Positions 1 through 64,000 of a stretch of 64,000 bases of DNA are shown in pieces (within the stretch, counting starts at the first letter, position 1; every line of letters begins with the position of its first letter). The notes beneath the pieces are model-generated. The model was not told the origin of the DNA, made no database searches, and saw only the letters and a program-made list of their open reading frames with translations. The DNA is taken from positions 14,124,593-14,188,592 of the forward strand of contig OZ020516.1 in assembly GCA_963971425.1 (NCBI GenBank), in the 5' to 3' direction. Source of the stretch: Bryoerythrophyllum caledonicum. Its lineage: Eukaryota; Streptophyta; Bryopsida; Pottiales; Pottiaceae. The translations under genes and the position numbers were made by a program.

Positions 1-41
1 TCTCTTCTTCTAAGACATGACTATACACTAGCTTTTTATCT

Positions 42-232
42 ATGGTGTAGGATTTAGGGTTTCACCCTTTAAGGACGAGGCTTGAAAGACCATGGATGGA
101 ATGTACCCGTTGCCTTGATGATGAACATCAACATCTGTAACCCTCAAAGATTCTACCCATGGTCGTTGCGGGCCTCGCCTTTGAAGGGTTAAGAGTTAGA
201 ATTCAATTTGAAATCCTAAATCCTAGATCATG
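42..232. repeat. Inverted-repeat (foldback/MITE-like) sequence
   Basis: The left arm (about 42-95) and the reverse complement of the right arm (about 158-232) share the order GATTTAGG, then a CCCTT..AAGG.CGAGGC block, then GACCATGG. The right arm carries about 20 extra bases and the arms are imperfect. The centre is about 60 bp without coding potential. It lies just left of the LINE A insertion site. It could be a foldback element or a chance remnant of an older duplication; no target duplication was identified. Confidence 0.4.
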
Positions 233-305
233 GTGACCTCTTGCTTGCACCCAGCTCTTGCAGCGTCTTCTTCCCAAAGTTCATTTATTTACTTGAAATG
301 TATAT

Positions 306-318
306 GCAGACATGGTCA
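306..318. repeat. Target site duplication, LINE A, 5' copy
   Basis: The 13-bp sequence GCAGACATGGTCA is found here and again at 13119-13131, directly after the (TTC)n tail of LINE A. The pair brackets the whole element and fixes its ends at 319 and 13118. A 13-bp duplication is typical of target-primed LINE insertion. Confidence 0.9.
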
Positions 319-3300
319 TTATTGTACCAGAGAATGGAGAGATGAGAGAGGAGTAGCTCCGCAAAACCTGGTGAGGAGGGGTCTTCTTGGTGTTAGGCGC
401 AGAGACAATGTACACAACAATGAGGGTTGCTGGGCTCATTGTTAATCCCTGTGTGCACTTCTTTGACGCTGAAAGGTGTGTTGATGGTGTGGAGAGTGTT
501 GAGAGGGATTACAGATCTTAGATCTATTGACACAAAGTATGTAAGAGGATGCAACAATCTAGTACTAGTTTGGGAGAGTAGATCTGCGGCGGGGCTCTAT
601 GTTGGCCCAGATCTAGACCTAGAGGTTGCAGCCCCATATCATCTTTCATTCATCAGATCCAGATCTAGGCTACCAAGACACCACAGAAATACCACACACT
701 GAACCCCCTCCTCAACTAGGATTCCAGCACTACCATGAAGACGAATCACTATCTACGCAAGACTAGAACCAGCCGTCAAGACACAAGACCGCAGCAACAA
801 GCACGACACTCAACAAAACCAGATAAATTATTCTCTTGTAAAACGCAGCATACAATGTTCCTTTTTAGAGAATGCAAGTTAGATAAGTTAGCCTCTTACA
901 ACACGCAACATACAATGCTCCTTCTTAGAGTATGCAAGTTAGACCCATACTGTAAAACGTATCTCGTAACATTTCATTTGAAGAACTGTAAAGTAGAATT
1001 AGACACAAAAAAAAAAGTGGTAGTAGAAACACCACCCGCTAACCCCGCAGACACAAAAAGGCACAGCTGCCTGTTAGGACCCACAGTCACAATAAATTCG
1101 TACACGAAGAACACCCAGCCAGAGCAGCAATCCAGTACCGAGGAGGAGAGAAGACTATGACAAAAATGCAAAGGACTACGTAACCTACGCCGAGCCGAAG
1201 CAACAACAGCCCCGGATAAACGACACAAAATGCCTGCGCCAACAAAACAGCAAAGATGAGCCTGCACAACACCAGCTACACCACACCTGCAACAACAACA
1301 AGACTACATCAGAAACAACACGACGACAACCTCAATTAAGGTAAGCATTCTAACTACAATCTCAACTCTCACTCCCCCACTCCCTCTTAATAGATTTACA
1401 TGCGCTCCTCATAGTTGGTTAGGAGAAGACATCAAAAACCCGAAACGACAACATCACATGTGCCAAACATCAACGAGCACTATACACAAGCTTCTACAAC
1501 CTGAAGGGAAGGGACCAAGGACACATACAACATACTCAAGACCTCGGGCACAAGCAACATATAATCAACAACGCAGGCAGCCCCGTACACACCAACACCC
1601 GCAAGAAATCAAGACCACAACATATCATACAAAGCTAAGGTTTGTTCACACTCAAGTAAGCACCCTCACCTCATCATCATCCTCTTTATTTCCTTTTTGT
1701 GTATCACTAACAGACCATGACATGACTAGTATACAACCTGCAAGGAAACAATGCCGACCTCTACTGCAGAAGAGCTCCAGCCACCCCAACAACCCTCAAA
1801 AAGACCAATCTATACAAAGACAAGATTCAAACGGCCACCCCAATCAATGCAGCTGCCCAGCTGTAACCAAACGGCATTCTGACGAAGAAAACCCTAAACG
1901 GCCACAATTCCTACAACGAAAGCGTCCATCAAACACAACGACATCCACCAAACATCTAGATACTACAAGGTATATAGTATGCTCCCAACCCACTCACAAA
2001 TCCTTTCACTTTGACATACTGTGCAGACAACTACGCCCTGCCCTGTGGAAACAGAGTTGCGCCCCTACATCAAGCGAGGTGGACTACTTACAGAAAGGCC
2101 AGTTGCAGAGAGCGCCACCGTTGACGCCACCATGCGCCCCACATATCTGTGAAGCACCCTCTAATCCTCTCTTTCAATCTTTACTTTTTGATGCATTGTT
2201 GGATATTCTGATCGCTAACTCCAACTCGTGGAAGATACTCTACACATAGACTACGCAGCACCTGTACAACACAAGAGGACCGATCAGCCACCCATTCGAA
2301 GAAGTGCAACCAACAACAAGATCCAAGACCCTGCACCATACGACATCAGAGACAAGCATCAGAAGATGCCTAGACCAAGTACCGACAACCGACGTCCAGA
2401 CCAAGCACATAGAAGACGACGGATTAGTTCACACGTACAGAGATGTTTCGAGAGCAGTAGATCCAGCAACCAGCCCTAGGAGCACACACCATCAATCAAG
2501 ACAAGAAACAAGACTCAAGACCCAGCACCAGACTCCATCAGAGACAAGAATCACCGGACCTCTCCTCGCCGAAACCCTCGTGTCTGATTATTACAGATCT
2601 ACTGAACATAGCTCCCAAACTTACCAACTGTATCGATGTGTAGGAACGTCAACATACGACAACAAGAACCCTAACTGGAGAAGGCCGAGAAGATCACCGC
2701 AGAGGAAGAGGAAGTCACCACAGACGAAGAGAAAAGGAGCCCAGCCCGCAGGACGAAGAGCTAGAGGATACCATCGCAGGATCCCAACAGGGGAAGGCCG
2801 AGAAGGAAAGCAACGGAGTTCAGTCTACAATAGCAAAACCCCACAGCGACACCCTGCTTGTCGGGGAAAGACGGAGTCAAGCCAGAGCACGACCCACAAG
2901 ACCAGTCTAAGAGAGAACCCAATCAAGAAGGCCACCAACCCTCGCCAAACCAGCAAGAAGAGGAGAAACAAGAACTTGCACCTGCGAAAGAGCAAGCCCC
3001 GCCAGCCGTGGAGGAGAACCAGGCAGCTGCACGCACAAAGCGGTGAGAACGGACAACTGAAGCAAGAGGCCGTCCGGGCGAAGAGCGGAGCACACCCCAC
3101 AGAAGCCCTGACGAGGAGCCAGAGAAAATCGAGACCGAAGAGTGAAGACACCCCAAACCGGTGGGAAGAGAGGCCAACCCTAGACGACCCCGAACTTACA
3201 GTGACATGCAACACAACTAGCCCAAGCAGTATCCAGGCCCAAAGCCCCTCATCCAACTCAACGGTACGGAAAGCAATCGAGACTAGTAAGAAGAGACCAT

Positions 3301-3683
3301 AAGACCAAGAAACCAAACCAGCAAGGAGGAGCCACGAGGGTCAAATTCAACACCACCGCACCGAAGTTGGGACCCTTCATTCAGGTTATAGCACTATATC
3401 AATCCCCCCTCATTTTGTTATCCTTTGTTATCATCGGGTTTATTATGCAAACCCATTGACGCGCACAAAAACTTTAATAGCTAATTTTTCTACTAGGAGA
3501 GGTGACCTTGTTTATGGCACCTCTCATGTGTGTGTATGTGCAAGAGTCCGTGAAGGTCATCACACCAATTTGTTTTGCCTAAGTCTTCTTGAAAATAGTA
3601 GCCTAGCTAATTGCTTGTATGTCATCTACATTAGGACCCTTCACCCCTTCTTGACCACTTTAGCTTCAACAAGCCCTCAATGC
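319..3683 (+). other. LINE A 5' leader with intron-like blocks
   Basis: About 3.4 kb precede the first ATG of ORF1. Positions 325-720 are clearly homologous to 13900-14300 at the start of LINE B (shared stretches such as GAGTAGCTCCGC and GGTGAGGAGGG). Several 50-60 nt blocks look like mini-introns, starting GTAAG or GTATA and ending in AG after a pyrimidine-rich stretch: 1341-1393, 1656-1713 and 1970-2026. The first has a counterpart in LINE B (14610-14673). The ORF1 frame is open from 2304 to 5333 except for a TAA at 3300-3302. The 2304-3302 segment would encode a very basic, low-complexity protein (Arg/Lys/Pro/Gln-rich) that could be an N-terminal extension of ORF1. Its coding status is unproven. 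Confidence 0.6.
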
Positions 3684-5333
3684 ATGTTGGGGGGAGAAGC
3701 TAAAGACAAGATGATAAGGGGTAATACTAAAGGAAAACTCTATACTTCTTCTAGTGACACCCTTCTTTTTGACATGTACAGCATGCCTCAACTCCAAGCT
3801 GCGGCCACCCCGTCCAAAAGATTGTTTGTTGATGTTGTTGAAAATGTTCATGATATGAATGAAAATCAAAATGCCCTAGCTATTGAAAATGCCACCCAAA
3901 AAAAGGTGAAGGCAACAAGTTTGCCTCACACCGAATATTGGTTAGGCTTTCACACAATGAATATACTTGCAAAAAAAAGGGGTAGCTCCAAAGCACCCAT
4001 TATCCCCTTGGAGGACTTGGTAAAATTTGGCTTAACCTCAAAAGAGGCAGCTGAAAGTGCGGAAGCCATGCCTTCCTTTCCATATGTCCGCCAAGAGGAA
4101 TGGGCCTCCAAAAGAGTCGATGGCAAAATGGGGAATCATTATAATCTCACCCAACTTCCAAGTGAGGTTGAGGTAGATGACGACGGTTTTGCCCTAGACT
4201 ACCAAGTGTCGATCCACTTTGAGCTTGGTGATCAAGTTTGGACAAAAGACGTGGTGCTAGAAATGGTAAAGTCTAGACTCAAAGAGATGAAAAACCCCAT
4301 TGGCACCCGCATTGGTGAGCCAATAGCCATCTTTTGCTACCATCAGTCTGAGAAGTGGAATGGTATTATTAAGCTGCATCTAAAAAACCCGGAAATAGAT
4401 GGGAAAGGATTGCTACAAGGGTTGAGGCCCTTCATTCTCACCCTGGATGAAGGAATCCCTCACAAAGGGAAGATATGCAAATCATATGATGCCTTAGCTT
4501 TCTCACACCTCCTATCAGTGAAAATATCTGGCCCCAACTTAGTTAATAAGGAACCATATGATTTGCATGCCAAAATTGTGATTGATAGCTTTGTAAGGGG
4601 GCATGACTTTGAAGTAACGGGGGTAGAAAAGAAGGGGTTCTCAGAGTTTGCTTGGATCAAAACTCCCTCACCGGTGCAAGCAGCTAAAGTAAAAGACTAC
4701 AAAGTCTCGTTTAATGTTGAGATATTTGTGCCGATCTTTGCAACCCGGAAGATGGATGAGGATGAGATTGCAAAAAAGAATTGTCTAATTCTTATTGCAA
4801 AAAACCTTAACAAAACAAAAAGCGAAAAAGAACTAGCTGATGGTATTAAAACCATACTTGGGGAGGAGAATGTGGTTGATACATTCTTCAAACTTGAGCA
4901 TGGGCGCCACATAGGTACTTGCAACATTGAGTGCCTTAATGCAGCGGTATACAAAAAATTTGTCAAACAAAGTAAAAAATTGCACGGTAAATACATCATG
5001 TTTATCCCCCACCCTAACAGTCTAGATGGTAGTAACAAGCCAAGTGTGGAAGAATTAACTAGGCTAGGGTTCACGGATGTAAACTCGGCCGTAGCGAATG
5101 CGGTAATTGCCTTGGAAAATGGCCCAAGCAACAACAATGGTGTCACCTTGCAACAGCTGCGGAGAGAAATGAAGACCATGAAAGGGGAAATTGTGGAAGA
5201 AGCGAGACAATACGCGGACATGGTGCAAACGAATACCGTCAAATCCCTAAGGGGGGAGATGTCAACTCTTCGATCTCAACTTATTGCCACCATCATGGCA
5301 GTGGAAACACAAGCATCGGAAAGGGAGCAATGA
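3684..5333 (+). CDS. LINE A ORF1 protein (RRM-like RNA-binding, coiled coil)
   Basis: An intact reading frame of 549 codons from the first in-frame ATG (3684). The open frame extends upstream, so a longer form is possible. The central part is conserved with LINE B ORF1 (shared motifs NLTQLP, GEPIAI, KLHLKNP, GKVCKSYD or GKICKSYD). Residues about 363-445 look like an RRM: a hydrophobic beta strand LILIAKNLN, helix, then a second RNP-like strand near GRHIGTCNIEC. The last 60 residues (MKTMKGEIVEEA.. through SLRGEMSTLRSQL) have heptad spacing of a coiled coil. By analogy with other LINE ORF1 proteins it would bind element RNA and assemble ribonucleoprotein; that role is inferred from family behaviour. 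It ends with TGA, and the ORF2 frame opens 8 nt later. Confidence 0.75.
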   Translation: MLGGEAKDKMIRGNTKGKLYTSSSDTLLFDMYSMPQLQAAATPSKRLFVDVVENVHDMNENQNALAIENATQKKVKATSLPHTEYWLGFHTMNILAKKRGSSKAPIIPLEDLVKFGLTSKEAAESAEAMPSFPYVRQEEWASKRVDGKMGNHYNLTQLPSEVEVDDDGFALDYQVSIHFELGDQVWTKDVVLEMVKSRLKEMKNPIGTRIGEPIAIFCYHQSEKWNGIIKLHLKNPEIDGKGLLQGLRPFILTLDEGIPHKGKICKSYDALAFSHLLSVKISGPNLVNKEPYDLHAKIVIDSFVRGHDFEVTGVEKKGFSEFAWIKTPSPVQAAKVKDYKVSFNVEIFVPIFATRKMDEDEIAKKNCLILIAKNLNKTKSEKELADGIKTILGEENVVDTFFKLEHGRHIGTCNIECLNAAVYKKFVKQSKKLHGKYIMFIPHPNSLDGSNKPSVEELTRLGFTDVNSAVANAVIALENGPSNNNGVTLQQLRREMKTMKGEIVEEARQYADMVQTNTVKSLRGEMSTLRSQLIATIMAVETQASEREQ

Positions 5334-5473
5334 GTCATTGAACACAAGATGGACACGTCAAACTAATAGTGTCAAACAACGCTACTACAAAATACACCAT
5401 AGTATATATATATACTAAAACAACCCAAAATATACTTAAATATCGAGTATATTTATATAATACAAAACAAAAT

Positions 5474-5671
<198 letters not shown>

Positions 5672-5731
5672 AAAAAACAAAAACAATGCTCCACTCCTCT
5701 TCCACTGATAGCCACAAACGCTGCTCATTTC

Positions 5732-5779
5732 AAACTACTAATTATACTTTGCGGAGACATAGAAACCAACCCCGGCCCC
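5732..5779 (+). other. 2A-like ribosome-skipping peptide in LINE A ORF2
   Basis: The codons read KLLIILCGDIETNPGP, matching the 2A consensus D-x-E-x-N-P-G-P with the hydrophobic stretch typically found upstream. The upstream residues are conserved in the two LINE B copies, which argues that this stretch is translated. A methionine directly follows the final proline. N-terminal 2A sequences are known from trypanosome and sea-urchin non-LTR retrotransposons; here it would release the upstream peptide from the ORF2 polyprotein. Activity is inferred from motif match only. Confidence 0.8.
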
Positions 5780-8565
5780 ATGCCAAATGTCTTCCAAAAC
5801 CATCCAAAAGCACACAGAAGATTAGCAAAAATATATTTCATTCCGAATACTATAAAACTCCACCCAGAATATCAACAACTAGCATCTTCCTTTGCACCAC
5901 TCCTAAATAACAATCACATACTCCACCTAAACTATTCCACCCTCTACCCCAACATTTTCTGATATATACAACAAAAAAACAACCACCCATCCACACATAT
6001 CTTATTTGCAATAATTACTACCCTACATCCTTCAATAGATGAATGCAACAACATCATCAACCAACATTCTACCACCATAAACCCAACACATTGGACAAAT
6101 AAATTACTAAACACCTTATCCTCTCTACACAATCCCCCTGAAAGACACATTGATACACTCCACCCATACACTAAATTCCTAGAGGAAAACCAACACCTAT
6201 TTGAACACAAAACTTCCCTACACAATGACTTATATAACTTTATCCATAGCCAAACCCCACCCCCTTCCACAGATGAACTACAACTAAAATTTCCCTACTT
6301 CCCGCACAATCTCATCTTAGAAGCCTTGAGATGCTTTGAACCAATTCACGATTACACACACCCCACCCCGACACCCACCTACATTTCCCCTCCACTTTGT
6401 AACCTCGACAATACAGACAACAAAAACACATATATAACCACATGGAACGCCTCATCATTAAACAATGCTTTACCATGCATCCACAACCTAACCACCCACA
6501 CCGATACACCACCCGCCATAATTGCTATACAAGAAACTAAAATTACCGCTAATAAATCCACAAAATACATCCAAAAAGCATTCCCCGAATATAAACTTAT
6601 ATTTAATAACACACATTCTCTCACACGTTGCATTCAACAACGAATGCCATGTACACCGGCAAGAGGTGGTCTACTCATGCTTATACACCAATCATATGCC
6701 TTCCCCGGGAATATTACTAAAATCCCCACCCCGGCTAACATATCACCATATCTCCAAATTATTGAAATTACTAATCGACCCCTCCAACCATGGCTCATTC
6801 TTCATCTACACATGCCCTCGCACATAGAAGACTCTAGGTTTATTCCGGAAATCCAAAATTCCATCACTTCACAAATAAATACACACACCAATCATACAAT
6901 AATACTTTGCGGAGACTTTAACCGTGACATTGCCCTTATTGGAAGACAAAACGGAGGGATTGTCACGCCTCCACTTGACATAGACTATCAATGGCAAAAC
7001 TATACGAATAACCTAGAACTACATCTAATTCCAACCGATACGCAATACTCCCGACAAGGTGGACTTAATTACACACACACTAGCCTAATTGATGGATTTT
7101 ACATTAAAACACCTAATCATACCCGATATACATCTACCACCAATAACTCAACTAACTTAAACTCGGACCACTTCCCAATCCAACTAAATATACCTCACAA
7201 CACCCTTATAAGTAGACCCCCCACAACCATCAACTCAAATGATATTAAAATATTAAACCCCATCCCAAAAGTAAACCTTGACAACTTTAATACAAAATTC
7301 TTCGAAAAAAATTCACTACAAATAGACTCCCTTACAGATATTCTTTCTAACCACCAACACCTCATACATACACAATGGCAAGAAGCTTCCACGACTCTTG
7401 ACAAACTTATTAACGAAATCTCCACTACACTAGAAAAGACTTATAAAGCGCCTCCAATCCCACAACTCACACCTAAAACCTCGAAACAAGGGGGGTATCT
7501 CCCAAGAAAACTAGCCAAAAAGTGGAAACAACACCTTGCCACATATCACACTATTCGCAAAACAATTTATATTGCTAAAACCAACCAAAATTGGCAAACC
7601 CACCCCATACTCTCCGAACTACAAAATCTCTGTCATCCCCAAATCCCACAAGTACCACCACCCAACACCCCTCACGAAGACTGGCTTAAAGACATTGCAA
7701 TCATTGCAAAAACAGCCAATAAAGAAGCTCGGAAAATTACTACAAAATATGCAAGAGAATGTGTCAAAAGAGCTATTTCTAAATATCGTCAATTATACGA
7801 AACCAGCCCAAAAAATATTAATAGAAAAGTCTTTAAAAACAACACAAACCTACCACTAGACTGCATATTAGACCAAAACAATAACATATTGACCACCCCA
7901 GATGATATTGCAAGAGAAATACATCTTCAACAATCCATAAACAATAGACCAACCATCCCCCCATGTCACTTTCAACCACAACATACACCAACATGCACAT
8001 GCGGAGTTAGGCAATACCCGTGGCATGATTTAGACGGATTTACTATTGATAAAAGAGGCGAACCAACAACACCTCTCCACACATACTATAACAGAGACAC
8101 ATATAACATGTGCCTAAAAAATTTGGGGACCAACAAAGCTCCCGGACCGGACCACATACCTAACTCAATTCTAAAAAACATGCCTCTTAGATTCCATGAC
8201 CTTCTATCACTATTTTTCCTCCATTGTTATAAACAAAAATTAATTCCCGCATCTTGGAAAACAAGCTTAACAATCTTATTATACAAAAAAGGCAACCCAT
8301 CCGAGCTACCTAACCACCGACCTATTGCCTTAGCTAACACCATTTACAAATTGTACACTAGTACACTAACATCAATACTATCGGCCTACGGGGAAAAACA
8401 CCAAATATTACACGAAAGCCAAGAAGGATTTAGAGCCGAGAGAAGTACTACACGGCAACTTCGAACCCTCATTGCCGCTCTTGAGGATCCAAATTCACGA
8501 ATAAAGACATTTACATACTCTATATTGACTTCAAAAACGCATTTGGCTCCATTGACCATCCTCGA

Positions 8566-11500
8566 TTGCTAGCTGTTATGAGTGATCTTGGGTACCCGGA
8601 AGACGCAGTCACACTAGTAGGCAATATATACTCCCAATCTACCACCACATACGTTGGAGAATTCTTTGGTAAAACACGGCCTATCCCCATCCAACGTGGT
8701 ACCATCCAAGGCAATACTTTGAGCCCATACCTCTTTATTATTTTTCTAGAACCTCTATTGAGATGGCTTCAAAGAGGAAATAATGGCTACACATTTGGAA
8801 CCTCTAAAGTCACCGTAAACTTGGCCGCATATGCCGACAATCTAGCGGCCATCTTCGGACGTCTTAAATCACTTCAAATTCAATTAGACAAAATAGACAA
8901 ATTTTGTCTATGGACCGAGATGGAACTTGGGGTCCAAAAATGTGCCGTAACTGGATGCCCAAACAAATCCAAAATAAATCCGACCGCCTTCAAAGCCCTT
9001 ATCCAAGCCACCAATATCCACTATCGTAATCAACCAATTCCGGTTCTCAACCAAAACCAACCCTATATATACCTTGGAATAAACCTAGTTCCATCGTTAA
9101 AATGGAAAATTCAAACTCATGTCACTACTACAAAACTTATTAAACAATGTAAGGAACTCACACTATGCCCGACCACATTGCAACAAAAAATAAAAATGAT
9201 TGATACCGTCATACGCCCAGGTATCTCGTATAGTTTTTATGCGGTCCCTTATTCCATGCCTGCCATAAACAAACTTGACAAAAAAATCATAGCCATACAA
9301 AAGAAAATATGCGGACTTCCTAAATGCACGCCAAATGTCATAACGCAACTCCCCCACGAACTATTCGGATTAGAAGCCTTTTCCCTAAAAAATGCCTATC
9401 TACGTTGCATTGGAGAACAACTCCAAAATGCACTTAACGACGAGGGACGACTAGGCCTAATTTACAGTGGACTCCTTCAGCACATCCTCGCCATTTATGG
9501 AGGAGCACAATACCTCCAAAGACTAAAAAAAATTGATTGTCTTCGGTCCCCTATTACTCGCACACTTTTTCTACTCAAAACAGATGGTCAAACATTCCTA
9601 AAAAGCACACTAGAAGATTTCCTACTAGGCCCCGCACCGCTTGAACAAAGCTCGGCAAATGAAATACATAACCTCCCTAGACTTGACCGACAATTATCCG
9701 CCAAACTCCTACTAAAACTTTTTTCCGCAAACATTACCGATCTAAAACAAATTATACTACCAAATGGAACACAACTTATGGACGACAAGAGCTACAAATC
9801 ATTATACGGTACCCCTCACAAATTAATAAAAAGTGCACTGAATATTGCTAAACAATTATTTTGTCAACCCCCATGCCTCCCTGAATGCCTAAACCCTTGC
9901 ACTGCCCACGCCCCACCATGTACACTCAAAGACCCGTACATCATTGATCACAATGACACCCATCCCAACATCAATCCCTCATTAATCCCTCCAAACCCGT
10001 CACACTCACGACCATATGCCCCTCCAACACATATATTAAAAAATTCTTCCATGTACCCAATAAACAACATAACCGCACACAAACATAGAAAGTATATCGA
10101 CTCCAACAACATAAGCAGACAATATACGTCATACTTATGCCATTGGCCCCACAACAACACCACATACACCAAATGGCTCCCGCAAAGAAACCTTTTTCCT
10201 TGGCATAACCCAAACACCTCCTTACATAATACAGAAATCCTCACACAATACTACCATAGAACTCAAAACAGTTATTACTGGAATATCATACAATTACACC
10301 ATCCCCAAGCACAACCTCGAGATAGAAGATTTATCACGCCACCTATTACTATCCCCCTCCTTAACATCTCTACAACCGAATGCAACCCCGAAAATGACAT
10401 CCTAGCACAAACAAACTCAATCAAAATACAACAAGATAATGCCCACATATATGAAGATAATGGTAAGCACCTAATAACCATACCACTTGCTAGACTACAA
10501 TGGTTGTGGAACCAATATCACAACGCACTACAAACCCCCATCAACATTGAACCAATATCCCAAACATTTGAAACCAAAATTGTTTGGCTATATCAAAGAT
10601 ATAAATACCGTATGCCCAAAAGTGACCTCCTTAAAAATGCACACTACACAATACCCGATCCAATCCTAGACTACCTTATTACATCTCTAAATATCACCCA
10701 TTCATACTTCTCATCTCCCGTTACATGCTCCACAAAAATCTCAAAATTTTACTCCCCATTCGAACGTGATAAGATTTTTGGTTCTCTTGGTAAAGCTTTT
10801 GACTATAGATGGAGCGGAATAGGCCTTGCACACCCTCACAACGAAGAAGAAATAAAACAAGCAACACATTGGGCACGCCTAGCGGCAAAGGATAATCCCA
10901 ACCACAACATCACCATCATTATTACTCCCGACACTAATTGGTATCACAACTCTAACCCACATTTAGGCCCATTCCCGGACTCTCACATCATGGTACTATT
11001 TGAAGCGGATTCTATGATTTACAAAGAACCCACTATACCACCGCACATACAAACACCCCGCCCCGAACCATCAACTCTACGTATCCTATGTATACATCAC
11101 CAAACTCGAGAGTTTGGTACTCCGGAAAACCTCACTCATCTCACTTTGATAGCAAAAGACATAAACATTAACAAAGTATACACCGCAATTGCCCCTCCCA
11201 CACCTATTTCGACCCGTGTAAACCGTAACAAAAAATGGTCTAAAACCCCCCACACAATCATCCCCGTACTACCAATTACCGAAATGAGCCTCCCCCTCCT
11301 CTATTACCAAATTAATACCGACCCTAAATTTGACCCCAACTTTAGCTATCACACTGATGGTTCCTTTAAAGAACCAACCGAAGTAAGCCCGGGACATTGG
11401 CACCGCGAAAAAGCCGGATATGGGATATATAATTCAACCAAACAAATAAAACTAGGCAAAAGACTACATGGACTCCAAAACATTCTTAGAGCCGAAATGA

Positions 11501-11712
11501 TGGCTATACACAAAACCCTTAAGATAATCACCACTCAATATCCAAACGAACCGGCTCACATTTTTACAGATTGCGTAAATGTATTACATCTTCTAAATAC
11601 ACACATTAAACACCCCACTCTACACAACAGTCACCCGGACAAAACTATCCTTACATCTATGGTTGCAATGCTCCAAAGTCGCACACAAATTACTACACTC
11701 CACAAAGTTTGA
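8566..11712 (+). pseudogene. LINE A ORF2, middle part: reverse transcriptase and RNase H
   Basis: An open frame of about 1,050 codons. RT motif A (DFKNAFGSID) overlaps the frameshift point. Motif B is QRGTIQGNTLSPYLF. Motif C is YADN at 8830-8841, where LINE B keeps YADD, so one catalytic aspartate is lost. The thumb follows, then a Cys/Pro-rich linker (PPCLPECLNPC). RNase H occupies about 11,340-11,780 with YHTDGSF (Asp), LRAEMMAIHKTL (Glu) and IFTDCVN (Asp). The frame ends at TGA 11710-11712, at the position of an Arg codon (CGA) in LINE B, consistent with CpG deamination. The final RNase H residues (H..N..D) lie beyond this stop in the same frame. Confidence 0.85.
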
Positions 11713-12813
11713 GCCCACTCTAACATCGCCGGCAATGAACAAGCCGACAAACTAGCAAAAGAAGGAAGAGAAAAAACCCACAAGGATGCCGAACACCCAT
11801 ACGAACACGCCCATGCCACCCCATATTACTATCATAGGCATGAATGGCCCTCTATGGGCGAAACTTCCGACAAAGGCCCCATACGATTCCTGGACAAATA
11901 TCTCAAAAAACATGATCTCATAAACAACCTAGAAAAACTCACAGAAAATTTCCCTAATATTGAAAAATGGACCGGCAACCCAAACATTCACAATGTATTG
12001 TCCAACAATTTCTGGAAAAATCCAATCATTACGGATCCACAAATCACATGCCTAATCAAATTCCGCACCAGACAATACATGGGTAATGCGCGTAAACAAC
12101 TCTTCTTTGGAAATGAAAGATTTCCTTCAATAACATGTCCAATTTGCAACACCACGGACCCGGACACATGGCTACATGTCCTACTCAAATGCAAAAACCC
12201 CCATATACACTCACTAATTGTCAAAAGACATAACAAAGCCGTATGGGCTATTCGAAAACTACTTATATCATCAACCAAATCTCGTTGCTTCATTCTCATG
12301 AATGCCGGAACCTTTAATGACAACCCACAAGAAAATACGGTCCCCCCTTGGCTATTACCATGCACATGTTGCACTCAAAGATGCCATTGTAATGCAAGAT
12401 TCAAACCGGACCTACTATGTGTTAGAGGACTTTCATACAAAGACCCCCCACCAAACCACATAGACCCTAGTCTCACTATTCAGTTCATTGAATTCACATA
12501 TTGCAATGACAGATTCTCTCCGGACACTATTGCTAACAAAACAAACAAATACCAACCATTACTTGACGATATTCAAACACTAGGATGGAAAGTAGACCCC
12601 CTCATCGTCATCACCGCGGGTGCCAGAGCCACCACCTTCATTCCCTCAATGACAACCCTTGAAGAAACATTTACAATCCCCATCACCTCAATCAAAACCA
12701 CCTTCTCGAATATTAACACTATTGCAATTCAACATGCTATGTCAATACTCCTGCATAAACGGAAACTTGAAAACAACCAACCCCTTCTTGACATATCGAA
12801 CCCCCCTCCATAG
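11713..12813 (+). pseudogene. LINE A ORF2, C-terminal part: CCHC knuckle and REL-like endonuclease
   Basis: Same frame as the preceding RT/RNase H segment, separated only by the TGA at 11710. It begins with the end of RNase H (AHSNIAGNEQADKLAKEG). From 12136 it shows a CPIC..H..C knuckle followed by VKRHN, as in R2-type elements. A Cys cluster (CTCCTQRCHC) follows. Then comes a PD-(D/E)XK-like set: KPD at 12403-12411, an acidic residue in FIEFTYC (Glu codon 12490-12492), and a Lys before KYQPL (about 12538). This layout matches the restriction-like endonuclease of R2-type LINEs. Having it with an APE domain in one protein is the dual-endonuclease arrangement. Catalytic assignment rests on motif spacing, not structure. 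Confidence 0.75.
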
Positions 12814-12909
12814 ACCTGCACTTGCATTTCACCGTACACGCCCTCCCTTTCTTAGAAACTTTTTGGGAACTTGGGTCCCTTTCTATTGGTCACTTGTTAC
12901 TGGGTACAT

Positions 12910-13030
12910 AGTGTCCACCCTCGAAAGGGGGGAGTAGTTCCATACTACTAACCTATGCCCGGTGGGCATGGACTTAGTGGTGGAATGAACGGACACTTTA
13001 TCCACGCCGGCCCCCTTCGGGGACCGGCGT
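12910..13030 (+). ncRNA. Structured 3' tail RNA of LINE A
   Basis: Four helices can be drawn. P1 pairs AGTGTCC (12910-12916) with GGACACT (12991-12997). P2 is CCCTC / GGGGG with a GAAA loop (12918-12931). P3 is ATGCCC / GGGCAT (12955-12969). P4 is a 27-nt terminal hairpin (13004-13030) with arms ACGCCGG / CCGGCGT. LINE B has the same four helices with compensatory changes (see 29887-30008). It sits at the extreme 3' end before (TTC)n, where LINE reverse transcriptases usually recognise their RNA. Confidence 0.8.
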
Positions 13031-13118
13031 TCTTCTTCTTCTTCTTCTTCTTCTTCTTCTTCTTCTTCTTCTTCTTCTTCTTCTTCTTCTTCTTCTTCTT
13101 CTTCTTCTTCTTCTTCTT
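13031..13118 (+). repeat. (TTC)n tail of LINE A
   Basis: About 29 TTC repeats directly follow the terminal hairpin and end at the target site duplication. LINE B ends with the same unit but only about 8 nt of it, so the tail length varies as in LINEs that end in short repeats instead of poly(A). Confidence 0.95.
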
Positions 13119-13131
13119 GCAGACATGGTCA
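13119..13131. repeat. Target site duplication, LINE A, 3' copy
   Basis: GCAGACATGGTCA, identical to 306-318. Confidence 0.9.
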
Positions 13132-13878
13132 AGTATTTTTGGACAACAATTTAGCAAGCGCTAGAGGTTGTTTTGGGGTGTAATGGCATAAGGTACTCCC
13201 CCTATTAACCAACCAAAATCCATAACCAACCAAAATCCATAACCAACACCTATTAAATTGAGATATAACCAAATGACTTCCATCTCACTGCCACTCGAAC
13301 CCACTAAATATCCTCAACAAGCATTGCACCAGGGCGCATATTTGGAAAGACAAGGGGAGGGATTGTGAACAAAAATAATTCAAAAATATGCTCAAAAGCT
13401 TCTAAAATAAAGGGCCAGAAAAAAAAACAATCCTGTATCATTAACATGCGGAATCTACCCAAGGTTGTAGCTTGGTGCAATGCTTGTTGGAGATGAATTG
13501 AGAGATCTATTATCACCCATTTAACTTCAATTCAAGGTTTGCTAATAGTTAGGACCTCTTACTTTTGGTTGGTGTTTATGGGGATACCTATTCACAACCT
13601 CGGGCTAAACATGGTAGAAAACTTTGCAAATCTATAAGTAGTTAATATTTCATTGCAAAAATATGAAGTCAATTGGGTTGAAATTGTAATTCCATTGGCA
13701 ATCATTGAAAAAGAAATGTATTATTCTTTCCATGTATGCACATAGCAGTCATTATTTTATCATAGATGCCCACAAGCTTAATTAGAGTACAAACAAATAT
13801 AGAAAAGTGTTGTGTCTCACAATCAAAAGAAAGGCTTGTTGCAAAGTTGTTTTAGAACTAGCGTTGTAAATCCTTAAA
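13132..13878. other. Spacer between LINE A and LINE B, no gene seen
   Basis: About 750 bp of A+T-rich sequence. It has a short tandem repeat of ACCAACCAAAATCCATA units at about 13206-13247. No conserved protein or RNA gene was recognised. It is presumably the host sequence into which the two LINEs inserted. Confidence 0.6.
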
Positions 13879-13891
13879 TGACAAAAGTTCA
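13879..13891. repeat. Target site duplication, LINE B, 5' copy
   Basis: TGACAAAAGTTCA occurs here and at 30017-30029 after the short TTC tail. It links the 5' half (13.9-18 kb) and the ORF2 half (22.9-30 kb) as one original insertion despite the foreign-looking middle. Confidence 0.88.
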
Positions 13892-15380
13892 CTTTGACAG
13901 CTCGGAGGAGTGAGAGATGAGTGAGGAATAGCTCCGCTCTTCCCGGTGAGGAGGGTGTGGGTGTTAGGCAAATTTTGAAGCACAACGCAAGAAGAGTTGC
14001 TGGGCCTTCTTGCAAATCCCGGTTGTGCTTTACATTGCTCAAGAAATGGTGTGGGATACTCAATATGTTGGGCAGGGAAGTTAGATCTAGTGATAGATCG
14101 AAACCTGCAACTAGATCAATGGAAATGTGGTGATGGGAGAGTAGGGCAGATCTGAAGCGGGGCCCTGTGTTGGACTGGATCCAGAACACAGATCCCAGAT
14201 TGATGTTGCCAGGTTCACATCTGGATCTAGATCTGAAAGAGAGTGTCACCCACACATTGCACCCACACCCGCCGAGCCAGGATGCGAAATAGAAGTGATG
14301 AAGCATACACACAGGCAGAAGAGGAAGCAAGTGAAGCAACACAAAGATCAATCTCCACAACAAGGAGATGTACTTCTCTCCCCCCTTGCATGCTTTATGA
14401 TTATCAATATCTGCTTTTGTACATGTTATTTCTTTGCATCTAACTTGCAGGAACACCAAGACCAAAATACAGTACATGACCACACCTGCACCAACTACAA
14501 CCTCGAACAAATATATCCGAACCGACTAAATGAGAAGCAACCACAAAGCGACTACAAAGACCTGATGCATCAGCAAGCCATTGACCTGTTTCAACGCAAA
14601 AACGTTAAGGTAAGTATTTCTAACCCACCCTTGCGACTCTCTACACTAACTCTCCGCTACCACATTCCTGCAGTTACCAGAAACACCTCGGGAGGGAAAA
14701 GCAGTAGTCGCAACAAACCAAGAGCGGACCATGAAGAACATAGTAGAACAGCAGATGTTGTAACCAAGAGGAGTGGAAACATTGAGAAGAGCTTCAGAAA
14801 CACCTGCTGCAACCACATCAGCAAAATCAACACTCGCAGGAGCTGCCCCAGCATCAACAAACACCGACTGCACCAACATCTCAACCGAAATGAAATCACA
14901 AATGGAGACAACGAGGAAGAGAAACGAGCAAGCATCCAGACTCAAGTTGTTGAACGGTCACCTGCCAGAAACGTAGAGGTAAGCGTCCTGAACCCTAACT
15001 ACTTCACACACCTAGACCATAGCCGCCACCTAAGTAAAGCATGCAACAGAAACCTAAACGATATGCACCACCGATGTAGAAATCAAAGGTGCAGAACCTC
15101 TCCCATAGTTAGCAAGACCAAAATACACACAATTCTGATGAAACTGCACCTGCCTGAAGCTATGAACGTATGCCACAGAGTCAATCATGTAGTAAGCAAA
15201 CACAAATCGCACAGAGTAATAACGAAAAGACAGCTACCTCTAAAACCGAATGAACGAAGCAATAGAATAGCATGACAAATTGCATATATAAGAAATGAGA
15301 GACACAATGCATCACACAACACTTCAAAGTGGGAGCCCTGTACAGAGTTAAAGATCAGAGTTAGAGAGCATAGTACCAGA
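13892..15380 (+). other. LINE B 5' leader
   Basis: Positions 13,900-14,300 are homologous to the LINE A leader. Intron-like blocks with GT..AG ends occur at 14610-14673 (GTAAGT to CTGCAG, homologous to 1341-1393) and 14979-15014. A pyrimidine-rich stretch ending CTTGCAG lies near 14,450. Open frames here (for example 14295-15275) have low-complexity, basic translations and no recognisable domain, so I do not call them genes. Confidence 0.55.
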
Positions 15381-16202
15381 GTGAGAGAGCGATGGAGAGA
15401 TCTAGAGCGACAGAGTAGAGTGTCGCAGTGCATCGCCTCTAGAAGTAGCTCCAAGCTACGGAGGGCAAAAGAACAGTCCGCGACTGATAGAGACGGCGAG
15501 GGGACGACTCATACGGCCGCAATTGAAGAAGTGTCGAAGACGAGCACGAAGAAGACAGGAGACGAGGAATGGTACAAAGACGAGGAGTGGAACATAATCG
15601 AGGAGGACCAGCACATCGATGCAGAGGAGCTGTTGAGAGACGACGAGAAACAAGTGAAGGACGCCGAGGAGCTTGTGAGCGACGCAGAGGAGTCGTGGAG
15701 CAACAGTGAGGAGTCATTGAGCGACATCGAGGAGCCACTGAAAGACGTCAAGGAACCGTTGAGCGACATAGAAGAGCCGGTGAGTGACGTTGAAGGGCCG
15801 TTGAGCGACGCCGAAGAGTCGTTCGGAGACGCCGAGGAATCGCTCGGAGATGTCGAGGAATCACTCGGAGACGCCGAGGTGCCGCTGAGGTACGCCGGGA
15901 AGCCGGTGGACGACGCCGAGGAGTTGTTGAGCTGCGTTGGGGAGCTGGTGAACGGCGCGGAGGAGCGAGTGATTGACGCCAAGGAGCGGCACAACAGCGT
16001 GGAGGAGTCGTCTAGTGATGCGGAGAAGCAGCGCAACAACGCCGAGGAACCACCCAACAACGCGGAGGTGCCGTACAGCGACGCGGAGACGCCGTACAGC
16101 AACGTAGAGGGGAGATACAGAGACGCGGAGGAGCGATACAGAGACACGGAGGAACGGTCAACCTGCAGTCTCCAGAAAACCGATGTCAGCACGACAGCAT
16201 AG
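15381..16202 (+). CDS. Acidic heptad-repeat protein in the LINE B leader (possible ORF1 N-terminal part)
   Basis: A 273-codon open frame. From about residue 75 to 260 it consists of some 26 repeats of 21 nt, each coding a 7-residue unit close to D-A-E-E-x-L-S. The unit is strongly acidic and would be disordered or a weak coiled coil. The repeats are diverged at DNA level but keep frame, which hints at past selection. It ends at TAG 16200-16202; the same frame stays open downstream to 16577 and a 1-nt shift near 16497 would lead into the conserved ORF1. It may therefore be the N-terminal region of this ORF1, or a separate minisatellite that happens to be open. No function is recognised. Confidence 0.45.
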   Translation: MRERWRDLERQSRVSQCIASRSSSKLRRAKEQSATDRDGEGTTHTAAIEEVSKTSTKKTGDEEWYKDEEWNIIEEDQHIDAEELLRDDEKQVKDAEELVSDAEESWSNSEESLSDIEEPLKDVKEPLSDIEEPVSDVEGPLSDAEESFGDAEESLGDVEESLGDAEVPLRYAGKPVDDAEELLSCVGELVNGAEERVIDAKERHNSVEESSSDAEKQRNNAEEPPNNAEVPYSDAETPYSNVEGRYRDAEERYRDTEERSTCSLQKTDVSTTA

Positions 16203-16497
16203 AAGCCGAGGAGCGAGAAGACTAGAAAGAAAGAAGCCTGGATTGTGAGACTAGCCCTGAATGCTTTCACAAGGACGAAGTTCAGAAAAAGAGCAAATAG
16301 TGGCAGTGGCCTACTAACGCGAGGAACAGGAACCACCAGTCAAGAAGATACAAGTGAACCAGCAGAGGATACACAAGTTGCTGAAGATGTCAAAGCTGAG
16401 GGAAAGATACCAAGCTTAAATCAAACTCTGGTAAACAACAACCTGAAGGACCAAACGAAGCATTACATGTACACTTCGACAGCACAGAAGGCCGCCT

Positions 16498-18006
16498 TAT
16501 TGGTTGGGATTTCATGCGCTCAATGCATTAGGGCAACTCAACAACACACCAATGGAAGAGGTACTATCAGTCAGTGAATACGTGAAAAAAGGTATGTCAC
16601 ATGAGGAAGGGCTGGAATGTCAAGATGCAATCATTTCATTTGCTCATGTATGTCAAGAAGTGTGGGGCCCCACAAAGGAAGAGGGAAGTGAGAACCATTT
16701 TAACCTCACCCAACTCCCACATGAAGTAGAGGTTGATAAGCATGGATTTTCACTGGATTATCAAATCGCCATCTTCTTTGAGATAAATGAAGGAAGTTAT
16801 AAAAGAAATATGGTCTTTGAGCTAGTCAAAGAAAGGCTTCAAAAAATGAACATTGCAATTGGAGAGTTATTGGGTGAGCCTATTGCAATCATGTGCTTCC
16901 ATAAATCTGACAAATGGAGTGGAAGTGTGAAACTGCATTTGAAAAACCCACAAGTGGATGGCAAAGCTCTTCTATCAGGAGAACGTCCCTTCATTCTTAA
17001 GCTGGATGAAACCCTTTACATGCGTGGCAAGGTATGTAAATCCTATGATTCTTTTGCAATTGCCAGTCTCCTCTCTGTAAGGATCAACAGTCCCTCACTT
17101 AAAGGAAAAACATGGTACAATATTTTCTATGAGATTGTGGATGAAGGTTTTAAGAAGGGTATAAATTATGAGATAACTACCATCCAAAAGAATGAAAATG
17201 CTGACTTTGCATGGATTAAGGCTCCAACCCCCAAAGAAGCTAAAAAGATAAAAGCAAAGAAAATTGCCTTTGAAAATGAAATCTTTGAGGCAAAGTTTGC
17301 AAACAGAGGTACATTGTCAGAGGAGGATAAATCAAGGAAAAATGCTTTGATATTAATCATCCGGAACCTAAACAAGGTCAAGTCCCCAAAAGAACTAGAA
17401 GATGCAATCAAAGAACACATGGGAGAAGCAAATGTGGTGGATATCTATTTCCGCCTTGAAAATGGCAAGCATGTAGGTTCTTGTAACGTCCAGTGTGTCA
17501 ATTCTGCCATATATAAGAAATTTGTTTAAAAAAGCCATAAATTGCTAGGAAAATATGTTGAATTCTTCCCTCACCCAAAAAGCATGGATGGGTCCAACAA
17601 ACCAAGTCAAGAGGAACTTACCCGCCTAGGCTTCTTAGACATCAATACTGCTATTGCAAATACTGTAGAGACACTGAAAGTTGTACCAGCTGATGGCTGC
17701 TCCAAATAAGATATTAATGCCATGATTGAGACTGCTATCCAGAAAAGTGCCTCACAGACCATACAAGAGTTTCGCTCAGAAATGGGCAGCCTCAAGGAAA
17801 CTATTTGTAAAGAGGCCCAGGCCTACGCTGACACAATTACAAACACCTCTACCGAGGAGATCAGCAGAGAAATGCGTGTACTTCGCAACCAACTCAGCAA
17901 CTCGATGGCATTTTTTGAAAATGCTCTTCCAGCCTTGCAAGCTCCACCAGCACCGCAAGCTCTACTAGCCCTGCAGGAAACTACCAGCATGGACGAGTCA
18001 AACTAG
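16498..18006 (+). pseudogene. LINE B ORF1 (RRM-like), interrupted
   Basis: Homologous to LINE A ORF1 throughout: YWLGFHALN, FNLTQLPHEVEVD, GEPIAIMCFHKSDKW, KLHLKNP, GKVCKSYDSF, and the RRM-like block LILIIRNLNKVKSPKELE through GSCNVQC. It carries an in-frame TAA at 17527-17529 and another at 17707-17709. After these the C-terminal coiled coil (EFRSEMGSLKET.. EISREMRVLRNQL) continues to TAG at 18004-18006. The upstream boundary is uncertain because of a frame change near 16497. The protein would be non-functional without readthrough. Confidence 0.8.
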
Positions 18007-18095
18007 ATTGGACCAATGTAGCGATAGCACTAGTACTTAGAAAGTATAAACTCCAAAAAGTATTTATTTTTAATACTACATACAAACAATATTAT

Positions 18096-20408
18096 ATGCT
18101 ACATTCTATACACATCATTTACCATGTTGACTCCTTTGATACGATTCTCTTCTTTCTCCCTCTTCTACCTATATACCAAAAATATTTCACCTATCTCCCT
18201 TTTCCTTTATATTCTCCTTTCTTTATATACTCTTTCTTTACTTTTACCTATATATTCTTTTCTTTTCTTCTCATTACATATTCTTTTCTTTTTTATAATC
18301 TTTATATACTCTTTTCTTTACATACGACTATTGTTATATATTCTTTTTTCTTACATCCCTACCTTTTCCTTATCTTTATAAAATCATCTCTTATCTTTAC
18401 ATGTGGCTTATCTTCACTTATAAAACCTTATTGTCATACTTACTACCACCTTAAAAATTTTAACATTTCTTCGCCATTCCTCACTTGCAGATTCGTGCAT
18501 TGCTCAATTCCACCTGTAGCTCCTTGCATTAATTCCTATAACACCCTTTCACACAAATCAACCCACACTTGTGTCAAGGGTTTTAACATTATAAAGCCCC
18601 AAATTAGAACTTTACAACTTGCGCCTATATTACTATTAACTGTAGCAAGTACAAAAACACTTAATATAAAATACACATTAACTACCATTACACTCACCAT
18701 AAACATAATTACAAAGACAACAAGAAACACAAATAAAGACATATACATGCTTTCAAACAAACACAACCTCAACAACATAAAAATAATAAAAGCTCTAAAA
18801 TTCACACAAAAATCAAAAATTATGAAACACAATATCAAACCCACACATTATAAACTTCTACTACTTTTAGGCGGAGAATTAGAAATAAATCCGGGACCCA
18901 TGCCTAATATACTAAAAAGACACCCTACATCACATAAGAAAAATGCCAAAATATACTTTATACCAAAAACCATAAAATTACAACCGGAATATAGACACAT
19001 CGCTCAAACATTTGCACCTATTCTAAATACCACACATACATCACATCAACTTTACAACACCTCACATCCATATATTGCCCAATACATCCCACAAAAACCA
19101 AGTAAAACAAAAAACCTAAACTCCAAAAACACACCCCATAAAACAATTTATAGACTACACATACAGAACCTTAATATGTACACAGATATAATTTTTGAAA
19201 TGAACATTAAAACAAATACTAAAACGCATACTAATACAAACATACGAATGAACACTAATATAAACCCAAATACAAACACACACAAACACACAAATACTAA
19301 GACTAAAATTGGGATACATACTAATATAAACATAGGTATAAACTTTAAACCAAAAGCAAGTATACACACATTTATAATTACATATCATCAAAAGGAAAGG
19401 AATATTAAAATGGCTAAAAATAGGAAAATCAAGGAGAGTAAAAAGAGATATAATAAATTAAATAGGAAGAAGATAGATATTTATAAAATTTCAAAGGTTT
19501 CAAGTAGAGCAAGTAATATTAAAAATAAAAGAACAAAATCAGAGAGGATATGTAAGGAGAAAATAAAGGGTAAGGTAGAATACCACTATCAGAAGAATAC
19601 AAATAATAAGAACATAGCAACAAACAAAAATACTAAAAACAGAATATCCTTCCTAAGAGAATCAAAAATAAGGGATGGAAAATTAACCAAATTAGTAATG
19701 AGAAAGGAAAAATTTAGATTTAAAATAAGCAGAATAGATACTAAGAACAGAACATTACATACTAAAAATAGAAATTGGAATACAAATTATAGGGATAAAA
19801 GGAAAACTAATAGTAAATATAAATTTGATGAGAAAAGATTAAGATTAAAGAGTAGAAACTTGTTGAGAATGTGTAGAAGAAAAATAGAAGCGAGGATGGT
19901 GGAAAGGTATTCTTGTTGCGCGCCGTGCGGGCCAAAAATGGACTTACTAAAAATAGAAATTCTAATGAAAGTAAGAATATATATGAATCTTTTTGAAATA
20001 AATATCAATATATTTTTTCTGTATACTGGTACATATCTGTATAAATATCTATATACTAGTACGTATACAGATACGTATATTGTTGCGTATACTAATACAA
20101 ATACTAATATGTATACATATACATATACTGTTGCGTATACTACTACAAATACTAATATTTACACTAATACAAATACCAATATGAATACTAGTACGTATAC
20201 TAGTACGAATTATAACACGAATACTAACAAGGATATTGATACAAACTCCGAGACAAAAACCGAGGCATATACTAATACGAACATACGAATAAATACTAAT
20301 ATAAAAACAAATCAAAATACATATACACACACAAAGACAACAACACACCATCAACGTAACACGTACAGAGGAGAACGATGTCGTGTAAGGAAATGGTTTA
20401 ATATGTAA
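18096..20408 (+). CDS. Long low-complexity open frame in LINE B with an internal 2A-like peptide
   Basis: A 770-codon frame without stops. Residues about 15-110 come from T-rich repeats (TATATTCTTTTC-like) and read as consecutive hydrophobic segments rich in Phe, Tyr, Leu and Ile. An ATG at 18822 is followed by the 2A-like sequence and about 60 residues homologous to the ORF2 N-terminus (NILKRHPTSHKKNAKIYFIP). After about 19085 homology to ORF2 stops and the frame becomes Asn/Thr/Lys-rich (T-N-T-N repeats), then basic, then Tyr/Thr/Asn-rich. No endonuclease or RT motif follows. The openness may only reflect low complexity and A+T bias. I treat it as a rearranged ORF2 start fused to repeat-derived sequence. 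Confidence 0.35.
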   Translation: MLHSIHIIYHVDSFDTILFFLPLLPIYQKYFTYLPFPLYSPFFIYSFFTFTYIFFSFLLITYSFLFYNLYILFSLHTTIVIYSFFLHPYLFLIFIKSSLIFTCGLSSLIKPYCHTYYHLKNFNISSPFLTCRFVHCSIPPVAPCINSYNTLSHKSTHTCVKGFNIIKPQIRTLQLAPILLLTVASTKTLNIKYTLTTITLTINIITKTTRNTNKDIYMLSNKHNLNNIKIIKALKFTQKSKIMKHNIKPTHYKLLLLLGGELEINPGPMPNILKRHPTSHKKNAKIYFIPKTIKLQPEYRHIAQTFAPILNTTHTSHQLYNTSHPYIAQYIPQKPSKTKNLNSKNTPHKTIYRLHIQNLNMYTDIIFEMNIKTNTKTHTNTNIRMNTNINPNTNTHKHTNTKTKIGIHTNINIGINFKPKASIHTFIITYHQKERNIKMAKNRKIKESKKRYNKLNRKKIDIYKISKVSSRASNIKNKRTKSERICKEKIKGKVEYHYQKNTNNKNIATNKNTKNRISFLRESKIRDGKLTKLVMRKEKFRFKISRIDTKNRTLHTKNRNWNTNYRDKRKTNSKYKFDEKRLRLKSRNLLRMCRRKIEARMVERYSCCAPCGPKMDLLKIEILMKVRIYMNLFEININIFFLYTGTYLYKYLYTSTYTDTYIVAYTNTNTNMYTYTYTVAYTTTNTNIYTNTNTNMNTSTYTSTNYNTNTNKDIDTNSETKTEAYTNTNIRINTNIKTNQNTYTHTKTTTHHQRNTYRGERCRVRKWFNM
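18852..18899 (+). other. 2A-like peptide, LINE B upstream copy
   Basis: The codons read KLLLLLGGELEINPGP. The NPGP core is kept; the usual Asp of D-x-E is Glu. An in-frame ATG lies 10 codons upstream (18822), so the 2A would sit at the extreme N-terminus, as in trypanosome L1Tc-type elements. Confidence 0.65.
20020..20330 (+). repeat. A+T-rich TAC/ACT/AAT low-complexity repeats
   Basis: Irregular repetition of units such as ACTAATACAAATACTAATATG and TATACTAGTACGTATAC. Similar GTATAC/TACGTATA units recur at 22380-22640, so the two stretches flank the tRNA-like sequence and the unknown reading frame at 20.9 kb. Confidence 0.7.
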
Positions 20409-20632
20409 ATACAGTGTGAAATGGATTGAGAGTAGTGTTCAGAGCAAATAGAAATAAAACTAAGAAAAATAAAAGTATAGACAAAAGGGAGGGGGGGAGA
20501 TCAGGGGAATGAAGGGGGAAGAGAAAGGACCGTGGTTTTAACCACGAAACTTGGAGTCTCTGCATCTTCTCACATGCTTAGGGGGGGTAGGTGGCGCCAT
20601 TTGGTAGTTTCCTGCCTAGTTTTCACTAGCAG

Positions 20633-20742
20633 TGCCAAGCCACGTGGCCATTCGCATGCTCATACGGGTCCAAAGGGTTTCGAACCCGGACCAGTGCTAT
20701 GGCACTTGAAGCACTTTACCAGTTGGACTTCCGCGGCTTGGC
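20633..20742 (-). ncRNA. tRNA-like / SINE-head-like sequence
   Basis: On the minus strand the ends GCCAAGCCGCG and CGTGGCTTGGC pair over 11 bp (one G-T). Inside lie an A-box-like AGTCCAACTGG (20719-20729) and a B-box matching GGTTCGAAACC exactly (20676-20686), 32 bp apart as in tRNA promoters. An AGTGCT/AGCACT hairpin lies between them and GGTCC/GGACC extends the T-arm-like stem. It is longer than a tRNA (110 nt) and the closing stem is too long, so a tRNA-derived SINE head or relic is likelier than a working tRNA gene. Confidence 0.4.
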
Positions 20743-20950
20743 GATTATTAGAGCATGCTGAAGGGATTCATATCCCTATCCATTGTTTTATATTTTTATT
20801 TTATATTTTATTTGAGTGGATTTGATTGGAGAAAAAGAGATCACATCTTTGGGAAAGCTTCAAGGTGACGCCTTCTACAAAGTATTTGTGTTATAAGAAG
20901 AAGGTTCATTTAGAGCTTCATCAGTTTTATGTAGATGTTTTGAATTTTTT

Positions 20951-21235
20951 TTGGACATGTCGAATTGGAGAGTTTTTTCTGAGTCTCAGGATGAAGAGCT
21001 TCAACGAGAGCTTGAGCTGGATTTTTCTTTATCTCAACTGCCGGTTTGTACTCTTCTGCCGCTTAGTCCTGCACCACTGCATGAGCGTCCACAAGAAGAA
21101 GCTGGGCCTTCTCGGCCGCCAAAGCAACCTCGTGTGGAGCAGCGGTGGCACGGCAATCTTCAACAAGATGCTCGTGCCCTGGTGATTCTATTGCAGGCCT
21201 GTCAAAGGGAGTCGCGGTCATCAACGTTGGCTTGA
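20951..21235 (+). CDS. Hypothetical protein fragment
   Basis: A 94-codon frame (start chosen at the first in-frame start; the real start is unknown). It has an acidic N-terminus with ESQDEELQRELELD, a Pro-rich middle (PLSPAPLHERPQEEAGPSRPPKQPR) and an amphipathic end. A 1-nt shift near 21220 would continue into a helical stretch (GPVNPLTKAARADFVALILQ) ending at TGA 21327. The composition differs from the LINE sequences around it and looks protein-coding. I do not recognise the family. It lies inside the extra segment of LINE B, so it may belong to an inserted element. Confidence 0.3.
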   Translation: MDMSNWRVFSESQDEELQRELELDFSLSQLPVCTLLPLSPAPLHERPQEEAGPSRPPKQPRVEQRWHGNLQQDARALVILLQACQRESRSSTLA

Positions 21236-21329
21236 AGGTCCAGTTAATCCATTGACCAAGGCTGCCCGTGCTGACTTTGTTGCTCTTATCCTTCAACGCA
21301 TCCTCAAGTTCTTGCAGATGGAGTGAAGT

Positions 21330-22680
21330 TCCTCTTAAAATTCTTTTCAAGCTCTTTTAGACATATATTTGACTTTATTTGTTTAGTTTTTAATGTTTCC
21401 AAACTTCACCTTGCATGTTAGAAGTTTGGTAGATGAAAGGTAGAAATAGTTTACCATTTGGTAGACTTTTGATGCCTTATGGCTAAGATAAGGGATTGAT
21501 AAGGCTGAAGTAAGTTTAAGGGAGTTAGCCAATGACTAGTTGAGGCCCATGAGGCGTAGGTATGGGCTGGTGTTGACTTTGAGAGGAGGAAAAGGGGTCG
21601 GGTTCCCCTCTCTCCTCCACGAGAGTTGAGTTTTCGGTGGGCAGTTTTTGGAGAGCAAGAGCTCAGTGTGTACTACGAGTTTTACTATGAGATTTTGGGA
21701 GCTTGTACATCTTGTCGTTGTGGTTTCATAATGATATAGCACGCTCTATTTGAGCTTTGTGTGTAATTTCTATGAGTGTTTGAGTGGGACAGTGTCTGGT
21801 GTAAAGAAATTTAGAAGACCGAGACTTCAAAAGCTTGTAGAAACTTTTTTATAGTGGTTTTGTTTATGAAATTTGAGCAAGTCAAGTGTTATTGTATTAG
21901 TTTTCTATGAAGCGTTGTAACTTTTTATTTAGATTGTTTGAGACAAAGTTATGGCTTTGAAAGTGAGAGGGTGTTGAGCTGCCGACTAAATTCAAGAGTG
22001 GAAGTAGGCACCAACTTCAACTGAGCATAGAAAACGTTTGGTATAGATTCTGAAGACGAATTTTGTAGAGAGCTTAGATGGTGTTATCAGCTTTCTAGGA
22101 AGCTATCACTCGGCTTTGGCAAAGCTTGTATGAAGTCAGAGTGCTTTGTGAAGCAAAGGGAGGTGCAGCTGATGTTGGATTTGGGAGTACGACCTTTGAC
22201 GAGCTATGGACTCTTGACAGTACCTTGTAGAGCTTTAATCTTTCTTTTCCTCTCTTAAGCACTTTGATAGCTTTCCAAGAAGCTAATGCACTCCTGATTT
22301 GAAGTGTTTATGCTAATTTGGTGGTTATTTGAAGTTTGGCTATTATTTTAGAGGGAGATTCGGGATTTTGAAGGTATGTACAAAACTTATACGGTTTTGT
22401 ATACGGTAGATCGTATTTATACTTTGTACATGTATGTATAAAAGTATTATACTTGTACGTATAAATCATGTATTCGTATAGTATATTCTACTGTATTTAT
22501 TCCTGACAAATACAAGTATTAAAGTACTCTACATGTACGTATAAAATACTCTACGTATACAGATAGGAATATTCTATGTATACGTAAAAAAGGATATAGG
22601 TACAAGTATGTATACATGATGTGTTCAAGGATTAATACTTCTTATATTATCCTTGTCTTTCATGTCTTAAGCCAAAACTA
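21330..22680. other. Part of the LINE B insertion, no gene seen
   Basis: A+T-rich sequence without conserved coding or RNA features. Positions 22380-22640 carry alternating TACGTATA/GTATAC units similar to 20020-20330. Confidence 0.6.
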
Positions 22681-22733
22681 ACTGCAGCAAGAAATCCAGT
22701 ATTTTCCCAAGGCAAAGACTTCTCTATCCGACA

Positions 22734-22760
22734 ACGCCAGTCTCCGAAGAAGGCCGGCGT
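22734..22760 (-). repeat. Antisense copy of the LINE 3'-terminal hairpin
   Basis: Reading the minus strand, 25 of 27 positions match the LINE B terminal hairpin (29982-30008). Flanking bases match for only about 6 nt (GTGAAT), and no (GAA)n tail lies beside it. It sits about 120 bp upstream of the ORF2 copy of LINE B. Confidence 0.6.
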
Positions 22761-22881
22761 GAATCGTAACACATACATATACATACACACATATAAAAAC
22801 AGATAGATACAATGAAAAAAACACCAAGGTCACATACAAAAACAAAAAAACTTTAAACAAAACAAAAAACCCATCTACTAC

Positions 22882-22929
22882 AAACTACTAATATTAATCG
22901 GAGGAGACATAGAGACTAACCGAAGACCT
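22882..22929 (+). other. Degenerate 2A motif, LINE B ORF2
   Basis: The codons read KLLILIGGDIETNRRP: the D-I-E-T-N part is kept but NPGP has become NRRP, which should abolish ribosome skipping. It precedes the ATG at 22930 exactly as in LINE A. Confidence 0.75.
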
Positions 22930-25190
22930 ATGCGGAACGTATTAAAAAGACACCCCACTTCACACAAAAAGAATGCCAAAACTTATTTCATACCAAATAC
23001 CATAAAACGACAACCCGAATACGAACACATCGCCCAAAAATTTGCCCCCCTTTTCAAAACCACACATATATTACATCAACAACATAATAACGCATACCCA
23101 CATATCGCCACATATATAAACCAATACAACGAATATCCTCCATCTCACATTCTATATGCTCTAGCCATCACTATACACCCCAACATAGGCCTCTGCAATC
23201 AACTCCTAAATACACAAAATCAAATCATAACCCAATGGACCAATATACTCCTTTGTACCCTACATAATCTACAAAACCCCCTCGAAAGACACATTAGTGC
23301 CCCACATCCTCACACAACATTTCTCGAATCAAACTTAAACATCATAACCCACAACACATCGATAAACAAAGAATTATATGACTTTATACACAACCAAAAT
23401 ACACCCCCAGCAAATGACATGATAAAACAAAGATTTTCCTACCACCGGCACTCATAGTCATACAAGAAATAAAAATATCGGCCACAAAATCCACAAAATA
23501 TATATAAAGACTATTTCCCGACTACAAACTTATTTTCAATAACACACATGCCTTAACACGATGCATACAACAAAGAAGACCATATACACCGGGCCGGGGG
23601 GGACTCCTCACCCTCATACACAAAAAATATGCCTTTCCAGGCAATGTCAAAAAAATCCCCACCCCAATGAACATATCCCCATACCTCCAAATTTTGGAAA
23701 TCTCTAATCACCCACTACAATCATGGCTAATTCACCACATATACATGCCATCCCACCCCGAAGACATCAGACATACCGAGGACATCAAAACTAACATCAC
23801 CACCCATATTACCAACAATCCCAACCACAACCACATCTTATGTGGCGACTTCAATAGAGACATTGCCCTCATAGGTAGACAAAACGGAAACCAACACACA
23901 CCACCACAATTAATAGACCTTTAATGGAAAGAATTTACAGAAAACCTAAACTTTAATTACATTCCCACAAACACTACATGCTCCAGACAAGGAGGATACA
24001 ACTATAGAAACTGGAGCCTAATTGATGGATTCTACGTCCGTGCAACTAACTATACCACATTTACCTCCACAACAAATAATAACATTCATCTGAACTCCGA
24101 TCACTCACCTATACAACTCCACATCCCAAACAACACATTTATAAACCGTACGCCAACCAACACAAATAATGACCACATACGTATCCTCAACCCCATCCCA
24201 CAAAACAACATAGAATTATTCAACACAAAATTCTTTGAGGAAAACTCACTACGCATTGACTCCCTAATAAATGAATTGGAATCTAATAACCATCTTTCCC
24301 AAACACAATGGCAAGAAGCCTGTCACACCTTAGATACATTCATCAACAACATATCCAATACAATTGAACAAACTTGCAAAGCCCAACCCATACCACAAAT
24401 GACAAATCGAACATCACATCAAAGGGGATATTTACCCCGGAAACTATCTAAAACATGGAAACAACATCTAACCATTTACCACACCATACGGAAAACCGTA
24501 AGAATCGTAAATAACAACCCCCAATGGCGAAACCACCCTATTCTCAACGAACTTCAAAACCTTCAACACACACAAATCCCTAACCCACCCCCTATACACC
24601 TATCTCACGACACATGGATAAATAACATAGCATTAATTGCAAAAAATGCCAACACACAAGCCCGAAAAATCACCACCAAACATACCCAAGAAAACATTCG
24701 AAAAGCCATCTCCAAATACAGACAACTATATGAAACTAGCCCCAAGAAAGTAAACAGAAGAATATTCAAAAATATGGAGTCCCCACCACTAGACTGCATC
24801 ACCGACCAATATAACAATATACTAACTAGCCCAGAAGACATTGCAAACGAAATATTCAACCAACAAACAAAAAACAACACACCTACCGTAAACACATGCA
24901 ACTATCAACCGAACCACCGCACTACATGCACATGCGCAGTACGACAATATCCATGGCATGACCTAGATGGATTCACATTAGAAACAAGGGGAGACCTGGA
25001 AACTCCACTACACACATACTTTAATCAAGCTACATATGACACTTATCTACGTAACCTAGGAAATAATAAGGCCCTCGGACCGGACCGCATACCAAACTCT
25101 ATACTAAAAAATATGCCCCTAAGGTTCCACAAACTACTAACCCTCTTCTTCTCCCACTGCTATAAACAAAAACAAATCCCTACTTCATAG
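22930..25190 (+). pseudogene. LINE B ORF2, N-terminal part (APE endonuclease, start of RT)
   Basis: Homologous to LINE A ORF2. The first 175 codons (to 23457) are in one frame, the rest in another. Near 23440 a deletion of roughly 65 codons relative to LINE A removes the region containing the catalytic Asn motif TTWNASSLNN. Later APE motifs are present (ILCGDFNRDIALIG, SLIDGFYV, LNSDHSPI). In-frame stops occur near 23506, at 23922-23924 (CAA in LINE A) and at 25188-25190 (TGG position). The RT start region (NNKALGPDRIPNSILKNMP) is recognisable. Neither nuclease nor RT could be made from this copy. Confidence 0.8.
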
Positions 25191-25235
25191 AAAACAAGTG
25201 CAACAATCCTACTATACAAAAAAGGAGACCCATCC

Positions 25236-26594
25236 ATGCTACCGAACCATAGACCCATTGCATTAGCCAATACCATTTATAAACTATTTACGAGCACATT
25301 TACATCAATACTATCATCATATGGCGAAAAACATAAAATACTGCATGATAGCCAAGAGGGGTTCAGAGCAGAAAGAAGCACCGCTAGACAAATTCAAACA
25401 ATAATAGCCGCATTAGAAGATGCACGATTTACAAACCAAGACATATTTATACTGTATGTCGACTTTAAAAATGCCTTCGGCTCTATTGACCACGCTAGAC
25501 TTTTAGCCATAATGACGGACCTTGGATACCCCAAAGACGCCACCGCACTAGTAGGAAATATATACTCAGAATCCTCAACTTCCTACATAGGAGAACACTT
25601 TGGTAAAACTAAACCCATAGCCATCCAAAGGGGAACAATACAAGGAGATACCCTAAGCCCATATTTATTTATTATATTCCTAGAACCACTACTTAGATGG
25701 CTAGATAGAGGCAACAATGGATACACATTTGGGACATCACAAACCACCATCAACTCCACGGCATACGCAGACGACCTTGCGGCCATAACCAACAAAATCA
25801 ACGCCATAAAAATACAACTCAACAAAATAGACAGGTACTGCGAATGGACAGGTATGGATGTAGGGGTCCCAAAATGTGCCATCACTGGATGCCCAAATAA
25901 ATCAAAAACAAACCCCACCGCATTCAAAGCCCTAATACAAACCTCTAACATTAATTACCGAAACCAACAAATACCCGTTCTACACCAAAATGAACCATAT
26001 ACATATCTAGGAATAAGTCTCGTCCCCTCCTTAAAATGGAAAACCCAAATTCATGCCACCACCACAAAATTCATCAAACAATGCAAAGAACTAGTAGCTT
26101 GTCCGGCCACTATGAAACAAAAAATAAAAATGATCGACACAGTTTTAAGACCGGGCGTGGCATACAGCTTCTACGCGGTACCATACTCAATGCCCGCCAT
26201 CAAAAAACTCGACCAAAAAATAACTACCACACAAAAAACCGTATGCGGCATGCCAAAATGTATGTCTAACATAATTACCCAACTACCACACAACCTCTTT
26301 GGACTAGAAGCCTTCTCACTAAAAAATGCATACCTTAGATGCATAGGAGAACAACTCCAGAACGCTCTAAATGACAGTGGCAGACTTGGAAAAATATACA
26401 AAGGCCTAACACATCACATCCTCGCACAATATGGGGGGGCAGAAAACATACCTAGAATAAAAAAGACATTGTACAAGATCACCAATAACACGTACCTTCT
26501 TCTTACTAAAACACGTAGCAAAAGTCCACCTAAAAAGCACGCTCCCCAACTTTCTTACAGAACCAACAACACTAGAAAAAGCCTGGACTCTTGA
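25236..26594 (+). pseudogene. LINE B ORF2, RT core
   Basis: Open for 452 codons. RT motifs: RPIALANTIYK, GFRAERST, motif A LYVDFKNAFGSID, motif B QRGTIQGDTLSPYLF, motif C YADD at 25764-25775. All catalytic aspartates are present, unlike LINE A. The thumb and the ITGCPNKSK block match LINE A. A frameshift near 26,470-26,500 makes the last 30 codons out of frame; the homologous frame is picked up again near 26,800. Confidence 0.85.
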
Positions 26595-26792
26595 AACACA
26601 AAACCATAATACACTCAACACACAATTATCTCAAAAGTTATTACGAAAACTCCTAACAAAAAATATCTACGAACTAAAACAAATCTCCCTACCCAACGGA
26701 ATACACATCATGAACAATGAAGAATTTAAAACCTACCACTTCACCCCATCAAAACTTATTAAAAGTGCCCTAAAAATTGCACGACAACTCTT

Positions 26793-27386
26793 TTGTCACT
26801 CAATATATCCCCCCCCACCGCACATACCAATACACATACATACTCTCATACAATTAAAGACCCATTCATCACTATAAACAATGACATCACCCCAAGAAAT
26901 ATCACCACACAACCGATCCACCCTCCCCACTTCCACCCACACCACCCCCACCCCCCAAACCACATCCTCAAAAATCCCACCACCTATCCCATTAACAACA
27001 TCATACACCACGAATACAAGAAAAAAATAGATAAAAACCAAATAGAAAACAATTACACTAGATATCTATGCCAATGGACTCACAATAACCACACTTACAA
27101 CAAATGGCTCCCCCAAAGAAACCTCTTCCCAAGACACAACCAAAACACCATTTCACATAACACAAATAAATTGACACAATATTATCAAAGAACTCAACAC
27201 AAATTCTACACCGAAATTATCCAAGCTCACCACCCACAAAACCAACCCCAAGACACAAGGTCCGTCACCCCACCCACAATAATCCCCCTGCTAAACATCT
27301 ACACAACGGAATGCAACCCCGAAAAAGACACTCTTACCTCATCTAACACAATAAAAATTGACAAAGACCAAGCACACTTATACTAA
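26793..27386 (+). pseudogene. LINE B ORF2, RT-RNase H linker
   Basis: Aligned with the Cys/His/Pro-rich linker of LINE A (KDPFITINND, HILKNPTTYPINN, YLCQWTHNNHTYNKWLPQRN). It ends at an in-frame TAA (27384-27386) where LINE A has a Glu codon. No enzymatic motif is recognised in this linker; its conservation between the two LINEs suggests a structural role. Confidence 0.75.
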
Positions 27387-27434
27387 GAAGATGGAAGGCA
27401 TCTTTTTACCATCCCAATCACTAGGCTCACATGG

Positions 27435-29738
27435 TTGTGGAACAAATACAATACTAAACTACAAACCCCTGCAAACATTGAACCAACAACCCAACCGTTC
27501 GAAACCGAAGTCATTTGGCTATACCAAAGATACAAATATAGATTACCAAAAAATAACCCTCTTAAGCTTACACAATATACACTACCCATACCTATACTTA
27601 ATTCACTAATCTCCACATTCAACATCCAACACTCATATTTCTCCTCCCCTGTCACATGCCCCACCAAACTCAACAAATTTTACTCCCCCTTTGAAAGAGA
27701 TAAAATATTCGGATCACTAGGCAAAGCCTTTGACCACAAATGGATAGGTAATGGTATGGCCCACCCACACAATGAAGAAGAAACACAACAAGCTCTACAT
27801 TGGGCCCGCCTCGCGGCCAAACATTACCCAAACCACACCTCCACCCTAATCATAACCCCAGACAAAAATTGGTACCAAAATCATAATCCACACTCGGGCC
27901 CCTTTCCCGATACACACATCATCACACTATTTGAAGCGGATTCAATAACATATGAAGAACCCACCATCCCACTAGATCTAAAAAAACCCAGAATTGAATC
28001 ATCCACTCTACAAATAATATGCATCCACCACCAAAACCATACTCTAGGCACACAAGAACAACTAGAAGAACTCTCCTCCATAGCAAAGACTCTAAACGTA
28101 CACCGGATACTCACAAAATTGGCCCCACCAACGCCAATGCAAACACTCGTCAACAAAAGCAAAAAATGGTCAAAACTACACTACAATAACAATACACTAA
28201 ACTACACCTTAACACCCCCACCCCTCCCGGAGTATCAAACTAACACCCCACCTAAATTTAACCCCGAATATAGCTACTATACTGATGGCTCCTTTAAACC
28301 ACCAGAACAAATTAGCCCGGGATCTTGGCGCAGAGAAAAAGCCGGTTATGGAATATACAACGCTACGAAAGAAATCAAACTAGCCAAAAGACTACATGGA
28401 CTGCAAAATATCCTCAGAGCAGAACTAATGGCCATCCACAAAACACTAGAAATCGTCTCAACAAAATACAACAATGAACCGGTGCACATATTTACAGATT
28501 GCATTAACGCACTATATTTATTAAACACCCAAATAACACATCCTACCCTCCATAATAGTCACCCCGACCGAATCATACTAGAATCAATGGTCCAAATGAT
28601 ACTAAAAAGAGAACAAATCACAACCCTCCACAAAGTCCGAGCCCATGCTAATATTGATGGCAATGAACAAGCGGATAAACTTGCAAAAGAAGGAAGAGAA
28701 AAATCACATAAAAATGCCAAAGACCCACATGAACACGCCCATGCCACCCCTTACTATTTCCAAAAAGAAGATTGGCCCTCCAAAGAAGACACCCCCGACA
28801 AAGGCCCGGTCAGATTCCTGAGCAAATACCTCAAAAAACAAGACCTACATAACAATCTTGACACAATCACAGACAACTTTCCTAACATAGAAAAGTGGAC
28901 TAACAACAATGACATAGACAATGAACTCTCTACAAATTTTTGGAAAAACCCCATCATCACCGATTCACAAATAACATGCCTTATCAAATTCCGTACCGGT
29001 CAATACATGGGAAATGCCCATAAACAACTCTTCTTTGGAATAGAAAGATTTCCATCCATAACATGCCCCATATGCCCCTCAACGGACCCCGACACATGGC
29101 TACATGTTCTACTCAAATGCCAAAACCACCACATACACTCCCTAATTGTTAAAAGACATAACAAAGCGGTATGGGAAGTCCGAAAACTAATCACCTCCTA
29201 CAATAAATCGAGATGTTTTATACTAATGAACGCCGACACTTTCAATAACAATCCACAAGAAAATACGGTCCCCCTGTGGCTACTCCCATGCTCATGTACG
29301 ACCCAAAGATGTCATTGCAACGCTAGGCTCAAACCGGATATACTTTGTGTCAAAGGTTTACCATACAATGACCCACCACCCGATAACGTCAACCAAGACT
29401 ACACCATTCAATTCATTGAATTCACATATTGCAACGATAGATTTTCCCCGGAAACAATCCAAAACAAAATAGACAAATACCAACCCCTTATTGACGACAT
29501 CATCGCCCTCGGATGGAATGTCGACCCCCTTATGGTAATCACATCCGGCGCTCGGGCCACCACCTTTACCGCGTCTATGAAAACTCTAGAAGACACCTTC
29601 AAGATACCCATTGAAACAATAAAAACATCCTTTAAAAACATTAACACCATAGCTATCCAACATGCCATGTCCATTCTTCTACATAAACGCAAAATCGAAA
29701 ACAACCAAGCCCTCCCCGATACACAGGACCCCCCCTAA
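27435..29738 (+). pseudogene. LINE B ORF2, C-terminal part: RNase H, CCHC, REL-like endonuclease
   Basis: An intact stretch of 767 codons in the ORF2 frame. RNase H (about 28,260-28,710): YYTDGSF (Asp), LRAELMAIHKTL (Glu), IFTDCINAL (Asp), and VRAHANIDGNEQADKLAKEG (His/Asn/Asp), all catalytic positions present. The CCHC knuckle is CPICPSTDPDTWLHVLLKC followed by VKRHN. A Cys cluster CSCTTQRCHC precedes KPD, then FIEFTYCNDRF and a Lys before KYQPL, the proposed REL catalytic set. Length and order match LINE A. This is the better preserved copy of the C-terminal half. Confidence 0.85.
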
Positions 29739-29886
29739 ATTCTCCCCCCGCCTTGATTTTCATGACTAGTTGGTTCTAAGGTTTTTGACTACTTGCCTGG
29801 TTTGTGGTTAGTTCGTTGGCTAGTTGCTTGGTTTGTGATTCGTTGGTTGGTTGGTTGACTTGTGGTTATTTGGTTTCTTGTTACAT

Positions 29887-30008
29887 AGTGTCTACCCTCG
29901 AGAGAGGGAAGTAGTTCTAGCTCACTAATTCCTTGTCCTGTGGGCATGGTCTTAGTAGTGGAACGAACAGACACTTTATTCACGCCGGCCTCCTTCGGAG
30001 ACCGGCGT
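29887..30008 (+). ncRNA. Structured 3' tail RNA of LINE B
   Basis: Same four helices as LINE A with covariation. P1 is AGTGTCT/AGACACT (C-G in A becomes T-A in B). P2 is CCCTC/GAGGG closed by a GAGA loop (T-G becomes T-A; the loop stays GNRA). P3 is TGTCC/GGGCA. The P4 hairpin (29982-30008) has a C-G pair of A replaced by T-A. It is followed by a short TTC tail (30009-30016). Confidence 0.8.
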
Positions 30009-30016
30009 TCTTCTTC

Positions 30017-30029
30017 TGACAAAAGTTCA
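30017..30029. repeat. Target site duplication, LINE B, 3' copy
   Basis: TGACAAAAGTTCA, identical to 13879-13891. Confidence 0.88.
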
Positions 30030-31323
30030 TTGGTGGGGTTTGGCAAATTTGACGCACGATCCCATGGTTGCAAATTATATTCACATTCTTGAAATCTTGT
30101 ACAAGATGCGAGAAGACAAGAGGTTACTGGGAATATAATTGTTAATTTCCATCAGATTTTTGAAAAAAATGATGTCATCATAAAAGAAAAAGCTCTCAAG
30201 AGCTGGGACATTTGACAAGTCCAAAGAACTTTTGCTTTGACAATCTATTATACTTGAGTTGAAATTAATACACAATTCATGTCTTAAGTTAAAAATACCG
30301 TATCCAAGGGTCGAATTTGGCACCCTAATGCTGAATATTTATTTATTTTTGAAAACAAAAAGTTCAGCAAATTCCTTAAAATATAAAATCTTCAAAATCT
30401 ACTTTATTACGGTATTAAAAATTTGACGTTTTTGGAAATTACTTTTTATTTTAAGTTGCAACTATTTAAAAAACATTTAAAGCCAAATCCGACCCTAGGA
30501 TACATAAGCATTCTAATTCAAAAAGTCAAACATTTTCACACATTGTCACACATTGCCAACCAAGATACTAAAAAGCTCTTTATTTTCTACATAGAACCTA
30601 TAGGTCTTCAAATTTTTACATTCTATATTTTTCACAACAATATGTGTTGTAAGCCTTCTTGTAGACCATTTGGATTATTATTCTAAACTATATTAAATTC
30701 ACAAGAAAGTAAAACGTGAATTGGCAATTTTTGAACCTCCACTCCTTGCACAATTGTTTTAAATATGCTACACTCCTATTTGACCTCTAAAAGTTGGAGT
30801 TCAAGGAACTAATATCATGTTTAACCCTTTAATGCTGAGCGACCCATTTCGTGTTGTTTTCGCAAGATAATCTTGATAACACTTGCTATTAGTCACCTCC
30901 ATGAATGACTTAGACTATGAAAAAGAGTTGGAAATCACCATATTCGTTATATTTGGAGATTTCCACAACTTTGAAAGGTATATGCTCCTTGAAATATAGA
31001 TTTTAACAGACACTCGTAGGAGCAAAGCACAGAGACAATGCATCCAAAATGCTATATTTTGTTGCTAGGAAGCACCAAAAAAGCCAAATGTCACAAAAAT
31101 CGCATCCGGAATCAAGCATATTAACATAAACCAAGCTATATTTTAAACATAATTAAGGAAAATCACTCGCAACATCATTTATTCCTAGGTAAAACACAAT
31201 TGTACTACCACTACTAAAATCATCTAGGGAAGTCCTCCATAAGCCTCCATATGCGACTTCAAAAATGCCCTTTGACGTTGACGAGTCCACGTTGCACCAT
31301 TCTCTTGAATTAGTGGATTTGTC
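30030..31323. other. Gene-free A+T-rich spacer with a dispersed repeat
   Basis: No coding region was recognised. Positions 30523-30828 are one copy of a dispersed repeat whose second copy is 45661-45955. Confidence 0.6.
30523..30828. repeat. Dispersed repeat of unknown family, copy 1
   Basis: Begins AAGTCAAACATTTTCACACA and shares long blocks with 45661-45955 (for example CAATTTTTGAACCTCCACTC). Overall similarity is roughly 75-80% by eye. It is noncoding, with no visible terminal repeats. Confidence 0.6.
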
Positions 31324-31425
31324 GTGTAAAGAAAGATCGATAACCACAACAGATCGAGAGTCCTAACCAATATCAAATAAACGAAAAACATACACTAAAA
31401 TAAGTATACGTAATACACCCTCAAG
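31324..31425. repeat. 102-bp direct repeat, left copy, beside the left LTR
   Basis: Nearly identical (about 3 to 4 differences) to 31791-31892. The two copies bracket the left LTR at a distance of 8 and 6 bp. No copy is present beside the right LTR. Confidence 0.85.
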
Positions 31426-31433
31426 GAATCACA

Positions 31434-31784
31434 TGTGTTTTCCACAAGAAGTCAAGCGACACGCACTCCACAAGGGGAGAATCAACGAGTGCAACTAAAG
31501 TAGAGAATGCGGAGCTTTCACTAATGATAAACCATCACTTTACAAGCAAAGAACTCACTAATCACTCTCTAACATCACTCACAAAGCTTGACTTGACAAA
31601 GACGTCAAGTCAAGGACGTGTGCGGCGCTATACGCAGACGCACGCAACCCTAAGTGGATGAAAATCATCCACGGATGAAAACGGTGCGCCGCCGTTCGTC
31701 CCTAAACACACGTAGATTAGTAACAAACTAATCTACGCTAAAATCTACGATACGGAGAGACCCTCGACGCCACGTCCCGTGACA
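31434..31784 (-). repeat. LTR, left copy (3' LTR of the minus-strand element)
   Basis: 351 bp, beginning TGTGTTTTCC and ending GTGACA on the + strand (TG..CA on both strands). It differs from 40961-41311 at 6 positions. It contains an 11-bp perfect inverted repeat at 31587-31614 (arms CTTGACTTGAC), a 10-bp one at 31712-31736 (arms GTAGATTAGT), and an 8-bp one with arms GTGGATGA. Confidence 0.88.
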
Positions 31785-31790
31785 GCTGTT

Positions 31791-31892
31791 GTGTAAAGAA
31801 AGATCGATAACCACAACAGATCGAGAGTCCTAACCAACATCAAATAAACGAAAAATATACACTAAAACAAGTATACGTAATACACCCTCAAG
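31791..31892. repeat. 102-bp direct repeat, right copy, between LTR and polypurine tract
   Basis: Second copy of 31324-31425. It lies between the left LTR and the polypurine tract, so the true 3' LTR may include it (about 459 bp). The right LTR would then lack this part. Confidence 0.85.
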
Positions 31893-31903
31893 TGCCCCCC
31901 CTA
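31893..31903 (-). promoter_or_regulatory. Candidate polypurine tract for plus-strand priming
   Basis: On the minus strand a run of seven G (31895-31901) with an adjacent C lies between the end of the coding region and the LTR/102-bp repeat, the expected place of a polypurine tract. Confidence 0.5.
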
Positions 31904-32207
31904 GCGGATAAAGAGACCCTCTATCCAGCTAGAATCAAACAACACTAATAAGACTAAACGCCACGGTGATGTTGCTGCAACAACTGTACGCATCCAGCCA
32001 AAGATGTCGCCGTCATCGGATCAATAAACATACGAAGAAGTAACAAAGAGATGGTAGGCCGGGTGCAATGTGAGCCCCATCTTTAATCGCCTTAGGCAAT
32101 TTTATTGCCAATCCCTTGGTCAATCTCCACGTTGCCTATCCCTGAACCGAAACCAGGAACTCCAACTGGATGGCAACGCACCACACAATGACAAGTCTAT
32201 GAGGAAT

Positions 32208-33425
32208 TCAAGCCGTTTCATCGGGTGAAACGTGACTCGAAGACCTCCGACAACGAGGGCAAGTCCAACCCCCGGACGGTAGAGTAGAGAGAGGCGGCGT
32301 CAAGCAAGCCATATGCCAACCACGCTGGCAATGGTCACAAAGCAACATAGTAGCCGCACCCTTCTTCTCACCACACACAAAATACGGAAGACCCTGTGGC
32401 ACAACGGCCAACTCAGGATGCACGGAGCCATCAATGGGCAAATGGCAGGGCGCGCAGTTTTTGGAGTGCTCCCGACACTCCCGGCCATCTTTGCCTTCCA
32501 GCAACAAGATGCCACTGGACAACACATCCTTCACACGAAGAATGGTGCGCCCCGCCTTGACATCTAACGTCGTAGGCGCCTCACGTTGCAAATAAACGTA
32601 ATCTCCAATGGAGAAACGCCGCAACTGAGGTCGATAAGCGCCACTACAAATGCGAGCGTACCGTAATGTGTCGCGGTGCTCAGCAATGGATAAATTCTCC
32701 ATGGCCATTGGCATGGCCCGCTTGAAGAACTCCGCTTGGTCACGCAGACACTGGATCCAGACCTCTAGATCATCCAAGTCCACAACTGGGGCCAACTTCT
32801 CCCATACAGAACTGGGTAGAATCGGCTCCCGTCCGTACAACAACTGATACGGACTGAAAGCGGCCAAAGAGGCCTGCCGGCTAAACCGGTATCCCACGGC
32901 GATCCATGGTATCATCAGATCCCAATCACGGTGGCCACCCTTAAGTAATCCATACTTCCGTAGTCCACGCTTGACGGTCTGAACCACACGCTCCGCCAAA
33001 CCGTCCGCTTCCGGATGATCTCTAGAAATGGTACGGTGGTCAATCAAAGCCTTGGTGCAGAAAGCCTCAAAAGCACCAAGGAACTCACGCCCTTGGTCAG
33101 TCAACACCTCAGCTGGGGCTCCAAAGCGAGCGAGCACCCGGTCAAGGAATGCCATGGCCGCCAACTCCGAGGAGTTTTGTGGTAATGCCACAAGCTCAAT
33201 CCACTTGCTGAAGTGTTCCACCATCACCAACACGTACTTGGCTCCACGTGGGGTGACAACAAGTGGCCCGGCAAAATCCAGAGAGCGACAGTAGCCCAAA
33301 CCCATGATGGGCAAAGGCTGCAACTGTGGTGACAAGGTGTTGAAGCTGGATCTGACCCGATCACAGACTTCACACCGTGAAACGTACGTGGCAACCTGCT
33401 GATAATGCCGGTCCACCAATATTGG
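32208..33425 (-). pseudogene. Integrase with GPY/F-like module and C-terminal PHD finger
   Basis: A 403-residue frame, shifted by 1 nt relative to RT/RNase H (junction near 33425). Numbering from 33419: the zinc-binding end CEVC at 16-19; the catalytic triad is D48 (SLDFAGPL), D108 (LTDQGREF) and E143 (ADGLAERVV), with 34 residues between the last two. A GPY/F-like SH3 region is at about 267-320 (RRFSIGDYVYLQRE). A PHD finger follows at 346-390: C349, C361, C364, H369, C372, C387, C390 with the typical LLCDHC, GWHMAC, PPL and GWTCPRC spacing. The first zinc ligand is replaced by Tyr346 (TAT, one change from Cys). PHD fingers read histone H3 tails in other proteins; here it replaces the chromodomain found in many plant gypsy integrases and could guide integration (inference). 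Confidence 0.85.
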
Positions 33426-35350
33426 CTGCGCAACATCGAATGAGTCCGCCGCACGCCAAAATGACCAAGGTCTTCGTGTACCTGCCGTACCAACGAAGCC
33501 CTCTGATCCGGTCTGGGAACTATGCGCCTAGTTCCATCTGGCCACAACCGAAATAGAAGGCTGTTCTCCCAACGGAACCTCGTTATCCGGTGTCCAACTC
33601 GATCGCGCTCCATGGCCGAAAGAGCGGGCGGAAGTGTGCCATATTGCAGCTTGTGCAAGACAGGAACGTCTTCCCACACGTCGCTAACAACCCGGGCCTT
33701 GTCCGGTTCCTCATCCGCTGCCATATCAGGCAACGTCGATGTGGATCCAGACATCAATGTGAGGTAGGCTGCTGGATGCCACCCCGGGACTGACTCCCTG
33801 TCACAGTCCCCATGCCACCTGGCACCAGTCAAATCCTCCTCCGATGGACTTGGATTGCGAGATAGACCATCCGCATCCAAGTTCGTGATGCCCGCTCGGT
33901 GTACAACCTCAAAATCATACTCCTGGAGCAACAAAGCCCACCTGGCAAGCTTGCCAGTAAGCTTGTCAAACTCCATGAGCCACTTCAAAGGTTGGTGGTC
34001 GGTCACCAAAGTAAAACGCTGCCCATACAAGTAGGGCCTAAAATGAGCTATGGCCCAAACTGCGGCCAAGGCCTCCCCCTCATAGGACGAATAGTTGGAC
34101 TCCGCGTTGTTGTTGCTCCTAGAAGCAAACGCCACAACGTACTCCCGTCCCTCATCATCCTTTTGAGTCAACACGGCTCCCAATCCTACTGCACTCCAAT
34201 CTGTGTGCAAGTGGAAAGGCCGTGTAGCATCTGGACGCCGCAGTACAGGCGCTGAACCGAGCTTCAGCTTTAAAGTAGCAAACGCCTGCTGCTGCTCCCG
34301 TCCCCAAGTCCATGGGTGATCCTTCCCCGTGAGAATAGTCAACGGCTTGGCAATCAAACTGAAGTTCTTGACAAACCGGCGATAGTAATTCGCCAGGCCA
34401 AGAAAAGCTCTGAGCCGTGACACGTCGATTGGGGCTGGGATCTTCTGCAACGCGTCAACCTTCGCCTGCTGCACGCCAAGACCTCCTGGAACAATCATAT
34501 GTCCCAAGTATGGCAACCGGTCATGGAAGAATTTGCATTTGCCATGGTGCAAGCGCAATCCCCACTGCCGTAGCCTCTCGAACACCGCCTGAAGATGTCT
34601 CACATGCTCCTGTGGGCTGCTACTAAAAATGATAACATCATCAATGTAGCATCGGGCAAACGGTAAACCGGTCAACACCCGGTCCATTACCCTCTGAAAC
34701 TCAGCAGGTGCGTTCTTGAGGCCAAATGGAAGAAACTTCCAATGGTAGAGTTGATCTCTCCCATCCAGATCAACTCCCTAGAACGCGGTCTTCACCCGGT
34801 CTTCCACCATCAATGGTAACTGGTGGTAACCGGACCGCAAATCCAGAGTACTAAATACTCTGGCGTGTCCCACCGCATCAAACAACTCCTCTGGCGTGGG
34901 CATGGGATACCGATCCGACTTGGTCTTACGATTGACTGGTCTATAATCCCCACACATCCGCTTCTCCGTCCAGTTGCCAAAGATGTCCTTCTTCGATGGC
35001 ATCACCGTGGCACAAGCGTACTCGCCGTTGGAGAGCTCAATCAAACTGGCGGCCAACAACTCCTGACAACGAGTTTGAACCCCAACTTTCTCAGAGAGAC
35101 TGAGCTTGTACGGTCGTCGGAAGATCGGGTGGTCATCCTCCAACTGAATGTGAATCGGTTTGCCTCTATAGCCCTCCAAATCATGGAGACTAAAGGCAAA
35201 ACAACTACGATACGAACGTATAAACGCTCGTACCCTTCGTGCCTCGGCACCGGTAAGATGTGGCCCCAAATCCAAAGGCCAATCATCAAACTCCGTGGTC
35301 TCCTTCTTCACCGTAGAAGACTCACCGCGTACCGGCACGGCCGGTGATTG
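33425..35350 (-). pseudogene. Ty3/gypsy reverse transcriptase and RNase H
   Basis: One frame with a TAG at 34780-34778. RT motifs: KKDIFGNWTEKRMCGDYRPVN, STLDLRSGYHQ, FGLKNAPAEFQRVMDRVL, and YIDD (CYIDDVIIF) just after position 34687; then LGHMIVPGGL and AFLGLANYYRRFVKNFS. The stop falls in TAF-x-GVD, where gypsy RTs have Trp (TGG to TAG). RNase H: LHTDWSAVGLGAVL (Asp), YEGEALAAVWA (Glu), LVTDHQPLKWL (Asp), NLDADGLSRNP (Asp). The H-x-H zinc region of integrase (LGHFGVRRTHSMLRSQYWW) is at the 3' end before the frameshift. It follows the methyltransferase after a TAG at 35353-35351. Confidence 0.85.
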
Positions 35351-36625
35351 CTACTTAGTAGTAGAGAGGGCATTAATGCCCCCAGACCCCTCACTCACAG
35401 AATCTACAGAAAATCCCGTGTCGTGATGATAAAACTGGGAAAAGATATCTCGAGCATCCTCATGGCCAAAGTCCTCTGCCAAGGCTGCAAAGACACGCTG
35501 AGCACGAAGCTCCTCAGCTGCATGTCTCTTCAATCGAAAAAGCAACTCCGCTTCCTCGATCTCTGTGAGATGTGGCACCGCTGCCCCCTGACCATCAGAG
35601 TCTGCCCCTAGCACGCGTGGATGGTCACTCGAACGGCGTTGAGCGGCAAAACAGAGGCCACATATCCAAACAAGGGTGTTGAGGTCAATGGCTTGACCCA
35701 ACAAATAACGGCGTTGGCCCTCAGAGATATCCGGTGCGGCGGTGGTGCCTGTCAAAAAGCCCATCGCCCGCTCCCTCTCATCGGCAGAAGGCTCCTCGAA
35801 AGTTTGGGAAGAAGAATCCCAAACCATGCCCGGACCGCGTGACCTGAAGGCAAAAGAGCCTGGATAGCACATCAAAGTGGGAAATGCCCCCCGAGTGAAA
35901 CCAACGCGGTTGACCACCGCCAATGGTGGCTCATCATCCTTCGTAACCTCCGTGGAAACACGGTGGTCGTCTAAAATGTCATCGACCTCACGGCGCACGG
36001 GCCGTTGCACTTGAGCAAGTGCAGAAGTGAGCATCGTGGATGATGCCATGTTGGTCCAAATCCAACGTGGCCGATGGGCGTACGATCCCAACGCTGCGGC
36101 ATCAACAAACGTAGGGGGACCAAGAACGTGATGGATGTACGCCCCATCCTCACGCACTTTTGTCCGTGTATCCCCCAATGGGGGTACATTCTCAAAAATG
36201 TACCCCGGTGGTGTCGATTGGTGGGTAATCCACCACTGGACGAGCCTGAGCAAATCCGCAAAGAGACCCTACCGTGGATCATCCAAGCTACGCCCACTTC
36301 CCGCCCGTGAATGGCCTTGGCAAGGCCATCCGGCAATCACCAAGTCCACGTGACCTAACCGGCAAAGATCATCGTCACTGATCAACGTCACATCACGTGG
36401 CAACTTACCAAAACACCCTCGAATCGCAGAAGATGGTAACTGCTCTAGATACAACGCCAGAAGACGCTGAATGTGATGGTGAGCGGCACGGTTGGCTGCA
36501 AAGCCACTATCCACGTGGATATACCGTGGTACCTTGAGCCCGGCCTCCAACACAGCCGCGAGCCCCGTACCGATACCGGCAAATAACTCCACAAGGGTAA
36601 TACCCTCATCCGGTGGTCGCCACCG
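35351..36625 (-). pseudogene. Cytosine-5 DNA methyltransferase domain embedded in pol
   Basis: All key C5-methyltransferase motifs occur in order. Motif I is LVELFAGIGTGL (about 36595-36560, AdoMet binding). Motif IV is AGWPCQGHSRAG (catalytic Cys codon 36322-36320). Motif VI is FENVPP (Glu codon 36193-36191). Motif VIII is HRPRW, followed by a variable region. A motif IX/X-like C-terminal end shows ERERAMGFLTGT, SEGQRRYLLGQAIDLNTLVW. One TAG (36271-36269) lies between motifs IV and VI. The domain sits in the same frame between protease and RT, so it would be made as part of the polyprotein. It has no separate chromatin-targeting domain, unlike plant MET1, CMT or DRM. A function in methylating the element's own DNA is a hypothesis. 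About 75 residues after motif X form a helical linker to RT. Confidence 0.9.
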
Positions 36626-36849
36626 AATAGTACAAGCCAATAACGGAGTGGAAGAGTTCACTGAAGGCAGTGGAGCATCAAGAGCATCCACGATCTCTCC
36701 ACTCCGACGAGTGAGCTCCAACGGTGTCCCCCACGACGGAAGCGCATCCTTGCAATGACGGGCAGGGATCACCAATGGTGGGTGCTCGCGTGAATCCTCC
36801 ACCACAGACATAAATGCATATGTCTCCTCCAAAAGTGAAGAAGCACACG

Positions 36850-37297
36850 GCAAGTCTGATGCCAGAGCACTACACCCAAACATAGCATCTGTCGTTGAAG
36901 TCACCGCGCTAGCTGCGAAGACTACGGGGATGAGCTCCTTCCTGCCATCACCGGCAGACCACCCTGGCCTAATCCAAGCTTCCTCCGTCCAGTTATCCAC
37001 CCCAAATCCAAGTGGATATAGTGCCTGCTGGCCCACCAAAATATCGTAGTTGATGGCGCCACTAACAGCGCACTGAAGGGAGACATGGGAGAACAATGGA
37101 CCAGATCCCACGCCAAACATCAACTGCAACGGATGTCGGGTGTAGCCCATGGCCTTCTCCGTGCCCCCAACCGATGTAACAATCGTGAATGGACAAGGCT
37201 CGAGGTCCAAAGCACCAAGACCCAAATCCTAGGCTAGCTGCTTGCCAATCATCACTGGCTGAGCCCCAGAATCCAACATAACGCGTAGGGGGGTAGC
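36850..37297 (-). pseudogene. Aspartic protease (retropepsin) domain
   Basis: In the gag frame directly after TGA 37300-37298. The active site is VMLDSGAQPVMIG (Asp codon at 37273-37271). The body has YDILVGQQALYPLGFGVD, corresponding to the conserved ILG/D region of gypsy proteases. A TAG at 37231-37229 interrupts it. About 80 residues of uncertain nature separate it from the methyltransferase. Confidence 0.75.
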
Positions 37298-39220
37298 TCA
37301 AGTGGAGTTGCCATCCGTACGGCCTACCACCATGACTCCATCGTCATTCACCAAACGTACCACCCCTGGACGTACACTGCGTCGCTCCCGTGCCGACCGG
37401 GCTGCAACGTCAGACAAATAAGCCACTCCAGAGATCAAGGCCCGATCCCCGGACGACTGCTCCATAGGTGTGGAAGTGGCATTGGCCTCAAATGCGGAAA
37501 TAGCCTCCGCCGCCAACTTAGCCCGCATTGCCCCCAAATCCTCCTCAGTGGGTGGAGCGGTCACTGCCTGTGACACCTCCAACGACGGAATGGGCACCTT
37601 GCCTTCCAACATACTACCCGCCAAGTGGAATATACCGGATGGTTGAAAATCCGGTGTGAGAAAGTCCACACCAGCAAACACCGGCAATTGCAACACCTTA
37701 TACGCCAAGGTGTGTGCAACATCTCCAGGACTGGAAGAAACCGGTGGGACCGGAATCGAAGTGGGAGCGGCAGTAGAAGTAGCCGCATCCGCGATGCTGA
37801 ACGAAAGAAATAGCCGGGACTGACCAATGTGGTCCGGCAAACCCGCATGGCGTGAACGACCGCTCCTACCCGGCACAGTGGAAGAGGGTGCCACCGCCTG
37901 TCTAATGGTCTGAGCACGAGTGGCAACCGCTGCCAACACCTCTCCCGAAGTGCCATATAAGTAGCGATCTAAAGCTGAAGATGAGCCCTGACCCGTCACC
38001 ACAGGCCGTGTGTTTGCCACTTGCCCCAAAGAAGCCATCGCGCTCATCTGCTTCTTCAGCTCCGCCAATTCGGATTGAAGTGACTTCACGGCATCCGATC
38101 CAACAACCGAAGATCCTGGGCGCTTCTCCGGGTGAAGAGAAAAGCAGTTCTTATCATTGTGGCCAGGCTTGCCACAGTGAGAGCATGTCACAGGCTTCTT
38201 CCCCTTGCCCCCAGTCTTCTCCGTAAGCTTGGCAGCCTCGGTCTTGGGCTTGGCCTTCCTCGCCACTGCCTCCTTCTTCTTCGGACAATTGGGGTCCCCC
38301 TTGGTGTGACCGGCCTCTCCACAAGCCCAACAATGCACAACCTTTTCAGGTTGTGCTTCTGCCAAGCTACCGGTCGCCGTAGCAAGCTTCTTAGGCTTCG
38401 GAGCATCCATGAGCGACGTGACCAAGTCTGTGGTCTCGCTCACACCCAACGCCCGGTCAAGCGCTTCCACCTCGGCGAACGCCTGAGCCAAGGTCGCGTT
38501 GCCGTCGTACCGGAAGAGCAAATGCAGACTGATCAACTCTACCATCCACTTGTCGAGCTTGGAGATAAAAATCTTCACAAGTTGGCGCTCCGTGAAGACA
38601 TCACCAGCCTCCGCCGCCAACCGCGCCAACCGTGTGTACATGGTGCGTGGCATGTCTTCCTTCTCACGGCGGAAATCCTGGATGCGGTGCATCTGATCGC
38701 GCCGAAACCCCCCGTACTCCACCTCCAGATGCGCCATGAACTGCGCCAAAGGATCGAAGGCTGGCGGGTTGCCAACCGCCACCAATGCCGCACGTGTGGC
38801 TACACCCAAACGAGACATGGCCCTCATGCCAGCTCGTTCGCCCACAATGGCAACACCCTTGTCCTTGGAGTCCTCACCGAGGAAACTCTCCTCCTCCATG
38901 GGCTCCTCGGTGGAAGTCGAGAGTTGGGCAACCGCATTCTCCTTGAGTGCAGTGACCAACTCCACACGCTGACGCCAATACTCCTCAATCGGGCGCAACT
39001 CTGCCTCGTGCTGCGTGGTCCACCTCCCATATGTCTGAAGTGCCTCCAGCTCCAAATGCTGGGGCAAAAGCTCGAACGCGTACCAATCGTTGAACGACGG
39101 CGTCCGCTGGCGCTTCTCCTTCATCCAAGTTTGGAATCGGAGACGCCAATCGGGTAGGGAGATGCCCCCAGCCCGTCCCGAGAACCTGTCTCGCACGACA
39201 TGACGGTGATCGTCCTCCAT
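37298..39220 (-). CDS. Gag protein with two CCHC zinc knuckles
   Basis: The open frame starts at 39403; the first ATG is at 39220 (62nd codon), and a GTG or other upstream start cannot be excluded. The middle part resembles a gypsy capsid (FDPLAQFMAHLEVEYGGF, RRDQMHRIQDFRRE, MYTRLARLAAEAGD). The first knuckle (CWACGEAGH..C) has six residues before the last Cys instead of four. The second, CSHCGKPGHNDKNC, is canonical. A Lys-rich linker lies between them. The tail after the knuckles (about 280 residues, Ser/Ala/Pro-rich) leads to the protease. Gag packages element RNA; the knuckles bind nucleic acid. This frame ends at TGA at the gag/protease border; in related elements that could be a recoding point, but here it may just be a mutation. 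Confidence 0.75.
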   Translation of the reverse strand: MEDDHRHVVRDRFSGRAGGISLPDWRLRFQTWMKEKRQRTPSFNDWYAFELLPQHLELEALQTYGRWTTQHEAELRPIEEYWRQRVELVTALKENAVAQLSTSTEEPMEEESFLGEDSKDKGVAIVGERAGMRAMSRLGVATRAALVAVGNPPAFDPLAQFMAHLEVEYGGFRRDQMHRIQDFRREKEDMPRTMYTRLARLAAEAGDVFTERQLVKIFISKLDKWMVELISLHLLFRYDGNATLAQAFAEVEALDRALGVSETTDLVTSLMDAPKPKKLATATGSLAEAQPEKVVHCWACGEAGHTKGDPNCPKKKEAVARKAKPKTEAAKLTEKTGGKGKKPVTCSHCGKPGHNDKNCFSLHPEKRPGSSVVGSDAVKSLQSELAELKKQMSAMASLGQVANTRPVVTGQGSSSALDRYLYGTSGEVLAAVATRAQTIRQAVAPSSTVPGRSGRSRHAGLPDHIGQSRLFLSFSIADAATSTAAPTSIPVPPVSSSPGDVAHTLAYKVLQLPVFAGVDFLTPDFQPSGIFHLAGSMLEGKVPIPSLEVSQAVTAPPTEEDLGAMRAKLAAEAISAFEANATSTPMEQSSGDRALISGVAYLSDVAARSARERRSVRPGVVRLVNDDGVMVVGRTDGNST

Positions 39221-40960
39221 GTCGTCAAACGTGCCCACACTCCAGACCCGAAGCCTACGGTCGGTATCCAACGCCGAAACAGGCTCAAAAGCCTCGTCGG
39301 TATCCGACCCTGGCCAAAGTCTGTGGTGGAAGCACTCTCCGAGTGGTTTGGTGAGGGAGAGCGGTAATACCGACTCCGGGTACTCACCATAAATAAAAAC
39401 CACCTCGGGATCTATCTACGGGTACTATCTAAAGGGTAAGGGTACGAACGGGCAACCTGCACCTGCAAAATCATCAAGCTGTGTGGATCACCGGTCATCA
39501 CCTCCGGCTACCACAGGTCCAACCACATCCCCCCACATAGAAAGGTGTTGCCGGCCATAAATCCGACTTCACCCCTACGGTACCCTATCACAAACTGGAA
39601 CAACAAGAAATGGGGCCACTGGAAAACACCGGCAACAAGCCCGCAACACGGGGGAGGTACCGCACAAGAATCCAGAAATTCAAAATCGGATCCTCTCCCC
39701 CAACAACATAAAAGCAGGAAAATGAAGAGGCAGCGCCACTGGCACACGCCTGCAGTGGATGCCTCAAAGTCGCAAAACCTGCAAATCAAAGAGAAACACT
39801 ACAAAGTGTTCTCCCCTAACGTCTAAAACTATGGGAGTAGTGGAGATTGACCGTGGTGTTTAAAAACACTCTCCATCCAATGAAATCACATACATTGGTG
39901 GATAATCACGACAAACGCCAAACTAATGCTAAAATTAGGTCAAATGGCGGAAACCCTAACTATAAGCATAAAATGTCACTCACATCCGAGTAACAATGCC
40001 TTTGAAATCTACTCCCAAAGTTTAGCACTATTTTAAAATTTTTTTTTTTTTTAAAGATCACAAAACATGTGATTGTTTTCGGACGTCCCGAAAACTCGCC
40101 AAATTTATTTTTTTGGCAAACTATAAATTTTTAACATCACTGATCTTATATTTTGACAACGAATTCAAATCCGAAGTCGAAAGTCAAAAGTATGAAATAT
40201 TGCAAAAGTTAAAATTTTAAGGTCCAACTCCAGGGATGATCTGAAGTTTGGCCCGAAAACTAGCGGAATAGGGGTCCTGCGGCACTCTTTAAAGTACCTG
40301 TGGGGAATTGAGATCACCTGCCGCGTTTGGAGCCCCGCCCCTTGCCCGTGGGGCCCCCTTTACCGCTGGCCTTACGCCCGTGTCCCGCGTTGAAGTCTTC
40401 TCGCGGTGGATTTCCTTGCTCGAATCTCAGGCTCCCTTCGAATAGCCCGCTACAGGCTGTCCCGTTGGCCTCCAGCTGCCCACTGTCACGACCCCCAGGT
40501 CAACTCCCTTAATCCCGGGCACTGTCCCCACCTGCGATTCTGTCTCGATCCTCGATTCTGCGGGGCCCGCAGCCTATTTCCGCGGCTTCCACGCCCACAA
40601 TCAACCCTCGCGGTTACACACTCGTGCGTTTCTTTTAACCCTTGTTCCCGGAGATACTCGGCGTTCCCAGGCGTTCCCAACAGCTGACTCGGGCTGCACA
40701 GCCTCTTCCTCCGTAGGCACAGGCACCTTCTACCACGAACTCCAGCACAGAAACTCACTCACTCCAGAACATGCTCTTCAAAGAGCTCTTCAAAAACTCC
40801 AAGACTAAACTCTTAGCGAAATCTCACGGAAGTTTGCGTACTAGCCTCTAATAATTGTAACCCACTCTTCCTCTACTATTTCCATTTTCTACAAAACACT
40901 TTAATACAAAAATGGTAGAAAACTAAGAAGATATGAGGGGTCTTTGTCAAGTGAATCGCA
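39221..40960 (-). other. Leader between right LTR and gag, with a G+C-rich segment
   Basis: About 1.7 kb. Positions 40320-40760 are strongly G+C-rich (for example GGAGCCCCGCCCCTTGCCC) compared with flanking A+T-rich DNA. Open frames exist on both strands but none is recognisable. A primer binding site beside the LTR (40960 leftwards) could not be matched to a tRNA by eye. Confidence 0.4.
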
Positions 40961-41311
40961 TGTGTTTTCCACAAGAAGTCAAGCAACACGCACTCCACAA
41001 GGGGAGAATCAACGAGTGCAACTAAAGTAGAGAATGCGGAGCTTTCACTAATGATAAACCATCACTTTACAAGCAAAGAACTCACTAATCACTCTCTAAC
41101 CTCACTCACAAAGCTTGACTTGACAAAGACGTCAAGTCAAGGACGTGTGCGGCGCTATACGCACACGCAAGCAACCCTAAGTGGATGAAAACCATCCATG
41201 GATGAAAACGGTGCGCCGCCGTTCGTCCCTAAACACACGTAGATTAGTAACAAACTAATCTACGCTAAAATCTACGATACGGAGAGACCCTCGACGCCAC
41301 GTCCCGTGACA
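40961..41311 (-). repeat. LTR, right copy (5' LTR of the minus-strand element)
   Basis: 351 bp, 6 differences from 31434-31784, with the same TG..CA ends. It lacks the adjoining 102-bp repeat found beside the left copy. The 11-bp and 10-bp internal inverted repeats are conserved; the 8-bp one has decayed by two substitutions. Confidence 0.88.
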
Positions 41312-43750
41312 GATTGTCTAAAAGACGGAGCAATCCCCGCCTACACACCTTATCAACATTTGATTTGGAGAGCAAGTGGCAGCGGAGAGGATCCGAAGTA
41401 GACAATTTATCTTCAGTGCTATACTCTGAGAGAATGAGAGGGCAAAGGCGTTTCGTTGACGGATCCTATACACAGGTGTCACATACGATCGAGATAAATA
41501 CACTTTTAGGTCGAATAGTGCTAAAACACACACATAAAGTCAATAACATTAGGATCTAGCCAAGCGCTTTTAGGTTGAATGAAGCTTAAATGCTAAAGGA
41601 TATATTCACGAAGCACATTTACCATCCAACCAAATAAAAATTAGCTCAAATGAAGCTAAATCACATGAGTGCGATGCTACTACTCATTGATCTAAACTAC
41701 CGCGCAAAAAAGAATGAATCAACAGTGTATTAAGGAGGTAAGCATACAAACGCACCGTCAGCAAACGTGAGTAAGAAGCATCCCTCAAACCGCCATATAG
41801 AATAGGCTTTGCAAGAGTACAATTCACCAGATTCAAACGCGGAGTTTTGGTAACTGAACAAGGCAACAGTGGCCAAGGGGAATTCACCCTATCAAGAATT
41901 GGCTCCCGAGTAACTTGACTTTCAACCACTCCCTTGTTCCGCCATTGTCGAATAATCCATGGTTAACTAAGCTATTGCAGCACAATGCAATAAAAGTCCC
42001 TACTCCGAACGCAAAGAGTGTATTCCTTCGGATTTAGTAGGGAATACACCGTGCTTGACAAATACGCCCTGCAGTATTTGAACAAAAGTGACGCCTACAC
42101 ACCGTTAGAACAAACAGTTGATAATTCAAGTCATTCAAAATGGTTGGGCATTCCATTAGCAGTAGAATGCCAATCTGCAAAAATAAAATCAAAGTGGTGA
42201 AAACATCTTGATATGTATCATGAAAATATTTATATACAACAAATCTACAAATTTCAACTGCAATCAACTGATACAATTTAGTTCTATCCGACCTAAACTC
42301 TAATAGAGATCTAAGTGTTCTGTACGGCATTGACAGCAGGGTTTCTATTGCGTTCAATATTTTTGTGTATTAACGCCATGTCTTTCGATCATCATAGAAC
42401 ATGTCCCAATCCAAGGGATGAACGGACCAATATTCTGCTAGACTGCCCTCCAACAGATTCAGTTGAAAGACATATGGCAACAGCTCCTCCACTAGAACCA
42501 AATCCTCTTCGGCACCAACATTTTAGTGCGACCAAGTTGGAAGTAAAAGGACATTCTTGAACAAATTAAGCATGTGCTTGATCGGGCTACTGTCAATGAA
42601 AAGAATATTCATTGGAGAGTATTGGCGACCCAACCTATTAAAGAGGTGGTTTGACAAAGTCTTGAAGAAGATATCCTTCTGAGTGCCAAGTTCCTTCATG
42701 TAGACTTTTCTGCCGTCGACTCTATGCTCGGGAATCCTATTGCAATCTTCCTGACCTAAGATCCTGATAGGACACGTTGGGCAATATTGAAAAAGATATA
42801 TTATGGAATGCTCCCTGCTACTTCTTGTCAGCAATGAACCAAACCACATTACCACTTATGCATTGTCGTAATCCACAATGCGTCCTTCATTGGATCAGAT
42901 GAACAACGGAAGATGGAGAAGGCTCGAGGTTTGTCTGTCTGGAGATATTGGTATGATCAAATGTATCCCATGAGGGTTGCTAGATTCAGAACACTCTTCC
43001 TGTATTAAAGACGGCGTCAGATACCCGCAGGCTACGAGGCCGGGTGCTCAGCGCAGAGCGAACTATTCTTTCGCCTTTTACTGAAGGATATCGTGCGCTG
43101 GGTACACCCACCGGCATATCCTTCTTTTTGGAATGCTCCTCACGGAGCCCACCAATAAAACCTCAAAATGCCGCTACCTTAAAGAACGTTACCATCATGT
43201 AAATTTTAGTTTATCAACTAGGAGCTTAAGGCATGTTTCCAGTGTGGACTTTGTGTCATCAGGACTAAGTAATCCGTGTGTTCTTGTAGAGTAAAGGTAG
43301 AGTTATCAGTGACGACGTTGTTGACGCCAGAACGCATACCTTCCTCTTACTCTTGGAAGCAAAAATTACATAAACATCATGGTTGTTTAACCATTCCGCC
43401 CAGAATTGTGTACATATTCTCACCATGTGAAACCTTGGCATTAGTTTTCCCGATATATATTAAACATGTCATTGAACCTAAAACCAACAAAATCTAAAAA
43501 GAGGTTCATCCAACCACCTATAGACGAAGATACTCCCCCCCATCTCCCTCACCAAGGCCCCCCCAAATGTCCAACAATAAATCCCGCCCAACTACACCAT
43601 ATAAATCTACAAAGAAAAAACACCGTCGAACTCACATCCACAAATAACGAAGATACCAGTGGCGCCATCCGAGACCCCCGCCAAAATTCGAACTCTGAAT
43701 TCCCCGCCCAACGAACCCGAACCCGAAACCAGTCACTCCACCCAAAGCCA
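41312..43750. other. Intergenic, no gene seen
   Basis: No conserved coding or RNA gene was recognised. A hairpin with 9-bp arms (GAAGGATAT / ATATCCTTC) lies at 43083-43124 in a short G+C-richer stretch. Confidence 0.5.
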
Positions 43751-43760
43751 CCACCATGTA

Positions 43761-44299
<539 letters not shown>

Positions 44300-44335
44300 G
44301 TCGGCGGTTTGGGCCTGGCTGTTGCAGTTTAAACT

Positions 44336-44351
44336 GGTGTTCTTGAACACC
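44336..44351 (+). promoter_or_regulatory. Histone-mRNA-type 3' stem-loop (candidate)
   Basis: GGTGTTCTTGAACACC folds as a 6-bp stem with a 4-nt loop, 37 nt after the stop codon. It is preceded by AAAC and followed by ACCA, the layout of the metazoan/algal replication-dependent histone stem-loop (GGYYYU stem, 4-nt loop, ARRRCC, then ACCCA). Three of the stem/loop bases deviate from the animal consensus. Flowering plant histone mRNAs lack such a stem-loop and are polyadenylated. Confidence 0.55.
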
Positions 44352-45441
44352 ACCACTGTGACGTAATTTTTAACTCCCATGTTTCCGTTGCTGGTTGTGT
44401 CTTTCGGTTTATTTCGTGTGGGGTTTTCCCGTGTCTGTCGTCTACTGCTGCCTTTTAGGTTTGTGGTGCTGAGGTCGAGGAATGGCTGGTGATGATGTCG
44501 AGAGTTCAGTCTATCACTTCTGAGGCGACAGCTCTGCTGATCACACCTTTCTCCAACTGAAGCCTTCCTTGTTCGAGTCCTAGGGTTAGGTGGAGCTTGG
44601 AGTGCTGCGCTTTATTTGTCGCTCTTTCTCTGTTGTCTGACTCAGTTTTCTGCATGGAGGTCGTCGCGAGTTGGGAGCGGTGAAATCTTGCTTCAGAATT
44701 ACGTCATTGCAGCGTGGTACTTCACCAACCAGTGGATCTGAGAATCTCGAGCTCTACAGTAATTGGAAATTCACATCCAATCGGCGATTGGCATACTTGC
44801 ATAAATCGATAAAGAAACAAATTTCGAGATGATGTGCTAGATGGGAAAGAGTGCTGCTGTGTCATTAAGTATGAGTCCAGACTATTCACTGTTTGGTGCA
44901 GCCAGTAAACCTTCCATTCTGTCATCACAAGTCTGACGGCTACTAGTCTGAGATTATTTTACTTCACGGAGTCGAATAAATCTTCCGGGAGAGGAAGAGG
45001 CATGTGCATCGCCTTGTTCCACCACTAAAGCGGGACGAAGTTAAATAATATAAATCGTTTCCTCGAAGCTGTTCAGTTAGTCTGCCGGAAAACTCAGTTC
45101 CTTCACTAAGGTGGGAAGAGCGTTTCTTATAACATCACCGGCTATGCCATAGTAAACTGAACGTTCGCATGATACTTCAAAATTCTTGACAATTCCACTA
45201 CAGAAACATGTTAGAACGGCTGGATGTAGTCCAATGTCAAAGGAATGAAGCAAAAGCTTAGAAATGTTGAACTGTCAAAGAAACATTCTCACGGATTGAC
45301 CCCTACGAGCCCAAGTCTACAAATTTGGGCAGGTTCCTAAAATTCGGGAAAAAATGTCCTTTATCTTTGGGATGAAAGTCTTGGAAATGACACTAGATTG
45401 TCGCTGATTAGGTTTTCATGGAGATAATTTTTTTAATTATA
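44352..45441. other. Downstream of H4, no gene seen
   Basis: The first 350 bp are T/G-rich and may include 3' flanking elements of H4. The remainder has no recognisable feature. Confidence 0.5.

Positions 45442-45474
<33 letters not shown>
45442..45474. repeat. (AAT)n microsatellite
   Basis: About 11 uninterrupted AAT units. Confidence 0.9.
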
Positions 45475-45475
<1 letters not shown>

Positions 45476-45660
45476 TGATTTTTTTGGATTTATATAATGA
45501 AAGTGGTATCACTCAAAGTTAGAAATGGTGACTCTGGGGAGCTCTAAAATTTTGCTAGAAGTCTCAATTGACATTGAGATTTTCCATCCTCAGAGAATAT
45601 TACTCTTTCTGAAGTCGTCAAGGAAATTCTTGTCTTCACTGTTAAAAAACATTTTAACTT

Positions 45661-45955
45661 AAGTCAAACATTTTCACACAATTAAAGCAAGCGAGGATAA
45701 AAAGTTCATCTTTTCTACATAAAACCCAGAGATCTTCATTTTTTTCACTTTTTGTTTTTTCCACAACCATATGTGGTGTAGACCTTCTTATTGACCGTTT
45801 AGATTATCATTCTAAAACATATTAAAATTTAAAAAAAATAAATCGTGAATTGACAATTTTTGAACCTCCACTCTTTGCACACTTGTTTGGAATATGCTTC
45901 ACCCCTTCTATACCTCTAAAAATTGTTGAATAAGGAATTAACATCATGCTCAACA
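45661..45955. repeat. Dispersed repeat of unknown family, copy 2
   Basis: Homologous to 30523-30828, in the same orientation; see that entry. Confidence 0.6.
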
Positions 45956-46839
45956 CAATGGTAAAAGATTTAGACCTTGTGTAGTGCGAAAATTTAATAC
46001 CAAGAGAATTCAAAGTCTGCTGATCCACTGAATGCAGGGAAGAATATGAACCATTTTCTTGACTTCAAGCACTATCATCTTTCAATCCGTGCGATCAAAG
46101 TGTATGAATTTTTGTGAGTATGTTACTTAGTAAATCTTTATGGAGATCTTACAGTCAAATGGATAAATACAAGGTTTAATCTCCTTCCTTATTCATTGCA
46201 CTAGAATCAACAATTTTGAAGTGTTTTTGGTGTGAAATTGTCACGGGCTTTTAGTAGTTAACAATACTTGGGAGCATGGGTTGAAAGATTGTACCGATTG
46301 AAGTAGCAAAACGGTTCATTTTCTTCGGTTTGTTGACTGGGATCCTAATATCATCTTGTGTCCATGGTGGATCGTGAGACAAGGCTTGGAGTAGTGGCAA
46401 GCTTGGCGCCCGACCTTGCGACCGCACCTACGACCTGTCCCTATCGTGCCAGCGTGTCCTCCTCGCCACGTCGCCATGCTGGCCTAAGTCGCCACGTCGA
46501 CCCCCGTCAAGTTGGCAACAATTAGCCCGCTCGCAAGCCCAAGACCCTAGCCCGCTCGCAAGCCCAAGACCCTCGCCCGCCCTCATCTCATTCCCACTTC
46601 TCATCCGCCTTTTTTAACGTCACCAACTCTCTTGAATGTCATCAATGTGGAAATCGCTCAAGTACTTGCACCCCTTCTCTTGAATGTTTTCAGCTACCTT
46701 GGATATTGAATGCAGTTGTCGCCAATGAAAAACCCTAGGAAAGAGTGCGACATCGGCAACTGACAAACAAGTTATTATCTGTCCGGTGTGTGAGAGTGCG
46801 ACATCGTAAGGATGAGGGAGGTTATGAGCCGCTTTAGGG
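45956..46839. other. Intergenic, no gene seen
   Basis: A short duplication of AGCCCGCTCGCAAGCCCAAG occurs at about 46523-46575. No gene was recognised. Confidence 0.5.
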
Positions 46840-47250
46840 CTTTGAGGTTGTGAAGTTGTGAGCGGCGGCCGTTGTGAGGTTTAGAGAGGTGAAGGTGAGG
46901 TTGTGAGGTTGTGAGTGGCAAGGTGGTGAGGTTGTGAGTGGCGAGGTTGTGAGAGTTGTGGGTGAGGTTGTGAGAGTTGTAGGTGAGGTTGTGAGAGTTG
47001 TGAATGAGGTTGTGAGGTTGTGAGTCGCGAGGTGGCAAGGTTGTGAGAGCTGTGAGTGTAGGGGTGAGGTTGTGAGGTTGTGATGGGCTACCGCGGAGGA
47101 TTGTGAGAGGTGTGGGTGTAGTTGTGAAGAAGTTGTGGCAAAATTGTGAGGTTAAAAGAGGTGGTGCATTGAAGTGGTTGTGAGGTTTAGGATCCTTTTC
47201 GTAGTGCGGTTGTAAGGTTTTAGGATATGGTGGTGAGGTTGTGAGTAGCA
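46840..47250. repeat. GGTTGTGAG minisatellite
   Basis: Irregular tandem repetition of GAGGTTGTGAG with variants (GAGAGTTGTG, GTGGCGAGGTTGTGAG), G+T-rich on the + strand. The open frames across it on the minus strand are simple translations of the repeat (Asn/His/Leu/Thr-rich), not a gene. Confidence 0.75.
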
Positions 47251-48606
47251 GGGTAGCAAGGTTTAGGGTGGTTGGATTTTACAGTGAAGGAGGTTGAGAG
47301 CAGCGGTGTGTTGGAAATCGAGTAGGAGCGGGCGGAAGAAGTTGAGGGGCTTGGTTTAGGGTTTGGACCCCCGATAAGGGCGCGACATTTAGAGGATTGG
47401 TGTCCGTCTACTGCGGATGAGTAGATGCTTGGCGAGGCCTGCACCCCACGGCAAGATGCACGTCATCGGAAGGGCTGGTGTTTGCTTGCAATAGACAACG
47501 GTGGCAAGGTCGAGATCCGAGGACCGACATGGTAGCAGGCACAGTTGTTGTGCGGGCTCATATCAAGAGGCAGAATAATGTCTGGATGCACCGATCGCAA
47601 TGCGGGGGACATGTTGTAGGACATACAACCGCATAAGGTGATTGGGAGGTGGCAACGCTTCCTTAGAATGCCAATGGACATGTTACTAGTATGCGGACGT
47701 CTTTCAATAAGGAGATAGTTTAGGGTCTTCATCACAAACACTCCATCGCAGCGCGACGAAGGCTCTTCTTTGGCGTGGAGGAGGTACGCTTGTTGAGGAA
47801 AGGCTTCTTAGTTTTTTTTAGAGATTAAAGGTGGTTTCTTATTCTTATGTCTGGTATTTATATTCTTGAGGATTTTTCATGGTGTTCCAGGATTCAGGGT
47901 ATCAATTTTTATGGTCCCAATAGGTTTTATGAGGTTTTAATGTTTTTTAATCTTTAATTGAAGGTAATTTTATAATTCTTTTATACATTTTTTTCTGGTT
48001 TTTCTTGGTGTTCTAGGGTTTATGGTTTCGGGTTTAAGTGTCTAGACAAGGTACATTGGTCGTGGGTTTACAGTTTCGGTTTTCACTGTCTGGACATGTT
48101 TAGGATGTTTTATTCTTTTTTTTTATTGAGCTTCTCATGGTTTTAGGATTTTCTATGGTTTAGGCAAAACAATTTTCAGGGTTCCCTTATTTTCTTCTAT
48201 GGCTTAGATAATTAGTGTCCGAACACGAGTTCTAGTTTTTTTTTTTTTTTGGCTCATGCTGGCTTCCTATTCTTTTGTACGGTATTTTTTTACCTTCCTT
48301 AGGGTTTTTTGTTGTTTTCCGAGTTTCCAAGTTTTGGATTTTGGGTTTAGACATGTTTCATAATGTTTGCATTTTTTCCTTTAAACTTCTTTATATTTGT
48401 ATGGTTTTTGATGTGCCCCACAAACAATTTTTAAGGTTTACTTTTTGTTTTGCAGGGCTTACACTTTATTGAATTATTCTTCGGACATGTTTCTTGCGTT
48501 GGTTTCATTTCCGTGCTCGCATGGGAGATGTACTGCAACATAGTCCCCATCACTACAATTCAGGGTTTCTATGGAAATTAGGTCAGAGGCCTCACAATAT
48601 AGGACC
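47251..48606. other. Intergenic, T-rich, no gene seen
   Basis: From 47,800 to 48,500 the sequence is T-rich with repeated GGTTTT, TTTAGGATT and GGGTTTA words. These are not a regular telomere-type array. Confidence 0.5.
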
Positions 48607-48713
48607 AAGTTTACAGTTGAATTAGCTTGTCACGACAAGTTTAGGATACAATTAGTTTACCATGACAAGTTCATGATAGAATTAGCTTACTACGATAGGT
48701 TCAATAAATGATA
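48607..48713. repeat. 30-bp minisatellite, 3.5 copies
   Basis: Three 30-bp units start at 48607, 48637 and 48667, each beginning AAGTT and ending ACGAC, ATGAC or ACGAT, with a partial fourth. Units differ at several positions. Confidence 0.8.
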
Positions 48714-50948
48714 GGCGAGTTAAAGTACACTTCAGGATTGGCGCCTATTGCTACATTTGGTAGAGATCATGGCAACGGACTTCTTACACCTTGCGAGTCC
48801 CTAATCCCAACCACATATTGTGCTTTACATTTGCATGTTTGGGTACCATTTCACATTACCAGTTTCATACTTGATCTTTCCCTGTCTACATGCTGATTTC
48901 TAAGTCAAGTGGATGTTAGAGTCTATTTTGTGTATGCCGTAGGGGTTAAAGTTAAACGTGCCAGTTGAAATCTATATGTTAATATCAATTTGATAAGAGA
49001 AATCGATTTAATAGATGAAATTTGAGACAAGTTTGAGGTTGTCTGAGGGTTACAGCCGTGACTATCCAATGGATCAGAGAAGTTGATTGTAAAGATGACG
49101 ATCCTACAATAGCTAAGACGTGAACTTCTATCAACTGGATTTAGAAGTGTGTTGATAAGGATGAGGTTAACATACAATGTTCAGATTATAGATAGAGAGT
49201 ACATAGTAAAAAAGAAATGTAAATGATTGATTGGGTTATGTTCTATGTGATGTGTTTAGCCAACCATGTCAAATAGATGATTTTCATAATGATTTGATGT
49301 ATGAAAGCCGTGATCTAGTTGAAAGTATTTCTTTTATATAGATTTGATCAATCTTGTTAAATAAAAAACTATAATTAGAGGTAGTAATCATCAAATGCAC
49401 GCACTTAGTAGAATCACAATTGTAAAGTGATTCATGGAAATCTATAAGCTGCAATCAATGCATTTGCATACTTAAAAGTAATCTCAATTGGATGTTGAGA
49501 TAAAGTTACAAGAAGTAAAGGTGGAGTGAAGATGATCGAAATAATTGCATGAGCTAAGTATTGAAATCCTTATTTCAATCATGCAACATGGCATTGACAT
49601 AATTAGATATATAGAATTAAAGTAAATGAACTTGCAATTGTTGTGACTATCAATTTGATCATGGATACATCAACTAGGTACTAAAGATACTATCAAATTG
49701 ATTGGACTAAGAGTGTCTTCTGGGTGATAATTAATCTCTCCATGACCACCACCTTCCTATCACTACCACTCTATGTTTGGTCCCAATTCCACCCTTTTAC
49801 TCTTTGTTAGCTCCAAATTCCTTAAAGAACAAACCTTGAGTTAATTCGATACTAAATATAATTACTATCTTCATGTGACCTTAAGCTACTCATACATTAA
49901 ACAAAAATATCTATTTCCTATTAGAAGTTCTTAGAGTTGAATATCATGGGGTATTTTGATTGATTTAATATATGAGAGAATTTTCTACATTGTACATGCC
50001 TTCCTGGACTGAGATCCGCTAGATTTGTACTATGCAAATGCCTAGCAGACACGGTTCCGGGATTCCATATGTGAGGACCTCTCCCTTTGCTAAGGGGTTC
50101 TTTTGAGTTTTTCTTTATGAGAGGGCAAAGTTCGTCAAAGTGCAGGGGGCTTTGCACTTTTGTGTCTACAAAGCAAAGACAAACTCGCTGAGCGCGTGGC
50201 CTTCTAATATCTAGCGTATCCTTAGTTGTAATGTCTAGCTTAGAATTGCCGACTTCCGAAACATTCTAGGCTTTGCAAGAAAATCAAGGTTGCCTCCAAC
50301 AAAGCCGTTGTTTCAGGAGTTGTAGGAGTTTGAAATTCCCACTTGGTTGCTTGTACCAAAAAAATTACTTAATTTGTGTTTTTTAGTTTAGATTACCGGC
50401 AAAGTAGTTAGTATTGCATAGAATTAGATTGTATAGCAAGAGTGAAAATAGGAAAATGTTTAACTAGTTAATTAGTGTTATAGTGGTGATAAAACTGGGT
50501 CCTTAAACAACCAAATTTTATGCCCAAAAAAACTAAAAGAGAGAGTCCGGGAAAGTCTCTAGGACAAAGGTTGTAATCACTACTTAGGGCTAAATTAGCT
50601 AGTCAAGTTTTCATTAAGTAGATAGACTATTTGTTAGTATTTCTTTCTAGTCTAATTGTTTAGGTTTCCCTTCTAGTTATTTGTTCGTTGAAAACTTAAA
50701 GTCTTATTCGAAAGAATAAGAATTGAATTTTATATGAAAGAAAAAGATAAAAAAGTGGAAAAAAAAGAAAAAGAAAAATATAAAAATAGAAAAATAGGAA
50801 AAAAATTGGCTGATACTTGGGTACCAGATATCAACCGGATACTGGTTGGATACCGGATATCAATCGGGTTCATGCACTTTTCGGGTACCGGGACTGCCGA
50901 CGTCCATGAAGAAGACGAGACAGAGAGGAGAAGAAAACGAGACAGAGT
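48714..50948. other. Intergenic, no gene seen
   Basis: A+T-rich. A perfect 8-bp-arm hairpin AAAGTGCA / TGCACTTT lies at about 50136-50159. No coding or RNA gene was recognised. Confidence 0.5.
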
Positions 50949-51077
50949 GGAGAAAAAGGGGAGAAGGAGAAGGAGAGGAGAGGAGAAGGAGAGGAGAGGA
51001 GAAGAAGAGGAGAGGAGAAAGAAAAGAGAGGAGGGGAGAGGAGAAAGAGAGGAGAGGAGAGGAAGAGGAAGAGGAGG
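50949..51077 (+). repeat. 129-bp uninterrupted polypurine tract
   Basis: Only A and G on the + strand for about 129 bp, built from GAGGAGA/GAAGAGG-like words, with purine-rich sequence continuing on both sides. Such tracts can form triplex DNA. Open frames through it are repeat translations (Glu/Arg-rich or Ser/Leu-rich). Confidence 0.85.
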
Positions 51078-52803
51078 CCGTGAACAAGAGGAAGAGGAGG
51101 GTTTTGAAGGAGAGTTGCAGCCACCTAGGATTTGAAGTTTCAAACTAGAATTTGAAGTTGGAAACTAGGATTTGTAGAAGATCGCGGCGGAGGAATTTTA
51201 GACACAACGGAGGTTGCGATTACTAGGCGTGGAAGCGGTGCAAGGAGGTTCAAAACCGCTGCAGGAAGATTTAGAGACTAAACCACGATTGCAAGGAGGT
51301 TGCGGATGCAACAAAGAGACTATGGTGGCAAGGAATTCTGAACAAGGTGATTCTTGTCAATTGATGGGTTTTTCTTGTTTGTAAAATTTCCTTGTTTGTA
51401 AGTTCTCTTCTTTCACTTGTTTTTCTCATTTTCCTTTCTCCGGTTGCCTTCTCTTTGGTCTAAAGAAAGTCTCCCATTAGACTCTACCTAGACCTTATGC
51501 GTCCTAGAATCTTGAATTCTTGATACTCGTGCGATTACTCTTTGTTTCGTTATATACTTTCCATTGCCCTGGCCTTGTAGCAAGTCTTCTTTTGTGTTCT
51601 CCCTATTCTTCTCCTTTTCCTAGTCTTGCCTAAATATTCCGTCTTTTCCCCGGTCTCTCCGGTCTCCCAGAAAACCTCCTTCAAATTTTTTTGTTCTCCT
51701 AGACTAATCATCTCTTTTGCTTGAAGCGGTTAATTATTATTTTGTTTTGTTTGGTTGTATTTCTAGATATGTGAGATGCCTACATCCACATTAATCTAGA
51801 AAAGTGTTCCGGAGAAAAGTACACCGATTGCCCGGTATACTTGTGTTTTCCGGGCGAGACAAGATATTGTGATAAGTCTATTAGGGTGATTGGTGGAAGT
51901 ACAGGCACATCCCGGAGTTAGTCCATCTCGGACAATATGACTCCACCAGTGACACTGAAGCTTTCCAAGATTGATCCTAACAAGTGAGAGGGGAGTGAAA
52001 AAGGAGGACAGTTGGAGGAAGAAATCACCCATTTGTTGCATGGGATTATACGAGAAACCTTGGGTCTTCCAAAAAGGATATGCAGCTGCGGAGTTGCTAT
52101 CTCCCGGGACACCCCGAGGAGTCTACCGGGCTAATCCCCCGACATGGGCTAGAGAAATATGGCATAATGTGTATTCCTTTGCAAAAGAGGAAGGATGGAA
52201 GCCGGGAGTGAACCGGGAGTTGCTGGATAAGCACTTATCAAGCTCCTACGGCATATCATAGTGCTACCGGAGTGAACAGTTCTTGAACAACTAGTTGAGG
52301 AGGGTGGTTGAGTTTTAAAACCTAATTTTCCATCCCAACCGACGTGAAAGAATCACAGTGCGGCTAGCCACAACCTACATACATGCATTCTTCGAGGATT
52401 CCTTCCCGGATTGGGGATTTTTATTGAAGAAGCGTTAATGCCACAACTCCGGGCAATTCTACAAGGTGGGTGTTCCAAGACTTTTTTGACTCCATACCTC
52501 ATGCATTTGTATGAGCATTGTGGTTGTCTAGAACCGGAAGAAAAGATGATTTAGAGGCAAGAAATGGTTCCCCAGGACCATTCTCCATGAACCTATTCCC
52601 AACTTACTAAAGGAAGTTTGGCGCTACCGGCAAACCACCAAGAGACGTCATCATCCCCGCCACTTTGGAACTATCGTAGATCATCTTGGTCTCATTGGAA
52701 AAACCTACCACCACCATCCCGGCCATCCGAGAATCTCACACCCGTGGGGAAAATAGCCAAGTTTTCCTGGGATGTCCAGCAGATGAAGCAGGAATGCTAG
52801 AAT
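51078..52803. other. Intergenic; possible decayed coding sequence at 51.8-52.8 kb
   Basis: From about 51,790 to 52,800 several short open stretches in changing frames look faintly protein-like (for example GVYRANPPTWAREIWHNVYSF in 51971-52261). I do not recognise a family, and frequent stops suggest a decayed element. Confidence 0.3.
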
Positions 52804-52844
52804 GTGAGCAGTGAGCAGTGAGCAGTAAGCAGTGAGCAATGAAC
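52804..52844. repeat. GTGAGCA heptamer tandem repeat
   Basis: About six copies of GTGAGCA with two variants (GTAAGCA, GTGAGCAAT). Confidence 0.8.
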
Positions 52845-53045
52845 AACTTTTTTTGGGAGATTTGATACCCTATCACCACGGTTTAAGGGAAATTTAGGAT
52901 GTAAAAATTAACAGTGACACCTATATCTATGGAAGATAAAAAAAACTTTTAAGAGCGAAAACTTGGGAAGAAAACCGTTATGATCAGGTTTAGTGGGGAA
53001 TTAAGGAAGTGAAGGTTGATGAATGGATAAGATGGATGAATTTTG

Positions 53046-53270
53046 GATCGGGCGCGTACGTACAAGGGTTGGGCGCATACCATCAAGGGGTGGGCGCGTA
53101 CGAATAAGGATTGAGCGCGTCTGCCAAAAAGATTTTTTTTTTTGGTGTACACGCGCGGCCGTGCTAGGTACGCGCGCAGTCCTATTAGGTATGCGCGCGG
53201 CCCTTTTAGATACGCGTTTGGCCCCTTTAGGGACGCTCCCAACCCTTGTTCGTACGTGCACGACCTTGTA
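53046..53270. repeat. CpG-rich minisatellite arranged as an inverted repeat
   Basis: The left part has units of about 25 bp around GGGCGCGTACGAACAAGGGTTGG. The right part has the reverse complement (TACGCGCGCAGTCC, CCCAACCCTTGTTCGTACG). A run of T separates them near 53135. The two sides could fold into a long imperfect hairpin. Confidence 0.7.
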
Positions 53271-53431
53271 GTCGACGTGTTAGCCACGTATTTGCCTTCG
53301 TGACAGCGGGTAAATTGATTTACCTCTAGTCATGGTCAAACCAGTGTTGACCCTTTTCGGACGGACAGCGGGACGGACGAACGCCGGAACAATCCTGGTC
53401 TTCCACCTCGATCGGCACAGTGGAAGCGTGC

Positions 53432-53523
53432 CTCAAGACCTAATGCAGGGAGCAGCTGCACCGGAATCGCGCCTCAAGACCTGATGTAGGGAGCAGCTGC
53501 GCCGGAATCACGCCTAAAGACCA
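53432..53523. repeat. Tandem repeat, about 50-bp unit, 2 copies
   Basis: CGCCTCAAGACCTAATGCAG..GAGCAGCTGC..CCGGAATC is repeated twice with few changes, then a shortened third copy. Confidence 0.7.
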
Positions 53524-54349
53524 GCTGCAGTGACAAAGTCCCGCATCCACCTCATGGAATATAATGTTATATTCGAGTATTTTTTCACTAGCGCTTGAGG
53601 GTTCCTACTTATTCTACACCTCTTAATTCATTTCAGAAAGTCCGACTTGACTGAAGCTCAATAGTGTCTTCTTTCTCATCCAATTTTTCCAAGCTTGTTC
53701 CCTCGGCTGTGGTTTTGATAGACAAAAAAAGGGACAGTGGAAATCTCGTAAATCTATTCATGCCCGTCAATAATTAGAAGACGAGGAATCTGGCTACTGT
53801 AAGAGAGTCATAGATACTCACGCCGTTTACACGCGCTTGGATGAAATTTTTCACTTTGACATTCAGAGCACTGGGCAGAAATCTCATTGCGTCAACATTT
53901 GTAGGAACTCATACTGTCGTAGAATTTGGCACGTCTAAAACTGCTTCTCGGGACCGAGGAGGCATTCCACCGCAAACATCGAACTTGTTTTTATTGTCCT
54001 GTGAATTCATCATGGTTTTAGTTTTTGTTGTCATTTGCAGCAAGGTTGAACTCGTATTTAGAGGTCGGTGTTTGTCATGGTAGTCGACCTAATTTTATTT
54101 GATTTCATTTGGACAATTGTAGATTATAACGGAGTGCCTCAATACCCTCCTTGAGTCCTCGGGACTGAGGAGGCCCTTTGGCGGTTGATTTGTACTATGC
54201 ATACTTCATATATTGGCCAAAATGGGACTTGGATATTGGAACATGTTTTAGGATGCAATATATATAATTCATGTTATGATCATAAAATTTGAATATTCAA
54301 CCCTCACTTCTGAACTCATTCAAATGATTCGGTTCGGTTTATCTTGTAG

Positions 54350-54502
54350 ATAGGGACTGAAGAAAGTGTTGCAATCGATTCCCCATTACTTGGAGTTGGA
54401 TCTGAGCAGATGGAGATCGTTTTGGATGACTCGATTACGGCGCATGAGGAAACTCATGCTGATGGCAACGGAGTAAATGTGGAGATGGAAAATTTTGCCT
54501 GA
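54350..54502 (+). CDS. Possible terminal exon of an unrecognised host gene
   Basis: Directly after a pyrimidine-rich acceptor-like CTTGTAG, 50 codons are open to TGA 54500-54502. They read as an acidic C-terminus (IGTEESVAIDSPLLGVGSEQ, then EIVLDDSITAHEETHADGNG). The composition looks like a real protein tail. Upstream exons were not identified with confidence; a candidate open stretch lies near 53,780-53,920. It could be chance. Confidence 0.25.
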   Translation: MGTEESVAIDSPLLGVGSEQMEIVLDDSITAHEETHADGNGVNVEMENFA

Positions 54503-54844
54503 AATGTGGAGAGCAACCCTTTTTAATATTTTGAGTGGATAGCTACAATGGCTATGCCCGAATTTGCATTAGGGCAATTTTGGCTCTATGGGACTATGGG
54601 TGTAGGAAATTAGTTGGTTGCCAAGGCCTTCAAAATGAAGCAATTTGGCACCATATAAGAAAATTAAGTAGAATTGATTGGCGATTCCATTTTTTTCCTA
54701 AGTGGTGTTTTTGGCTAACCAAAACTACTATGAAAGTGCAATATGGCGATTCCAAAATTTTGTAGAGTGTAATCTGGCCACTATCCAGAAAATCATGTAA
54801 GAATTTAGGCTCCAAAACAAGAAATTTTCAAGCTACAAAAGACA

Positions 54845-54910
54845 ACATGAAGATGCCTCACATTCTAAATCCACAACATTCTAAACCCACAACATTCTAA
54901 CCCACAACAT
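54845..54910. repeat. CACAACATTCTAAAC tandem repeat
   Basis: Four copies of a 15-16 bp unit with small variations. Confidence 0.65.
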
Positions 54911-55388
54911 GAGCAATCTACAGTATAAGCATTCCACAAAATGAGCAATCCACTATCCCAGACATGCCCACTCCGAACTCATCCAACTCATGTGATACAA
55001 GCCATTCTAGAGCTCCAGCAATCTTGTGTGCCCTCAGTCCACCCCACCCACAAAAATACATCACCCACCCATGTCCATCCATAATGTTGAGTAATGTACA
55101 CATGCCACCTACAGCTGCAACACAAATATTGTTATTTATAATTCAAATACAATGCACAGAACTTGAAAATGCAAGTGATGAAAAAATACTAAGATGTATA
55201 AAAGTTCAACATTTTGGTCCACTACCCAAAAATTAAAACACAAAGAAGTAGAGGCAGAAAATCTTCTACACAAGCATCCTACTCCTCAGACCCATAACGA
55301 AATCCCTCCGTGGTCTTAAACCACAGTTGAAATGCTTCTTCATATGGAAACGTCTCCAACTCAAAAAGTCCCTGAGAAAACATACCAA

Positions 55389-57149
55389 CTACAAGTGATC
55401 ATTAAGTGCGTTACGAAGACGGGACTTCAAGAATGTGGGAGAGCTGAAGGTTCTCTCATCTTTAATTGAGCCCAAAACCATCACCACGGCGATCTCCGCC
55501 AATTTGAAGTACGTCGGAAATCGGCTAGCAAGAGGTGTGTTGGCTTGGACAACACGCCATATCTTTGTCAAAGGATTCACATCAAAAGGCTTAGTGCAAG
55601 CACGCACACAATTATTAGCCATAAAAAGCTTGAACATTGACTGCTCGGAGTCAAGATCAAAGCCATTCAGCAATGGGGGAACCACAACCTTTTGCCCCGT
55701 AGCCCCAACAACCTTCATCTCCCTATTCTCGCAGAATTGGCGTTTGAGAATCTCCAAATGCACTGGGAAAGTGCTGAGAGAATCTTCTTGCATCCAATAC
55801 TGGGGATAGAATATCCCCATCGCGTTCAAAGTCTCCACCGAGGGAAAGCGCTCCTTCAATTCAATCCTCAAGGCCTTCGCAGCCTCTGCACATAAAAAAT
55901 GGTACAAACAACTTAGGTGAGCAATGAACCACAATAATAGAATAGAAAAATATAAAAGGTAGAAGACGCACCCGTGCATTGCACCTTAACGTTGGCAGCC
56001 ATGGATTGAAAGACCATACGATCAATGGGTTTGTTTTCGTGTACAGCAGGTACCTCCACACCATCCAACTTCCACATCAGCTGCTCCCGTTGAGTGTTTG
56101 GGTTAACATCCCACTTCAAAATGATATTGAAGTGGGAAAGTTCCAACAACGCCCTAAAATTGGTGAACTCATCCGTGCAATATGAAGTGGCAGGGTCAAC
56201 ATATTGTTTAAATAGTTGACCATCACATGCGGAGAGGGCTGCAACAAAATCGCCAATGAAAACATCTTGGTTTTGTGCAAATGTGATCAACACATCCAAG
56301 GTCTCCACCATGGGAATTACCGCAAGCATCCCTAACAAAACGGTTGGGTCAACCATCTCTATAAAGCAAGCCTACAATGTCCACAAAAAGAGGTAAGTTT
56401 AGGGAGACAATTAGAACAGAAGAATGCGCACGACGCCAATTCTACACAACATGTAGAAGAGAAAAGTATTGACCATGTAAAAAGTTAACATTTGCACTAA
56501 CCTCTCCAACAGCTTCAGTCTCCCTGGAGTTGTTCATTTTAGCAAGCACTGGCCGATATTGAGAAATCAACCGCCGCATAGGGTCCAAGAGGCTAATCCA
56601 ACGTGTGGTCACTATACGGAGTAACTTCAGCCCACGACACTCCATTACCTCAACCAATTCCTTGAACTCTTGCGTACGTTTAGGACTCTTGTTGAAGTAG
56701 TTGTAAGTCGTTGCCAAAAAGCGCTCGATTGCTTCCATGGTTGCCATCTTACTCAAGACCTTGAATGCCAAGTTACATCTATGAGCAAAACAATGAACAC
56801 TCTGAGAAAAAAGAGCATGCTTCTCCTTAAGCTGCTTGGAGACCCCGTTGATGTGGCCTTGGAAAACCGCATGTCCGTCAACTCCAAAGCTCACAAGTCG
56901 CCGCTGAATGTCAATGGCATCAAGTCCTCCACGTTCTTTCAAGACCTGAATCAGCACCATGAGAATGTCATCAGCCTTTGAGACATCAGTGATTTTGTGC
57001 ACCTTCAGAAGCAAAGGCACACGACGCCAATTCTCCACCACGTAAGCATGGATGGAAATCCATGATGAATTATCGACTGCCGTGACCTCATCACAAGAGA
57101 TTGCAATGAAGTTTGCACCCTCAACCTTCGCCTTCAAATGATCTTTGAG
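55389..57149 (-). CDS. hAT-type transposase, C-terminal three exons
   Basis: Three exons with good splice signals and matching phases: 57149-56502 (after TTTGTATAG; donor GTTAGT), 56371-55972 (after CATTGTAG; donor GTGCGT) and 55885-55389 (after TGTGCAG; stop TAG). Joined they are open for about 514 codons. The first has the RNase H-like core start (FIAISCDEVTAVDN), a conserved CFAHRCNLAF and TTRWISLLDP. The last ends with the hAT dimerisation region (FPTYFKLAEIAVVMVLGSIKDERTFSS, SRLRNALNDHL). This resembles ZNF862-like hAT proteins. The N-terminal DNA-binding exon was not found; the region just upstream (57,150-57,360) has weak matches interrupted by stops. It could be a truncated transposon or a domesticated gene. 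Terminal inverted repeats were not seen. Confidence 0.8.
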
Positions 57150-57363
57150 CTATACAAAGCACACAACCACATTGTTAGTAGATTAAGAATGTTCCTATAA
57201 TTGAAAAGCGCTTCCAACAACTCTACACTCAAGCCCCAACAACGGTTTGCACTAGACCAAGGTTACGTTCCTTTCAATCAAGGCAGCCATACATTTCAGC
57301 TACTCAAACTTCCTCCCTTTGAGTGAAGACAATCCTTCGTCTGTAGTTGAAAGCCGACCTCTT

Positions 57364-59130
57364 CTAGTAATAAGATATCACCCTTCGTGAGATTAGTGCC
57401 CCAGGCAACTGGCCAAACAATGGAAGTGGGGGCCAATCCCAAACCCAGCTATACTTGATGCCGTAAACACATCTCGTAATCTCATCGGCACAGAACCAGA
57501 AGTCAAAATTTATTTTGGCCCTTGTCCCAAACCCGGTCATGCGGCCGATGTAAGTTGGTGCTGGAGTACCCTTCTTCTTATCTTTGACGACAAGAGCCAC
57601 ACACTTCTTCTTGTGCCCTGATTGAATGCCGTGGAAAATTCAATGCAACTCTATTCATCTTGCTCGAGTTTTACCAGTCGAGCCATTGAACCTTGTATTT
57701 TGGCGAGACAATTGACGCAGACATCTTCTGCAACTTCACAAGAGACATTTTGGGCTTCTCTAGTTGACTGTAGTGAGTATTAATCTATAAACCTTGTAAT
57801 AACAAAGTCAATATGTGAAGTAAATTAAAAGAAAAAATGGATAAAGTATTGGGTCCACTTACGGCTTCAAGAAACATCGGACCGTTTGCCGGTTTGGCCA
57901 CTAAAGTCATTTTGTCAAATTCACTTCTAGAAGATTTTACTTTCGCCAGAGATGCATCATTCATGGCCTTAGTGAAACCGGCGGATGTTTGATTAGACTC
58001 CTCTGTGCGCTCCATATACAGACGTCCTGCTTCGTCTTCAGCAGCTGCAATCTCTTGCTGAAGTTGGTTGAGGTTAGAATAAAATTAAAAAACGAGAGGA
58101 TACAAGTTTAGTGACGAAAGAGGGTTGAAACGAGAAATTGACAACACTTACTCGATTGAGGAATCTGATAAAAACATCACAGGTTAATGGATACCAGGCG
58201 TAGGGCCTAGGTCTATTCTCACATAATTTATATTCTTCCTCAGTTAACAAGTCCTTGAACTCAGTCAAATTGAACATCCTATAAGTCTTCACTTGGTGGA
58301 GTCTATGGACTAAGTTTGTTTTGGCATGGGCGTTATTTGTGGACCTAATGAAGAAAGACCATTAACACAAATAAGTACATAGACATCACAAAGAAAAAAG
58401 AATTGAGAGAAGCTCATCAATAGATTGAAAAAATGCTTGAAAACAAGACTTACTTGTTAATGTCATTCATTGCATTGATGAGGACTTCAGTACTGCTCTT
58501 GGGAAATAGCAAGATAGAATCAACTGAGAAATGCCAATCCGGATCCTCACTATGCAAAAGAGTTATATATCTTGTCCAAGCTTGGTGGCGATGATTCCCA
58601 TCCCAAATGAAGAACATTTTCTCACATAGATCTCCCTAATGCTCGTTACTTTTTAGCTCTTCCTCAAACAAATCATTTGCTAGAACCCAATGATGGTCCC
58701 AAGTACTTCTAATCTCGTTAGAAACATGACGAGAAGATCCAGTGTTATTAGTGATCAAAACGTAAAATACCCTATCACCCTCCCGATATCCATGAACAAA
58801 ATCTGACTCCAAACGCTTGACGTTTGACAACGGAAGGGGCAAAACTTTGGGTAAAGGTATCATGCGACAAACAGGGATCTTCAGCCGAGATAAAGAATGG
58901 GGTATGAAACGTAGAATTTGAATGATGGAATTAGAATCCAACCTCTCCTTCAACTTAATGGCATCTTCAGCGCGGTCAATGGAGAGCTTATCATCAATAA
59001 CGCCACCCTCCAACTTGTTGACAGAAGGTGAGGATGGCTTATCGCCATCTATAGGTTCAACCATATCCGGATCACTTCTCTGTGGTTTCAATGCATAAAA
59101 GTCAAAATGCCCATGTAATGTCAGCACCAT
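57364..59130 (-). pseudogene. Multi-exon gene with ParB-like GNHR motif, one in-frame stop
   Basis: Exon 1 is 59130-58454 (the start may instead be ATG 59064), then exons 58344-58153, 58057-57863 and 57767-57675; all have GTAAGT-type or GTAAAA donors, AG acceptors and compatible phases. A further open segment (57617-57364) has an unresolved junction. Exon 1 has IPLPKVLPLPL, a middle REGDRVFYVLI, and FIWDGNHRHQAWTRY. The last resembles the GxHR-type motif of ParB/sulfiredoxin-like folds. A TAG at 58638-58636 interrupts exon 1. The last segment has KINFDFWFCADEITRC and a Trp/Pro-rich stretch. I do not recognise the family as a whole. It lies directly upstream of the hAT exons on the same strand, so it may be part of a larger mobile unit or a decayed host gene. 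Confidence 0.45.
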
Positions 59131-61610
59131 CACACGAAGATGCACCAAGACAAGACCAGCATGAGAAGAGGAAGACGACCAACATCATCAATACGAAGTA
59201 GACCAGCAAGAGAAGACCAACATAACAAGAGGAAGACGACCAGCACCTTCACAAAGGGTGGAGATTACAAGTTAAAAAAACGACCTAAGAGGCACCTCGG
59301 TGCGGAGGCCCCTATTCTCCTCTGACTGTGATCTTGTAGTACTCAAGGAAATGTAATTTACATGAGATTACGAGCACCATGAACACGAGGATGAACACCA
59401 AGACAAGACCAGCATGACAAGAGGAAGACGACCCGCATCATCAACACCATGAAGACCAATAAGACAAGACCAGCATGAAAAGAAGAAGACGACCAAAACC
59501 ATCAACGCGGGGAAGACCAGCAAGACAAGACAAGCATGAGACGAGGAAGACTACCAGCGCCATCTCATCAAGGCCTGAGATTACAAGTAAAAAAGAGATA
59601 GCAAAGAAGCACCTTTGTGCCGAGGCCCCTACTCTCGCCTTCTTGTGATCTTGCAACCTATCACAGAGAGTAGATCCCATTAGTAACTCAACACGAGCAC
59701 CATCAATAGGAGCACCTTAAACACGATGAAGACCAGCATGACACAAGGAAGACATGACCACGATAAAGACCAGCATGACACGAGGAAGACATGACTACGA
59801 TAAAGACCAACATGACAAGACTAGCAGGACAAGATGAAGACCTAAGCACAATGAGACGAGCATGTCAAGACACGATCAAGACTAGCAAGCAAGACCAACA
59901 TGACACGATGAAGACCAGCATAACAAGACTAACATGATGAGGAAGAGGACCAAAGCCATCTCACATAGCCCCGAGGTTACAAGTAAAAAAAACGACCTAA
60001 GACGCACCTCGGTGTTGAGGCCCCTATTCTCTCCCGACTGTGATCTTAAAGTACTAAAGGAAATCCACTTAAGATGAGAACACGAGAACCATCAACACGA
60101 GGATGAGAATCTAGAAAAGACGAGATCAACAAGAGGAAGACGACCAACATCATCGACACGATGAAGACCAGCATGACAAGACCAACATGAGAAGAAGAAG
60201 ACGACCAGAATCATCAACACGAGGAAGACCAGCAAGATAAAACAAGCATGACGCAAGAAAGGCTAGCAGCGCCATCTCACAAAGCTCCGATAATACAACT
60301 AAAAAAAATGAAGCAAAGAGACACCTCGGTGCCGAGGCCCCTAATATCCATTGACTGTGATCTTGCAGTTCTTAAGGAAATCCAATCAGATGAGAACAGC
60401 AGCACCATCAATACGATGATGAACACTAAGACAAGACCAACATGACAAGAGGAAGACGAACAAAATCGTCTAAACGATGAAGACCAGCAAGACAAGACCA
60501 ACATGACAAGAAGAAGACGACCAACGGCATCTCACTAAGTTCCAAGATTATAAGTAAAAAAAAAGGAGCAAAGAGGCACCTCGGTGCCGAGGCCCCTACT
60601 CTCGCCTTCTTGTGATCTTGCAACCTATCACAGAGAGTAGATCCCATTAGTAACTCAACACGAGCACCATCAACAGGAGCACCTTTAACCCGATGAAGAC
60701 CAGCATGACACGAGAAAGACATGACCACGATAAAGACCAGCATGACAAGATTAAAACATGAGCACAATGAAGACCAGCATGACAAGACACGATGAAGACC
60801 AACATGTCCAAATCAGCATGACAAGATAGCATGACACTATGAAGACCAACATGACAAGACCAGCATGACTAGAAAGACAACCAGAGCCATCTCACGTAGC
60901 CCCGAGATTACAAGTAAAAAAACGACCTAAGAGGCACCTCGGTGCCGAGGCCCCTATTCTCCCATGACTGTGATTGTGCAATACTCAACGAATCATGCAC
61001 TTTTGATGAAAACACAAACACCATCAACACGATCAACACCAGCTACACAAGACCAGAACAACATGAGGAAGACGACCACAGTCATCAACGCGAGGAAGAC
61101 CAGCTAGACAAGACCAATATGAAAAGAAGAAGACGACCCACGCCATCTCACTTCAGCCCAAGATTACAAATAATAAAAAACGACCTAAGAGGCACCTCAG
61201 TGCCGAGGCCCCTAGTATCCCCTGACTATGATCTTGTAGTTCTTAAGGAAAATCTACTTTAGATGATAACACGAGCACAATCAACACAAGGATGAACACC
61301 AAGACAAGACCAGCATGACAAGAGAAAGACGACCAGAATCATCAACACGATGAAGACCAGCAAGACCATACCAACATGACAAAAGGAAAACGACCAGAAG
61401 CATCAACTCGATGAAGAAAAGCAAGACAAGTCCAACATGACAAGAGGAAAACTACAAGCGCCATCTTACTAAGGCCCGAGATTACAAGTTAAAAAAAAGG
61501 AGCAAAGAGGCACCTCGGTGCCAAGGCCCCTAATATCCCCTGACTCTCATCTTGCAGCACTTACGGAAACATGCACTTTAGATGAGAACACGAGCACCAT
61601 CAACACAAGG
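59120..61610 (-). repeat. Palindrome-rich satellite, left (inverted) array
   Basis: The array alternates two parts. One is a block with GGCACCTCGGTGCCGAGGCC, then CCTATTCTC..TGACTGTGATCTTG. The other is a variable number of GAAGACCAGCATGACAAGA-like units of about 18-60 bp. Palindrome cores occur near 59307, 59624, 60020, 60336, 60590, 60947, 61206 and 61522. The core holds CCTCGG/CCGAGG and GGCAC/GTGCC. Its reverse complement matches the right array, so orientation is opposite. Open frames through it are repeat translations. Confidence 0.85.
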
Positions 61611-64000
61611 TTAGGGACCTCGGCACCGAGGTGCCTCGAAGGTCGTTTTTTCCTTCGTGTAATATCGGGCTTTAGTGAGTTTGCGCTGGTTGTCCTCCTC
61701 TTGTCATGATGGTCTTGTCTTGCTGGTCTTCATGGAGGTTGATGAGGCAGGTCGTCTTCGTCTTGTCATTTTGGTCGAGAATTGGTGTTCATCGTTGTGT
61801 TGATGGTTCCTGGGTTCACATTTTAAGTGGATTTCCTTTAGTGCTGCAAGTTCCCAGTCAGAGGATAGAAGGGGCCTCGGCAACAAGGTGCCTCTTTGTT
61901 TCAATTTATTCACTTGTCAACTTGGGCCTTGGTGAGTACTGCAAGATCACAGTCATGGGATATGAGGCCACTCGGCAACGAGGTACCACTTTGCTTCTAT
62001 TTTCTGACTTGTTATCTCGGGCCTTAGTGGGTACTGCAAGATCACAGTCATGGGATATGAGGTAACGTCGGTACGGAGGTGCCTCTTTGCTTCTATTTTT
62101 TTACTTGTTATCTCGGGCCTTAGTGAGTACTGCAAGATCAAAGTCATCGGATATGAGGCACCTCGGCAACGAGGTGCCACTTTGCTTCTATTTATTTACT
62201 TGTTATCTCGGGCCTTAGTGAGTACTACAAGATCCCTGTCATGGAATAATAGGGGCCTCGGTACCGAGGTGCCTCTTTGCTTCTATTTTTGTACTTGTTA
62301 TCTCCGACCTTAGTGAGTACTGCAAGATCACAGTCATGGGATATTAGGAGCCTTGGCAACGAGGTGCCTGTTTGCTTCAATTTATTTACTTGTCAAATCG
62401 GGCCTTGGTGAGTACTGCAAGATCACAATCATGGGATATGAGGCACCTCGGCAACGAGGTGCCACTTTGCTTCTATTTTTTTACTTGTTATCTTGGGCCT
62501 TAGTGAGTACTACAAGATCCTTGTCATGGAATAATAGGGGCCTCGGTACCGAGGTGCATCTTCGCTTCTATTTTGTACTTGTTATCTCGGGCCTTAGTGA
62601 GTAGTGCAAGATCACAGTCATGGGATATTAGGGGCCTCGGCAACGAAGTGCCACTTTGCTTCTATTTTTTTACTTGTCAATTCGGGCATTGGAGAGTACT
62701 GCAAGATCACAGTCATGGGATATGAGGCACCTCGGCAACGAGGTGCCACTTTGCTTCTATTTTTTTACTTGTTATCTCGGGCCTTAGTGAGTACTGCAAG
62801 ATCACAATGATCGGATATATGGCACCTCGGCACTGAGGTGCCACTTAGATCATTCTTTTCTTCGTGTAATATCAGACTTTAGTGAGATGGCGTTGGTCGT
62901 CCTTCTCTTGTCATGATGGTCTTGTCTTGCTGGTCTTCATGGAGGTTGATGAGGCTGGTCGTCTTTGCCTTGTCATTTTGGTCAAGGCTTGGTGTTCATC
63001 GTTGAGTTGATGGCACTCGTGTTCACATTTTAAGTGGATTTCCTTTTGTGCTGCAAGTTCCCAGCCAGAGGATAGAAAGGGCCACGGCAACAAGGTGCCC
63101 CTTTGCTTCAATGTATTTACTTGTTAACTCGGGCCTTGGTGAACACTCCAAGATCACAGTCATGGAATATTAGGGGCCCCGGTACTGAGGTGCCTCTTTG
63201 CTTCTTTTTTTTACTTGTTATCTCGGGCTTTAGTGAGTACTACAAGATCACAATCACGGGATATGAGGTAACCTCGGCAACGAGGTGCCTCTTTGCTTCT
63301 ATTTTTTTACTTGTTATCTCGGGCCTTAGTGAGTACTGCAAGATCAAAGTCATCGGATATGAGGCACCTCGGCAACGAGGTGCCACTTTGCTTCTATTTA
63401 TTTACTTGTTATCTCGGGCCTTAGTGAGTACTACAAGATCCCTGTCATGGAATAATAGGGGCCTCGGTACCGAGGTGCCTCTTTGCTTCTATTTTTGTAC
63501 TTGTTATCTCCGACCTTAGTGAGTACTGCAAGATCACAGTCATGGGATATTAGGAGCCTTGGCAACGAGGTGCCTGTTTGCTTCAATTTATTTACTTGTC
63601 AAATCGGGCCTTGGTGAGTACTGCAAGATCACAATCATGGGATATGAGGCACCTCGGCAAGGAGGTGCCACTTTGCTTCTATTTTTTTTACTTGTTATCT
63701 TGGGCCTTAGTGAGTACTACAAGATCCTTGTCATGGAATAATAGGGGCCTCGGTACCGAGGTGCATCTTCGCTTCTATTTTGTACTTGTTATCTCGGGCC
63801 TTAGTGAGTAGTGCAAGATCACAGTCATGGGATATTAGGGGCCTCGGCAACGAAGTGCCACTTTGCTTCTATTTTTTTACTTGTCAATTCGGGCATTGGA
63901 GAGTACTGCAAGATCACAGTCATGGGATATGAGGCACCTCGGCAACGAGGTGCCACTTTGCTTCTATTTTTTTACTTGTTATCTCGGGCCTTAGTGAGTA
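61611..64000 (+). repeat. Palindrome-rich satellite, right array with 1.2-kb higher-order repeat
   Basis: A basic unit of about 96 bp carries a hairpin (9-bp arms GGCACCTCG / CGAGGTGCC with a GCAA loop), the word TTTACTTGTTATCTCGGGCC and GCAAGATCACAGTCATGG. Another variant has the 14-bp palindrome CCTCGGTACCGAGG. Every 1206-1207 bp a spacer of about 250 bp with GTCTTGCTGGTCTTCATGG recurs (61640-61890 and 62846-63097), and the following monomers repeat in the same order (62141 with 63347; 62701 with 63908). The array runs off the window end. Confidence 0.88.

What the first reader, a model, noticed from the sequence alone, without database searches (positions are those of the whole stretch)
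31434..41311. Gypsy retrotransposon with a built-in DNA methyltransferase
A C5 methyltransferase with motifs I, IV (PCQ), VI (ENV), VIII and IX/X-like lies in frame between protease and RT. Retrotransposons normally are targets of methylation; carrying the writer could let the element methylate its own cDNA or nearby DNA. Such capture has been reported for charophytes and dinoflagellates; this copy shows where the domain sits (protease-methyltransferase-RT).
Basis: partly seen in the sequence, partly recalled or inferred. Interest (0 to 1): 0.85.

Follow-up and report, generated by a model that had tools for sequence, protein, structure and literature searches.

The report
Jumping gene carrying DNA methylation enzyme
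A retrotransposon of an unidentified, probably plant or algal, genome carries its own DNA-methylating enzyme of the DNMT3 type, apparently made together with its coat protein; this is a damaged copy of a widespread family whose first member was described in 2018, and its unusual end repeats suggest that it inserts itself from a circular DNA form.

Summary
On the minus strand, 41311-31320, lies a 9,992-bp Ty3/Gypsy-type element with TG..CA ends and a 4-bp target duplication. One frame encodes gag, protease, a DNMT3-type cytosine methyltransferase (MT), RT and RNase H; integrase and a PHD finger follow after a frameshift. The kind is known: KnitGypsy-Dnmt3 of Klebsormidium (2018). The domain is no one-off: 36 proteins match it, six from Marchantia, and the relative L030, open in these frames, has 94% MT identity; MT dN/dS is 0.09.

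New here: (1) The stop between MT and RT (UAG CAA UCA, a type I readthrough motif) is shared with L030, and the five nearest proteins end at the same residue. MT is thus probably made on the Gag side, Pol by readthrough. (2) Repeats are split, A-internal-B-A-B. A self-priming PBS (covarying with L030) and a PPT define an LTR of B+A; the A2/B2 joint equals those ends joined, while the outer ends lie at a palindrome inside that LTR. This fits integration from a two-LTR circle. (3) MT has two positions in the family. (4) It occurs in liverworts.

Methylation of its own cDNA is inferred; CpG is not depleted. This copy is dead.

The parts
31320..41311 (-). whole element, 9,992 bp; outer ends TGTC...GACA; 4-bp TSD AATC at 41315-41312 and 31319-31316
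   Evidence: self-BLAST and end inspection; DNA
40953..41311 (-). repeat A1 (5' end)
   Evidence: 98% identical to A2
41156..41159 (-). TATA, 29 nt upstream of the predicted RNA start at 41130
   Evidence: same spacing in L030
41118..41130 (-). predicted start of R: 13 nt complementary to the primer-binding site
40940..40952 (-). self-priming primer-binding site directly after A1
   Evidence: 13-nt exact complement in A1; 0 of 3000 control segments reach 13; compensatory change in L030
37301..39415 (-). gag frame with two CCHC-like knuckles (38338-38261, 38188-38144); start of gag disrupted
   Evidence: Pfam zinc knuckle only weak (E 0.045 and 0.087, under the cut-offs); frame and likeness to relatives
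37151..37291 (-). aspartic protease (stretch matched)
   Evidence: Pfam PF13650 E 0.0013, under its cut-off; relatives P0021, P0023, P0027 pass it at the same place in the order
35648..36604 (-). DNMT3-type cytosine methyltransferase core (TAG at 36271-36269 inside it)
   Evidence: model and fold of the L030 counterpart 70, 78, 79; dN/dS 0.088 against L030
35354..35647 (-). C-terminal tail of the MT (98 residues, partly helical, low model confidence)
35345..35353 (-). conserved stop UAG CAA UCA between MT and RT (type I readthrough motif)
   Evidence: identical in L030; P0002-P0006 end at the same residue
33917..35350 (-). reverse transcriptase and RNase H (TAG at 34780-34778 inside RT)
   Evidence: Pfam
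32490..33511 (-). integrase (ends approximate): zinc-binding domain from 33511, frameshift near 33400, rve core 33257-33012
   Evidence: Pfam
32250..32378 (-). PHD finger at the end of integrase
   Evidence: Pfam PF00628 E 1.5e-10; PDB neighbours
31893..31902 (-). polypurine tract directly before B1
   Evidence: identical in L030
31787..31892 (-). repeat B1
   Evidence: 96% identical to B2
31781..31790 (-). B1|A2 joint, palindrome-like (AACAGCTGTC; GACAGCTGTC in L030); proposed integrase site
31426..31784 (-). repeat A2
31320..31425 (-). repeat B2; the A2/B2 joint (31426/31425) equals the two reverse-transcription ends joined

Best explanation
This is a degraded copy of a Ty3/Gypsy-type retrotransposon whose Gag-side polyprotein carries a DNMT3-type cytosine methyltransferase. 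Shown from sequence: the gene order gag-PR-MT-stop-RT-RH-IN-PHD; MT under purifying selection between this lineage and L030; a conserved UAG in readthrough context between MT and RT; split A/B/A/B repeats; a self-priming primer-binding site; a polypurine tract; outer TG..CA ends with a 4-bp target duplication. Inferred: most ribosomes stop at the UAG and make Gag-PR-MT, a minority read through to make RT-RH-IN-PHD, so MT is packed into the particle in Gag-like amounts. The RNA starts in A1 and primes itself, giving linear DNA BA-internal-BA. The two ends are joined to a two-LTR circle, and the integrase opens that circle at the palindromic B|A site, giving A-internal-B-A-B. In the particle or the nucleus the MT meets this cDNA and most likely methylates it, which may protect or mark the circular intermediate. 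The last step is the least certain.
For: Domains. DNMT3 type: a profile of 13 chosen family MTs against the PDB gives DNMT3A 6e-24, then DRM 1.5e-12, HaeIII 4e-9, DNMT2 5e-8, DNMT1 0.5; fold. Selection: dN/dS of the MT core 0.088 (bootstrap 95% 0.05-0.14) between window and L030. Recoding: UAG CAA UCA identical in L030, where the upstream and pol frames are open, in the same frame, and pol has no ATG before the RT motifs; the 5 nearest proteins (P0002-P0006) end 98 residues after the MT core, as in the window; 21 of the 36 proteins are PR-MT and end before RT; TAG followed by CARYYA is 3 of 1769 TAGs on both strands of the window, this one included. Life cycle: PBS complement 13 nt, 0 of 3000 controls; compensatory change and equal TATA spacing in L030; the A2/B2 joint equals the ends set by PBS and PPT. 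Family: MT and RT trees both recover the five-member PR-MT-RT clade (99/99 and 100/99). PMC5890265 reports the same repeat layout in Klebsormidium. A relative has a Dam-type adenine methyltransferase in the same slot (P0264), which hints that a DNA methyltransferase is what the slot is for.
Against: No activity data. CpG is not depleted (0.86 in the element, 0.82 in L030, 0.63-0.69 in the flanks), and C-to-T differences between the two copies are only slightly more frequent at CpG (10%) than at CpT (8.5%). The isolated Klebsormidium MT did not methylate yeast DNA (inconclusive by its authors). Two-LTR circles are usually seen as dead ends in retroviruses (recalled). Only one integrated copy and one circular contig were read as DNA. 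P0159 and P0160 pol proteins begin with a methionine near the same place, so some relatives may express pol otherwise. Six of the 36 proteins run from MT on into RT or RNase H in one protein (P0021, P0022, P0023, P0026, P0027, P0028), among them two Marchantia gene models. The Dam domain of P0264 has HPPW where a DPPY-like motif would be expected (motif recalled).
Confidence: 0.6

Rival explanations
1. The MT acts on host chromatin: brought by the PHD-bearing integrase to the target, it methylates neighbouring DNA and keeps the new copy quiet or hidden.
For: The PHD finger's PDB neighbours include CHD4, PHF21A, KAT6, DPF, UHRF1, AIRE and BAZ2B (60 of 93 rows seen), many of them readers of unmodified H3 (recalled). 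In RT-RH-MT-IN members MT lies next to integrase.
Against: In the window's clade MT is on the other side of the conserved stop from integrase and PHD, so most MT would not be attached to them. Both positions put MT in the particle (inference).
Confidence: 0.2
2. The MT modifies RNA (the element's own transcript or a tRNA), like DNMT2.
For: Some enzymes of this fold act on RNA; the authors of PMC5890265 raise this for the LINE enzyme.
Against: The profile is far nearer DNMT3 than DNMT2 (88 against 35 bits).
Confidence: 0.07
3. The MT is mainly a structural or nucleic-acid-binding part of Gag, with activity unimportant.
For: Gag-side position; yeast test negative for the Klebsormidium enzyme; a few relatives have altered motifs (P0022 without PCQ, P0033 ENA, P0037 ENT and no motif I).
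Against: The catalytic Cys, ENV and RxR columns are invariant in 13 chosen diverse members.
Confidence: 0.1
4. A one-off insertion of a host DNMT gene into this one copy.
For: None found.
Against: 36 proteins match the region, 219 match the MT profile, MT and RT trees agree on the PR-MT-RT clade, dN/dS 0.088.
Confidence: 0.01
5. The A-B-A-B ends are an accident: an ordinary element whose LTR tandem arose by recombination, or a rare circle insertion.
For: Only one integrated copy was read here. L030 shows one B and one A joined, which an ordinary LTR element would give too.
Against: TGTC..GACA ends with a 4-bp target duplication lie exactly at the B|A joint; the palindrome, PBS and PPT are kept in L030; the same layout is the published family layout in Klebsormidium.
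Confidence: 0.15

Closest known systems
KnitGypsy-Dnmt3 of Klebsormidium nitens (de Mendoza et al. 2018, PMC5890265)
   Same: Gypsy-type domains; Dnmt3-type, non-rearranged MT; repeats laid out as in DIRS, A-coding-B-A-B; MT under purifying selection. The K. nitens protein P0205 has the order PR-MT-RT-RH-IN.
   Different: P0205 is 47% identical to the pol of L030 over 88%. It has MT and RT in one protein, whereas here a conserved UAG separates them. No PHD was found in P0205, which is a partial protein. The paper's main text has no occurrence of 'PHD' or 'circular'; its supplements were not read.
SymbioDIRS-Dnmt3 (dinoflagellates; same paper)
   Same: Dnmt3-type MT; A-B-A-B repeats.
   Different: Tyrosine recombinase instead of rve integrase; the authors treat the charophyte case as an independent capture.
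Tf1/Sushi group (self-primed Ty3/Gypsy)
   Same: Primer-binding site complementary to the transcript's own start; self-priming is also reported for plant Tcn1 elements (PMC6317226 passages).
   Different: No MT and ordinary LTRs (recalled); here a PHD finger ends the integrase.
Gammaretrovirus gag-UAG-pol readthrough
   Same: UAG between Gag side and Pol side (recalled).
   Different: Here protease and MT lie before the stop, and the context is the CARYYA (tobacco-mosaic type) motif (recalled).

Membership tests
Ty3/Gypsy (Metaviridae-type) retrotransposon | Order PR-RT-RNase H-integrase with rve core | tested here: met
   (protease match weak in the window, clear in relatives)
Ty3/Gypsy (Metaviridae-type) retrotransposon | Two complete identical LTRs at the ends | tested here: not met
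   5' end A only, 3' end B-A-B
Ty3/Gypsy (Metaviridae-type) retrotransposon | TG..CA ends and short (4-6 bp) target duplication | tested here: met
   TGTC..GACA, AATC
KnitGypsy-Dnmt3 kind | Gypsy domains plus Dnmt3-type MT plus A-B-A-B repeats | tested here: met
KnitGypsy-Dnmt3 kind | MT in the Pol open reading frame with RT | tested here: inconclusive
   same frame, but a conserved UAG lies between them
DIRS/Ngaro order | Tyrosine recombinase | tested here: not met
   rve integrase found instead; no recombinase in the Pfam scan of the six main frames
DIRS/Ngaro order | Split direct repeats A-B-A-B | tested here: met
DNMT3 family (MT domain) | Best sequence and fold match DNMT3; canonical motif order | tested here: met
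   no tree with host DNMT3s was made
DNMT3 family (MT domain) | ADD/PWWP regulatory domains | tested here: not met
   no such Pfam match in the gag-PR-MT frames
DRM | Rearranged motif order (VI-X before I-V; recalled) | tested here: not met
   order I-IV-VI-VIII-X
DNMT1/MET1 | Closest sequence match DNMT1 | tested here: not met
   DNMT1 E 0.5 against DNMT3A 6e-24
CMT | Closest match CMT; chromodomain within the catalytic domain (recalled) | tested here: inconclusive
   CMT not among the 60 of 68 PDB rows shown
Type I stop-codon readthrough | UAG CARYYA between two frames, conserved | tested here: met
   DNA of 2 elements; protein ends of 5 more
Type I stop-codon readthrough | Measured readthrough | not testable with these tools
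   needs a reporter

The most novel reading that the evidence does not exclude
A family of rve-integrase retrotransposons whose reverse-transcription ends and integration ends are circularly permuted. Every copy must pass through a two-LTR circle that the integrase opens at an internal palindromic site. The element carries a DNMT3-type methyltransferase, made in Gag-like amounts, to protect or mark that circle.
Probability: 0.4. Interest if true: 0.85.

Novelty: new variant of a known kind. Interest (0 to 1): 0.6.

Why it matters
Transposons are normally the targets of cytosine methylation. A lineage that keeps a methyltransferase under selection, places it on the Gag side of a conserved stop and occurs from green algae to liverworts makes it testable what the writer does for the element. 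[quoted passage not shown] the Marchantia and Calypogeia proteins found here contradict this for liverworts. The permuted repeats give a concrete prediction about integration of circles by an rve integrase.

Tried and rejected
Host identity: not found. The genome search did not complete; the three protein searches went to the element, so no host gene was searched. The best pol identities to liverwort proteins (Calypogeia 65%, Riccia 64%, Marchantia 66%, over 40-70% of the query; two other liverwort rows 46% and 54%) exceed those to Klebsormidium (41-48%) and Closterium (34-51%) among the 120 rows listed, but this does not name the host.

More DNA copies: the window's MT against viral contigs gave no relative; the family profile gave 29 loci of 47% identity or less over part of the MT, not followed up; the PPT/B1 motif gave 0; genome contigs gave 10 loci, one of them an element (L030), the other nine (25-39% identity) not followed up.

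CpG depletion as a trace of self-methylation: not seen. RNA structure after the stop: z -2.6 in the window, not tested in L030, so not used. NCBIfam gave only a sub-threshold dcm match (37.5 bits against a cut-off of 100.65).

TAG as a sense codon (changed code) was considered: TGA also interrupts the frame, and L030 is open under the standard code apart from the one TAG, so rejected.

Rows dropped: P0025 was left out of the 36-row MT alignment; the trees use the 13 rows with long enough RT and an MT, so P0022, P0026, P0028 and P0033 fell out; one search measured 18 hand-picked proteins (P0002-P0018, P0020).

Papers: PMC5890265 parts 1-2 of 7, section 9 and passages; PMC6338049 passages; PMC6317226 passages; supplements none; other papers only as search listings.
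Full report
Observation. The window's minus strand carries one Ty3/Gypsy-type element. Self-comparison gives two pairs of repeats: A (366 bp aligned, 97.8%) at 41312-40947 and 31785-31421, and B (106 bp, 96.2%) at 31892-31787 and 31425-31320. The outer ends read TGTC...GACA and are flanked by AATC on both sides, which sets the element at 41311-31320. The frame from 39415 to 33224 holds gag, protease, methyltransferase, RT and RNase H (zinc knuckles and protease are weak in Pfam and rest on relatives). It is interrupted by TGA 37300-37298 and by TAG at 37231, 36271, 35353 and 34780. Integrase continues in another frame after a shift near 33400 and ends in a PHD finger.

Family and distribution. 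36 proteins match the MT region (only 7,989 candidates scored). They include six Marchantia polymorpha proteins, Cymbomonas tetramitiformis, Chlamydomonas eustigma and many metagenome proteins. A second search adds two Calypogeia fissa proteins among the 120 of 219 rows listed; a third, with pol, adds Klebsormidium nitens and Closterium proteins with MT (120 of 2,890 rows listed). Two arrangements exist: PR-MT-RT-RH-IN (window, Marchantia, Klebsormidium, Closterium) and RT-RH-MT-IN-PHD (Cymbomonas and metagenome proteins). Of the 36, 21 are PR-MT and stop before RT, 6 run from MT into RT or RNase H, and 9 have MT after RT or RNase H. Of the 120 pol rows, 29 hold an MT in the same protein, 25 before RT and 4 between RNase H and integrase; for the rest MT may be in a separate upstream protein or absent. 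P0273 runs from gag to integrase with a PHD finger but no MT, so relatives without MT exist, although there the PHD lies before the integrase. P0264 has a Dam-type adenine methyltransferase (PF05869, E 6.5e-11) between protease and RT, the very slot of the DNMT3-type MT; its motif reads HPPW and its activity is open. MT and RT trees of the 13 members with both domains long enough agree on the five-member PR-MT-RT clade (99/99 and 100/99) and on a four-member RT-RH-MT-IN clade; deeper forks are open. One capture followed by relocation, or two captures, cannot be told apart here.

A relative as DNA. L030 (CADCWO010000201.1) is filed under a cyanobacterial MAG but is an element of this family, presumably a mis-binned eukaryotic sequence. 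Its ends overlap by 127 bp, so it closes to a circle, which for a multicopy element is probably an assembly collapse. It is 88% identical to the window element over 7.4 kb, and its MT is 94% identical. Between the two, dN/dS is 0.18 for gag, 0.12 for PR and linker, 0.09 for the MT core (bootstrap 0.05-0.14), 0.30 for the MT tail, 0.03 for RT-RH and 0.05 for IN-PHD. The MT is thus kept by selection, though less tightly than RT.

The stop between MT and RT. In L030 the gag-PR-MT frame is open to TAG 3489-3491, then pol is open for 1,047 codons in the same frame, with no ATG before the RT motifs; the context AAG TAG CAA TCA is identical to the window's. The nearest proteins P0002-P0006 end 98 residues after the MT core, exactly where the window's TAG lies; all 18 proteins picked for this measurement end before RT, with tails of 80-171 residues. 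UAG CARYYA is the type I readthrough motif (recalled); 3 of 1,769 TAGs in the window have it, this one included. Readthrough is therefore the likely route to Pol, which puts MT on the abundant Gag side. Against this: pol proteins P0159 and P0160 start with Met close to the same point, and six of the 36 proteins run on into RT or RNase H, among them two Marchantia gene models.

The repeats and the cycle. Directly after A1 lies ACTTGACAAAGAC; its exact complement lies in A at 41130, 29 nt after a TATA. None of 3,000 random 30-nt segments of the element reached a 13-nt match with A1 (longest 10). In L030 the site reads ACTTGACAAAGAT and its partner has the matching change, with the same TATA spacing. 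This is self-priming as in Tf1/Sushi (PMC6317226 passages). Directly before B1 lies AGGGGGGGCA, identical in L030. These two marks define an LTR that starts CTTGAGGG and ends GATTC, that is B then A. Joining those ends gives GATTC|CTTGAGGG, which is exactly the A2/B2 joint in the genome (31426/31425). The integrated ends, however, lie inside that LTR at B|A, a palindrome GACAGCTGTC in L030 (AACAGCTGTC in the window), with TG..CA ends and a target duplication. The simplest reading is that linear BA-internal-BA DNA closes to a two-LTR circle, which integrase opens at B|A. PMC5890265 reports the same layout for the Klebsormidium family and calls it that of a DIRS element with Gypsy domains; the parts I read give no mechanism.

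What the MT does. Its place in Gag-PR-MT, or between RNase H and integrase in the other clade, would put it in the particle with the cDNA in both (inference). I therefore favour action on the element's own cDNA over action on host chromatin (rival, with the PHD finger; neighbours), RNA or a structural role; the Dam domain in the same slot of P0264 leans the same way. CpG observed/expected shows no depletion, and the C-to-T excess at CpG is slight; the published yeast test of the Klebsormidium enzyme was negative but inconclusive.

Known or new. The kind is published (PMC5890265). Searches for KnitGypsy (one paper), Marchantia with retrotransposon, DNMT3 and Gypsy (two, seen as listings), Marchantia with DNMT3, reverse transcriptase and cytosine methyltransferase (none), split direct repeats with Gypsy and integrase (five listings), readthrough with gag-pol, retrotransposon and algae (ten listings), a PHD finger in Gypsy integrase of algae (none) and circles with self-priming (ten listings, one of them followed in passages) did not show the readthrough, permuted-cycle or liverwort points. 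The library holds only open-licence papers and most hits were seen as listings, so this is no proof of absence.

Noticed in passing
window 8485-11712 (+) and 27387-29738 (+): Two LINE copies carry a PCIF1-like domain (PF12237, E 1e-10 and 1.5e-10), in the first copy between RT and RNase H, so a second transposon type in this window has a methyltransferase-like domain. In a weak alignment to human PCIF1 (E 0.21) the NPPF motif (catalytic, recalled) is replaced by AHPH. A paper search on PCIF1 with retrotransposons gave none.
   Followed up: partly
protein P0264 (metagenome), residues 535-653: A related Gypsy-type polyprotein has a Dam-type adenine methyltransferase domain between protease and RT, where the window's element has its DNMT3-type domain; motif HPPW.
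   Followed up: partly
window 5342-5962, 17919-20408 and 22816-23457 (+): 2A-like motifs in or near the LINE copies (GDIETNPGP, GELEINPGP, and a decayed GDIETNRRP) (the motif name is recalled).
   Followed up: no
L030 (CADCWO010000201.1) and protein P0039: Retrotransposon sequences of this family are filed in public databases as bacterial: one in a cyanobacterial MAG, one as a DNA cytosine methyltransferase of Candidatus Obscuribacterales.
   Followed up: partly
window 31320-41311 against flanks: The element is 53% GC while the flanks are 41-43%, which might point to a recent or horizontal arrival.
   Followed up: no
window 55389-57149 (-): Fragments look like a broken hAT-type transposase by eye, but the two pieces scanned have no Pfam match at 1e-3.
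   Followed up: no
window 30613-30825 and 45742-45954: A 213-bp direct repeat (79%) lies on both sides of the element, 15 kb apart; A and B have no match there.
   Followed up: no
P0161: A 66%-identical pol carries a Trinity transcript name in EukProt, so a relative seems to be transcribed somewhere.
   Followed up: no
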